From Astropecten irregularis (lineage: Eukaryota > Echinodermata > Asteroidea > Paxillosida > Astropectinidae): a DNA stretch of 64,000 nucleotides. Each line of letters begins with the position of its first letter. Position 1 is the first letter of the stretch. A program made the translations under genes and the position numbers. The notes under the pieces are model-generated. The model worked only from the letters and a program-made list of their open reading frames with translations. It was not told the origin of the DNA and did not search any database. This document shows, piece after piece, positions 1 to 64,000 of the stretch. The stretch is from assembly GCA_963971285.1 (NCBI GenBank), contig OZ020251.1, forward strand, positions 8,866,001 to 8,930,000, given 5' to 3'.

Positions 1-222
1 AAAATAATAAGACAACCATGCCCTGAAAGTTCAAGAAAATTTGAGGTAAAATTTTAGAATAGCTTAGGGAGCTGCTGTTCGGTTTTAGACAGAAAGTCTA
101 CATCAGTTATTATCAGAGATTATATGAAACACGGTACACTCGAATATGCGCTACCATTCCATATTCTTTTAACTGCAGCATTGCTCGAATTTAGGTCATT
201 TAATCGACGAAATTGATATTAA

Positions 223-651
223 AGGTAGTATCATACTTTGGTAGCATACCGAAACAGAAATCTTCACGAATTTACCTATAAGTTACAAGTTACAAAGATG
301 GTGATGGTAGAAACATACCGTTAATTTCTTTTTTGCCTGATGAAATGAATGTGTTTATCCTGAAAATTAGTAAAACTGACCAGTGACCAAACTTTTTTTT
401 TCTTTTAAATATCCAAAATAAAAGAGAAAAGACATACTGTGGTCGTTTTTCATTATTATTTTTTTCTCAAAAAGTGGGCACCGTATGGGACTGAAATTTT
501 CACAGATGACTGTTACTGTTTCGTTCTTGATACTTTTTCCCATGACTCTGTTCACCCTGTATTTATATCTTAATATCCTGTTATAGGTAAATCTGTGAAG
601 ATTTCTGGGTTTTTTTTTTTTTTTTTGCTTCCAAAGTATGATACATTTTCC
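223..651 (-). mobile_element. TTAA-flanked MITE, family A, full but degraded copy
   Basis: Starts after TTAA (219-222) with AGGTAGTATCATACTTTGG and ends with the inverted form (CCAAAGTATGATAC) before TTAA at 652-655. The interior matches the complete copies at 40664-41020 and 43389-43745 in reverse orientation, with a long T run near 609-626. It lies in the intron upstream of the F5/8C exon. No other feature is visible in 1-863. Confidence 0.75.
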
Positions 652-863
652 TTAATACTTTCCGTGGTTGAAATTTGGCCTACGAAACTTAGGCCTAAAT
701 TAAATTTCTGAATCTACGACGTTCCAATATCTTCACCATAACGCGGTCTTTGCATCCACACGGCGTTATGTTAGTAAAATATCACACACGCGCACACACA
801 CAAAAAATCCTCTTTTATCATTATTATAATCATTTTTGGTGTTGTTTACCCGGTTCACCATAG

Positions 864-1057
864 CTGGCTGGTGTTCTGATGAAGCTACTAATGGCTGGAT
901 ACAAGTTGATGTTGGAGCCATCGTTGATGTATATGGAGTGATAATGCAGAAGCACAGCATCGAAGATGGCTGCATTCTTGCGTTCAAGGTGAAATACGGC
1001 AATGATGGGACCCAGTGGACTACGCTCACACGCGGAGATTGGATGAGTTACCGACGG
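864..1057 (+). CDS. Exon of an F5/8 type C (discoidin) domain gene
   Basis: Internal exon of a gene that starts upstream of the window. An acceptor AG at 862-863 opens it and a GT donor (GTAAGG) at 1058 closes it. Two bases finish a split codon and 64 codons follow. The translation shows the conserved F5/8C core: GWCS, then WIQVDVG, then YGVIMQ, then FKVKYGNDGTQW. These domains are beta-sandwich modules of secreted or membrane proteins that bind carbohydrates, collagen or phospholipid. The reading phase at its 3' end (0) matches the exon at 2356. The N-terminal part of the domain and the rest of the protein are not in the window. The domain call is firm; which protein it is cannot be told. 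Confidence 0.85.
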
Positions 1058-1094
1058 GTAAGGACATTTACGAAACAGAGGCTCGTGCTCCGTC

Positions 1095-3654
1095 TCAGCC
1101 TCCGGCTCCATTTCGTGAATCCATTCTGAAATAACTGCTATCAAAAAGAGGCTTTTGTCGGATCTGATGTAGATTCTCTAGTTTTAGCTTTAATGAAACA
1201 CTGTAACCTATATTTTCAGCATATGGATGTCAGATCTGGAGCCCGAGCATTAGCCTCCGTTCGTTAACGCCTAAAGTTTCATTTATTTGCATGTGAGATA
1301 ATTATATACCTCCCTATGATAACTGGGGCGCTGAACTTTTTTTTTCAAGTTGGTAGTTAGCGCCCCAGATAATTCTATAGACTCTTCTTTTATTCACAAA
1401 CATTGACTCGTGGTTGGCAGTCGGTGGCCGAATGTTGCAAATCATTTTGTCTTCTCGAAAGACGGCTTAACCAAATGCAACGGTTTTGCAAACTTTCCAT
1501 TTGCTGCAGAAAATACATACCATCATTGCTTGTGTTGTTTTCATTACACTCAGCAATATCTTTCAGTGTTTATGAATCGTTGTGTACATACACATTGTGT
1601 TATGGCATTATAGGGTATTATTATACCCGGTTTTGAATGCTCTGCATAGTTTCCGCCATCTTGGCTGGCAAAAACTCGGGCTTTGGCGTTGCAAAAGAAA
1701 GGTCTTTCGGGTTAAACGCTTTGTATTTTAAACTGAACGGTAATTGCCCAGAAAATGTTCCCAAATGACAACAAAGACATCACAGATAGGTTTGAAAATC
1801 GATCCATCTCTTCTCTGGGTGTAATGATGAAATGTACCTAATTATTTAGTTTGTACTCACGATCGTTCCGTGGACATTTTGTACGGCTCTGCTCCAGCAC
1901 ACAAGATGGGGGCCGTGTGTGGCGCACGATCACACAACATATAAAAAATAAATGGCCTCCGCGCCGAGATTTGGACAGAAACGTCGATTTTCATCAAACG
2001 GAATGATCGTGAGTGCACATAAATAAGCTTCGTTTCATCTCTGACAATCGGAGAAGAGATGGAGTGAATCTCAAGCTGATTTGTGATGTCTTTGTTATCA
2101 TTTATGGGGACATTTTGTTGGCGCAAGTACTGTGTAGCACAATATTTTTCTGTGTACAAAAATGTTTAACCCTACGGGATATTCTAAGGCGCTAAATCGC
2201 CCGTCAACCCCCATAATTAAACAAAAGGAGTTCAGTGCCCCATAGTTACTGGGTCTAGTACATAGCCCAGAATTGACCTTGCAGGAAAAGAGAAGTATCA
2301 CTTCCATTACAATTAAGTGACATTATAATGTGATGCTTTGTTTGCTTTTAAACAGTTCACTGGCACTTGCTGGGGAGGAGAAAGGGTGATTCCTTTCCAG
2401 ACTCCGTCGCTTACAAATATCCGGGCACAATTCATCCGTTTCTACACCACCGGATACACTGCCGCTGGGATATGTATGCGTTTCGAACTAATCGGATGCA
2501 AGTAAAAGCGTTTCGATTATGATGCTGGGAAACCGAATGCCGTTAAAATAAAGTCTGCGACCAAAGTCCCTACTATTCACCGATCCGACGGTGTGACATA
2601 CAATCCGCCATTACTGAAGTGTCCCCACCTGCCTTTTGTCCGTTAACAACAACATTTAGGCGCAGCCGCACTCTATACTGCAGGGTACGGACTGCATACT
2701 GTTTTGTTGACGGACAGAAGGCAAACGGGGACACTGCAGTAATGACTGGTGTTTGCGACCTCCATGATCGCGCCGTCGGATCGGTGTATAGGTTGCCAAG
2801 CAGTGAAACGTACCCCTTGTTTCTAACTTAACATCGTAAAACAAGGAAACGTTTTGGTTATCGTTAGTTTGTACAGACTCTAATTAGGCAATGTTAGATA
2901 ACACGTAAACAATTCCTTGGTACTGTTAAACAAGAACAAACAATAAGTCCAATGTTAACAATGTGTGCAATTTCAATATATTATATTTTCTAGTGAAGCA
3001 AATTTTATACACATTTTGCATGCCAAACAGCCGGGAAGCGAACGATTCCAAACAGTGCTCCACCAAGAGTTTGCAACACGCGAGCCAATCAAAATGCGCG
3101 GAATCTGTTGACTTTTCATGGGGCGTGTCGAAACGTGAACATGTTTCTGTGCTGTTGACTGCCACAAATTAAGTGAATTAGAATTCTATTGTTTTACTGC
3201 CTATTTTCCTTTATTGATGTATTATTGTTGTTTGCTATTGCAGATTTTATAATATGCTAATTAGTTTCTCCCATATCCGGGAATAGACTCTTTTTATAGG
3301 CAAATAATCAATTGCTATTAAGTTTGCCTAAGTGATTTTGTTGCATTGGCATAGGGGCGTGTATTTTTCATTCTTTTTCAAATATATTCATAATTGTGAT
3401 AAAAATTATATTTAATAATGGTTATCTATATATTTTGCTTTATATTACAATTTATCGTAGTTTGATATTTTAATTGATAATTAGAAAAACCACAAGGGAA
3501 AATTACTTGATAGTGATTGAAAAGTGACCAAAGAAAAACTAACTGGAGCGGAATTCGACTCTGCGACCTAAATACAAAATGAAAATAACATGATAGAAAT
3601 TTCACTTAAAAGGAGCAACGCCATATTGCAAAAACAAATCTTAGAAACAGTTCT
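1095..3654. repeat. 2.56-kb tandem duplication, left copy
   Basis: Bases 1095-3654 recur at 3671-6230 with a constant offset of 2576. I saw a single substitution (A at 2984 against G at 5560). The two copies are separated by 16 bases (3655-3670). The unit contains part of an intron, the terminal F5/8C exon, its poly(A) signal and the 3' flank. It also contains a short hairpin around 1325-1368 whose stems read GGGGCGCT and AGCGCCCC, and a SINE tail fragment at 3535-3576. Confidence 0.95.
2356..2505 (+). CDS. Terminal exon of F5/8 type C gene (copy 1)
   Basis: Fifty codons including the TAA stop at 2503-2505. The acceptor is TTTTAAACAG ending at 2355, phase 0, in register with the exon ending at 1057. 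The peptide begins FTGTCWGG and ends MRFELIGCK, the classical C-terminal signature of an F5/8C domain (RFELIGC), so the domain closes the protein. An AATAAA lies at 2547-2552, only about 45 bases after the stop, and could be the polyadenylation signal. The exon lies inside a duplicated 2.56-kb segment, so a second copy exists at 4932. Confidence 0.85.
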   Translation, partial: FTGTCWGGERVIPFQTPSLTNIRAQFIRFYTTGYTAAGICMRFELIGCK

Positions 3655-3670
3655 ATGAAATTGATAGGTT

Positions 3671-6230
3671 TCAGCCTCCGGCTCCATTTCGTGAATCCAT
3701 TCTGAAATAACTGCTATCAAAAAGAGGCTTTTGTCGGATCTGATGTAGATTCTCTAGTTTTAGCTTTAATGAAACACTGTAACCTATATTTTCAGCATAT
3801 GGATGTCAGATCTGGAGCCCGAGCATTAGCCTCCGTTCGTTAACGCCTAAAGTTTCATTTATTTGCATGTGAGATAATTATATACCTCCCTATGATAACT
3901 GGGGCGCTGAACTTTTTTTTTCAAGTTGGTAGTTAGCGCCCCAGATAATTCTATAGACTCTTCTTTTATTCACAAACATTGACTCGTGGTTGGCAGTCGG
4001 TGGCCGAATGTTGCAAATCATTTTGTCTTCTCGAAAGACGGCTTAACCAAATGCAACGGTTTTGCAAACTTTCCATTTGCTGCAGAAAATACATACCATC
4101 ATTGCTTGTGTTGTTTTCATTACACTCAGCAATATCTTTCAGTGTTTATGAATCGTTGTGTACATACACATTGTGTTATGGCATTATAGGGTATTATTAT
4201 ACCCGGTTTTGAATGCTCTGCATAGTTTCCGCCATCTTGGCTGGCAAAAACTCGGGCTTTGGCGTTGCAAAAGAAAGGTCTTTCGGGTTAAACGCTTTGT
4301 ATTTTAAACTGAACGGTAATTGCCCAGAAAATGTTCCCAAATGACAACAAAGACATCACAGATAGGTTTGAAAATCGATCCATCTCTTCTCTGGGTGTAA
4401 TGATGAAATGTACCTAATTATTTAGTTTGTACTCACGATCGTTCCGTGGACATTTTGTACGGCTCTGCTCCAGCACACAAGATGGGGGCCGTGTGTGGCG
4501 CACGATCACACAACATATAAAAAATAAATGGCCTCCGCGCCGAGATTTGGACAGAAACGTCGATTTTCATCAAACGGAATGATCGTGAGTGCACATAAAT
4601 AAGCTTCGTTTCATCTCTGACAATCGGAGAAGAGATGGAGTGAATCTCAAGCTGATTTGTGATGTCTTTGTTATCATTTATGGGGACATTTTGTTGGCGC
4701 AAGTACTGTGTAGCACAATATTTTTCTGTGTACAAAAATGTTTAACCCTACGGGATATTCTAAGGCGCTAAATCGCCCGTCAACCCCCATAATTAAACAA
4801 AAGGAGTTCAGTGCCCCATAGTTACTGGGTCTAGTACATAGCCCAGAATTGACCTTGCAGGAAAAGAGAAGTATCACTTCCATTACAATTAAGTGACATT
4901 ATAATGTGATGCTTTGTTTGCTTTTAAACAGTTCACTGGCACTTGCTGGGGAGGAGAAAGGGTGATTCCTTTCCAGACTCCGTCGCTTACAAATATCCGG
5001 GCACAATTCATCCGTTTCTACACCACCGGATACACTGCCGCTGGGATATGTATGCGTTTCGAACTAATCGGATGCAAGTAAAAGCGTTTCGATTATGATG
5101 CTGGGAAACCGAATGCCGTTAAAATAAAGTCTGCGACCAAAGTCCCTACTATTCACCGATCCGACGGTGTGACATACAATCCGCCATTACTGAAGTGTCC
5201 CCACCTGCCTTTTGTCCGTTAACAACAACATTTAGGCGCAGCCGCACTCTATACTGCAGGGTACGGACTGCATACTGTTTTGTTGACGGACAGAAGGCAA
5301 ACGGGGACACTGCAGTAATGACTGGTGTTTGCGACCTCCATGATCGCGCCGTCGGATCGGTGTATAGGTTGCCAAGCAGTGAAACGTACCCCTTGTTTCT
5401 AACTTAACATCGTAAAACAAGGAAACGTTTTGGTTATCGTTAGTTTGTACAGACTCTAATTAGGCAATGTTAGATAACACGTAAACAATTCCTTGGTACT
5501 GTTAAACAAGAACAAACAATAAGTCCAATGTTAACAATGTGTGCAATTTCAATATATTATGTTTTCTAGTGAAGCAAATTTTATACACATTTTGCATGCC
5601 AAACAGCCGGGAAGCGAACGATTCCAAACAGTGCTCCACCAAGAGTTTGCAACACGCGAGCCAATCAAAATGCGCGGAATCTGTTGACTTTTCATGGGGC
5701 GTGTCGAAACGTGAACATGTTTCTGTGCTGTTGACTGCCACAAATTAAGTGAATTAGAATTCTATTGTTTTACTGCCTATTTTCCTTTATTGATGTATTA
5801 TTGTTGTTTGCTATTGCAGATTTTATAATATGCTAATTAGTTTCTCCCATATCCGGGAATAGACTCTTTTTATAGGCAAATAATCAATTGCTATTAAGTT
5901 TGCCTAAGTGATTTTGTTGCATTGGCATAGGGGCGTGTATTTTTCATTCTTTTTCAAATATATTCATAATTGTGATAAAAATTATATTTAATAATGGTTA
6001 TCTATATATTTTGCTTTATATTACAATTTATCGTAGTTTGATATTTTAATTGATAATTAGAAAAACCACAAGGGAAAATTACTTGATAGTGATTGAAAAG
6101 TGACCAAAGAAAAACTAACTGGAGCGGAATTCGACTCTGCGACCTAAATACAAAATGAAAATAACATGATAGAAATTTCACTTAAAAGGAGCAACGCCAT
6201 ATTGCAAAAACAAATCTTAGAAACAGTTCT
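3671..6230. repeat. 2.56-kb tandem duplication, right copy
   Basis: Second copy of the segment at 1095-3654, direct orientation. It begins at TCAGCCTCCGG and ends at AAACAGTTCT, after which the sequence becomes unique (CAGCTCAGTG). Confidence 0.95.
4932..5081 (+). CDS. Duplicate terminal exon of F5/8 type C gene (copy 2)
   Basis: Identical in sequence to the exon at 2356-2505, including acceptor, phase-0 start, stop codon (5079-5081) and the following AATAAA (5123-5128). No second copy of the 864-1057 exon precedes it. The transcript could therefore use either terminal exon, and both encode the same peptide. It is either a real recent tandem duplication or an assembly duplication of two haplotypes. 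The coding content is certain; expression is unknown. Confidence 0.7.
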   Translation, partial: FTGTCWGGERVIPFQTPSLTNIRAQFIRFYTTGYTAAGICMRFELIGCK

Positions 6231-7868
6231 CAGCTCAGTGTCTGCAAAACTCCGAACCGTAAAAGCTCGGAGACATCTTTCTGGTCACCATTTAGACACC
6301 ATCGTAATGAATTAAAGACGCGTGTCTTGAAACTGTCCTTTCATTTTTCAGAAACTGACATCTTAAAATGTTTTCTTAAAATGGCTAATACAATAATTGT
6401 TACACATTCCATTGTTTTATGATACATTATAATTGCAATCATCAAGTACCCACGATGGAAACTGACATAATTTGTAAGTCACTGAACAATTGTCTAGAGC
6501 GGGATTTGAACCAGGATCTTCTTAATACGGTATATATTGTATTCTACCAACTGATCTATCCCACGTTGGTGATGTCCCTAATACATGTCGAAGTAAATTA
6601 TCTTTGTTCGTTTGGTAGTCAGAAGTTTCATGGCGTATGAATTCTGCTTCATTTCAGCCATACATATGTAAATCTTAAGCAGTCATTAAAATCATTGTTT
6701 TGTGGCAATTAGTGGTGATCAAATAACGGTATAAATACTGAAGTAGGTATGTATTGTACAGGAAATGATCAAAAAACGTATTTCAACAGAAGGAAACGTC
6801 CACAAAATTAAACCTGTTCTCAGAATCGATTAAATCGATTTAATATCATACTTTGGCTTTTGTCAAAGAAAAACAGTGAAAAAACGGCCTCAGTATTTCT
6901 CTTTTATTTTTGATCTTTAAAATATCAAAAATAATTATAGTAAGTTGTTTTACTCTTTTCCGGATAAATACAGCATTTTAGACAGAATGATTTTCACAGT
7001 GTTTTTTGCATGTACCATCACCATCTTTATACCCTGTTTATAAGTTTATAGAGGAATTTTACAGAAACAGTATGTTTTTCATTTAAACAACACTTGTCGT
7101 AATACAGGTAAAATAACAGACTTACAAATTGTTTTAAACTACGCTTTTCGGGCGTAAAAATATAAATTTATTCTGTTTTTTTTTACAGATTTGTTTGTTT
7201 TACAGAAACAGTATGTTTGTAATTGTTGACAACATATTAGATGTAAAAGTTACATTTTACTTGTACAAATCTTGTTTTACCAAAGTTATATAATTGTACA
7301 GCATAAATTTGTAATATTACCTTTAAAGGAAAAGAAAAGCAAGAAAGTCTATGAAAGAAAGAGCATTTTTGGGGGGATTGTATGGTTGTTTTTATGAGCA
7401 TTATATTGTGCACTGTCTTTAGGAACTCAATGTCATATTCCCTCTGAATGTACGTGTTTACTGGATCAAAACATTGTCCTATAGCTTTAAAAAAAAATAT
7501 GTGTGTTTTTCAGCACTGTAATGAGTGATTGAATTCAATAATTTAGTTAAGGGTTTGTGGAATTAAAAGAATTCATGGCGTTATCACTGAAAAGTGGACA
7601 ACTGCATGAATGAGATAAAACGTTAACAACTTGGTGTGATGTCCATCAACTCAAAAACATTTTGTGAATAATTCTGAAGAGCCTTATGTTTTCAACAAAT
7701 TCGCCTAATTCAGTAATTGTTTATGTTTTGCCGATGATTTTTTCCACGGTGTACGGCTAAAACGAACGTGTGTCGCGTTCGTGGAATTCTCATATACGGC
7801 AGCTGCGACTTTAGTCACAGCTACGAGTACAAGTCTAAAACCATTAGTGTGCCACATCCTTCTAACAT
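6231..7868. other. Intergenic stretch with SINE and MITE remnants
   Basis: No convincing exon is visible. It holds a minus-strand tRNA-like SINE (about 6487-6620), a partial family-A MITE (about 6834-7060) and AT-rich sequence with repeated ACAGAAACAGTATGTTTG-like fragments. Confidence 0.6.
6487..6620 (-). mobile_element. tRNA-derived SINE
   Basis: Read on the minus strand it carries a tRNA-like A box (AGATCAGTTGGTAGAA) and a B box (GGTTCAAATCC). A leader ahead of them (ATTAGGGACATCACCAA) is shared with copies at 37230-37350 and 50400-50545. The anticodon region does not fold into an intact tRNA, so it is a SINE rather than a tRNA gene. Confidence 0.7.
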
Positions 7869-7870
7869 TT

Positions 7871-7964
7871 AATACACGGGTTTACACTTCTAAAAGTGCG
7901 CATGCGTGATAGTGCCTCGTTTTTAAGTCGCGATCAAAACCGCCGAAGTGTAAACCCGTGTATT
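7871..7964. mobile_element. Short foldback element with 20-bp perfect inverted repeats
   Basis: Left arm AATACACGGGTTTACACTTC at 7871-7890 is exactly complementary to the right arm at 7945-7964. A second, altered copy follows at about 7979-8074. Both contain GTGCGCATGCGTG, and the second also carries AAGATGGCCGCC, a YY1-like motif. Confidence 0.75.
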
Positions 7965-8209
7965 GTCTTCGACAATGGACGGGTTTACACTTCGAAAGGT
8001 GCGCATGCGTGGAAGTGTCTCGTTTTGAAGTTGCGATCAAAATCTAAGATGGCCGCCATGGCCGCCCGTGTATTGCTGAGGCTGGAAATTCGTATACGCT
8101 AACCTTTGACCCTTTTTTGATAACACGATATAATTTCTGATTTTTTTTTTCACGAAAACCTTCATGAAGTGTTCTAGAAATGTTGTGCTATATACTCTGC
8201 ACTTTTTTT

Positions 8210-10054
8210 GGCTTTTTCGCGCAAGCGAAAAGCCTTTGTTTTTATTCTGTTTTTTGGCTTTTCCATGTTCAATGGAAAAGGTATTGTTTTTGTTCTGATT
8301 TTTTTCTTGGCTTTTCCGTGTTCAACGGAAACGGTATTGTTTTTGTTCTGATTTTTTTTCTTTTTGGCTTTTCCGTGTTCAACGGAAAAGGTATTGTTTT
8401 TGTTCTGATTTTTGGCTTTTCCGATTGTGATCGGAAAAGGTATTACTTTTGTTCTGTTTTTTTTTTTTTTCTTCTTCTCCTCAATTTGTATTGACTTTGT
8501 ACACAAATTTTGTCTGCGGCACTTCGGTCATTTTTTAATAGCCGATTTTAACCAAAGTTGGTCTGAAGGAAGTCCATATAGGGAAATTGTCTCCCGAAAC
8601 TTTTCGTCGTCATGACGTCATCAGGTGTCATGTGACAAGCAATTTGAATTTTAAAATCAAAATCTTCAAAAATCAACAAAAAATCAACGGTTTCAGATAT
8701 TAAGTTGATTCTTTCACCAAAAGTGATTGTTAGGCAGGGTCTTTCTTTGTGACACATAACTTGACCTCTGTGACCTCTACTTCCGGTCAAACAGGAAGTA
8801 GCTCCTCTTTTAAAAGTGGTAAGAGCTATGATCATGATTCTTTCACCAATAGACAATGTTAGGCAAGGTCTTTCATTTGTGACATATTACTTGACCTCTG
8901 TGACCTCTACTTCCGGTCAAACAGGAAGTAGCTCCTCATTTAAAAGTGGTAAGAGCTATGATCATGATTCTTTCACCAATAGACAATGTTGGGCAAGGTC
9001 TTTCATTTGTGACACATTGCTTGACCTCTGTGACCTCTACTTCCGGTCAAACAGGAAGTAGGTCCTCATTCAAAAGTGGTAAGAGCTATGATCATGATTC
9101 TTTCACCAAAACTCAATGTTAGGCAAGGTCTTTCTTTGTGACACATTGCCTGACCTCTGTGACCTCTACTTCCGGTCAAACCGGAAGTAGCTCCTCATTT
9201 AAAAGTGGTAAGAGCTATGATAATGATTCTTTCACCAAAACTAAATGTTAGGCAAGTTCTTTCTTTGTGACACATTGCTTGACATCTGTGACCGCTACTT
9301 CCGGTCAAACAGGAAGTAGCTCCTCATGTAAAAGTGGTAAGAGCTAGGGTCATGATTCTTTCACCAAAAGTGATTGTTAGGCAGGGTCTTTCTTTGTAAC
9401 ACATTGCTTGACCTCTGTGACCTCTACTTCCGGTCAAACAGAAGTAGCTCCTCATTTAAAAGTGGTAAGAGCTAGGATCATGATTCTTTCACCAAAAGTG
9501 AATGTTAGGCAAGGTCTTTCTTGGTGATACATTGGTTGACCCCTGTGACCTCTACTTCCGGTCAGACAGGAAGTAGATCCTAATTTAAAAGTGTTTAGAG
9601 CTTTGATCATGATTCTTTCACCTCAGGTCAATGTTAGGCAAGGTCTTTCATTTGTCACATATTGCTAGACCTCTGTGACCTCTACTTCCGGTCAAACAGG
9701 AAGTAGCTCCTCATTTAAAATTGGTAAGAGCTAGGATCATGATTCTTTCACAAAAAGTGAATATTAGGTAAGGTCTTTCTTTGTGATACATTTGTTGACC
9801 CCTGTGACCTGTACTTCCGGTCAAACCTGAAGTAGTTCCTCATTTTAAAGTGGTAAGAGGTATGATCAGGACTCTTTCACCAAAAGTTAATATTAGGCAA
9901 GGTCTTTCTTTTTGACACAAACACTACCAATACATTTGAAGTAGGCTTAATATCTTAATCAAATGTCTTTGTGTGTGAAAGGTTTTGACAATTTATTTGA
10001 ATATCATAAAACGGAAAAGCCTTGTGTTCTCTTTTCAAGAGACACAATCTCTAG
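8210..10054 (+). mobile_element. HINE/Helentron-like element 1, with five stacked 5' hairpins
   Basis: Starts with five successive hairpins (8210, 8256, 8309, 8366, 8414), each beginning GGCTTTT. This is the complement of the 3' motif CGGAAAAGCC, as in sub-terminal inverted repeats. Then come T-rich sequence, a conserved body containing TGACGTCA, about nine copies of a 130-bp central repeat (about 8750-9900), CGGAAAAGCC, a hairpin (TCTCTT-TTC-AAGAGA, 10028-10042) and CTAG at 10051-10054. No protein is encoded. The hairpin plus CTAG and central tandem repeats fit non-autonomous Helitron/Helentron families; no transposase is present to prove it. Confidence 0.65.
8750..9920. repeat. 130-bp central tandem repeat block (largest, about nine units)
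   Basis: Units repeat every 128-131 bases. Each holds TGACCTCTGTGACCT, then ACTTCCGGTCAAACAGGAAGT-like inverted halves, CTCCTCATTTAAAAGTGG, GATCATGATTCTTTCACC and GTTAGGCAAGGTCTTTC. Further blocks lie at about 10715-11090, 11560-12045, 16624-17030, 17420-18410, 18725-19240, 19675-20070, 20455-20850 and 21220-21640, roughly forty units in all. Confidence 0.9.
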
Positions 10055-11236
10055 TTTTTTCTTCTTCTTCTTCTTCTTCTTCTTGTCGTTGGAATTCCTA
10101 TAGACAAAGCACAGGGGCATTCTCGGTGCCACTTTGGCCACTTTTAAACTGCCGATTTTAACCAAACTTGGTAAAAACACAGTCCCTGTAGGGTAGTTGT
10201 GTGCGCAACATTTTCGCCATCATGACGTCATCAGGTGTCACGTGACAGTGTCTTAAAGGGGCAAACTTCAGACATAAATTTTGAACGAACCCTAAGTCCG
10301 ATTGAGTTGAAACTTGGTATGTATCTAAGTCGGGATTTGTTATATATCGAAAAATTGCAATGACGTCATCATGACGTCATTCCCTGATTTTTAATGATTT
10401 ATTGAAATGTTGGGTCATTAAAGTTCTTTTAACGATATCTAGTAAACGAAACAAGATATCTTTGAATTTCTTTTTGATCATTCTTCAGCATACACCATAG
10501 ATGAACACTGTATAGACAAAAATTCAGTGACGTCATCATGACGTCATAAAAAATGCGATTTTTATAACACATAGTAGGAACGGCCGATCGCCTTGAAAAT
10601 TGGTACATTGGTGGGTTGGAGGTTCGGGATTGTAATTCTGAAGTTACGTCAAGACAGCGTCATTTTGTTTATTTTTTATGATTTTTAAAAATATTGTTCA
10701 CGCTATAGCCCATTGACTTGTACAGGGCAAACAGGAAGTAGCTCCTCATATAAAAGTGGTAAGAGCTGTGATCATGATTCTTTCACCAAAAGTCAATGTT
10801 AGGCAAGACTTCCATTGTGACACATTGCTTGACCTCTGTGACCTCTACATCCGGTCAAACAGGAAGTAGCTCCTAATTTAAAAGTGGTAAGAGGTATGAT
10901 CATGATTCTTTCACCAATAGACAATGTTAGGCAAGGTCTTTCATTTGTGATACATTGCTTGACCTCTACGACCTCTACTTCCGGTCAAACTGGAAGTAGC
11001 TTCTGATCTAAAAGTTGTTAGGGCTATGATCATGATTCTTTCGCCAAAAGTCAATGTTAGGCAAGGTCTTTCTTTGTGACAGAAATATGACCAAGTCACG
11101 TGAGTGTATGATTAAAGGTGCATACTTCAAAGGAATAAAACTTAAGATCTTAATCAAATGTCTTTGTCTGTATAAGGTTATGTTGATTTTTCTATAAAAC
11201 GGAAAAGCCTTGTGTTCTGTTTTCAACAGACACAAT
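10055..11236 (+). mobile_element. HINE-like element 2
   Basis: Begins directly after the CTAG of element 1 with a (TTC)n tract. The body carries clustered TGACGTCA sites (about 10220-10540). About three 130-bp repeats lie at 10715-11090. CGGAAAAGCC and a hairpin (TCTGTT-TTC-AACAGA) follow near 11205-11230. The terminal CTAG is absent; the sequence runs into the 5' part of the next element. Confidence 0.55.
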
Positions 11237-12165
11237 TTCATTTAATCGGAAAAGGTATTGTTTTTGTTCTGATTTTTTTTTTCTTCTTCTTCTTTTTCTT
11301 GTCGTTTGAGTTACCATAGGTTTTTGTCTGCGGCATTTTGGTCACTTTTAAAGAACCGATTTTAACCAAATTTGGTCTGAAGGAAGTCCATATAAGGTAG
11401 TTGTGTCCCGAAACTTTTCGCCATCATGACGTCATCAGGGGTCAAGTGACAAGCGATTTGAATTAAATAATCAAAATCTTAAAAAATTAACAGAAAATCA
11501 ACGGTTTGAGATATTAAGTTGATTCTTTCACCAAAAGTGATTTTTAGGTAGGGTCTTTCTTTGTGACACATTGCTTGACCTCTGTGACCTCTACTTCCGG
11601 TCAAACAGGAAGTAGCTCCTCATTTAAAAGTGGTAAGAGCTATGATCATGATTCTTTCACCAATAGACAATGTTAGGCAAGGTCTTTCATTTGTGACACA
11701 TTGCTTGACCTCTGTGACCTCTACTTCCGGTCAAACAGGAAGTAGCTCCTCATTTAAAATTGGTTAGAGCTGTAATCATTATTCTTTCACCAAAGGTCAA
11801 TGTTAGACAAGGTCTTTAATTTGTGTTTTATTGCTTTACCTCTGTGACCTCTACTTCCGGTCAAACCGGAAGTAGCTTCTCATTTAAAAGTGGTAAGAGC
11901 TAGGATCATTATTCTTTCACCAAAAGGGAATGTTAGGCAAGGTATTTCTTTGAGACACAATGCTTGACCTCTGTGACCTCTACTTCCGGTTAAACAGGAA
12001 GTAGCTCCTCATTCCAAAGTGGTGAGATCTAGGATCATGATTCTTTTTTTAATTGTCCATTAAGGGATCCCTTTCTTTGTATAACAGTTTATATTTGTAA
12101 TTCAATTGATAATATCATATGCGGAAAAGCCCTATGTGCTGTTTGCAACAGCCATAGATGTCTAG
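11237..12165 (+). mobile_element. HINE-like element 3
   Basis: 5' part truncated (ATCGGAAAAGG arm of the 5' hairpin only), (TTC)n, body with ATGACGTCAT, four 130-bp repeats (about 11560-12045), GCGGAAAAGCC at 12121, hairpin GCTGTT-TGC-AACAGC at 12138-12152 and CTAG at 12162-12165. Confidence 0.6.
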
Positions 12166-13251
12166 TATTGTATTTGAGTTTGTTCTGTTGCCCACTGACT
12201 TTGTACACAGATTTTTCTCCGCGGCACTTTGGTTACTTTTAAACAGCCGATCTCAACCAAACTTGGTCTGAATGAAGTCCATATAGGGTAGTTGTGCCCC
12301 AAAACTTTTCATTATCATGACGACAAAACTTGATTTTATATGATTTTTTAAAATATTTATCTAGCCCGTTCACTTTGTACACAGATTACGTGAACATGGT
12401 CGTTGTACAAAACATGAACCTCGATCAATTTCCTATTATACTATGAACATGTACAGTGTACATGTAGGCCTACGTACGCAATTCACTGTGTATAAAATAC
12501 AATGCACATGTCCGATCGCGTGACACAAAACGTCGTTTACAACTCGCCATAGTTTGCACGTAAGTCCTTTTATATATCATTAAATACCAGCACCAAATCT
12601 TAATCAAAATGCTATCGATGGGTCGTGTTCAGTTTCCAAGTATAATACTTGGGAAGAGTTAGATGGAAAAACTGAAATGATCCATCGAGTTTGTCTTTTT
12701 GTACGTGGCAATTTGGTCAGCGCAGTTTTACACATGAAACAAGTAAATGTCACGTCCTTTGCCATGGACTTAGTAGGCGTCTTTTTCTATACGTGGCAAT
12801 CATGCAGTTTAAGACTAAATTTCATTATGGAAGCAAATATGTTTCATGCAATCATGTTCTCCAAATGATTTGTATTCGCAAATGATTTCGTATTCACAAA
12901 AGATATTGTCTTCACGCAATCATTTGTCGTAGACGATATGCGATTACGCAAAATGATTTTGTATTCGTAAATGATTTTGTATTCGCATATTCGTATTCGC
13001 AAATGATTTTGTATTCGCATTTTTATATCGCCTTCAAGAAAGTCTAAGAAGATCATCATTAACGAATACAAAATCATTTTGCGTATTAGCAAATGATATC
13101 GTCTTCGACAAATGAATACGCAAAATGATTACGTACTCAATATGAGGGATCCATTTCTAGTTATTTGTATAACATTTTATAATATTAATTTGTAATAATT
13201 ATCGTATGCGGAAAAGCCTTATGTGCTGTTTTCAACAGCCATAAACTCTAG
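12166..13251 (+). mobile_element. HINE-like element 4, 18-bp central repeats
   Basis: Follows element 3 without a gap and shares its body motifs (GACTTTGTACACAG, AACCAAACTTGGTCTGAA). In place of the 130-bp repeats it has an 18-bp type at 12866-13135. It ends with GCGGAAAAGCC, hairpin GCTGTT-TTC-AACAGC (13225-13239) and CTAG at 13248-13251. Confidence 0.55.
12866..13135. repeat. 18-bp minisatellite, block 1
   Basis: Runs of AAATGATTTTGTATTCGC and variants (GATTTCGTATTCAC, GATATCGTCTTCGAC). Part of the block is in inverted orientation (AAAATCATTTTGCGTATT near 13069), so it can fold back on itself. Confidence 0.8.
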
Positions 13252-14412
13252 TTTTGTATTTGAGTTTGTTCTGTGGCCCATAGACGGTGTACACGTTTTT
13301 TCTTTTTTTCTGCACCCCACTTTGGTAATTTTTAAACAGTCGATCTTGACCAAACTTGGTTCAAACAAAGTCCCTATGATGTACATGTGTGCCGAATATT
13401 TTCGTCATCATGACGTCGATCATCGGTTGTTTTTTCATAAATGTTTAAATATTTCTCACGCTAGTCCCTTAACTTTGCACATAGTTTACGTGAAATCTTT
13501 GCCCATGTACAAAACATATGATGCTCGAATTCAGGAATTCCCAAAGTACGTTTCATGTACGTACGTACATGTCCCTGTGTAAAACATAATGTCCGATTGC
13601 CTGACTCAAAACTTCGATTACATCTTGCCATAGACAATTCACCTACGTAATACTGGCATCAACATCTTAATCGAAATGCTACCGATGTAAATTGCGGTGT
13701 ATTGTATGTCATTTGATGGGTCGTGTTAAGCTATACATGTACAACTTAATACTTGGGAAGATTGTATGGAAAAGTGCAATGATCCATATAGACTTTATCT
13801 TTCTGTACGTGGCAATAATGATGATCAGTTTTGCACATGGACAAATTAAATGTCACTCATTTCCCAATATAAGAATTCAGTACATAGAAGCAAATTATGT
13901 TTCGATGCCGTCGAAAAATGAGCTGTTCTCGAAATAATTTAGTATTTTCAATATGATTTCGTATTCGCGAATGATTTTGTATTCGCCAATGATATCGTCT
14001 TCGCAAAATGATTTCGAATAATTCTCAAATTGATTTTGTATTCGCAAATGATTTCGTATTCAAGAAATCATTTTGCGAAGACGATATGTCATTTGCGAAT
14101 ACGCAAAATGATTTTGTATTCGCAGATGATTTTGTATTTGCAAAATTATTTTGTATTCGCAAAATGATTTTGGGTCCTCAAAAGCATTCCATGTTCTCCA
14201 ACGTCATCATGATGTCATCGTATGTCCAACGACAATGTGTTCCAAAAACCTTGCAACTAAATGGGTAAAATTTTAGTTTTCTACATTGAGATACGGTCAC
14301 TTTTAAACCATATGTCTTAATTAAACAAAATAATTCAAGTGTATTAATTTGAGAAATAATCTATATTTAGGCGGAAAAGCCTTCTGTTCTGTTTTCAACA
14401 AACAAAACCTTT
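13252..14412 (+). mobile_element. HINE-like element 5, 18-bp central repeats, degraded 3' end
   Basis: Close relative of element 4 (same 5' TTTTGTATTTGAG start). It contains the 18-bp-type repeats at 13930-14180 and a GCGGAAAAGCC at 14371. The 3' hairpin is damaged (TCTGTTTTCAACAAA) and no CTAG follows. Confidence 0.5.
13930..14180. repeat. 18-bp minisatellite, block 2
   Basis: Same unit as block 1 in the next element, again with an inverted stretch near 14065-14085 (GAAATCATTTTGCGAAGACG). Confidence 0.8.
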
Positions 14413-14454
14413 ACAATTCATCGTCTGTACTTGTTTTTTGTCCCACAACGTTTT

Positions 14455-15085
14455 TAAATAGTACACTGGTTAAAACCTGCGTGTCATGGGACGTGGTGCT
14501 AATTATTTATTGAGCTTTATTCTCCAACATTTGCGTTTTCTTTTCTTTGTTTTCCATTTTTCATTTTACCGTTTTTTCCTTGTTTCACGACTTTTTCTTT
14601 ATATGGCAAACGTTAACATCTACATGTGCCGGGTCATGATAAGTTGAGCTTGACTTCCAAGCATTATTTTACTTCTGCTGTAAATATGTTAAAACGGATA
14701 AAACATGACATAAATGGCACTCTCTAACAAAATGACTGTAAAATACGAGTCCCGTTTACTAGAAGTGATCCATTTCTGATTGTGATTGTGATAAGTGATT
14801 CTCATTTCGTTGATTTCACGTTTCGATGTATACACAATTAAACCAAATAAAGATGGAGCCAGGAACATTGACCAGATGAAGGGTGGTGAATTTTGCGATG
14901 ATACAGGAAATTTCTGACATTTAGTTTTACCAGGACACGTTGATGTTGTTTTGTTTATGGACAACTTCATTTAAGAGCATTTTGGAGCAAAATAATTCAT
15001 AACCATTTACTGCTTATGAACGTTTATTACAATACAATGTGGCAAAACAATGACAGATATAATATTGAATATTATACAGTCTGCT
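14455..15085. repeat. Diverged 0.6-kb duplicate, copy 1, with a possible minus-strand exon
   Basis: Similar to 15825-16423 from TACACTGGTTAAAACCTGCG onward. On the minus strand 14970-14689 reads 93 codons. One hydrophobic segment is followed by YTSKREINEM, faintly like the seventh helix and tail of a rhodopsin-family receptor. Copy 2 keeps the same frame for about 57 codons with mostly conservative changes, which hints at past coding use. Splice sites are not clear, so I do not call a gene. Confidence 0.45.
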
Positions 15086-15824
15086 GATGAAATGCTGACG
15101 CTATTAGAATAATACGCTTAACTGGTTATATCTGTGTGCGTCGATAAGACCCATGACATTGAGAAGAGCAATTAACGTAAATATTTGATTCCATACACGA
15201 GCCAACAGATAAGCCAATGGAATCAGTAGGAGATGGTACAGACACGAACAAAAATGCAAATGTCAAGCCTTTAAAAAAACCCATATACATCGGGATCCAT
15301 TCGGTAAAGATGAAAACACTGCACTTGTAATGTAGCCTGGTAAGTTGTGCTACCTGCAAAGGGTCTTGTACCCAATATGCCTATGTGTGATTGGAACGAC
15401 AAGGGTTCTCCATACCCGACGAAGCCCTGGTAATACATCATATATAATTATGCCATGCTTGTCTATCTACAATGATAAACTAAAACATGTGTTTTATACG
15501 CAATATGAAACCTAGAGTGACATGATTCAATTTGATATATGTATTCTTGCTGAATGGCAAAGATTCTAACTCCTCGGTGAAGCCCTGGTAATACATACAT
15601 TTGAAGTGTATAGCTATAAGACACATTTTTTTCAAATAGATATATCAAAGAAAAGAATTAAATGTGAAGTATTTTGTAAAATTTGACGATTAACGAATTC
15701 ACAAAGTTAAGATAACTCGTAATTTTGCGATACTATGCTAAAAACCCTTCCGTTTTTTGTTGTTTATTTTCTTTTTTACAATTCATAGGATATAGTAGGT
15801 ATTTTTCCTCCACACAGTTTAAGC

Positions 15825-16423
15825 TTAATACACTGGTTAAAACCTGCGTGTGATGGGACGTGAGGGTAATGACAGATAGGGCTTCACGCTCCTGCATTTA
15901 CGTTTTCATTATTACATTTCTCCATTTTCACCGTCTTTGCCTTTTTCACCACGTTTTTATTGTATGGAACACGTTAAAATAAGTTGAGCTTGACCTCCAC
16001 GCATTATTTTACTTCTCGTGTAGGTATGTTATAACGTATGAAGATGACAAATATGTGACTCTCTAACTAAACTAAAGGACTATCAAACTCGATTCCCGTT
16101 TACAGACTCGATACCCGTTTACTTCAAAGTGTTCAATTTCAGCTCATTTCGTTGATTTCACGTTTCGATATATACACAATTAAACCAAATAAAGATGGAG
16201 CCAGAAACATTGGCAAGATGAAGGATGGTGAACTTTGCAATGATACAAGAAATTTCTGACATTTAGTTTTACGAGAAAACGTTGATGTTGTTTTGTTTAT
16301 GGACAATTTCATTTGAAGGAAGCTTGGAGCAAAATAATGAAAAACTATTTACTGCCAATGAACATTTATAACCATACAATGTGGCAAAACAAGGAAAAAT
16401 ATAAGACTGAATATTACCCAGTT
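15825..16423. repeat. Diverged 0.6-kb duplicate, copy 2 (ends at assembly gap)
   Basis: Second copy of the 14455-15085 sequence, with small indels. The conserved minus-strand reading frame runs from 16314 down to about 16140. It is cut by the N run. Sequence between the two copies (15086-15824) holds a twice-repeated GAAGCCCTGGTAATACAT phrase but no recognised gene. Confidence 0.6.
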
Positions 16424-16623
16424 NNNNNNNNNNNNNNNNNNNNNNNNNNNNNNNNNNNNNNNNNNNNNNNNNNNNNNNNNNNNNNNNNNNNNNNNNNNNN
16501 NNNNNNNNNNNNNNNNNNNNNNNNNNNNNNNNNNNNNNNNNNNNNNNNNNNNNNNNNNNNNNNNNNNNNNNNNNNNNNNNNNNNNNNNNNNNNNNNNNNN
16601 NNNNNNNNNNNNNNNNNNNNNNN
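16424..16623. other. Assembly gap (200 N)
   Basis: Exactly 200 unknown bases, a conventional placeholder length. The sequence to the right starts inside a 130-bp repeat unit, so part of a HINE-like element is missing here. Confidence 0.99.
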
Positions 16624-17104
16624 GGTCTTTCATTGTGACACATTGCTTGACCTCTGTGACCTCTACTTCCGGTCAAACAGGAAGTAGCTCCTCATTTAAT
16701 AGTGGTAAGAGTTATGATCATGATTTTTTCACCAAAAGTGAATGTTAGGCAAGGTTTTTCATTTGTGTTACATTGCTTGACCTCTGTGACCTCTACTTCC
16801 GGTCAAACCGGAAGTAGCTCCTCATTTAAAAGTGGTAAGAGCTATGATCATGATTCTTTTACCAAAAGTCAGTGTTCGGCAAGGTCTTTCTGTGTGACAC
16901 ATAGGTTGACCCCTGTGACCTCTACTTCCGGTCAAACAGGAAGTAGCTCCTCATTTAAAAGTGGTAAGAGCTATGATCATAATTGTTTCGCCAAATATCA
17001 ATGTTAGGCAAGGTCTTTCTTTGTGAGACAATTCTAATTGACATGCAAATTATATCATATGCGGAAAAGCCTTATGTGCTGTTTTCAACAGCCATAAACT
17101 CTAG
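16624..17104 (+). mobile_element. HINE-like element 6 (3' part)
   Basis: Starts at the gap inside a 130-bp unit, has about three units, then GCGGAAAAGCC at 17061, hairpin GCTGTT-TTC-AACAGC at 17078-17092 and CTAG at 17101-17104. Confidence 0.6.
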
Positions 17105-18464
17105 TTGACTTTTTCGCACTTTCGAGTGCGAAAAAGTTATTCTTTTTGTTCTGATTTTTTTTTTCTATTTCCTCTTCCTCTTCTTCTTCTCCGGTGGCCC
17201 ATTCAATTTGTACACGTTTTATTCTTAGCGCGACTTTAGTGCTTTTGCAAGTTTGGATCATCATCAAACTTATACCAATGAATGACCCTTATGCAGGGAT
17301 GATCCTAAAACAATGATGTCATGATGACGTCATCAGGTGTCAAATTACAAGCAATTTAAATTTAATAATCAAAATCTTCAAAAATCAACAAAAAAATCAA
17401 TGGTTTGAGATATGAACTTAATTCTTTCACCAAAGGTCAATGTTAGGCAAGATTTTTCTTTTTGTCAAGTTACTTGACCTCTGTGACCTCTACTTCCGGT
17501 CAAACAGGAAGTAGCTCCTCATTTAAAAGTGGTAAGAGCTATGATCATGATTCCTTCACCAAAAGTCAATGTTAGGCAAGGTCTTTCTTTTTGACATGTT
17601 ACTTGACCTCTATGACCTCTTCTTCCGGTCAAACAGGAAGTAGTTCCTCATTTAAAAGTGGTAAGAGCTAGGATCATGATTCTTTCACCAAAAGTCAATG
17701 TTAGGCAAGGTCTTTCATTGTGACACATTACTTGACCTCTGTGACCTCTACTTCCGGTCAAACAGGAAGTAGCTCCTCATTTAAAATTGGTAAGAGCTAT
17801 GATCATGATTCTTTCACCAAAAATCAGTGTTAGGCAAGATCTTTCATTGTGACATATTACTTGACCTCTGTGACCTCTACTTCCGGTCAAACAGGAAGAA
17901 GCTCATCATTTAAAAGTGGTAAGAGCTATGATCATGATTCTTTAACAAAAAAGTCACTGCGAGGCAAGGTCTTTCATTGTGACACATAACTTGACCTCTG
18001 TGACCTCTACTTCCGGTCAAACAGGAAGTAGCTCCTTATTTAAAAGTGGTAAGAGCTATGATCATGATTCTTTCACAAAAAAGTCACTGCGAGGCAAGGT
18101 CTTTCATTGTGACACATAACTTGACCTCTGTGACCTCTACTTCCGGTCAAACAGGAAGTAGCTCCTTATTTAAAAGTGGTAAGAGCTATGATCATGATTC
18201 TTTCACCAAAAGTCATTGTTAGGCAAGGTCTTTCATTGTGACAAATAACTTGACCTCTGTGACCTCTACTTCCGGTCAAACAGGAAGTAGCTCCTCATTT
18301 AAAAGTGGTAAGGGCTATGATCATGATTCTTTCACCAAAAGTCAATGTTAGGCAAGGTCTTTCATTTGTGACACATTGCTTGACCTCTGCGACCTCTACT
18401 TCCGGTCAAACAAGTCATTCGCGAAAAAGTCATTTGCTCTGTCAGTTGACAGACAAACCTCTAG
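17105..18464 (+). mobile_element. HINE-like element 7
   Basis: Begins right after CTAG with TTGACTTTTTCGCAC, the first arm of a hairpin closed by GTGCGAAAAAG. Body with ATGACGTCAT, eight 130-bp repeats (about 17420-18410), then GCGAAAAAGTC, a hairpin TCTGTC-AGTT-GACAGA (18438-18453) and CTAG at 18461-18464. The 5' and 3' sub-terminal motifs (GACTTTTTCGC and GCGAAAAAGTC) are exactly complementary in this copy. Confidence 0.7.
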
Positions 18465-19370
18465 TCTGTTTTTTCTTCTTCTTCTTAATCTTCTTCAGCC
18501 AAATTTCGTATAGACTTTGTACAGGGGCATTCTACGTGCCACTTTGGTCACTTTTAAACAATCGATTTTAACCAAACTTGGTCTGAAGGAAGTCCATATA
18601 GGGTACTTGTGTCCCGAAACTTTTCGTCGTCATGACGTCATCAGGTGTCATGTGACCAGCGATTTGTATTTAATAATCAAATTCTTTAAAAATCAACAAA
18701 AAATCAACGGTTTGAGATATTAAGTTGATTCTTTCACCAAAACTAATTGTTAGGCAGGGTCTTTCTTTGTGACACACTGCTTGACCCCTGTGACCTCTAC
18801 TTCCGGTCAAACAGGAAGTAGCTCCTCATTTAAAAGTGGTAAGAGCCAGGATCATGACTCTTTCACCAAAAGTGAATGTTAGGCAAGGTCCTTCTTTGTG
18901 ATACATTGGTTGACCCCTGTGACCTCTACTTCCGGTCAAACAGGAAGTAGCTCCTCATTTAAAATTGGTTAGAGCTGTAATTATTATTCTTTCACCAAAG
19001 GTCAATGTTAGGCAAGGTCTTTAATTTGTGTTATATTGCTTGACCTCTGTGACCTCTACTTCCGGTCAAACCGGAAGTAGCTTCTCATTTAAAAGTGGTA
19101 AGAGCTAGGATCATTTTTCTTTCACCAAAAGGGAATGTTAGACAAGGTCTTTCTTTGAGACACAATGCTTGACCTCTGTGACCTCTACTTCCGGTTAAAC
19201 AGGAAGTAGCTCCTCATTCCAAAGTGGTAAGATCTAGGATCATGATTCTTTTTTCAATTGTCCATTAAGGGATCCCTTTCTTTGTATAACAGTTTATATT
19301 TGTAATTCAATTGATAATATCATATGCGGAAAAGCCATATGTGCTGTTTGCAACAGCCATAGATGTCTAG
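18465..19370 (+). mobile_element. HINE-like element 8
   Basis: TTC tract, body, four 130-bp repeats (about 18725-19240), GCGGAAAAGCC at 19326, hairpin GCTGTT-TGC-AACAGC at 19343-19357, CTAG at 19367-19370. Confidence 0.6.
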
Positions 19371-20190
19371 TTGGCTTTTTCGCGGAAGCGAAAAGCCTTT
19401 GTTTTTGTTCTGTTTTGTTTTCTTCTTCCTCCTCCTCTTCTTCTGCTGCCAAAATCCCATAGACTTTACACAGGGGTATTCTATACCCCACTTTGGTCAC
19501 TTTGAAACAGCCGAACTTAACCAAACTTGGTCTGAAGGAAGTCCATATAGAATAGTTGTCTCACGAAACTTTTCTCAATGATGACGTCATCAGGTGTCAT
19601 GTGACCAGCGATTTGAATTTAATAATCAAAATCTTCAAAAATCAACAAAAAATCAACGGTTTGAGATAATAAGTTGATTCTTTCACCAAAAGTGATTGTT
19701 AGGCAGGGTCTTTCTTTGTGACACACTGATTGACCTCTGTGACCTCTACTTCCGGTCAAACAGGAAGTAGCTCCTCATTTAAAATTGGTTAGAGGTTTGA
19801 TCATTATTCTTTAACCAAAGGTCAATGTTAGGCAAGGTCTTTCATTTGTGTTATATTGCTTGACCTCTATGACCTCCACTTCCGGTCAAACCGGAAGTAG
19901 CTTCTCATTTAAAAGTGGTAAGAGCTAGGATCATGATTCTTTCATAAAAAGTTAATGTTAGGCAAGGTCTTTCTTTGTGACACAATGCTTGACCTCAGTG
20001 ACCTCTACTTCCGGTTAAACAGGAAGTAGCTCCTCATTCCAAAATGGTAAGATCTAGGATCATGATTCTTTTTTCAATTGTCCATTTAGGGATTCCTTTC
20101 TTTGTCTAACAGTTTATATTTGTAGTTCAATTTATAATATCATATGCGGAAAAGTCCTATGTGCTGTTTGCAACAGCCATAGATGTCTAG
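19371..20190 (+). mobile_element. HINE-like element 9
   Basis: Starts TTGGCTTTTTCGCGG with a closing arm GCGAAAAGCC, complementary to the 3' motif. Three 130-bp repeats, GCGGAAAAG at 20146, hairpin at 20163-20177, CTAG at 20187-20190. Confidence 0.65.
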
Positions 20191-20965
20191 TTTTTCTTCT
20201 TCTTCTTCTTCCTCTTCTTCAGCCAAATTTCGTATAGACTTTATACAGGGGCATTCTACGCGCCACTTTGGTCTTTTTAAAACAATCGATTTTAACCAAA
20301 CTTGGTCTGAAGGAAGTCCATATAGGGTAGTTGTCTCCCGAAACTTTTCATCATCATGACGTCATCGGGTGTCATGTGACCAGCGATTTGAATTTAATAA
20401 TCAAAATCTTCAAAAATCAACAAAAAATCAACGGTTTGAGATATTAAGTTGATTCTTTCACCAAAAGTGATTGTTAGGCAGGGTCTTTCTTTGTGACACA
20501 CTGATTGACCTCTGTGACCTCTACTTCCGGTCAAACAGGAATTAGCTCCTCATTTAAAATTGGTTAGAGGTTTGATCATTATTCTTTAACCAAAGGTCAA
20601 TGTTAGGCAAGGTCTTTCATTTGTGTTATATTGCATGACCTCTATGACCTCTACTTCCGGTCAAACCGGAAGTAGCTTCTCATTTAAAAGTGGTAAGAGC
20701 TAGGATCATGATTCTTTCATCAAAAGTTAATGTTAGGCAAGGTCTTTCTTTGTGACACAATGCTTGACCTCAGTGACCTCTACTTCCGGTTAAACAGGAA
20801 GTAGCTCCTCATTCCAAAATGGTAAGATCTAGGATCATGATTCTTTTTTCAATAGTCCATTAAGGGATTCCTTTCTTTGTCTAACAGTTTATATTTGTAG
20901 TTCAATTTATAATATCATATGCGGAAAAGTCCTATGTGCTGTTTGCAACAGCCATAGATGTCTAG
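20191..20965 (+). mobile_element. HINE-like element 10
   Basis: Starts TTTTTCTTC directly after CTAG. Nearly the same sequence as element 9 without the 5' hairpin. Three 130-bp repeats, hairpin at 20938-20952, CTAG at 20962-20965. Confidence 0.6.
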
Positions 20966-21734
20966 TTTTTCTTCTTCTTCCTCTTCTTCAGCCAAATTTC
21001 GTATAGACTTTGTACAGGGGCATTCTACGCGCCACTTTGGTCTTTTTAAAACAATCGATTTTAACCAAACTTGGTCTGAAGGAAGTCCATATAGGGTAGT
21101 TTTCTCCCGAAACTTTTCATCATCATGACGTCATCGGGTGTCATGTGAAAATTTGAATTTAATAATCAAAATCTTAAAAAATCAACAAAAAAACAACGTT
21201 TTGAGATATTAAGTTGATTCTTTCACCAAAAGTGATTGTTAGGCAGGGTCTTTCTTTGTAATACATAACTTGACCTCGGTGACCTTTACTTCCGGTTGTA
21301 CCGGAAGTTGCTCCTCATTTAAAAGTGGTAAGAGCTATAGGATCATGATTCTTTCACTAAATATCAATGTTAGGCAAGATCTTTCTTCGTGACACATAAC
21401 TTGACCTCGGTGACCTTGACTTCCAGTCAAACCGGAAGTTGCTTCTCATTAAAAGTGGTAAGAGCTAAAATCATGATTTTTTCACTAAATATCAATGTTA
21501 GGCAAGATCTTTCTTTGTGACGTACACATAGCTTGAGCTCTGTGACCTCTACTTCCGGTCAAACAGGAAGTACCTTGTCACTTAAAAGTGGTAAGAGCTT
21601 TTATCATGATTCTTTCGCCAAATGTCAATGTAAGGGAAGGTCTTTCTTATGACACAATACGATCTGATTGACAAGCAATTGATATCATATGCGGAAAAGC
21701 CTTATGTGCTGTTCCAAACAGCCATAAACTCTAG
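20966..21734 (+). mobile_element. HINE-like element 11 (last of the series)
   Basis: Starts TTTTTCTTC, about 770 bp long like its neighbour. Three more diverged central repeats (with TTGACTTCCAGTC variants), GCGGAAAAGCC at 21691, hairpin GCTGTT-CCA-AACAGC at 21708-21722, CTAG at 21731-21734. Unique sequence follows. Confidence 0.6.
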
Positions 21735-23904
21735 TTTTACTTTGAAGCCGGGGGGTTCCTTTAAAATAAAGTCATAATAAGGAATAAAATCAACCATATC
21801 TCTTCTAAAAGAGCAAACTAAATGCACGAAACGTTAATTACTCAATTAATCATCAACAAATGAAAAATTAAATGATATACCCTATCTCCCTTAGGGGTGC
21901 ACCCTAGTAAATAGTCCCAAAATCTGTCAGCCGAGCTCATTTATAAAAGTTAAGCACTCAATATATTTTAAATAAGAGAATTCTGAGAGCTGTAAAAATA
22001 AGGAATTGAAGAAATGATGGCACTGGACATCCTTCCTGGACATCTGTGATTCTATTTGTTACCATTTGTGATGCAATTGGGTGAGAAAGTGGTATATTTC
22101 AGCCGCTTTGCAGAGGGATTATTATTTTTTTTGAAAATGGCTTCTTTAAATGGAGTGATCCACACCTTGTCTTAGGGGTGGTCAGCTGAGACTAAGTATA
22201 TCTCAAAATTTCAATGGTCAACCCACCATAAAATGAAAATAAAATAAAAGGTGACATAATGTTCATCACTATTTTTCTGTGCAACTTGAATAGCTGTGAG
22301 AGTTCTGTATAATATTTTTAAATGATTTTTTAAGTATAAGGGTTTATCACTGTTGTCTATGGGGGTTTACTTGGGTGCAACCTTAAACAATTGGCGTAAC
22401 CCGACCGACCCTAATGCTTGTCAACTCGTACACCAACCAACTCGTACGCCAACCAACTCGTACGCCGACCAACTCGTACGCCAACCAACTCGTACGCCGA
22501 CCACCTCGTACGCCAACCAACTCGTACGCCCCAACTCGTACGCCAACCAACTCGTACGCCACCAACATTAAGATTTTATAGTTTGTAATAACAAAATAAA
22601 CAAGCACTGGGTGTGCGGTGCTCGTCCACGTCGGTGGGGGCAAACCTAATTTGAATATGATCTTGATATTATCTAAAATTCCTGAATTTAGAGACCTTAT
22701 TTTGGTTAAAAACATTTTTTTTTTCAAATTTAGATTCGTTTTAGAAAGACGTGCAAATAACCGGTGACATGCCATGGGTTCTTATAAATAAAAAAGTTAG
22801 CCTACTTGGGGCAGGCTAAAAACTGTCTTTGTTTGTAATTCCCCTTACTTGATTGAAGTTGTAATAATGTTGTTGCCAAAATGACATTGTAATTATTACT
22901 TAGTTGTTAAAGATTTAAAGGTACTAGTATCATACATTGGTTTTTGTCAAAGAAACACAGATTTATGGGCAGTCCCATTTCATTCCCATACGGTGCCAAC
23001 TTTTTGAGAAAACAATGAAAAACGGCCACATTATTTCTTAATATTTTGTCTTTTATGTTTGATCTTTTAAAAGAAAATTACTTATGCATGTATTTTGACC
23101 ATAAGTCTTATTTTTTCTTTCCTGAACAAAAAAGATGTAATCTACACCTTTATCGGGTTCCACAGAGAACCTTTCATAAGCAGGGCTGCCTACCAAAAAA
23201 GATCAGCAGTCGGTCGGGTCATGGGCGTAGCTCACGGGGGCTGGGGGGGGGGGGGGGGGGGGGGGTTAGAAGTTCATATTGTATAATATTTGTGCATAAA
23301 CGTATGGAAGGAAATACGTACCAGCCAGGTCTAACAGGACTTGTCTACACTACTGGATTGGATGATGTATAGCCTAAACATTTTATTATTATCATTTCAA
23401 AAATAATAGCTTTCAAAACGTGTTAGCTTCTGAAAAAAAGCTGTTTTCATGTTATGTGCTCCAATGTTTTGACTCAATTTTTGTAGCTTCGTAGAATGCT
23501 ATAATACAATGTATTATTATAAAAGCTCGGCAAATCGGACATAGGCCCCTTAGCAGTCTCGGCGGGTGGGGAGGGGGCAGAAAGTTACCGGTGTCATGAA
23601 TAATCCTGAATAATTTATCGCTTGTCCAGCAGCACAATTCCGAGAACATCGATAGAGGAGGCTATAATAATCAACGAACTCACTTCTTCTTGGAGTGGTT
23701 CAAACGATAAAGTCAGACTTGGATTAAGACTATAGTCAAGATTACAACGAGACACGCCCGCTTTGAATCAAGTCTACTCATACCCTGACCTTTGACCCTG
23801 AACCCGGGTCATGGGGTCATATGCCAGCTGAGTGGTACAGTTTCTGTGTGGTAGAGCTTGGGTGGGTGGAAGAAAAATGTTGTAAATCTGTGCTGGTTTT
23901 GCAG
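21735..23904. other. Stretch upstream of C12orf4, no certain gene
   Basis: Contains a 16-bp minisatellite (22422-22563), a partial family-A MITE (about 22917-23075) and a long G run (about 23245-23266). The 5' untranslated exon and promoter of the C12orf4 gene should lie somewhere here or upstream, but I cannot place them. Confidence 0.5.
22422..22563. repeat. 16-bp minisatellite
   Basis: About nine copies of CAACTCGTACGCCAAC with A/G variants (CGCCGAC) and two shortened units. Confidence 0.9.
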
Positions 23905-23932
23905 CCTTAACCAAGCGAAAAATCTCAACAAG

Positions 23933-24092
23933 ATGCCTGGAGAGATGGAAAAGGAGTTCTATTTTCAGTTTAAAACCAAGGAGTTATTTTCCAAGCTCCG
24001 TGTTCCTGTGCCTATCCCGCTCAAGATCAGCAGTCGTGAGTTTGTTGGTCGGCTTGTCAACGCCCATCATCTGCCGTGCTTTGTGGAGGAAG
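23933..24092 (+). CDS. C12orf4: C12orf4 coding exon 1 (residues 1-53)
   Basis: ATG at 23933 opens MPGEMEKEF; donor GTACCG at 24093, phase 1. A good acceptor (TGGTTTTGCAG, ending 23904) 28 bases upstream of the ATG suggests a separate non-coding first exon. An in-frame ATG at 23858 lies before that acceptor and is unlikely to be used. A second in-frame Met follows at 23945. Confidence 0.8.
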
Positions 24093-27000
24093 GTACCGTA
24101 CCGATATTAACTGAACATTGCCAATAATATCGCTGAAATTAACAGATTTTTCACAAATATGTTAAGCAATCATTATGGGTTATTAGATGATTATTTTCTA
24201 AACAGGGGCTGAAAATAAAGTGTTTTGTGGGCAAAAAATACATTTTTTATCGCCCGAGTTACATGTAAAATGATGTATTGCCCGGTCATACTGCGCGTTA
24301 GTGGTAGCCTTGTTGCCATCTTGTGATTGGTCCATCCGTGTGTGCTACACACTGCATGCACTGCATGCTATGCACTGCGCGACTCGTGTGATAAATACAA
24401 GTACCGCACGCACGTACGTCGGGGATGTGAGTGGCAAAACAAAACGAAATCTGAAGTTGAAAACACCGAGAAATAAGCTCAAATTTAAAAGACCTTTTTC
24501 TTATACTTCCGTGCAGAGCACAGCTGAAATTCTGAGTATAAAATCTGAAAAAAAATTCGGAATTCAGATTAAAATTTCAAGTCTCATGTCAGCCACACGT
24601 ACCCCGTACAATGCGGATGCACTGTACTTGTACATGAATCGAGGCTGTATACGGCAACGACTACGCACTAGCCACTGCCTATGTACGTGTATGTACATTG
24701 ACTGCACGACTACGCATCGCTGCACACGGACCAATCACAAGATGGCAACAAGGCTACCTCTAACGCGCAGTCCGGTCATGCCGGTCGCCATCTTGTTTGG
24801 CATTTATTGGACCATTCCATTAAATTGTGAGTAGTTTGTCAGTAGTTTTCGGTAAGAGTGGGTTGGTCTGTATTTAGTATGACCGGTAGGCCTATAGTGT
24901 GTGTCCCAGTCCCCCATGCCAAGTTATTGTCAGGCCTAGGGTTACGATCATCACAACTACATGTAGGCCTACATGTATGTCAGGGTTACGACGTCCCAAA
25001 TGTACCACTGCCTCAACTGTGTTCAAGGCATGCCAAACTGTGACGGACACAGTTGAGCATACCCAACATGCCCAACTTAAGTTGGGCACAAATGCCCCGG
25101 GTGACTGAGCATGCGTCTAGTTCATATGTAGTTCAATGTAGGCCTACATGTAGTTCGTGGAATGCACGGTTACGTGTGCTTTCCTAATCGCGCAAAATTT
25201 GCACGTACAATGATGTAGTGGCCATGCTTGCAGAACCTATGAGCAGAACTGGGTCAAAACATCCATGGAGCTTTTAAAAAAAAAAAAAAAAAACCTCAAT
25301 GGCAATGTAGGCCTACTCAGTACTGATCATGATTTTTAAACCATGCCCAGTCACAAGGCACAACAGCACAGTTATCAAATGCTTGGAGTTAGTAGGGCCT
25401 GACGTTTTGATCCTAGCTCTAGCAGGATCTTTCTCAAAGGCTTAAAGATCTTGCTAGGATCGAAATGCTTATAATCAGCCTTTGAGAAAGATCCTGACTA
25501 GGATCAAAACGCTTCAGCCTTTGACGTGTTTGAGAAAGATCCTGCTACTAGTAGCTAGGATCGAAACACATCAGCCTTTGAAAAAAGATCCTGCTAGGCT
25601 CCTGTCAGGCCCTCCTAATTTCAGGCATTTGATATATTTCAGGTCATTTTGACTGCTGAGCAGTTTGCAGTGCTGGTTATTACAAGTATTAAATTTAAAT
25701 TAATGTAGGCACGATCAAACACCTCTAGAGACGAATTCAGTATAACCCCTGGGTTTACGAAATGGAGGCTCATGCAGGCTCAGGCACCAGCACTGTCATC
25801 CCAATTGCTATAAACAGACTGAACATTTAGGTTTTCATTGAAGCTGAAGCTCTGTGTGAAATTCCTTTTCAAACCAGGAAATCTGCTGAACTGTACCGCA
25901 TCCAGAAGCCTGAGTTTGATAGCGGTTATTTTACAATGGATTCACAAAATGGAACCCGAGCCTGAGCCTAAGCTTCAGGTTCGTTATTCAGAAAGTACAA
26001 AGCAGGGCTCGAAATAGTAGGCCTACTAGCCCGTCGTACATCTGTGCAATGTCTAGCAAAAAATGCTGATGGGCTAGCTAGACTCACTTCCTTGGTTGCC
26101 CGGTGGGTTGCCCGGTGGGCTAGTAAAAAAAAACCTACATGTATGTACAGTGTACTGTTAAGGTATGGATCAGAATATGTGCGGGCTAGTAACAATCTCG
26201 GGCTAGTAAAATCTGCAGTAAGCTGGCCTGGTGTGCTAGCCATACAAACTTTAATTAGCGCAAGGACTGTAAAGAGCAAACTTTTGGCTAGACCCTCCCA
26301 TATCCTCATCGTTTGTGCCACTGTATGTTGGCATGGTTGGACATGCCCAACACTGCTGACACAGTGTCCCTTTCAGTGTTTTTTAATTTTGTAAAATTTC
26401 ACTCTTTCCGCTTTTCACTGATAGATATCACTCAGAATCTGGAAAAATTTGTCGCCAAGGAGACGTCAGCATTTCATGACCAGAATGCACAGGAGGCCAT
26501 TGAGGCTCTGCAAAAATCCGGAGATGACGACATTGGGAACATCTCTGACAAATGGGCCAAGGCTTACACACAGGTGAGGAAACTAGTCTTGATCCAAGAC
26601 TGACATTATCGTTTGTCCAGCTCCACCTATAGATCAGGGGCTATAATCGATGGCCTGCAGCCACTGGTACCTGCATGACCTGTGCCGGTGCTGGTGCACA
26701 AGTACACATGTAGGACAAACGATAACATGGATAATGTAAGTCTTACTAGTGGGAAACTTGGGAAACGTACAGGGCTCTCATCTATTTACTGGGGCTGGGG
26801 CAGATTTCATACTGTTACATGTACTTAAATGTATAACATGATTGGTTAAGGTCACAGAACAGCACTCATACTTGTCTGATCCAGAAAAATTGAGTCTGGT
26901 TTTCACTATTTTCTCGTGACTCAGATGTTGGATTGAGCTCAAATTTTCACAGGTTTATTATTTCATGTACATGTTTGATCAGACAAAGTATGAGTGCAGT

Positions 27001-30000
27001 CCTGTGACCTTTACCAATCATGTCTTGTACCTTTAACCAACCAGAGAATGAGACATCAAGGCTGGCATTAACCTCAACCAAATACATCTCCCTTTAATAT
27101 CTAGGAATGCGTGGCTTATGCACCGGACAGCAAGCCCAAACCAGAAGTGGGATTGGCCGAGATCTACCATAAGCTCATTCACTCTCCAGCGCTGGAGATT
27201 CTCTTCCGCTTGGAACACACTTATGCTGTGGCCGTCGAAGATATCTTAATACAAAGAGAGAAGGCTTTGGCAAAGCTGCAAGAAAGGTATAACCATACAT
27301 GTATAATTACTGCACAATGATTTGTGTAGTCTCAAGAATCTAAAATGTATAATACATGTATAGAGGGCGTGCATGTGACGTCACTTGACAGCTTATCGGC
27401 CATTTTGGACGGTACGCACGCACGCGTGGGCGTGGTACCAGACAGCATCAATTATGCACGCACTTCTGCGTGCGCGTCCGGTCGATTTGCAATCTATGCG
27501 AACGCATGTGGGTTAATTGTATTCACTGTACGTACGTGCATTATACACGTGTTCAGCGTTGCCGTCCAAAATGGCTTCCTGATCACGTGACCGCACGTCC
27601 TCTTTATATGTATGCATTGGTAAGAAAGGAAGGTTTGCAGAGAAATCATGTATAAATCAATGTGGGAGTCGAGTCCTCAAATTCGAGTACAGTACGCCGA
27701 GTACTTCTTCAAGGTCCAAGTACTGGACCGAGTACTGCTGAGTCCGGTTCTCGTCGCGGGACCACTCAAAAAGAAAGACTTAATAAACAAGATTGAGAGG
27801 CATATTTATTTATTCATCTGATGAAGTAGTTGTTGCTACGAAAGCTGCACATTTAAACTCTAGTTAGTCAATAAAGTGCTACTTGTATTGTTCTATGTTT
27901 TATTTTTATTAGACTGACACGGCTACCTACAATTGTATTGATTTAATCAGGTACGCGCGTGCTTCGCATAATGGTTGCGTAGAAACGGCTGTTAATACGA
28001 GTCCATTTTATTTGAGCATGTTGAGTTGTCCCGCGTCGAGAGCCGAACTCTCGTCATAGCCTTAAGTCTCGCGAGAAAGTATCGCGGTTTCGCGAGAGTT
28101 GAGTGAAAGAAGAGACGATCACAGTGATTTCAACAGACTTGGCTCCAAGTCTACAGTGTAAGTGGTATTAGGTACACAATTCTGAATGGTCCACATCCTT
28201 TGACTGTCCGTTCTTTTTTTTCATTTGAATGCAAGGCAATCGGCTCAGATCCACCAAGCAGTGCAGAACCTAGACTACACTCACAGTGACCAACAGGTTA
28301 ACAGACTGGCAGCGCAGCACTTTGAAAATATTCAGGTAAAACGCTTCAAGCAACGACTGCATGAACTGGGCCCAATTTCATGGCGGTACTTATCATAAGA
28401 GTGAAATGCAAGCGGAAAATTCTTTACTTGCAAGATCATTCATTTCATGTATTATACTTCTTGCTTAAATCGGCTATTGTAAAAATTTGGCACTTACCTC
28501 GTAAGTGATGAAATGAATGAGGATCATAAGCGCTGATTTCTGCGGTAAGCAGAGCCATGAAATTGGTCCCTAACGTGCCTCATATTATACAGTTGCTTTA
28601 TCTTGCTGTATGGTGCTTTTCATACTTAATAAGGAGAATTTTGACAAAAAACGGTGATATTATATGAATTACGCTTTGAGTTTGGAGGGCCTGACGTGTT
28701 TAAATCCTACCAGGATCTTTATTGAAGGCTCCTTTCGATAAAGATCCTGCTAGGATCGAAACGCGTCAGGCCCTCCTAACTCCAAGCATTGTATACATTT
28801 CAGGTCATTATTTTGGCTGATGAGCAATTTGCAGCAGTTTATAACTTGTATCAATATTGATCATCAAAAATGTCACATGTCATTTCACCTGTTGTTGTCA
28901 TCTGTCATTGTCACATCTCATACTGTCACCAATTATTTTGTCAGTTTGAAGAGGCAAAGTGGGACAGTGAGCTGAAGAATCTTCAGGACACCCAGCGGTT
29001 AGAGTTCAGGAACTGGATCGAGCAACTGCGAGATGATATGGAGAACGGAACGGAAGGACCAGTCAGCCGAAGGATCAGAGCAATGTCAGACCTGGTGTCT
29101 GCTCCAAGGAGGGAGGAGACGGTCGAAGAACCCAAACTGGAAGAGAGCTTCACTATCCATCTAGGTATTACTCAAATCAATACAAGTACCGGTTACCGGT
29201 AGTACAATAAGCTGCTGCAAAGTGCTCATCTGCTCATCAACCAAAGTATTGAGCATGATCTGCAGTCGATTTCACGAAACTAAGCGTAACTTACGCCATG
29301 ACATAACTTTCATGAAATGGGCGTAAGTTTGTTTGCCATAAAATGTGGCGCAAGCAGATTTACACAATTCGCAAGGTTTCGTGAAATCGGCTGCCGAGTT
29401 AGGGGGCCTGACATTTCATTTCATTTTACGTTGCGCCATAAAATTTGGTGCAAGCAGACTTTTAATACGCAATTGCGCAGATTTAGGAGGGCCTGACATT
29501 TCAAATCAGTGGGTGCATTTGTTTAGCTCCCCTGGGTCGACACCAGTCAACCTCGTCCCCCATTCTCTCGCTTGTTTTATGCGTTATAACACGACCATTC
29601 CCAGAAAGGGCTGACCCGGTGGAGCTAAACGAATGCACCCTATAGTGTCAAAGCATTTTTGTGGCTGCCATGACATACAATGTACCCGTATGTATGACAT
29701 GGGCGAATCACAACCACTATTAACTACACCCCATTATTGTGCATGTCATGGTAGTTGACCGCTGTTACAACAACTTTTGTTTACATTTCACTTGAGGTCT
29801 TCGTACCATAACCAAGCAAACAAAGATTATTCAGAAAAATCATGCGACATATGAAAAACACACAAATGTGCGCAGATTTGTGATGTACGATGCATCTCAC
29901 GTTATTATGTGCACAGATTTGTGATGTGCAAACATCGCACATTACATAATAAGCTCTGGCATTTGTGAATTTGCGACATACTATATGTATCAAACATTAT

Positions 30001-33000
30001 ACACTTATTTGCCTAGTGATGTGTGATTCCCCCTGCACCACCATTTTTTTGCCGTCTTGCACATGTATGCATGTACATGTACATGTAGTTAATTTCACGC
30101 TGTGAATAATATAATAAGTGTCATGTGTCATGGCGACCACTGACCATATCTTGCCCTGGGTACGAAGCCACACTATAAGGCTTTGATAGAATCTTGTTTG
30201 GATGATGTAATCATGGTAATGATAGGATGGCTACATGTATATACAGTCTGACTAAAATCAGTTCATTTATGTAGATTCTACTTTCGATTACACAAGTAAG
30301 AATGCTGTCTTACAAAAAAGAACTTTCCTCCCTGATAACTTTGTTCTACATTGACTGAGCTCATCTTTTCATTTACTCCTGTGCATTTAAGGTGCCCAGA
30401 TGAAAACAATGCACAACATTAGACTGATGTCGGTTGATGTTCTAGACCTCTGCAAACACAGACCCAACAGAGAAGGGTAAGTAACTCACAGCCATAGAGA
30501 TGCATACTAATAAACTAGAGATCGGACGCGCAATACTCCTCTGTACTGTGGCGCTGTGAGTGCATGTATATCCCGTGCCGCCATCACTATTATGGGCACG
30601 AATTACGTATACCGCAAGTGTACCATACCACAACCATAACAACGGGGAATGCTGTGCTGACGGAGCACTTGTGTATTCATGCGTAAACTACAGTACACAG
30701 GCCTACGCTGTCCGTACACAGCAAAGATAGTAAAGCGCTGGCGCAGTGCCCACTTCAATAATGCCAAATCGAACCCCACGTTGTCACAGAAATTTTGCCG
30801 AGCCCGCCCTCTAGTTTATTAGTATGTATCTCTATGCTCACAGCATAGTTAGAGAAACAGTAGCAGGCTTAGGGCCACTCAAAACTTTCAATGTTTTCTA
30901 AATTTCTACTTTTTTCGAAATAGTGGGAGGGTGGGTCATCAAGGAAATAAATTGATGTTAATCAACATCAATGTACTTGATGAAAAAAAATCTATTTTTT
31001 TTAAAATCAAAATTGGGGGTGGGTGGGTTGGTTCAAACAAAATTGGAGAAAAAGTCGAAATTTAAAAACATTGAACATTTTGAGTGGCCTCTTACCGACC
31101 AGCACAAGGCTAGACTCGAAATCAAGTCTGTTATTGAGCGGCTTTATTTGCGCCCGCCGCGCACTGCCACTCACTATGCCAGGGGTATGATTTATGTGTT
31201 TACCTTCTATTATTTCCAACTTGCGGGGACGTGATGATGGTACGTAGACATTTTTTACCCCTGGAGCACTATTCCAACCTATAACAGACGTGAATAACTT
31301 GTATCAACCGATGTACACATGCTATGGAAATTGTTACTGAATTTGGACAGAACATTCTTGCGAGTGTGTATTTTAACGATATGTTTTCTAACAGCACCAT
31401 CTTCATATCCTGAAAGTTATACATATGTATGTAAATCTCTGAACATTTCTGTTTGTGTATGTTTATCCTTTAAAGGTAGTGTTATAACTACAAATAATGT
31501 GGATATTTGAGTTAGTTTTGGGGATAACAACAGAGTAATTTATTTCATACTGCTGACATAGGAGCAGCCATCTTAGAACAAACACAGACTGTCTAACAAC
31601 GGTCACAAGAGGGCGCTATAACAAAATCGCTAGACATCAGGTTACTACAACTCCTCCCCTTTTAGATAAAACAAGGTAGGTTGACTTAAACCATGGCAAA
31701 AACATTTACTCAAAAAAATGCTTGAAAATGACATACCTAGGAAAGACTTTTTCCTTTTGGTTTCAAAACAAAAGCAACACTAATCAAAAAATCAATTAAA
31801 AAAGATGCAGTGAAGAATTAGAATCAAGCAAAATAAAACTTCAAGATGCACATGCAATGTGTGGCATTATTGACAAGAGTTCAAGTTCTCGCGGACATTG
31901 ACAAGAGTTAAAGTTCTCGCGGATATTGACAAGAGTTCAAGTGTCTGGAAATCCATAACGATCTGGTTTGTTCGGGTTGCGCGCAGACCGACGGAGTTCA
32001 GTTACTGACGTATTGTTCTCAGGTGGTTTTGGTGATTGCTGTGCAGGCATCGGATCACCGTTAACACTAGTAGGTTGTTCACCAACCATCTCCTCCATCT
32101 CTGGTAATGCAGTGGGGAATACTGGATCAATGACGGGTTGTTGTGACACATATCGGCAACGAATGTGGTCAACATGACGCTTCCACACGCGACCATCCTC
32201 AAGCTGAACTGTGTACATGAGATGACCAGCTACCGCTGTGATATGTCCTGCGAGCCATCGCGGGCCATTTGCGAAATTTTTCGCATATACTGTGTCATTG
32301 ACATCAAAAGAGCGATGTTTGGCCCGTTTGTCATGGTTTTCCTTCTGTACGAACTGCTTCTGATTAACGCGACGTTGGACGTCCGGTCGTAAGAAATTCC
32401 AGTCTTGTGCGTGGCTGACGATTCATCAGCATTTGTGCTTGAGACAATCCAGTAGTGGAATGGGGTGTGATACGATATGTCATCAAGAAACGCGACAACT
32501 TGGTTTCTACAGTACCGTTATCCATACGCTTCATTCCAGCTTTGAATGTCTGCACTGCTCTCTCGGCCAAACCATTGGACGAGGGGTGGAATGGTGCTGA
32601 TCTAACATGCTTGATACCATTCAACCGCAAAAACTCCTCGAACTCCGCACTGGTGAAATTGCTACCATTATCAGTCACAATGATTTCTGGCAGCCCATGA
32701 GTCGAGAAGGTTTGTCGTAGTTTCTCTATTGTAGCTTGCGACGTTGCAGTGTGCATAGCATGAATATCCAGCCATTTACTATGCGCGTCCACGATGACGA
32801 GGAACATTCGGCCCATAAATGGACCAGCGTAATCCAGGTGCAAGCGTGACCATGGCCGACTGGGCCATTCCCATGGGTGAAGTGGCGCCACTGGTGGAGA
32901 TTTCCTGGACTGTTGACAAGCAGGACATTGCTTAACTCTGTCCTCGAGGTCCCTGTCCATGCTAGGCCACCATACAAAACTGCGACCTAGTGACTTCATG

Positions 33001-36000
33001 CGTGACACTCCAGGGTGCGACTCATGTAACTCATTGACGATCTGTTTACGGCCCTGCGGAGGGATAACAACTCGCGACCCCCACATGACACATCCATCAT
33101 GTACACTCAGTTCCTGTTGACGACTGAAGTATGGCTTCAGGTCGGCATTATCACAGTTCTGCGGCCAACCGTTCATGAGGAAAGATCGCACACGAGACAG
33201 AGTGGGATCTCTTCCTGTCCACAGACGAATTTTCTCTGAACTACCAGGTGTGGAGTCCAAATGGTCCATGACCATCACATAGTCGGCTGGCATTGGAGTA
33301 CGACCAATGGTTTTGGCCAGTGGCAACCTACTTAAGGCATCGGCGTTGCCATTCTGATGTCCAGGCTTGTAGACTAAATTATAGTCATATGCAGACAGCG
33401 TTAGAGCCCAACGCTGGATCCTGGAGGATGCCATGGGGGGTATTGCTCGGTCCTCACTGAACAATCCGAGCAATGGCTTGTGATCTGTAGAAATCTCAAA
33501 TTTCCGGCCATACACATACTGGTGAAACTTTTTCACTCCGAATACCATGGCTAGTCCTTCCTTGTCCAACTGCGAATAATTACGCTCAGCTGGGGACAGT
33601 GATCGCGACGCATACGCGATTGGGTGCTCTGATCCATCCGACATCCGGTGAGCAAGTACTGCGCCCACACCATATGGGCTGGCATCACAGGACAACAGCA
33701 ATTCCTTATCTGGATCGTAGTGTACAAGTACTCTCTCTGACAGTAACAGTTCTTTTGACGATTGGAAGGCCTTGTCATGTTCTGGTTTCCATGACCAGCC
33801 TGTGTTTTTCCTCAGCAGACAATGCAGAGGTGCGAGAACTGAAGACAAGTTGGGCAAGAACCTTCCGTAGTAGTTGAGGAGTCCCAGATACGATTTCAGC
33901 TCTGAGACATTCTGGGGCACTGGTGCATCCCGCACAGCCTGCACCTTCTCCATTGTAGGGTGCAAGCCTGCAGCGTTGATGCGATGACCGAGGTACACAA
34001 CCTCTCGAGCAAAGAACACACACTTATCTTGCTTCAGGCGGAGTCCTGCGCTTTGAAGTCGGTTGAGCACTTTCTCAAGGTTTGCGATATGCTCTGCTTC
34101 AGTGTGCCCTGTAACTAGCACATCATCTAGGAAAGCAACAGCTTGGGGGATATCTGCCAACAAACTTTCAATTGTCCGCTGAAAGATTGCAGGTGCTGCT
34201 GATACACCAAAGGGCATGCGTGTATAGCGAAATAGCCCTCGATGTGTGTGGATTGTTACCAGTTCACGTGATTCCTCGTCCAGTACGAGTTGCAAGTAGG
34301 CGTGGCTGAGGTCAAGTTTGCTGAATGTCTTGCCACCTGACATTGCAGCAAACAGTTCCTCTACACGAGGCAGTGGATACGTATCAGCATTAGCAGACTG
34401 GTTGACAGTAGCTTTGTAGTCACCACAAATTCTGAGTTTTCCAGACTCCTTTAAGACAGGTACTATGGGTGCTGCCCAACGTGAGAATGTTACTGGTTCT
34501 ATGACTCCATCTGGCTAGCTCATCCTCAACTTGCTGCTTCATTGAGAATGGTACTGGTCTTGCTTTGCAAAACCTGGGCTGTGCATTCTCCTTCATGTTT
34601 ATGTGTACTGACTGACCTTTAAGTTCTCCCAGTTCATCACGGAATAATTCACTGTAGAGCTCAGTAATATCCGAAGCAGATGACACATGTTGAACTTGGC
34701 GGATAGTGTGCCATGCTAACTGTAGATGGCGTAGCCAATCGCGTCCAAGGAGGTTTGGGCCTTGGCCTGACACGACGAGGAGGGGAAGTTGAGCTTCCTG
34801 ACCATTGTGCTCCACTGTGACTGTGCAAATACCAATTACTGGTATTTTCTGACCAGTGTAGGTACGTAGCTCAACATCGATGCTTTTCCGGAGTTGTGGT
34901 CTGTTATTCGTGAAGACTGACTCGAACGTGTGTTCACTGATGATCGACACTGACGCACCGGTATCCACTTCCATGGACACTGCTGACTTGTTAATCGTCA
35001 CGTTAACGACTAACGGCGGCTCCTTAGACTGAGAGGACGTCTTGTACATAGGATAGTTACTGGGTGTTGGATCACTCCTTTCACTTTCACCGTCAACATT
35101 TCCCTCGATGTTGAAGGTGTTGTGACTTGACTTTGTCGGTGATTGTGCCGGCTTGCCACTGCGGCACACTTTGGCTAGATGCCCTTGTTTACCACAGTTG
35201 TGGCAGTTGTATGAACGAGCTCTGCAATTCTGTGATGTATGATCTGTTCTTCCACACCGATAGCAGTTGATGGCGTTCCTCTGTGGTTGTACATATGACT
35301 GTGGCTTGGCTTGATTTTCATGGTTTGGCCTCGTACTGTTCACTTTGTGTGCTTGCTCTAGTGAAGATGTCAATGTGGAATTAGTTCCACTTAGTTCCTG
35401 AATGTCCCTGGCATTTCTCTCTGCCAATTCCATTGCCTGAGCCACTTCAGAAGCCTTCTGGAATGTAAGTGACGATTCTGACAAAAGTCTGCGTTGAATT
35501 CTTGAATCCTTAATGCCACACACCAATCGATCTCTCAACATATCGTTTAGTGAATCCCCATAGTCACAATGTTGTGCGAGGCGCCGTAGTTCTGCTATGA
35601 ACTCTGCAACTGACTGTCCCTCATGTCGAATTTGGGAATTGAACTTGTACCTCTCCCACAATCACTGATGGTTTAGGGTTGAAATGACCCTTGGCTAGTG
35701 AAACAATCTCCTCAAAAGTCTTATCACCTGGTTTATCTGGTGCTACCAGGCTTGCGATGAGTCTATAAGTCTCAGCACCGCACACACTTAGCAATATGGC
35801 TCTCTGCTTACCATGTGCTTTCACGTCGTTGGCCTCAAAAACTGTCTTAAACGCTCCACGTACAGCGTCCACGTCTCCCTCTGACTACTAAACTCACCGA
35901 CATTTCCGAAGGTATTCATTTTAGCCTCGTCGCCAATTGTTATAACTACAAATAATGTGGATATTTGAGTTAGTTTTGGGGATAACAACAGAATAATTTA

Positions 36001-39000
36001 TTTCATACTGCTCTTTTAAAAGATCAAAAAAAAAGAGAAAAGACTTAAGAAATACTCGGGCTGTTTCTCACTGTTTTCTCAAGAAGTGGGCAGCGTATGG
36101 GACTGACATTTTCACAGATGACTGTTACTGTACCTGTCCTGATATTTGTCCCCATGAATTCCCTATTTCTTTGATAATAACCAAAGTATGATATTATACC
36201 TTTAAAGGTATATAATACATGATTGGTAAAGGGCACAGAACAGCAATACAATGAAATTTATGGGGGGGGTCTCTAACCTGTCATTTTTAAAAACTTGTCA
36301 CATTACATGTACATGTAAGATATTTCTTTTGTACAATCTGACAGAGGAACCCTCCAACCTCAACCCCAGAGGTTGCAGACAGCCATGTCACTCTTCTCCT
36401 ATTCCCTCTCCGGCCTCATTCTCATGGTAGATGACAGAATCAACTCCTACACTGGAATCAAACGAGGTCAGTATCCGTATGAATCTTTCTAATTAGTGTA
36501 TTTACGCATTTTTGTGGCCGCCATGACATATGACATTATGGGCGAATCGCAACCACTAACTGCATACTGTTATTGCACTTTTCGCGGCGGTTGATCGCTG
36601 TTTAAAAACTTTTTGTGAACATTTCACTTGATTTCTAATTATAGTATTAAAACTAAAGCAAACAAACATTATTCAGATAAAAAATCATGGCACTATAAAA
36701 AACACAAAGACAAATGAGCGTAGATTTGTGATGCACGATGTATCGTTATATGTCATTATAATGCATGTACAAACATGGCATAACAAAACTGCGCAGATAT
36801 TTGTGAATTTCTGATGTTCGATGTTCCTCTTGCGGCACCTTTCTTTGCCGTCTTGCGCATGATATGCATTGTTAGTTTGTGAATTATGTAATGAGCGCCC
36901 CAAGTGTCATGTCACCACCGCATCTCGCACTGTATACGAAACCACATTATACCCTGTAAGGGAGAGAAACTCTAATACTGGTCGTGCCCTGCCACTGACA
37001 GAGTGTGTATGCAACTTGGACTTGAGAAAAATAAGAGGAAATTCCAACCTTTATCATACCGTTGTAGACAATTGTACAGTGTTTTTCACTTTTCAATGGC
37101 ATAAGAGTGAAGTGAAAAAATAGGAAATCAGTTGATCCGAGAAAAAGTTACATGCCTGCACTGAAAAGCCAGTACAAGGGCCAATTTCATTCTTAAATGC
37201 TCTGATGGTTTTTTTGAAGTCATGAAACCACACACACACCGAACAAAGATAATTGACTATTTGGGACACCACCAACACAGGGCTGGATAGCTCAGGTGGT
37301 AGAGCAGCTGGTTCGAATCCTGCTCCAGTCAATTTTTCCTTGTTCACTTTTCAATACTTAGTTAAATACAGCGACCCATACAGCGAGCGACTGTCTATCA
37401 CATGCATGCAGATTTTCTGATTAATTATACACTGACCTCTGGGTTTTGACCAATCAACATCCTCTGGGTTTTGACCAATCAACATCCTTGGCCTCCGTCA
37501 CGACCCAGATGGAAATAATCTAAAAACAGATCTGACAGTCTAATTGATCAATGTGCTCGCTGACCACAGACTGACTTTTTATTTGTTATGGCCTTTAAGG
37601 TATAACGCATGATTGGTAAAGGTCACAGAAAAGCACTCATACTTTGTCTGATCCCGCACATGAAATAATGAACCTGTGAAACTAATATTTGAGCTAAATC
37701 GGACATCTGAGTCACGAGGAAATAGCAAAAAAATCCAACTTGATATTTCTTATAAAATATAAAGAATGGTTTTGATCTTACCCAGAGATCAAAATTGTTT
37801 TCTGGATAAATACAGTACACCATTCCAGGTGAAAAAATATTTTAACAGTGTGTTTCTACCAGCACCATCTTCATACCCTGAAGGTTATAGGTAAATCTGT
37901 GAACATTTTTGCTTGGGTATGTACTGTACCTTTATACTAAATGTATTAAATGGATTTGAATTAAATTGAATTGAATTGAATTGAATTGAAATGAATTGAA
38001 TTGAATGTAATTGAATGTAATTGCGTTGACAGATTTTGCAGCCGTTTGCCAGCAATCAACTGATTTTCACTTTGCTGATCTTGACACCCAGCTGCGAGTC
38101 ATACAACAGCACGCCGTCCAGGCCAATGTTATACGCAAGGCAAGGAAGGCCGAAAAAGTCAGCCAGGACGGTAAGAAGAATTTGTAGATTTCAGATACAA
38201 GCCTGATAAGAAGCATTTGTCAGTTTGTAGATATATGATACGACAGAACAATGGATACCACGATCAAGGACATTTTGCTGCGAGTATCTTACTTTTCCTG
38301 ATACAATTACTGTTGGACAATAAATGGTACAATACATGATTGGTAATGGTCACAGGACAGCATTCATACTTTGTCTGATCAAACATGTACATGTGAAAAA
38401 TTGAGCTCAATCAGACATCTGAGTGACGAGAAAATAGCGAAAACCCGACTAAATTTTTCTTATAAAACATGATGAAGAATAATTTTGATCTTACCCCAAG
38501 ATCAAAACTGTTTTTGGTCTTTGTTTTAATAATTTATGGATAAATACATGACCTATGTACAGCATTTCAGGTGGAAATATTTTAACAGTATGTTTCTACC
38601 AGAACCATCTTCATACCTTGAGTGAAAGGAGATAACTAAAACAAGTCAAGTGATGAGGGTGTCCTTTATGTTTGTTCCAAAAATCGTTTGGACAAACGAT
38701 CTTCGGAAAAGGCACTAAATCTTGATTTCCTTGAAAACCCAGCATCTTTTGAACCAAGATTTCCCATGGTGACTGTTTGCACTGTTTACGAACTGTTGAG
38801 TCTATTTTCTGTCCGTAATCAGCGAACTGTGGACTTAGTCATTGGTTTTACTCTTTTCTTGACAAATACAGCATTTCAGGCAGAAACAAATTTAACAGTA
38901 TGTACATGTATCTACCATCACCATCTTTATACCCTGTAAGTTATAGGTAAATCCTGTGAAAATTTCTGATTCGGTATTCTTCCAAAGTATAATACTACCT

Positions 39001-42000
39001 TAAAGGTACAGTACAGGATTGGTAACATACCTAAACAGAAATGTTTCACAGATTTACGTATAACTTTCAGGATATGAAGATGGTGCCAGTAGAAACATAC
39101 TGTTAAAATATTTTTGCCTGAAATGGCGTATTTTATCCCGAAATTAGTAAAACAACAACCAAAAAGAGTTTTGATCTTGTGCCGATATCAAAACCATTTT
39201 TTATGTTTTTTTTAAAGATAAATGGAGTTGGGTTTTCGATGTCCAATTGAGTTCAGTTTTTCAAAGGTTTATTATTTCATGTACATGCTGGATCAGACAA
39301 AGTGTGAGTGCTGTTCTGTGACCTTAACCAATCATGTATTATACTGTCAAGTTTCCCAGCCTTTGTACAATTATATTGCATTTTGTATTCTTGTAGGCTC
39401 CAGCAATGGAAGTGGTGACAGGAGATCAGTAGCCTCTAGTGAGTCTAGACAGTCATCTGAAGAAGGTGAAATAACGTCCAATCTCAAAGCAGGTGGGTAT
39501 ACAATTCTGGACATCTGAATGACTACTCATATCCTAGTTCCATTAAAGGCTGCTTCTCACCAAGAGAGACATCGCCGCATCGTCTCCAACTCATTAGTTG
39601 CTGCAGTCGCGGAGACGTCTCAAACATGACCATGGCTTGAGCTCTCACCTAGGAGATGTCTTTAGACAAGGTGAAAAGCACTTTGCCCGACAGTCAAGGG
39701 AATGTTGCTGCCAAGTCTCCAAGTAGTCGCTGCGATGTCTCTGAAATGTTTCTGGGCAATCGCAGTGACTTTGCTGGTTGTTTGCCCTGGGTCTCCGTAA
39801 GGTTGCTGAGATGTCGCTGAGACATCTTGGAGACTTCTATAATCGTGCATCTGACTTGGACTTGGCGGGATGTCAGCACGCAAGTGGGTCAAACAATGTC
39901 AGGTAGAGTTGTGCAGATGTCTCCGCAACGTCTCATTATTCTGATCCCTATGGCCAGCAGGTCCCCTCCAGCAGGTCTCCACGACCTCTCTAAGACATTG
40001 TGGAGATGTCTCAGCAGTCGCGGATATAATTAGTCCCCGCAACGTCGCCTCAACTGATGGAGACATCTCTGAGAGAAGCAAAACTTGTAAGCCTGGGCCC
40101 CAGGCATTTTATCTAAATCAATGCATAAATTTTGATGTGTGTGTTTGTTATACTTTTACCCTCTTCTTCACTAGGTGATTTCTACATCACCAAGCATTCT
40201 AACCTGGCCGAGGTTCACATCCTGTTCCATCTCGTCAGCGACGATAGCCTACGAGCCGGCGACATCAACTCTCGTCATCCTTGCATCCTAGCTCTCAGGA
40301 ACATCCTCAAGTGTTGTGTCCAGTTTGACATCCACGCCATTACCCTGCCACTATTCCTCTTGTACGAAATGTATGAAGTAAGTACATCAGTATTAGCTTC
40401 TGACTGTCGCAGGTTCGAATCCTGCTCCAGTCAATTATTGAAATGCAAACAAAGAAAAATTTACTGGAGCTGTGATGAGGGTAGAAATTGCTGTGTGCTT
40501 GCTTATTCTTCAGGCACTTTACAACATCCCGGGCTGATGTACACTACCCAAAAAGTCTAGATGGTTTCAGGAGTGTTACGTTGCCTTTACATGCCTTTAC
40601 AAGTGCTTTTTTGTAACATGTATATACATATTGAGTGCTTATATAGTATTTCTGTGATCTTAAAGGTAATATCATACTTAAGTTTTTATCAAAGAAATAC
40701 AGATTCATGGGCAAAAATACCAAGACAGATACAGTAACAGTCATCTGTGAAAATGTCAGTCCCATACGATGCCCACTTTTTGAGGAAACAGTGAAAAACA
40801 GCCACAGTATTTCTTAAGTCTTTTCTCTTTTATTTTTGATCTTTTAAAAGATCAAAAAGATTTCCGGTCATTGTTTTAATAGTTGCTGGATAAATACACC
40901 ATTTCAGACAGAAACATTTTAACGGTATGTTTCTACCACCACCATCTTCATACCCTGTAAGTTATACGTAAATATGTGAACATTTCTGTTTTGGTTTCTT
41001 ACCAAAGTATGATACTACCTTTAAATCACGCAAAGTTAAATCTTGTTATTCATTCAATTTTAGGAGATGACCATCGCTTGGTGTGTGAAGAGGGCGGAGC
41101 TTGTCCTGAAATGCATCAAGGGCTTCATGATGGAGATGGCACAGTGGGGAGGCAGTCAAAGCCGAACCATCCAGTTTGTCGTTCCAAAGGTGCAGTATTC
41201 ACATTTCATTAAGTAGCATTCACAATTTTGGCAACGGTCCAGATGGAGGCAGCCATAGCTGGGACCATCACATACCAACCTATAGGCCAACCTCTATAGA
41301 CCTTTCCAACCAGGCCTCTAATAGTCCAGATGGAGGCAGCCATAGCTGGGACCATCACTTACCAACCAATATGCCAACCTCTATAAACCTTTCCAACCAG
41401 GCCTCTAATGGTCCAGATGGAGGCAGCCATACATGTAGCTGGGACCATCACATACCAACCTATAGGCCAACCTCTATAGACCTTTCCAACCAGGCCTCTA
41501 ATGGTCCAGATGGAGGCAGCCATAGCTGGGACCATCACTTACCAACCAATAGGCCATCCTCTATAGACCTTTCCAACCAGGCCTCAAATGGTCCAGATGG
41601 AGGCAGCCATACATGTAGCTGGGACCATCACATACCAACCTATAGGCCAACCTCTATAAACCTTTCCAACCAGGCCTCTAATAGTCCAGATGGAGGCAGC
41701 CATAGCTGGGACCATCACATACCAACCTGTAGGCCAACCTCTATAGACCTTTCCAACCAGGCCTCTAATGGTCCAGATGGAGGCAGCCATACATGTAGCT
41801 GGGACCATCACATACCAACCTATAGGCCAACCTCTATAGACCTTTCCAACCAGGCCTCTAATAGTCCAGATGGAGGCAGCCATAGCTGGGACCATCACAT
41901 ACCAACCTATAGGCCAACCTCTATAGACCTTTCCAACCAGGCCTCTAATGGTCCAGATGGAGGCAGCCATAGCTGGGACCATCACATACCAACCTATAGG

Positions 42001-42587
42001 CCAACCTCTATAGACCTTTCCAACCAGGCCTCTAATGGTCCAGATGGAGGCAGCCATAGCTGGGACCATCACATACCAACCAATAGGCCAACCTCTATAG
42101 ACCTTTCCAACCAGGCCTCTAATAGTCCAGATGGAGGCAGCCATAGCTGGGACCATCACTTACCAACCAATAGGCCAACCTCTATAAACCTTTCCAACCA
42201 GGCCTCTAATGGTCCAGATGGAGGCAGCCATACATGTAGCTGGGACCATCACTTACCAACCAATAGGCCAACCTCTATAAACCTTTCCAACCAGGCCTCT
42301 AATGGTCCAGATGGAGGCAGCCATAGCTGGGACCATCACATACCAACCTGTAGGCCAACCTCTGTAGACCTTTCCAACCAGGCCTCTAATGGTCCAGATG
42401 GTAGCAGGCATAGCTGGGACCATCACACCTGTATTAACTTCTCTGTAACTACTCAGGGCTGGTATTGATTGTCTTATTTTCCTGTGTTTCCCAGGGTATA
42501 TCTGATGACTTGTTTGCCCAGCTCAGCTCAATGCTACCGCAGATCTTCAGACTATCCAGGACATTAGACCTGTCACAGCACAAATGA
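23933..42587 (+). CDS. C12orf4: C12orf4 orthologue (DUF2362 family), 12 coding exons
   Basis: The complete coding region, joined across twelve exons with matching phases and GT/AG borders, gives 557 codons. The human protein is about 552. Coding exons: 23933-24092, 26425-26573, 27105-27286, 28236-28335, 28945-29164, 30392-30476, 36345-36466, 38033-38170, 39397-39492, 40175-40377, 41064-41189, 42495-42587. The family is conserved across animals and known as C12orf4/DUF2362. In mammals it is linked to mast-cell degranulation, and human loss causes recessive intellectual disability; its biochemistry is unknown. No signal peptide or membrane helix is seen, so it should be intracellular. The middle (residues about 140-235) is rich in Glu, Gln and Lys and may be coiled coil. 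A Ser-rich linker sits at about 387-410. Identification is from recalled family features, not a search. Confidence 0.85.
24290..24771. mobile_element. 482-bp MITE with 8-bp target duplication (intron 1)
   Basis: Ends are inverted repeats of at least 44 bp with one mismatch (ACTGCGCGTTAG...GGTAGCCTTGTTGCCATC). CCGGTCAT flanks it on both sides (24282-24289 and 24772-24779). An 8-bp duplication suggests hAT- or P-type transposition. Both arms include CCATCTTG and GATTGG motifs. Confidence 0.9.
25069..25088. other. Perfect 20-bp palindrome
   Basis: TGCCCAACTTAAGTTGGGCA. A looser inverted pair CAACTGTG/CACAGTTG lies just upstream (about 25014-25055). Function unknown. Confidence 0.9.
25395..25625. 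mobile_element. Foldback repeat of GATCCTGCTAGGATC type (complex copy)
   Basis: Bounded by AGGGCCTGACG-like and CAGGCCCTCC arms. Inside, several direct and inverted copies of AAAGATCCTGCTAGGATCGA. Related to the simple 92-bp copy near 28689-28780. Confidence 0.7.
26425..26573 (+). CDS. C12orf4: C12orf4 coding exon 2 (residues 54-103)
   Basis: Acceptor ...CACTGATAG, split Asp codon, peptide [13 protein letters not shown] to KWAKAYTQ, donor GTGAGG at 26574, phase 0 out. The acidic, Gln-rich helical composition fits the N-terminal part of the family. Confidence 0.85.
26829..27032. mobile_element. TTAA-flanked foldback MITE, family B (intron 2)
   Basis: TTAA at 26825-26828 and 27033-27036. About 50-bp inverted arms contain ACATGATTGG, GGTCACAG and TTGTCTGATC. 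Related to copies at 37599-37932 and 49615-49933. Confidence 0.8.
27105..27286 (+). CDS. C12orf4: C12orf4 coding exon 3 (residues 104-163)
   Basis: Acceptor TTTAATATCTAG. Peptide [13 protein letters not shown] through [10 protein letters not shown] and [15 protein letters not shown], one of the most family-like stretches. Donor GTATAA at 27287, phase 2 out. Confidence 0.85.
27362..27601. mobile_element. Foldback MITE (intron 3)
   Basis: Left end GAGGGCGTGC followed by GGCCATTTTGGACGG. The right end is complementary (CCGTCCAAAATGG, then GCACGTCCTC). CG- and ACGT-rich interior. Target duplication not resolved. Confidence 0.65.
28236..28335 (+). CDS. C12orf4: C12orf4 coding exon 4 (residues 164-197)
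   Basis: Acceptor after a long T run (TTTGAATGCAAG). Completes a split Arg codon, then [20 protein letters not shown] to HFENIQ. Donor GTAAAA at 28336, phase 0. Probable helical or coiled-coil segment. Confidence 0.85.
28372..28568. mobile_element. MITE with CCAATTTCATGG ends (intron 4)
   Basis: Starts CCAATTTCATGGCGG and ends GCCATGAAATTGG, with AGTAAG/CTTA-rich arms. Same family as 45759-46006. Confidence 0.7.
28689..28780. mobile_element. 92-bp foldback element (intron 4)
   Basis: GGAGGGCCTGACG at the left and CGTCAGGCCCTCC at the right, with AAAGATCCTGCTAGGATCGA inside. Forms one long hairpin. Confidence 0.75.
28945..29164 (+). CDS. C12orf4: C12orf4 coding exon 5 (residues 198-270)
   Basis: Acceptor ATTTTGTCAG. 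Peptide [17 protein letters not shown], then [14 protein letters not shown], ending SFTIHLG across the splice. Donor GTATTA at 29165, phase 1. Confidence 0.85.
29640..30180. repeat. Interspersed 0.5-kb repeat, copy 1 (intron 5)
   Basis: Shares with 36500-36960 the order CATTTTTGTGGC, GCCATGACATA, GGGCGAATC, CATTTCACTTGA, AAGCAAACAAA, GATTTGTGATG, and TGTCATG near the end. No coding capacity. Family not recognised. Confidence 0.6.
30392..30476 (+). CDS. C12orf4: C12orf4 coding exon 6 (residues 271-298)
   Basis: Acceptor GCATTTAAG, split Gly codon, peptide [20 protein letters not shown]. Donor GTAAGT at 30477, phase 2. A 344-bp MITE starts only 16 bases into the following intron. Confidence 0.85.
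30493..30836. mobile_element. 344-bp MITE with 8-bp target duplication (intron 6)
   Basis: Ends CATAGAGATGCATACTAATA and its complement with one mismatch, flanked by CTCACAGC on both sides (30485-30492 and 30837-30844). The 8-bp duplication points to hAT- or P-type transposition. It starts 16 bases after the exon 6 donor. Confidence 0.9.
31361..31479 (+). mobile_element. TTAA-family MITE right-end fragment
   Basis: Carries ACCATCTTCATATCCTGAAA, GTGAACATTTCTGTTT-like text and CTTTAAAGGTAG, the right end of the MITE A/B families. The retrotransposon LTR starts at its last bases. Confidence 0.6.
31480..31649 (-). repeat. 3' LTR (170 bp)
   Basis: TG...CA bounded on the minus strand (TGTAGTAACC to GTTATAACA), next to the purine-rich tract at 31650-31668. 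Its inner 75 bases match 35938-36012 with one mismatch (G/A), so the insertion is young. Confidence 0.85.
31937..32385 (-). pseudogene. Retrotransposon pol, integrase C-terminus
   Basis: Frame different from the main pol frame. Contains [12 protein letters not shown] and [19 protein letters not shown], a GPY/F-type integrase C-terminal module, then a polar tail ending GFPDT and a stop. Separated from the main pol frame by a frame change near 32385. Confidence 0.75.
32364..34510 (-). pseudogene. Retrotransposon pol: reverse transcriptase, RNase H, integrase
   Basis: One long open frame. RT shows [22 protein letters not shown] and the active-site FLDD. RNase H follows with [13 protein letters not shown] and [10 protein letters not shown]. 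The integrase zinc motif is H-x3-H...C-x2-C (HESHPGV to CPAC). The DDE core has [17 protein letters not shown] and NGLAERAVQ. The frame reads open from about 34510 although its first Met is at 34343. A frame change just upstream separates it from the protease frame inside the RT N-terminus. Confidence 0.9.
34420..35661 (-). pseudogene. Retrotransposon gag C-terminus and protease
   Basis: Capsid-like segment ([19 protein letters not shown]), two CCHC zinc knuckles ([14 protein letters not shown] and [14 protein letters not shown]), then the aspartic protease with DTGASVSII and NLLGRDWL. The frame then enters the RT N-terminus and is lost near 34510. Confidence 0.9.
35621..35919 (-). pseudogene. 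Retrotransposon gag N-terminus
   Basis: The likely start ATG is at 35919, 18 bases after the LTR end. The first frame ends at a stop near 35821; a second frame (35872-35621) carries the rest. Two compensating frame changes, one near a run of five T at about 35843 and one near 35645, interrupt the gene. Confidence 0.75.
35938..36012 (-). repeat. 5' LTR remnant (75 bp)
   Basis: Matches the 3' LTR up to CATACTGCT and is then replaced by the middle of a family-A MITE (36010-36216). The 5' portion of the LTR, presumably with its promoter, is lost. Confidence 0.85.
36010..36216 (-). mobile_element. Family-A MITE half copy
   Basis: From the central TCTTTTAAAAGATC palindrome to ACCAAAGTATGATATTATAC before CCTTTAAAGG. 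It abuts the truncated 5' LTR. Confidence 0.65.
36345..36466 (+). CDS. C12orf4: C12orf4 coding exon 7 (residues 299-339)
   Basis: Acceptor CAATCTGACAG. Peptide [20 protein letters not shown], then [18 protein letters not shown]. Donor GTCAGT at 36467, phase 1. It follows the longest intron (about 5.9 kb), which holds the retrotransposon. Confidence 0.85.
36500..36960. repeat. Interspersed 0.5-kb repeat, copy 2 (intron 7)
   Basis: Second copy of the 29640-30180 repeat, same orientation, with indels. Confidence 0.6.
37230..37350 (+). mobile_element. tRNA-derived SINE with collapsed anticodon arm (intron 7)
   Basis: Leader CAAAGATAATTGAC...GGGACACCACCAACA, A box TAGCTCAGGTGG at 37288-37299 and B box GGTTCGAATCC at 37310-37320. 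The boxes are only about 10 bases apart, so the anticodon and D-arm remainder are deleted. Tail AGTCAATTTTTCCTTGTTCA. Confidence 0.75.
37599..37932 (+). mobile_element. Family-B MITE (intron 7)
   Basis: TTAA at 37595-37598, then GGTATAACGCATGATTGG; right half with ACCAGCACCATCTTCATACC and GTACTGTACCTTTA at the end. Confidence 0.7.
37957..38022. repeat. (TTGAA)n microsatellite next to exon 8
   Basis: About a dozen TTGAA units with variants. It ends about 10 bases before the exon 8 acceptor AG and takes the place of the polypyrimidine tract. Confidence 0.9.
38033..38170 (+). CDS. C12orf4: C12orf4 coding exon 8 (residues 340-385)
   Basis: Acceptor GCGTTGACAG, split Asp, peptide [20 protein letters not shown] to [13 protein letters not shown]. 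Donor GTAAGA at 38171, phase 1. The usual pyrimidine tract is weak because a TTGAA microsatellite ends about 10 bases before the exon. Confidence 0.85.
38326..39356. mobile_element. Cluster of TTAA-family MITE copies (intron 8)
   Basis: A family-B copy (38326-38622, plus orientation, right end cut), a family-A right half (38868-38999) and a family-B copy in minus orientation (39004-39356). The last two meet at a single TTAA (39000-39003). Confidence 0.7.
39397..39492 (+). CDS. C12orf4: C12orf4 coding exon 9 (residues 386-417)
   Basis: Acceptor GTATTCTTGTAG. Low-complexity Ser/Gly/Glu peptide ([20 protein letters not shown]), probably a disordered linker. Donor GTGGGT at 39493, phase 1. Both flanking exons are also phase 1, so skipping would keep frame. 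Confidence 0.8.
39549..40083. repeat. GAGACGTCTC-rich foldback sequence (intron 9)
   Basis: Imperfect inverted ends (TGCTTCTCACCAAGAGAGAC at the left, GACATCTCTGAGAGAAGCA at the right) with many internal GAGACATCT/AGATGTCTC phrases on both strands. Probably a degraded MITE. Confidence 0.5.
40175..40377 (+). CDS. C12orf4: C12orf4 coding exon 10 (residues 418-485)
   Basis: Acceptor CTTCTTCACTAG. Peptide [20 protein letters not shown], then [20 protein letters not shown] to LLYEMYE. Donor GTAAGT at 40378, phase 0. The best-conserved C-terminal block of the family. Confidence 0.9.
40409..40470 (+). mobile_element. SINE 3' fragment (intron 10)
   Basis: B box GGTTCGAATCC at 40412-40422 followed by TGCTCCAGTCAATTATTG, matching the tail of the SINE at 37310. 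The A box is missing. Confidence 0.65.
40664..41020 (+). mobile_element. Family-A MITE, complete (intron 10)
   Basis: 357 bp, AGGTAATATCATACTTAAG at the left and ACCAAAGTATGATACTACCT at the right, with TTAA at 40660-40663 and 41021-41024. A central TCTTTTAAAAGATC palindrome. It ends 43 bases before exon 11. Confidence 0.9.
41064..41189 (+). CDS. C12orf4: C12orf4 coding exon 11 (residues 486-527)
   Basis: Acceptor TCAATTTTAG. Peptide [20 protein letters not shown] to QFVVPK. Donor GTGCAG at 41190, phase 0. The next intron is almost entirely a minisatellite. Confidence 0.9.
41234..42430. repeat. 87/93-bp minisatellite filling intron 11
   Basis: Fourteen units starting GGTCCAGATGGAGGCAGCCA. 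Units are 87 bp, or 93 bp when ACATGT is inserted. Both lengths are multiples of three, so one frame stays open for 430 codons, but it is not in the frame of exon 11 and sits between good splice sites. I treat it as non-coding. Confidence 0.95.
42495..42587 (+). CDS. C12orf4: C12orf4 coding exon 12 and stop (residues 528-557)
   Basis: Acceptor GTGTTTCCCAG, peptide [20 protein letters not shown] to LSQHK, TGA at 42585-42587. No AATAAA lies in the next 55 bases before a DNA transposon begins at 42644. Possible signals are at 43242 (inside a MITE) and 44537. The 3' end is therefore uncertain and may be transposon-derived. Confidence 0.85.
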   Translation, partial: GISDDLFAQLSSMLPQIFRLSRTLDLSQHK

Positions 42588-42715
42588 GAGGAACGAAACA
42601 AGAGGAACAAAACAGCATACTTGAATCATAACCATTGTTTGTACAGGGTGAGTCAAAAGTACTTGACCGGGATTAATACTGATGTTTTTTTTCGAAAGAA
42701 ACAAATGACACTTAA

Positions 42716-43280
42716 AGGGTCTCTGCAATACGAATATTATGGCTTGAACATGTGCCAAAAAGCAACTGTTATATCGGGCCTGTGATTTTACCCACTTCCT
42801 CACACTGTTTTTAGTTCAGGGTTTTAACAACAGGTTTTTGGTTTGTATGCTAATTAGAATTTCCATATTCATGAGCAAAACTGTGATGTTATCTGGGTAA
42901 CTGAGAGCAGTAACCCAATTGATTGATTTGTGCACAAAAAAATTTGGTTGTGTTTTAGGTTTTCTGACAGACCTTTTCCTCCTCAATGGGTTTTATTGTG
43001 CCAAATGTGTTCCTTTCACTCAACTGGTGGTGTAAATTTGGCCAAACCATTTTTGTGGGTCAAGTTTGCCTCTTCGTTTGATTATAATTTTTTCATTATA
43101 TTTTTGCTGTTAGTTCCCCACATGAGCATGCATGGAAATCCTCCAATTTGCAAACCCATTCAAAGGAAAACCAATGCTAGTTTGAAACCAAAATAAGACT
43201 TGACATTCATTATTTGTCAGTATATTCTCTGTAGTGAAGGCAATAAAATAACCTGACTGAAAAAAGCACTGCAGAAACCC
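42716..43280. mobile_element. 565-bp TTAA-flanked MITE (family C) nested in the TA element
   Basis: Starts AGGGTCTCTGCA, ends TGCAGAAACCC, with TTAA at 42712-42715 and 43281-43284. The opposite arm of the host element reads ACACTTAACAGTTC without interruption, which is the empty site. An inverted partial copy of its interior lies at 45185-45460. Confidence 0.9.
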
Positions 43281-43388
43281 TTAACAGTTCAATGAAGCAT
43301 ATGTAAACAAGCATTCTCTCCTGCTTATTGGAAAAAAGAATGAAACAAATTTATAATTCCTAAGAGGAGTTATGTCTATTTTAATTAA

Positions 43389-43745
43389 AGGTAGTATCAT
43401 ACTTTGGTTTTTGTCAAAGAAATACAGATTCACATGCAAAAATACCAAGACAGATACAGTAACAGTCATCTGTGAAAATTTCTGTCCTATACGTTGCCCA
43501 CTTTTTGAGAAAACAGTGAAAAACAACCACAGTATTTCTTAAGTCTTTTCTCTTTTATTTTTGATCTTTTAAAAGATCCAAAAGATTTTCGGTCGTTGTT
43601 TTACTAATATCTGGATAAATACACCATTTCAGGCTGAACATTTTTAATGGTAGGTTTCTACTAGCATCATCTTCATACCCTAAAAGTTATACATAAATCT
43701 GTGAACATTTCTTTTTTGATCTCTTACCAAAGTATGATACTACCT
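43389..43745 (+). mobile_element. Family-A MITE, complete, nested in the TA element
   Basis: 357 bp, AGGTAGTATCATACTTTGG to CCAAAGTATGATACTACCT, TTAA at 43385-43388 and 43746-43749. Same length as the copy at 40664. Confidence 0.9.
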
Positions 43746-44033
43746 TTAAGGTACACCTTTTTGCAAGCTGTCCATAGAATGTTAATACTTGACTAAATGA
43801 TGTAAGTAGCAAAGAGTACATACATGTACACTGCTAAAAAGCTCACTACTTCGACAACTTGCGAAATGATCGAGCACTTTTATTTAAGTAGACATATCCT
43901 CTTAGGAATGACCGATGTTTTTATAATAAGCAGGAGAGAGTGTTTGTTAAATATAATACTGAACTGTTAAGTGTCATTTGTTTCTTTTGAAAAATATCAC
44001 CAATCCCGGTAAAGTTCTTTTTGACTCACCCTG

Positions 44034-45758
44034 TATATTTTACATTGCTCTAAGGTTGCACATACATACATGTATATACAAATGGACCAATGAAAACTGA
44101 CCTCAGACAGAATGAACCAATCACAGCTTTTGGAATGAATACATTTTGAGGAATGGACCACTAGAAAAAGCCACGACTCGCAGCCCAATAAATGTAGAAA
44201 AGAATTAAAGGACCAATCACCACGAAGTGCTGACACACCCATGACACAAGTCCACCAGTCGCGGACCAAAGATGAAAGTGCATTCGGGCTTGCATTCAAA
44301 GGATAATGCACAAGAGTTTGATTTTCAATCTCCGACTGAATCCAAATTGATCGCTTTGGATACAGGATGTGGCTGTTGCTAATGGCAACAGCATGTCTGT
44401 CTGCACTGATGCATAAGCCATTGTTTAGAAACCCAATAGCCACAGCAGTAGCCTTAGCCATAATAATGAATAATGATAATCTGTTGCATCGTGCCCTCCA
44501 AAGACACATAATCCTGTTTCAGAGGCACATTACACAATAAAACAAAATAAGCTATACTTAAAGGCAATATCATACTTGGGTTTTGTCAAAGAAATACAGA
44601 TTCAAGGGTAACAATATCAAGGAAGATACAGTAACAGTCATCTGTTAAAACTTCAGTGAAACTGAACGGGCACAGTATTTTTAAAACTGTTTTCTCTTGT
44701 CAGCTTGTATAAAAGGTTTCCTTCCATATACAGGCCAATACTGTACACAAAAGTGGGGCATCATAAATCAGTCAATGCTAGAAAACACAGCAGAAACTTT
44801 ACATGGAATTTAGCAAGTGTTGGCCTACCTTCAGCCAACAATATACAAAAGCAGAATTTTGTCGTAAAAATGTTTTCATTTGTCTGATTGCTTTGTTTTG
44901 AAGTTCTTTATCACAACTTTGGTCATATCGGTGTATTTGATTAAATAAAAGTACTTAAAATGTGCAAATGATCATGATTATGATTAATAAAATCTTCCGA
45001 GTGGAACAGAAAAGCAATTCCTTTTTTTTTGTGAGGTTGTTATTCTTTTTCTTGCAGTAATTCTATTGCTAGAGTCAAAAAGCCCGAGGGCTTGGTCACT
45101 CCGCTCCCTCGCAGTGCCTATCTTCAAAATTTCACTCCATGTAAACCCCCCCCAGCAAAAAGCTAGATCCGCCCCTGGAACATTACTGACAGGTGATAAA
45201 TGACAAGTCTTATTTTGGTTTCAAAGTAGCATTTGGTTTTCATTTGAATGGCTTTGCAAAATGGGGATCCAACAAAAATGAAAAAAAAAAACATAAAAAA
45301 ATGAAGAGGCAAACTTGACCCCCAAAATGGTTTGGGACAAAAATGACACCACCTGTTGAGTGAAAAGAACATAATTATTTAGCACAGTAAAACACATTGA
45401 GGAGGAAAAGGTCTCTCGGAAACTTGTAAAAAAAACAAAACAACTTTTAGTGCACACTCAAGTCGTTAGTAATGTGAGTAAAGCCGCGCTGCATGTAATG
45501 AGGCAACTGGTTGGGTCAGATTTGGTAATTTTTTTATTTTTTTTTATTATGAGTAAGCCAGTCTGTTATAATCCATACAACACTGCAATGAGTTTTTATT
45601 TTGTCGGCGATATCCTTTGGAACTTAACGTTTTGTTTTAGGATTTAGAATCATAATTTCACATTTTGTTTACTAAACCGGTCAATGAAATATATAAGTGA
45701 TTCACACTAGGGTCGATTTCACGAAGCCCGAATATGCTTGCAATTTGTTTGCAGTCAG
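44034..45758. other. Repeat-rich stretch, no gene seen
   Basis: Holds a partial family-A MITE starting after TTAA at about 44562, an inverted partial copy of the family-C MITE (45185-45460) and AATAAA motifs at 44537 and near 44943. Bases 45680-45733 resemble the satellite insert block (AAGTGATTCAC, then GGTCGATTTCACGAAGCCCG). Confidence 0.55.
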
Positions 45759-46006
45759 TGGCCAATTTCATAGAGCTGCTTATTAAGCACAAAATGTGCT
45801 TAAGCATGAAAAGTCTTCCTTGATCAAACAGGATTGCCAACCAAATTTCCATGTGATGTTTACTGCTTTTGACTTGTGTTTGGCCATTGTTTGCTAAGCA
45901 TAACATACACAGGGAGTTCTGGCTGGCATACTGATTTTTTTTACGAAGGTTTTTGGTGCTTAAGCAAATTTTGGTGCTTATAAGCAGCTCCATGAAATTG
46001 CCTCTA
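45759..46006. mobile_element. MITE with CCAATTTCAT ends
   Basis: Left arm CCAATTTCATAGAGCTGCTT, right arm AAGCAGCTCCATGAAATTGC. The arms contain GCTTAAGCA-type palindromes. A second, more diverged copy follows directly at about 46009-46245. Confidence 0.75.
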
Positions 46007-46608
46007 GGGGCAAATTTCAGGGCGCTGTTTAGCACAAACATTTTCTAAGCATGATATCTATGTCTTAATTAAAACAGGATTAACAACATATTGTCGATGT
46101 GTTGTGTATCACTTGTGATTGTTTTTTGGCTGTTGTTCACTGACCATGAATATCAAATTTTTTTTAAGATGGTTTGTTTTATTGTGCAAGACATTTTCGT
46201 GCTAGGAATATTTTTGTGCTTACCAGCTCGATGACGTTGGCCCCAAATTAAATTTTGTAATTTATGGAATCGAATAACTATTATGGTTTTTAAAGTTGGT
46301 CCCCTCTTACACTAACATTTTACCGGGGGTTTATCTTATTTCCTTTTGTTTCCAGCGTTCTTAGTAACGTGGTTTTTAGCTATAATTGTAATTGTACATT
46401 GTTCTTATAATTTGCACCTTAGGAAAAATTCACTTTTAAATGATTTTAGTTGTCATGAAATAAATATTGAATTTAATTGAATTTAATCATTTCAGATAAA
46501 ATGTGGTGATTTTTCTTTTCTTTTACTCCATTTCTATTACCAATTTTGTATCGTTTTTAAGTCAGTTACTTCACAGTGACACGTCACTATAGCACCGTGA
46601 AGTGACAG

Positions 46609-46937
46609 CAGGCGCGGTTCTAGAGCCAACATTCTGGGGGGGCTAGAAGAGCCATTATTTTTTTTTTTTTTGGGGGGGGGGGCTAGAAGACCCAATATTT
46701 TGGGTTCTTCTAACACTCGCTTCTGCTATGTCTTGTTAGGGGTCGAAAAACATGCACATTATAGCCCACACAACGCGTTTTTATGTAATTGGCGCTTAAT
46801 AACTGAACAAATCCAGTATTTTCAAGATTTTTTTTTTTCACTTGCATTTTTTTTGGGGGGGGGGGGGGGGGGGCTAGACAAAATTTTTGGGGGGCTACAG
46901 CCCCCCCCCCCCTAGCCCCCCCGTAGAACCGCGCCTG
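46609..46937. mobile_element. hAT-type MITE, 329 bp
   Basis: Inverted ends CAGGCGCGGTTCTAG and CTAGAACCGCGCCTG-like (CGTAGAACCGCGCCTG), with AGTGACAG duplicated at 46601-46608 and 46938-46945. The CAGGCGCGG start and 8-bp duplication are typical of hAT. The arms contain long G runs facing C runs. Confidence 0.9.
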
Positions 46938-48805
46938 AGTGACAGTAGCCATCGCAATGACATATTCGCGTGAGAAGCAACAGGAAGGATGACTGCACCT
47001 CGCCAAGGACAACCCAACGTACGTGACGCTGCGCGGTCAATGGTGCAAAGGTCGCTCTGTAATGCATTTCTGTCAATTAGTTAGAACACCCAATTTTGCC
47101 AAAAATTAGGCCATTTTGACAAACATCTTAATGAAACCCACTTACCATGGAAAGTCTTGCTTAATAAATAGCTTATCTGCAAACTCAATTTGCGTATGAT
47201 GCTTAATGCTTTCGCATTTCAGTGCTTGGTATAACTGTCTCATTACCTTGGGGTAGCCAACTAGATTTTAATCATGAGGAAGGTTTTTTCCCCTGTCTAT
47301 TACGCATTTAACCAAACTTCGGTAACTCAGACGCTGATTCTTTGAATTTTGCCTTAGCGTCAAACGCCGTCCCAATTTCATATAAAACAAAGCACCGTTT
47401 AAAATGTCATTGATATTCATAATCAGTGAACAACTACAGCCAAAGTACAACCCTAAGTGATACACAACACATGGAAAATTGGTTGTTAACCCTGTTTTTA
47501 AGAAACATTTGAGGCTCCTCCACAGAACTGAGGATCCCAAGCAATCTTATTATAAGGACCTCACATCCCTAATGTCAATCTTCTACTGATGATGACTGTA
47601 GAGCAGGCTAGTCGAAAAGTTTAGACGTCCGAACGAAATAGAAGTGTGAAAGTACGAACGATTGTGGTGTTTACGCTAACGGATCCACAAACCCTGTTTT
47701 TATTAAGACAGAAATGTCATGCTTAGCCAAACTTTGTGCTAAGCAGCGCCGTGTATTGAATATAGTTGTATTAAAATAGGACGGAGCTATTCAACGTCAG
47801 AATCAACGTCTTATGTGAAAGTACAATATTTGACAGGGAATAATTTCTCAAGATGGTTTCAAATAAATCAATTTTACTCACCCGTTAGTTCTTTAACACA
47901 AATTTCATCACCGGCTCTCTAAATAAACAAAATTAAAAAGGGGGAATTAAGTAAATAAAATTACTGCATGTACGGGAATTTAGTTTTTGAATGCACGAAA
48001 TCGAATTACCATGGGTGTTAATAACGGTTGAAAATCACTTCATATTTGTTTTCCCAACTAACCATAATAAGGATTTACATGTTTGAGACGTGAATGATTA
48101 TTCACGAAGTTAAATCCTTGCCAGATCGCCGTTTTAGGCCTCTGGCGAATTTAAATGCACGACAGGACGATCTGAATTTGAAAGACCGGATTCATGGCAA
48201 GAATGCTTTAATAGCGAAATTGAAATTTCGAAATTTAATTTCGAATGCCCATGTTAGAACATTCATTTTAAAACGAACACAATTATCGTTGATTGTATGT
48301 AACTTAGGATTACAGTCATGAAGAGGGTGTGCCTAAAATGAAAAGGGGGCGTTTCGTATGAATGTCATGACATGGTCTCCAAAAATTAATATTCTTTTTA
48401 AATTGTATAGGGCATAAATGGAAACATTCAAATCACAGATGTGAAAAAAAAAAACACTTTACAAATACAATGGACTTAGGCCTATAAGGATGCCCATTTT
48501 TTACTTTCCTCCATAATTACTGAACAACACTGGTCTGCAGCTGAACATGGGACTTCCACTTCCGGTGGGGGGGGGGGGGGGGTGGGTAAGATAAAACACA
48601 TTTTTTATGTTTTATAAGAAAAATACTTAAGTCGATTTGTCGCTATTTTCTCGCGACTCAGATGTCCGATTTAGCTCGAATTTTCACAGGCTCATTATTT
48701 CATAAATTCTGGCTCAGCCAAAGTATGAGTGCTGTTATCTGTGACCTTTACTAATGCGGTTTTATACCTTTAAGGTAAAACAAATATAATGCGTAGCTGA
48801 CCTAC
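46938..48805. other. No gene seen
   Basis: Contains phrases of the CCAATTTCAT MITE family (about 47050-47240), a G run at about 48565-48583 and a family-B MITE half (about 48640-48775, minus orientation). Confidence 0.5.
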
Positions 48806-48958
48806 CTTTGTCTCACTGAAAGTATAAGTCCAACCCGTCGCCTGACGCAAATTATTCGAGAAGTCCAAGTGACTGGCGTTGTTCAGCTGACACTGGCCCT
48901 GTCGGTAGTTAGCTGTGACACAGACTGGATGGGCTTCGCAAGCAGACCAGCACGCCTT
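48806..48958 (-). CDS. PAN/Apple-like domain exon (partial gene)
   Basis: On the minus strand an acceptor (CTAAAACCAG) precedes 51 open codons, phase 0 at both ends, and GTAGGT donates at 48805. The peptide has the PAN/Apple cysteine pattern: CWSACEAHPVC, then ANYRQGQCQLNNASH. PAN modules bind proteins or glycans in secreted and surface proteins. A stop lies in frame just before the acceptor, which supports the splice site. I did not find the neighbouring exons; they may lie in unrecognised sequence or this may be a relic. Confidence 0.55.
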
Positions 48959-49614
48959 CTGGTTTTAGGTGCTGATGGCTGTGAAGTTATACCCGTCCAA
49001 GGTGAAATCTATGATGACACACCAAGTGCAGGATGTCATTGACTTTTGCGTTTTATACCCGCTGGAGTCTGCCAAGGCGATGTATAATGAGTTTCCATAG
49101 AGTGTAATGGCTAAAGCAATATGCAACCAATGCGCCATTTATCTGCAGTTAACGGGTTTTACTTTCAGCTGAGATGACTAGAAGAAAATGTAGGCCTGTA
49201 CAGTGTATAGCGGTGAGATTTGAAATGGTTGCAATTTTGTGCGATTGCAAAGGACTGTTAATTAGGCCGTGTCCAATTCTCTGGCTGCGACCGCAAAATA
49301 ATAACACACACGTCTATGGAAATGGCTGCAGTCACTAGCTAGTGGCTGCCATTAGGTACATGCGTAATTTGCAGCCGCACCTTGAGAATTGGGACACGGC
49401 CACTTACAAACGGTTGCAAAATTCACGGCGGCCGCGTTTCCACTTGCTGTTATATCTATTGTCATGGTAACCACGATGACAGTTCCGCTACAATCCATCA
49501 GTTGGAAAAATCGATGGGCGTTGTTTGGCAAAATGCTTTCACAGTTATTTATATACATGTGCGTCAATCACGGGTCACAGATATTTGATTATTTTTAGTA
49601 AGAAATTACGTTAA

Positions 49615-49933
49615 AGGTGTAATACATGCTCGGTAAAGGGCACAGAGCAGCACACACACTTTGTCTGGTCCGGCATGTACATGACATATACCTGTGGAAA
49701 TTGGAGCTCAATCGGATATCTGAGTCACGAGAAAATATAAAAAATGGTTTTGATCTTGCCCCATAATAAAACTGTTTTTGGTCTCTGTTTGACTAATATT
49801 TCTGGATAAATACACCATTTCTGGCGGATACAGTATGTTTCTACCAGCACCATCTTCATAGAAATTATGCCGAATGTTAGACGTAAATCTGTCAACATTT
49901 CTGTTTGGGTATGTTGTCAATCTTGTGCTGTAC
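49615..49933 (+). mobile_element. Family-B MITE, complete
   Basis: AGGTGTAATACATGCTCGG at the left, GTGCTGTACC at the right, TTAA on both sides. 319 bp. Confidence 0.85.
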
Positions 49934-50399
49934 CTTAAACAGCCGTTGTCATAGCAACGGTTTATTTTGCTTTTCAGCGAGAATTCGACCACTCACCGTC
50001 CGTTATCGCGATGCCTGTCACTTTTGGCGGCACAACACGGGGACTGATAACCAGTCTAATTTATCGCGCATTTTGCACGGGAATCCGATTCTGGTGCCTT
50101 ATTCACAAAGCACCCGCAACGATTTACGGGCACGCAACTTCCCCGCAACCGTTCCTCAAGCGCTTGCGGGTTATTCACGAAACGCCCTTAAATCTGCGTG
50201 TGCCTGCAAACCACCCGGACATTTGCGGGACCCCCAGACGTTCCCGCAATGATCCCGCAACTTCCATGGAATGTCTCCAGGGTCCAAAAGAAAGGCCAAT
50301 ATACCTTGGTAGGCACCGTATGTGACTCCTTGTCAAGGAAAGAAGACAGCGAATTAGACCTGTAAGTCTGATCAATACTGTATCTTAATGGCAAAAGTG

Positions 50400-50545
50400 A
50401 ACAAAGTAAATTTGACTTGAGCGGGATTCGAACCAGCGACCTCAAGACCACCGTACCGTCGTTCTTACCGACTGACTTATCTAGCCCTATGCTGGTGATG
50501 TCCCTAATAATCAATTATTTTTGTTTGTCTGGCAATCAAGCCATA
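50400..50545 (-). mobile_element. tRNA-derived SINE
   Basis: On the minus strand: leader ATTAGGGACATCACCAGCA, A-box-like AGTCAGTCGGTAAGAA, B box GGTTCGAATCC, tail AGTCAAATTTACTTTGTTCA. Best-preserved copy of the family in the window. Confidence 0.75.
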
Positions 50546-50782
50546 AAACCATGCACATATCGCTAAATCCCAAGGGTAAACAGATGGATCATTAAAGATA
50601 TGTGCACATAAGCAATGCTGCGACCTGAGACACATTAAATGGGGGATCACTCAAATAGGATGCATCAAATATCCACAAAGGACACTGACTGGATGATTAT
50701 CTTAACAGGATGATTAAATGACAATCACATCTGTCAATGTCACTGTCAACATCACTGTCAATGTCACGGTTACTGTCAGTGT

Positions 50783-50930
50783 CACTTTCCTTTATCTAGA
50801 GTCGGCGAGGAGTAGAGATCCCTGATCATGATGGCTGTCTTCGGCAAGCCGCAGGGCCTGTGAAGATTCGGCTTGGACATGGAGTCTTGATTGATGGACA
50901 CAATGGACAGCGGCTGCCAATCCTGATGGG
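50783..50930 (-). CDS. Possible exon, unknown protein
   Basis: On the minus strand an acceptor-like CTTTGTAATCCCACAG precedes an open frame MTSHQDWQPLSIVSINQDSM continuing to a stop shortly after 50783. Composition is protein-like and differs from the AT-rich flanks, but I recognise no family and cannot join it to other exons. Confidence 0.25.
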
Positions 50931-53345
50931 ACGTCATCTGTGGGATTACAAAGGAAACCAACAAAGAATATGAAGAAAAATCTAACAAAATTAATAAAAA
51001 TACACAAGCAAAACAAACACGTTTTATCTGTATGTAGAAACTCGATTTTTCTGGAATTCTTGGAGTCAGAAGGCCAACCTTATAAATTGAAAATCTTCCC
51101 ATTCTTATTTTTCTACCCAACCAGCACCTTTTTGCAGTTATTGGCAAAAACTAAATCTAGGCACTTAGTAACAGTCCTAGCAAAAGCAACATGTGTCTAT
51201 GGTAGCTGTTGCATAGACCTTTGTGTTATTCCAAGCCACTGTGGTGACAACCAAGGAATTTGAACGTGGCCATACTTACTAATTTCTCAAATGGCACTTT
51301 TTGTTGCTTATTAGCGGTGATATTGGGGATAAACCGAGTTCAGTATAGTTATGACGACAAACATTGCTGAAAGAAGAGAGAAAGACAAACTGGTAAATTA
51401 TAGCATGTATCACAATCAAAGATGTCTCTGCACGTATTATTTATTATCATCCGTGGTTACTGAGCTAGTATGAGACGGTGATAGAAGAAACATTTATACC
51501 GTAACATTTCTGCCTCGAATGCTGTATTTATCGAGAAAAGAGTAAAACCAGTGACCGAAATTATTTTTGAGCTTTAAAAGATAAAAAAATACAGAACCGA
51601 CTTAAACGTGTGACCGTTTTTCACCGTTTTCTCAAAATGTGGGCACCGTATTTTTCACAGATGACCGTTACTGTATTTTCCTTGATATTTTTGCTCATGA
51701 GTTTGTATTTCTTTGGGGGACAAAAACCAAAGTATAATATTACCTTTATATGCTTTTTCTCGTTGCCTTTGTAAAAATTAGTTATGTATGTAAAACAAAA
51801 GGGGGTAAAGCTCAAAGTGACCATCCGAGTTTCCGAAAGTCCGAGATAATTATCTCGGAAAGACGTCTGTCTGAGATATCGCATCTCGGAAAAACGTCTT
51901 TCCGTGAGTGGAAATTGTCTCTCTTTACGCACTCGTTTGTTTGAATGCGTCAATATCCATCTACTTCAAGCCTTGATAATAATCTACGTGCTGATGAAAT
52001 GACTTAACATTTGAAACTCCGCTTTGCAGAACTGTCAAACGCCGATCTGTAGTTGCATCTAGGAGAGATCAATATGTTTAGTCTGGTGATGTTGTTGTCC
52101 TTTCAACAGTTGTCTACATAACACGTGTACGTCTGGGGGACAATCTTAAAAGAATCAGACATGAACCTCTTTCTTTACTTTGGGATAAATCCCACCTTAT
52201 TATCCGTTGGTCAAGTTGATTAAATGACATTTAAATCCAGCGCGTATCTTAGAATCTTTTGGATTGGCTATCCGAACCACCGTCTGCAACAGTCTTGTCC
52301 GTGGACAGAAGCAGTTAGAATACGCTGCGCAGAGGATTTGCGGTCGAAACATCCATGCTGTACAATAAAAGGAATTTGCATTTTTCAAAAAAATGTGCAG
52401 ATACATGTAATAACAATGAGCATTATCAGTCATTGTCTGTAATTTGTGTTAATATTCTGTCGGCCGGCAACACGTCACTTGAGTAAGCACGATGAAAACA
52501 CACTCCATTGCACTGTGCTACGCGAGACGCAGTTCCCTGGTCGTATATTATGCGCTATTCAAGGTGGTCAGTCAGGTGGAATTTCATGACGTGCTTAAAA
52601 TTGTTGCAATAGCGTTCCGCACTAATGACGTCACACCATGCATGCAGGCGCACACATACCCCCACTCACCTCACGTTTGCACACCCGGTTGGAATGCTTG
52701 TCTGAGGTTCGATGGTATTTTTAGCGCAAGGGCGCAGTGCTATTGACTAACTCGATATGCGGCACGTAGTATACAAAATGTAGTTTAAGGTTGCATAGGT
52801 GTAGGATATGGTGTATATGTCTCGCCCTTTTATATTACTTGGGTAACAAGATATGGGATGCTGACCAGCAATACTTCCACCGCAGGCTAAGAACATTTGA
52901 CTACTTTGGCTGTGGCCGCCGTATTGGACCATTCTGAAATGAAATAACTGTGTCTGGTTTGCTGTGTGTAGGGGAAGTAACTATACGGAAGCTCGATACA
53001 TCTGCGAGTCCTTGGCAGCGATGAATCCTGGTTGAGGTGGTGACATTGGACTCCCCATTGCGGAGACCCGAGTCAAATCGAGCGGCGGTATTCCCCCATT
53101 AAGGTAAGGGTTACTTTTAAGTCAATAAAAACAACGTAGACCTACCTAAATATACGTTCACATGGTGTCATCTACATTATGAGCAATGTTAAATTTGTAG
53201 AAACAGGGCAGGGCTTTGCTTTTTGAGGGAAATTATGGAATAAAAACGGTAACGAAGATGCACGGATAGTTTGCCGAAGACGAGAATAACAGCCTACTAA
53301 TACCATAGTTTCTTCTCAAAATATGACGTTGACATGTGTTTGTAA
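50931..53345. other. No certain gene
   Basis: Includes a family-A MITE half (about 51500-51745, minus) and a perfect palindrome TCCGAGATAATTATCTCGGA at 51840-51859 among other CTCGGAAA/TTTCCG phrases. A weak exon-like stretch (acceptor TGTGTGTAG near 52969, donor GTAAGG near 53104) is broken by a stop in the only protein-like frame. Confidence 0.45.
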
Positions 53346-56300
53346 ACCTGAAATAGGCCCCCGTAGTGTAGTATGTGATGATTTATAGATCATGCTGCAT
53401 CGTTCTCTGTGTATTATGAATATGGCAGCGCGCTGTAAAGTCGTACAATCTCATCACGATCTTTTCCTTCTACCTTCAGATTTCTAGGGCAAAATGGGCA
53501 AAATTCCAATTACACGAGCCTTTTTATTTGCAGTCTAGATCAGAAATCATGTGTATTTAAACCTTAAATTCCAACACGTAGCCTAGTGAACTTTTTAACC
53601 TGAAGTCGCCCTGAAATCTGTAATGATTTATATATCATGTTATTACGCTCTACACTGTACATGTATGTGCATTATATATGGCAGCGCGCGGTCAAATCCT
53701 ATAATTATTTTGAACACGATCTTTGAAATCTGCCTGCTCATTTCTTTGGCAAACTCAGGAAAAAAAAATTACACGTGTCTTTTTATTTTATTTATTTTAA
53801 CTTTTGAATCGGAAGTCGCCCTGCGTAGCGAAATCTGTGATGATTTAATTATCATGTTATGACGTTCTACACAGTATGTGTAGTATATATGGCAGCGCGA
53901 GGTCAAATCCTATATTTTGAACACAATCTTTGAAATCTGGCTGCTCATTTCTGGGGCAGACTGTGGAAAAACAAAATTACACGTGTCTTTTTATTTTCAG
54001 TCTAGATCATAGATCTGAATTTTTGAACCTGAAGTGGCCCTGCATAGCGAAATCTGTAATGATTTATTTATCATGTTATGAATTTCTACACTATAATTAT
54101 GTGTATCATATATGACAGCGCGCTGTCCAATCCTATATTTTGAACACGATCTTTGAAATCTGCCTGCTCATTTCCGGGGCAAACTCAGGAAAAACAAAAT
54201 TACACGTGTCTTTTTATTTTCAGTCTAGATCATAGATCTGATTTTTTTGAACCGGAAGTCGCCCTGCATAGCGAAATCTGTAATGGTTTACATATCATGC
54301 AAAACCGTTCTACACTGTATGTGTATCATATGGCAGCGCTGTCAAATCCTATATTTTGAACACGATCTTTGAACTCTGACTGCTCATTTCTGGGGCAAAC
54401 TCAGGGAAAACAAAATTTCACGTGTCTTTTTATTTTCAGTGTAGATCATAGATCTGAATTTTTGAACCTGAAGTCGCCCTGCATAGCGAAATCTGTAATG
54501 ATTTATATATCATGTTATGACGTTCTACACTGTATGTGCATTACATATGACAGCGCGCGGTCAAATTCTTTATTTTGAAAACGATCTTTGAACTCTGACT
54601 GCTCATTTCTGGGGCAGACACAGGAAAAACAAAATTTCACGTGTCTTTTTATTTTCAGTCTAGATCATAGATCTGAATTTTTGAGCCTGAAGTCGCCCTG
54701 CATAGCGAAATCTGTAATGTTTTACAAATCATGCAATACCGGTTGAGATTGTATGTGTATTATATATGGCAGCACGCACAGTCTATTTCCTTATTTTGAA
54801 CTCGATCTTTGAACTCTGACTGCTCATTTCTGGGGCAAACTCAGGGAAAACAAAATTACACGTGTCTTTTTATTTTCAGTCTAGATCATAGATCTGAATT
54901 TTTGAGCCTGAAGTCGCCCTGCATAGCGAAATCTGTAATGTTTTACAAATCATGCAATACCGGTTGAGATTGTATGTGTATTATATATGGCAGCACGCAC
55001 AGTCTATTTCCTTATTTTGAACACGATTTTTGAACTCTGACTGCTCATTTCTGGGGCAAACTCAAGGAAAACAAAATTCCACGTGTCTTTTTATTTTCAG
55101 TCTAGATCATAGATCTGAATTTTTGAGCCTGGAGTCGCCCTGCATAGCGAAATCTGTAATGTTTTACAAATCATGCAATACCGGATGAGATTGTATGTGT
55201 ATTATATATGGCAGCACGCACAGTCTATTTCCTTATTTTGAACACGATTTTTGAACTCTGACTGCTCATTTCTGGGGCAAACTCAGGGAAAACAAAATTT
55301 CACGTGTCTTTTTATCTTCAGTCTAGATCATAGATCTGAATTTTTGAGCCTGAAGTCGCCCTGCATAGCGAAACCTGTAATGATTTATATATCATGTTAT
55401 GACGTTCTACACTGTATGTGCATTATAATATGACAGCGCGCGGTCAAATTCTTTATTTTGAACTCGATCTTTGAACTCTGACTGCTCATTTCTCGGGCAA
55501 ACTCAGGGAAAACGAAATTTCACGTGTCTTTTTATCTTCAGTCTAGATCATAGATCTGAATTTTTGAGCCTGAAGTCGCCCTGCATAGCGAAATCTTTAA
55601 TGTTTTACAAATCATGCAATACCGGTTGAGATTGTATGTGTATTATATATGGCAGCACGCACAGTCTATTTCCTTATTTTGAACTCGATCTTTGAACTCT
55701 GACTGCTCATTTCTGGGGCAAACTCAGGGAAAACAAAATTTAACGTGTCTTTTTATTTTCAATCTAGATCATAGATCTGAATTTTTGAGCCTGAAGTCGC
55801 CCTGCATAGCGAAATCTGTAAAGTTTTACAAATCATGCAATACCGGTTGAGATTGTATGTGTATTATATATGGCAGCACGCACAGTCTATTTCCTTATTT
55901 TGAACACGATTTTTGAACTCTGACTGCTCATTTCTGGGGCAAACTCAAGGAAAACAAAATTCCACGTGTCTTTTTATTTTCAGTCTAGATCATAGATCTG
56001 AATTTTTGAGCCTGGAGTCGCCCTGCATAGCGAAATCTGTAATGTTTTACAAATCATGCAATACCGGATGAGATTGTATGTGTATTATATATGGCAGCAC
56101 GCACAGTCTATTTCCTTATTTTGAACACGATTTTTGAACTCTGACTGCTCATTTCTGGGGCAAACTCAGGGAAAACAAAATTTCACGTGTCTTTTTTTTT
56201 TTCAGTCTAGATCATAGATCTAAATTTTTGAGCCTGAAGTCGCCCTGCATAGCGAAATCTGTAATGATTTATATATCATGTTATGACGTTCTACACTGTA

Positions 56301-56539
56301 TGTGCATTATACATGACAGCGCGCGGTCAAACTCTTTATTTTGAAAACGATCTTTGAAATCTGCCTGCTCATTTCTCGGGCAAACTCAGGAAAAACAAAA
56401 TTACACGTGTCTTTTTATTTTCAATTCAGTTTAGGTCATAGATCTGAATTGCTGAACCTGAAGTCGCTCTGCGTAGCGAAATCTGTAATGATTTATATAT
56501 CATGTTATTACGCTCAACACTGTATGAGTGTTATATTTA

Positions 56540-57110
56540 GAATACTAAACTCAATGAAATATTATAAGTGATTCACTCTGAAGGGTCGATTTCACGAAGC
56601 CCGAGGATCGATCGTCCCCCCCCCCCTCGTATCCTACGTAGGGCTGCAAGGCATCATTCATAGGTCATACGACTAATAGTTTAATTGAGGTTACTGCAGT
56701 CCCACTTATTGGGCCGTTAGAATTATTTTTTTTCACGATTTTTTATTTCGTCCTTCGCACTAACGTCCCACGCTAAGCAATGCAGTATAACATAAAATCA
56801 TAAACCGATCACCTAAACATTGTCTGAAATCCAGCGAAAACATTCCACCTCCCCCCTAAAAAAAATCCTAACGCGCTTTAGCAATGAGCCCGTGTACAAA
56901 CCATATTACGAAGGCTGGGATCTTGACCATATGTCACTGACTATGCCAGACGACTGGCCCATAACATGCTTATAGGCAAGCCCATAGAGCCTGCGTGGAA
57001 AAAAATGAGTTGTGACATGAAATGGTCCTGGATTATGTTTGTCATAGTCAGTAAGATGCGGTTTAGTTCCCACCATCGTGCATAAGTTTGTGTATCATTA
57101 TATGGTGAGC
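56540..57110. repeat. Satellite insert block 1
   Basis: Non-monomer segment starting TTAGAATACTAAACTCAATG, with GGGTCGATTTCACGAAGCCC (56583), a C run, ACCGATCACCTAAACATTG and CTATGCCAGACGACTGG, returning to monomer at GCGGTCAAATCC. Confidence 0.9.
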
Positions 57111-57989
57111 CCGCGGTCAAATCCTATATTTTGAACACGATCTTTGACATCTGCCTGCTCATTTCTGGGGCAAACTCAGGAAAAACACAATTTCACGAGT
57201 CTTTTTATTTTCAGGGTAGATCATAGATCTGAATTTTTGAGCCTGAAGTCGCCCTGCATAGCGAAATCTGTAATGTTTTACAAATCATGCAATACCGGTT
57301 GAGATTGTATGTGTATTATATATGGCAGCACGCACAGTCTATTTCCTTATTTTGAACACGATCTTTGAACTCTGACTGCTCATTTCTGGGGCAAACTCAG
57401 GGAAAACAAAATTTCACGTGTCTTTTTATTTTCAGTCTAGATCATAGATCTGAATTTTTGAGCCTGAAGTCGCCCTGCATAGCGAAATCTGTAATGTTTT
57501 ACAAATCATGCAATACCGGTAGAGATTGTATGTGTATTATATATGGCAGCACGCACAGTCTATTTCCTTATTTTGAACACGATCTTTGAACTCTGGCTGC
57601 TCATTTCTGGGGCAAACTCAGGAAAAACTAAATTTCACGTGTCTTTTTATTTTCAGTGTAGATCATAGACCTGAAATTTTGAGCCTGAAGTGGCCCTGCA
57701 TAGCGAAATCTGTAATGATTTATATATCATGTTATGACGTTCTACACTGTATGTGCATTATATATGACAGCGCGCGGTCAAATTCTTTATTTTGAAAACG
57801 ATCTTTGAAATCTGCCTGCTCATTTCTGGGGCAAACTCAGGAAAAACAAAATTACACGTGTCTTTTTATTTTCAATTCAGTGTAGGTCATAGATCTGAAT
57901 TGCTGAACCTGAAGTCGCTCTGCGTAGCGAAATCTGTAATGATTTATATATCATGTTATTACGCTCAACACTGTATGAGTGTTATTTTT

Positions 57990-58568
57990 AGAATACTAAA
58001 CTCAACGAAATATTATAAGTGATTCACTCTAAAGGGTCGATTTCACGAAGCCCGAGGATCGATCGTCCCCCCCCCCCCCCTCGTATCCTACGTAGGGCTG
58101 CAAGGCATCATTCATAGGTCATACGACTAATAGTTTAATTGAGGTTACTGCAGTCCCACTTATTGGGCCGTTAGAATTATTTTTTCACGATTTTTTATTT
58201 CGTCCTTCGCACTAACGTCCCACGCTAAGCAATGCAGTATAACATAAAATCATAAACCGATCACCTAAACATTGTCTGAAATCCAGCGAAAACATTCCAC
58301 CTCCCCCCTAAAAAAAATCCTAACGCGCTTTAGCAATGAGCCCGTGGTGTACAAACCATATTACGAAGGCTGGGATCTTGACCATATGTCACTGACTATG
58401 CCAGACGACTGGCCCATGCCATGCTTATAGGCAAGCCCATAGAGCCTGCGTGGAAAAAAATGAGTTGTGACATGAAATGGTCCTGGATTATGTTTTTCAT
58501 AGTCAGTAAGATGCGGTCTAGTTCCCACCATCGTGCATAAGTTTGTGTATCATTATATGGCAGAGCCG
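57990..58568. repeat. Satellite insert block 2
   Basis: Near-identical to block 1; GGGTCGA at 58034. Has GTGGTGTACAAACC where block 1 has GTGTACAAACC. Confidence 0.9.
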
Positions 58569-59215
58569 GCGGTCAAATCCTATATTTTGAACACGATCTT
58601 TGACATCTGCCTGCTCATTTCTGGGGCAAACAAAATTTCACGTGTCTTTTTATTTTCAGTCTAGATCATAGATCTGAATTTTTGAGCCTGAAGTCGCCCT
58701 GTTTAGCGAAATCTGTAATGTTTTACGGATCATGCAATACCAGTAGAGATTGTATTTGTATTATATATGGCAGCACGCACAGTCTATATCCTTATTTTGA
58801 ACACGATCTTTGAACTCTGACTGCTCATTTCTGGGGCAAACTCAGGGAAAACAAAATTTCACGTGTCTTTTTTATTTTCAGTCTAGATCATAGATCTGAA
58901 TTTTTGAGCCTGAAGTCGCCCTGCATAGCGAAATCTGTAATGATTTATATATCATGTTATGACGTTCTACACTGTATGTGCATTATAATATGACAGCGCG
59001 CGGTCAAATTCTTTATTTTGAAAACGATCTTTGAAATCTGCCTGCTCATTTCTAGGGCAAACTCAGGAAAAACAAAATTACACGTGTCTTTTTATTTTTA
59101 AATCAGTGTAGGTCATAGATCTGAATTGCTGAACCTGAAGTCGCTCTGCGTAGCGAAATGTGTAATGATTTATATATCATGTTATTACGCTCAACACTGT
59201 ATGAGTGTTATATTT

Positions 59216-59790
59216 AGAATACTAAACTCAATGAAATATTATAAGTGATTCACTCTAAAGGGTCGATTTCACGAAGCCCGAGGATTGATCGTCCCCCCCC
59301 CCTCGTTTCCTACGTAGGGCTGCAAGGCATCATTCATAGGTCATACGACTAATAGTTTAATTGAGGTTACTGCAGTCCCACTTATTGGGCCGTTAGAATT
59401 ATTTTTTCACGATTTTTTATTTCGTCCTTCGCACTAACGTCCCACGCTAAGCAATGCAGTATAACATAAAATCATAAACCGATCACCTAAACATTGTCTG
59501 AAATCCAGCGAAAACATTCCACCTCCCCCCTAAAAAAAATCCTAACGCGCTTTAGCAATGAGCCCGTGGTGTACAAACCATATTACGAAGGCTGGGATCT
59601 TGACCATATGTCACTGACTATGCCAGACGACTGGCCCATGCCATGCTTATAGGCAAGCCCATAGAGCCTGCGTGGAAAAAAATGAGTTGTGACATGAAAT
59701 GGTCCTGGATTATGTTTTTCATAGTCAGTAAGATGCGGTCTAGTTCCCACCATCGTGCATAAGTTTGTGTATCATTATATGGCAGAGCCG
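59216..59790. repeat. Satellite insert block 3
   Basis: GGGTCGA at 59260. The whole unit from here to block 4 is almost identical to the preceding one. Confidence 0.9.
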
Positions 59791-60435
59791 GCGGTCAAAT
59801 CCTATATTTTGAACACGATCTTTGACATCTGCCTGCTCATTTCTGGGGCAAACAAAATTTCACGTGTCTTTTTATTTTCAGTCTAGATCATAGATCTGAA
59901 TTTTTGAGCCTGAAGTCGCCCTGTTTAGCGAAATCTGTAATGTTTTACGGATCATGCAATACCAGTAGAGATTGTATTTGTATTATATATGGCAGCACGC
60001 ACAGTCTATATCCTTATTTTGAACACGATCTTTGAACTCTGACTGCTCATTTCTGGGGCAAACTCAGGGAAAACAAAATTTCACGTGTCTTTTTTATTTT
60101 CAGTCTAGATCATAGATCTGAATTTTTGAGCCTGAAGTCGCCCTGCATAGCGAAATCTGTAATGATTTATATATCATGTTATGACGTTCTACACTGTATG
60201 TGCATTATAATATGACAGCGCGCGGTCAAATTCTTTATTTTGAAAACGATCTTTGAAATCTGCCTGCTCATTTCTAGGGCAAACTCAGGAAAAACAAAAT
60301 TACACGTGTCTTTTTATTTTTAAATCAGTGTAGGTCATAGATCTGAATTGCTGAACCTGAAGTCGCTCTGCGTAGCGAAATGTGTAATGATTTATATATC
60401 ATGTTATTACGCTCAACACTGTATGAGTGTTATAT

Positions 60436-61014
60436 TTAGAATACTAAACTCAATGAAATATTATAAGTGATTCACTCTAAAGGGTCGATTTCACGAAGCC
60501 CGAGGATTGATCGTCCCCCCCCCTCGTTTCCTACGTAGGGCTGCAAGGCATCATTCATAGGTCATACGACTAATAGTTTAATTGAGGTTACTGCAGTCCC
60601 ACTTATTGGGCCGTTAGAATTATTTTTTCACGATTTTTTATTTCGTCCTTCGCACTAACGTCCCACGCTAAGCAATGCAGTATAACATAAAATCATAAAC
60701 CGATCACCTAAACATTGTCTGAAATCCAGCGAAAACATTCCACCTCCCCCCTAAAAAAAATCCTAACGCGCTTTAGCAATGAGCCCGTGGTGTACAAACC
60801 ATATTACGAAGGCTGGGATCTTGACCATATGTCACTGACTATGCCAGACGACTGGCCCATGCCATGCTTATAGGCAAGCCCATAGAGCCTGCGTGGAAAA
60901 AAATGAGTTGTGACATGAAATGGTCCTGGATTATGTTTTTCATAGTCAGTAAGATGCGGTCTAGTTCCCACCATCGTGCATAAGTTTGTGTTTCATTATA
61001 TGGCAGAGCCCGCG
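60436..61014. repeat. Satellite insert block 4
   Basis: GGGTCGA at 60482. Confidence 0.9.
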
Positions 61015-61878
61015 GTCAAATCCTATATTTTGAACACGATCTTTGACATCTGCCTGCTCATTTCTGGGGCAAACTCAGGAAAAACTAAATTTCACGTGTC
61101 TTTTTATTTTCAGTGTAGATCATAGACCTGAATTTTTGAGCCTGAAGTCGCCCTCCATAGCGAAATCTGTAATGATTTATATATATCATGTTATGACGTT
61201 CTACACTGTATGTGCATTATAATATGACTGCGCGCGGTCAAATTCTTTATTTTGAAAACGATCTTTGAAATCTGGCTGCTCATTTCTTGGGCAGACTCAG
61301 GAAAAACAAATTTTCACGTGTCTTTTTATTTTCAGTCTAGATCATAGATCTTAATTTTCGAGCCTGAAGTCGCCCTGCATAGCGAAATCTGTAATGTTTT
61401 ACAAATCATGCAATACCGGTTGAGATTGTATGTGTATTATATATGGCAGCACGCACAGTCTATATCCTTATTTTGAACACGATCTTTGAACTCTGACTGC
61501 TCATTTCTGGGGCAAACAAAATTTCACGTGTCTTTTTATTTTCAGTCTAGATCATAGATCTGAATTTTTGAGCCTGAAGTCGCCCTGTATAGCGAAATCT
61601 GTAATGTTTTACAGATCATGCAATACCGGTAGAGATTGTATGTGTATTATATATGGCAGCACGCACAGTCTATATCCTTATTTTGAACACGATCTTTGAA
61701 CTCTGACTGCTCATTTCTAGGGCAAACTCAGGAAAAACAAAATTACACGTGTCTTTTTATTTTTAAATCAGTGTAGGTCATAGATCTGAATTGCTGAACC
61801 TGAAGTCGCTCTGCGTAGCGAAATGTGTAATGATTTATATATCATGTTATTACGCTCAACACTGTATGAGTGTTATAT

Positions 61879-62455
61879 TTAGAATACTAAACTCAATGAA
61901 ATATTATAAGTGATTCACTCTAAAGGGTCGATTTCATGAAGCCCGAGGATTGATCGTCCCCCCCCCCTCGTTTCCTACGTAGGGCTGCAAGGCATCATTC
62001 ATAGGTCATACGACTAATAGTTTAATTGAGGTTACTGCAGTCCCACTTATTGGGCCGTTAGAATTATTTTTTTCACGATTTTCTATTTCGTCCTTCGCAC
62101 TAACGTCCCACGCTAAGCAATGCAGTATAAGATAAAATCATAAACCGATCACCTAAACATTGTCTGAAATCCAGCGAAAACATTCCACCTCCCCCCTAAA
62201 AAAATCCTAACGCGCTTTGGCAATGAGCCCGTGTACAAACCATATTACGAAGGCTGGGATCTTGACCATATGTCACTGACTATGCCAGACGACTGACCCA
62301 TGCCATGCTTATAGGCAAGCCCATAGAGCCTGCGTGGAAAAAAATGAGTTGTGACATGAAATGGTCCTGGATTATGTTTGTCATAGTCAGTAAGATGCGG
62401 TCTAGTTCCCACCATCGTGCATAAGTTTGTGTTTCATTATATGGCAGAGTCCGCG
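61879..62455. repeat. Satellite insert block 5
   Basis: GGGTCGA at 61925. Shares GCTTTGGCAATGAGCC and CGACTGACCCATG with block 6, so these two form a subtype. Confidence 0.9.
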
Positions 62456-63550
62456 GTCAAATCCTATATTTTGAACACGATCTTTGACATCTGCCTGCTC
62501 ATTTCTGGGGCAAACTCAGGAAAAACTAAATTTCACGTGTCTTTTTATTTTCAGTGTAGATCATAGACCTGAATTTTTGAGCCTGAAGTCGCCCTCCATA
62601 GCGAAATCTGTAATGATTTATATATATCATGTTATGACGTTCTACACTGTATGTGCATTATAATATGACAGCGCGCGGTCAAATTCTTTATTTTGAAAAC
62701 GATCTTTGAAATCTGGCTGCTCATTTCTTGGGCAGACTCAGGAAAAACAAATTTTCACGTGTCTTTTTATTTTCAGTCTAGATCATAGATCTGAATTTTC
62801 GAGCCTGAAGTCGCCCTGCATAGCGAAATCTGTAATGTTTTACAAATCATGCAATACCGGTTGAGATTGTATGTGTATTATATATGGCAGCATGCACAGT
62901 CTTTTTCCTTATTTTGAACACGATCTTTGAACTCTGACTGCTCATTTCTGGGGCAAACTCAGGGAAAACAAAATTTCACGTGTCTTTTTATTTTCAGTCT
63001 AGATCATAGATCTGAATTTTTGAGCCGGGAGTCGCCCTGCATAGCGAAATCTGTAATGTTTTACAAATCATGCAATACCGGTTGAGATTGTATATGTATT
63101 ATATATGGCAGCACGCCCAGTCTATTTCCTTATTTTGAACACGATCTTTGAACTCTGACTGCTCATTTCTGGGGCAAACTCATTGAAAACAAAATTTCAC
63201 GTGTCTTTTTATTTTCAGTCTAGATCATAGATCTGAATTTTCGAACCTGAAGTCGCCCTGCATAGCGAAATCTGTAATGATTTATATATCATGTTATGAC
63301 GATCTACACTGTATGTGCATTATAATATGACAGCGCGCGGTCAAATTCTTTATTTTGAAAACGATCTTTGAAATCTGCCTGCTCATTTCTAGGGCAAACT
63401 CAGGAAAAACAAAATTACACGTGTCTTTTTATTTTTAAATCAGTTTAGGTCATAGATCTGAATTGCTGAACCTGAAGTCGCTCTGCGTAGCGAAATGTGT
63501 AATGATTTATATATCATGTTATTACGCTCAACACTGTATGAGTGTTATAT

Positions 63551-64000
63551 TTAGAATACTAAACTCAATGAAATATTATAAGTGATTCACTCTTAAGGGT
63601 CGATTTCACGAAGCCCGAGGATTGATCGTCCCCCCCCCCCCCCTCGTTTCCTACGTAGGGCTGCAAGGCATCATTCATAGGTCATACGACTAATAGTTTA
63701 ATTGAGGTTACTGCAGTCCCACTTATTGGGCCGTTAGAATTATTTTTTTCACGATTTTCTATTTCGTCCTTCGCACTAACGTCCCACGCTAAGCAATGCA
63801 GTATAAGATAAAATCATAAACCGATCACCTAAACATTGTCTGAAATCCAGCGAAAACATTCCACCTCCCCCCTAAAAAAATCCTAACGCGCTTTGGCAAT
63901 GAGCCCGTGTACAAACCATATTACGAAGGCTGGGATCTTGACCATATGTCACTGACTATGCCAGACGACTGACCCATGCCATGCTTATAGGCAAGCCCAT
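63551..64000. repeat. Satellite insert block 6 (cut by window end)
   Basis: GGGTCGA at 63597; same subtype as block 5. Confidence 0.9.

Follow-up and report, generated by a model that had tools for sequence, protein, structure and literature searches.

The array at 8210–21734 of the window (the whole 64,000-nucleotide stretch that was analysed) is probably a stack of non-autonomous Helentron-type elements that has grown by repeated insertion of HINE copies into resident HINEs. Directly observed, and not inferred, are the anatomy of the elements, two target positions, interrupted and uninterrupted relatives, and mixed families within arrays. New copies would enter at T|T, above all at two sites of a resident HINE. 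The first would be the T-tract between the resident's 5′ leader and its TTC microsatellite, where an insertion would let leaders accumulate at the array start and place its own tail in front of an older body that is left without a leader. The second would be the base after the resident's CTAG, giving a CTAG-TT-GGC junction. Extra units may have come from occasional tandem duplication and from copying of multi-unit blocks across internal tails. We infer that a Helentron Rep/helicase would mobilise the HINEs and that single-stranded or circular intermediates may take part, as well as some reason for the preference for resident ends.

Layout of the array and anatomy of its units

A profile search found eleven HINE tails in the array, all in the same orientation on the forward strand, which confirms the roughly eleven head-to-tail Helentron/HINE-like elements proposed in the first-pass annotation. 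The same eleven tails were recovered when the tail motif was searched with ≤1 mismatch, for which the array has 12 forward-strand matches, the remaining one (17128) being the inverted partner within a leader. The exact motif CGGAAAAGCC occurs 11 times in the window (shuffle expectation 0.07), eight times on the forward strand in the array and three times on the reverse strand within the leaders at 8309, 8366 and 8414, while GCGAAAAAGTC occurs twice (0.04 expected from shuffles).

Five consecutive leaders, all located by the profile search, open the array (8210–8460). Leader 1 (8210–8253) consists of the 5′ sub-terminal repeat GGCTTTTTCGC and its inverted partner, followed by a T-tract. Leader 2 (8256–8301) is of the CCATG type, leaders 3 (8309–8354) and 4 (8366–8411) are of the CCGTG type, the latter also backed by an uninterrupted relative on another contig, and leader 5 (8414–8460) adjoins the first body. 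Unit 1 (8461–10054) has a microsatellite, 129-bp repeats and the tail CGGAAAAGCC at 10012, ending in CTAG. Unit 2 (10055–11239; tail 11200) is leaderless and has lost its CTAG, unit 3 (11240–12165; tail 12121) has a partial leader at 11245–11275, and units 4 (12166–13251; tail 13208) and 5 (13252–14410; tail 14371, CTAG lost) are of the GAG type without a leader. The atypical body of unit 6 (14411–17104; tail 17061) includes an assembly gap of 200 N at 16424–16623. Unit 7 (17107–18464) has a leader, GACTTTTTCGC, that matches its tail GCGAAAAAGTC at 18421, so that the 5′ and 3′ repeats are altered together. The leaderless unit 8 (18465–19370; tail 19326) is followed by unit 9 (19373–20190; tail 20146), the leader of which starts TT after the CTAG of unit 8. 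Units 10 (20191–20965) and 11 (20966–21734) have no leader; unit 10 is a local duplicate of unit 9 (95.2% identity), and unit 11 holds the last tail (21691) and the CTAG at 21731–21734. The tail-terminated unit ends given here are approximate.

An intact CTAG with the next unit immediately behind it is present at 8 of the 10 junctions within the array, in agreement with the direct abutment described earlier, and the tail end is degraded at the other two (11239 and 14410). Leaders are found at 3 of the 10 internal starts (11245, partial, 17107 and 19373). The central repeats are ≈129–131 bp long in 9 of the 11 units, with 18–19 bp repeats in their place in units 4 and 5. A search with the two flanks joined to each other supports the outer borders (8210 and 21734) and gave 40 scored matches: the two array flanks themselves and 38 other genomic places, 80–87% identical and all extending 19–63 bases beyond the join. 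Comparable element stacks are present elsewhere in the same genome.

The plan of the units is a 5′ hairpin, a T-tract with TTC microsatellite, ≈129-bp tandem repeats, a 3′ sub-terminal repeat, a hairpin and T-rich flanks, which fits the published HINE/Helitron2 plan and bears out the class assignment first made from sub-terminal inverted repeats, 3′ hairpin and central tandem repeats. The leaders (GGCTTTTCCG...CGGAAAAGG and variants) comprise the 5′ repeat and its inverted partner and form the 5′ hairpin; the body starts carry a TTC run, and the 3′ repeat CGGAAAAGCC, complementary to the 5′ repeat, precedes the second hairpin. An outer stem of ≥5 pairs is retained, in several sequence versions, by 28 of 33 distinct tail hairpins, although the pattern used to gather the tails was itself biased towards such a shape. 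The HINE-type elements of the array have no coding capacity: the longest open reading frame free of N is 127 aa, and the four such frames of ≥110 aa gave no Pfam match above cut-off.

Fifteen clusters have both an outer leader and an outer tail; TT precedes the leader in 14 of the 15 and follows CTAG in 14 of the 15, and no target-site duplication longer than one or two T was seen by eye in this set. With canonical Helitrons (Helitron1) the elements share the 3′ mark, a CTRR-type CTAG with a hairpin just upstream, but not the 5′ TC or the A/T insertion, as they start with TGGC or GGC and are flanked by T and T. Solitary copies that share both ends and lie at T-rich sites, a check proposed in the first-pass annotation, do exist: single leader-tail copies make up 9 of 42 parsed clusters. 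At a minimum L028 and L044, and probably the first copy of L041, lie inside a second HINE family and not in other DNA.

The first-pass annotation also proposed a search for an autonomous partner. The genome holds Helentron proteins (Rep, helicase and endonuclease), with 149 Rep matches, and one Helentron copy has Rep, PIF1 and an Exo_endo_phos match just below cut-off. A weak leader-like motif lies 5′ of the open reading frame of that copy (score 10.2, against a best of 8.6 in 20 shuffles). The search for a partner with both HINE ends brought up long Helentrons with extended 3′ regions, but none that shares both ends; the profile found no HINE-type tail in the stretches near the Helentron reading-frame ends, where the true 3′ ends were not located.

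Insertion into resident elements

When leader 4 is joined to the body at 10055, the alignment with an uninterrupted unit of contig C1 continues across the join, with 5 bases fewer in the T-tract, and 8414–10054 therefore behaves as an insert. The loci parsed for comparison were selected by motif, and nearly all of them lie within the first 7.4 Mb of contig C1. Seven of the eight multi-member body classes are found in two contexts, immediately after a leader and, without a leader, after a tail; for one of these seven this is so within a single cluster only. The exception is the GAG class, and 22 further bodies are singletons. The T-run length is 10.1 in uninterrupted tracts (n = 34), 7.2 from leader to leader (n = 29) and 4.3 from tail to body (n = 27). 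On the assumption that each end of the element contributes one T, the two halves predict 9.5 for the uninterrupted tract.

Ten matches were obtained to the start of the body in a second HINE family: in five a family-1 tail lies immediately upstream and is followed by family-2 sequence, four have their own leader, and one (M012) has a tail upstream and a different sequence behind. In L028 and L044 the leader and body of family 2 flank a family-1 element on both sides. The second target position is seen at L009, where a 1189-bp element lies between two 1348-bp GAG units (2 mismatches) and splits them precisely at CTAGT|A. Such interrupted and uninterrupted pairs and empty sites point to insertions, which the first-pass annotation had set aside in favour of rolling-circle read-through. 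Tail-to-leader junctions have 293 matches in the genome; among the first 100 listed, 93 have pure T-runs, with exactly two T, the pattern minimum, in 73 and three or four T in none. Leaderless microsatellite junctions number 229 on the forward strand.

Neighbouring units are about as similar as units from different arrays: the mean identity × coverage of bodies is 27.9 for neighbours (55 pairs), 22.2 for other pairs of the same cluster (178) and 25.1 between clusters (3337). A value ≥80 is reached by 5 of the 55 neighbouring pairs. The nested pairing of leaders and tails is only weakly supported by paralogues, among which the leader predicted from nested order ranked first in 5 of 9 cases (p = 0.14) and in 7 of 14 with GAG tails excluded (p = 0.07). 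For the body at 10055 the leader of the best relative is identical to leader 2; leader 4, the one predicted, is not identical to it (0.96). Of the 25 clusters that have both leaders and tails, 13 have equal numbers of the two, or 14 of 25 without GAG tails, and the others do not. A strict balanced-parenthesis grammar was rejected, as the 12 leaders and 12 tails of M013 became 12 to 10 without leaderless GAG tails and the pairing test was weak.

Leaderless units, shared blocks and competing explanations

GAG-type units never showed a leader in the parsed loci (leaderless in 11 of 11), and a simple insertion scheme therefore fails to cover them. The leaderless GAG unit is found almost only behind the tail of another element. 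It is conceivable, though we put it forward tentatively, that the HINE 3′ end serves as a docking site, with new elements joined exactly at CTAGT^ of the resident regardless of the next base, and that the GAG type has lost the 5′ end it once had and survives solely behind the tails of others. In that case end-directed joining, as a targeted kind of rolling-circle transposition, would be what builds the arrays.

Eleven blocks of 1.1–2.5 kb that cross junctions are shared at 90–97% identity, 10 of them between different clusters, and thus multi-unit blocks are also copied; duplication and block copying also act alongside insertion. These blocks (e.g., L038:5593–7729 with M013:12333–14475, 96.6%) raise the question of composite elements, whereby arrays or parts of them would move whole from an outer leader past internal tails and the array in the window would have arrived largely ready-made. 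The two tails behind one leader in L038, the 249 genome matches to the GAG start and 214 to TCTAG-T-ATTTTTTTT-GAG, and the 3′ end skipping described for Helitrons (PMC5148889) would agree with this. However, the longest shared block (2479 bp) crosses one tail, none of the 11 crosses more than two, and the tails preceding GAG units differ from one another, which makes such an origin unlikely.

Tandem duplication by unequal exchange, with few insertions, would explain near-identical local pairs such as units 9 and 10, 884 bp at 100% in M015 and 1348 bp at 99.9% in L009, as well as GAG starts that are evenly spaced at several places in the genome list. As the main process it is nevertheless improbable, given the few neighbouring pairs that reach 80, and it neither puts a family-1 element into the T-tract of the second family nor splits a duplicated pair at CTAGT|A.

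Still less probable is the cause of abutment given in the first-pass annotation, rolling-circle read-through, by which one element would be copied for several rounds and enter the genome as a concatemer of head-to-tail copies. The direct abutment of units that all face the same way fits it, and a CTAG-TT-GGC junction is equally expected from the joined ends of one element, as reported for a Helitron2-type element in Fusarium (PMC5148889). Yet read-through predicts a leader at each start and near-identical neighbours, whereas a leader stands behind 18 of 64 internal tails, leaders are concentrated at array starts, differing body classes alternate and only 5 of the 55 neighbouring pairs reach 80. 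Near-identical leader-bearing units in a row were not found, and three evenly spaced tail-to-leader junctions were not seen by eye among the first 100 of the 293 listed. The evenly spaced series that were seen consist of leaderless GAG starts, e.g., nine at C2:522781–533571, 1348–1350 apart. Finally, an assembly artefact of misjoined or collapsed repeats, of which the 200-N gap could be a sign, is hardly credible, since the same junction kinds recur by hundreds (293 tail-to-leader, 214 tail-to-GAG), the units are mostly distinct from each other and the joined outer flanks match the 38 other places through the join.

Relation to known systems

Head-to-tail Helitrons can be taken as traces of rolling-circle multimers, and leader pile-ups, leaderless bodies and empty sites distinguish heterogeneous arrays like the present one from concatemers. 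The arrays also illustrate how dispersed elements that carry satellite-like repeats may seed longer stretches of tandem DNA. The hundreds of natural junctions could also be used for mapping Helentron-type insertion sites.

The units share with the HINE/DINE-1-like elements described by Thomas et al. (2014, PMC4067079) the sub-terminal inverted repeats, the 3′ palindrome, microsatellites and tandem repeats, T-rich targets without target-site change and the lack of coding capacity, but their 3′ end, CTAG, agrees with the CTRR of canonical Helitrons. The HINEs of that account are deletion derivatives of autonomous Helentrons, and the array is likened to them by anatomy. The order of modules is nearly identical to that of Cg_HINE from the Pacific oyster (Vojvoda Zeljko et al., 2020, PMC7492417): 5′ sub-terminal repeat, inverted partner, microsatellite, satellite-like central repeats, 3′ sub-terminal repeat and palindrome, with T-rich/TT targets. 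Head-to-tail stacking of whole elements is not described in the Results of that paper, and neither "nested" nor "tandem insert" occurs in its main text. Asymmetric terminal inverted repeats and 5′ and 3′ hairpins are shared with Helitron2, of which some families insert beside T-rich tetranucleotides, a further likeness; the account of Bao and Jurka (2013, PMC3627910), in the part that concerns us, describes element structure and not arrays.

The closest case is FoHeli of Fusarium (Chellapan et al., 2016, PMC5148889), for which self-insertion was proposed as the reason why several 5′ termini stand ahead of a single 3′ terminus. The same paper reports a copy inserted 2 bp away from another and, in a different fungus, a tandem of three copies; for one head-to-tail case it gives both readings, multimer and self-insertion. 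Self-insertion of Helitron2 is thus already published. Compared with the few cases described there, the arrays reported here reach up to a dozen units, with a precise target at the CTAG end and leaderless units, and what is new is this scale, this precision and a leaderless unit that occurs nearly only behind the tail of another element.

Composition of the array and anatomy of its units

The array (window 8210-21734, + strand) consists of eleven abutting HINE (non-autonomous Helentron-type) units. Between 10012 and 21734 the + strand carries 11 tails formed by CGGAAAAGCC (or a near variant) and a hairpin; the chance expectation for the motif is far below one. Intact CTAG terminates 9 of the 11 tails and is seen at 8 of the 10 internal junctions. 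Five consecutive leader hairpins make up the 5' edge (8210-8460), and a leader follows three of the ten internal junctions, one of them being partial; the others run into a bare T-run with a TTC microsatellite, or into another body start. Unit 6 holds a 200-N gap. The profile list gives a window total of eight leaders (one partial) and 11 tails, the weak tail at 18412 being below the score cut-off and absent from automatic counts. Throughout the 475.7-Mb genome the 10-mer motif, whose matches include both leaders and tails, was found 2135 + 2051 times, compared with 148 + 199 for the reversed control.

Leaders are composed of a GGCTTTTCCG-type repeat, a short loop, the inverted partner, (TATTG)TTTTTGTTCTGATTT and a T-tract. 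The body follows with a TTC microsatellite, a conserved start and central repeats (≈129 bp in 9 of 11 window units), and the tail with CGGAAAAGCC, the hairpin, CTAG and T. An outer stem of at least five pairs is kept in 28 of 33 distinct tail hairpins, gathered with a pattern favouring such a shape. The stem versions TTGTG/CACAA, TTATG/CATAA and CTATG/CATAG are compensated changes. Unit 7 has GACTTTTTCGC at its front and GCGAAAAAGTC at its rear, and the two ends have thus changed together.

Just 5' of the array (7870-8070), a ACGGGTTTACACTTC-centred sequence is present in inverted and direct copies and looks MITE-like by eye, and soon after the array (22422-22566) lies CAACTCGTACGCCAAC, a 16-bp tandem repeat in nine copies. 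An exon-like frame at 28861-29202 (+) matches Pfam Fy-3 (FERRY RAB5 effector complex subunit 3). Gypsy-type LTR retrotransposon frames at 31937-35661 on the - strand (32364-34514 and 34420-35661) encode a zinc knuckle, aspartic protease, reverse transcriptase, RNase H and integrase. The long open frame at 41131-42468 is built from a repeated unit and is probably a minisatellite.

Read-through and probable insertion into resident elements

The window and 43 fetched pieces of the same genome (L009-L051) were merged to 38 sequences, in which leaders and tails were located by nhmmer profile search. These loci, chosen by motif rather than as a random genome sample, lie on C1 below 7.4 Mb, except for the window (C15) and a single C11 stretch. 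They yielded 42 clusters with 85 bodies, 39 behind a leader and 46 behind a tail.

The first-pass annotation attributed the abutment to rolling-circle read-through. This is disfavoured by the few internal tails with a leader next to them and by neighbouring bodies that are seldom alike. Among 93 parsed tails with a complete end, 64 are succeeded by another leader or tail no more than 3.5 kb downstream. A leader follows immediately in only 18 of these, the T-run/microsatellite class in 34 (by eye a few are host or second-family sequence), a GAG start in 10 and other sequence in two, one a diverged GAG start. Neighbouring bodies have a mean identity x coverage of 27.9, against 22.2 for the remaining pairs within a cluster and 25.1 between clusters; a value of 80 is reached by 5/55, 6/178 and 76/3337 pairs, respectively.

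Several observations point to insertion into resident elements. Seven of the eight body classes with more than one member occur both leader-fronted and leaderless, and the T-run lengths indicate that the T-tract of interrupted units is split, not lost. With leader 4 and the body at 10055 joined, the alignment to an uninterrupted unit passes through the join. In the best relative of this body, though, the leader matches leader 2 exactly, which makes leader 4 no more than a candidate partner. In L009, a 1189-bp element (start TGGC, end CTAGT) splits two 1348-bp units, differing by two mismatches, at CTAGT|A. Among the first 100 of 293 matches to a tail-to-leader pattern that required at least two T, 93 junctions are pure T (2 T in 73, 5 in 11, 6 in six, 8 in two and 10 in one) and seven are other strings. 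When the joined outer flanks of the array were used as query, 40 of 370 candidates were scored, namely the two flanks and 38 places that are 80-87% identical and extend 19-63 bases beyond the join, as judged by alignment extent.

A second HINE family (L028, L031, L041 and L044), whose leader AGGTGTTCGG...CCGAACACCT differs from that of the array's family, has its own leaders piled, and its T-tract receives elements of the array's family (5 of 10 body-start matches). In L028 and L044, second-family sequence is seen on both sides of the inserted element.

GAG units, duplication and block copying

The leaderless GAG units have a start whose 25-base core matches 249 times in the genome, while a 33-base string starting TCTAGTATTTTTTTT matches 214 times; the two patterns overlap and neither includes the other. 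All 11 GAG starts in the parsed loci sit behind a tail, and these tails differ among themselves. If new elements were joined exactly at the CTAGT of a resident, GAG units persisting only behind the tails of other elements would be accounted for. Leader-body pairing fits insertion less neatly: the predicted partner was the best match in five of nine testable cases (p=0.14), or in 7 of 14 once GAG tails were set aside (p=0.07). GAG starts also occur in evenly spaced series, such as nine on C2, and 11 multi-unit blocks recur, one of them inside a single cluster. Duplication and block copying therefore act alongside insertion.

Helentron proteins and known systems

The Rep profile PF14214 has 149 genome matches at E≤0.001, many within open frames of more than 3000 codons; 14 control genomes gave no match. 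The L049 copy encodes Rep, a PIF1 helicase and an endonuclease domain, the last just below the curated cut-off, which is the Helentron arrangement. Several Rep matches at L049-L051 (G000:C11, ≈16.20-16.39 Mb) lie on one strand, many ≈21-25 kb apart. A 21,330-base period was checked in the L049 region, and the 8274 shared 60-mers over the 8.6 kb open to comparison show near-identical large tandem copies. A weak leader-like stretch lies ≈650 bases 5' of the L049 open frame. The profile found no HINE-type tail in the stretches read near Helentron ORF ends, where, apart from the HINEs lying reversed in the C11 region, no in-orientation tail scored above 8.6 (E 0.05).

PMC5148889 reports self-insertion of Helitron2 elements in Fusarium, along with multiple 5' termini and what may be tandem copies, and also cites tandem Helitrons from bat, fly, rice and maize. 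Beyond that paper, we recognised no description of such stacks in the open literature on head-to-tail or tandem Helitron/Helentron arrays, mostly judged from index entries. The anatomy of the array units follows the HINE plan as laid out in parts of PMC4067079 and PMC7492417, and the Helitron2 plan as outlined in portions of PMC3627910.
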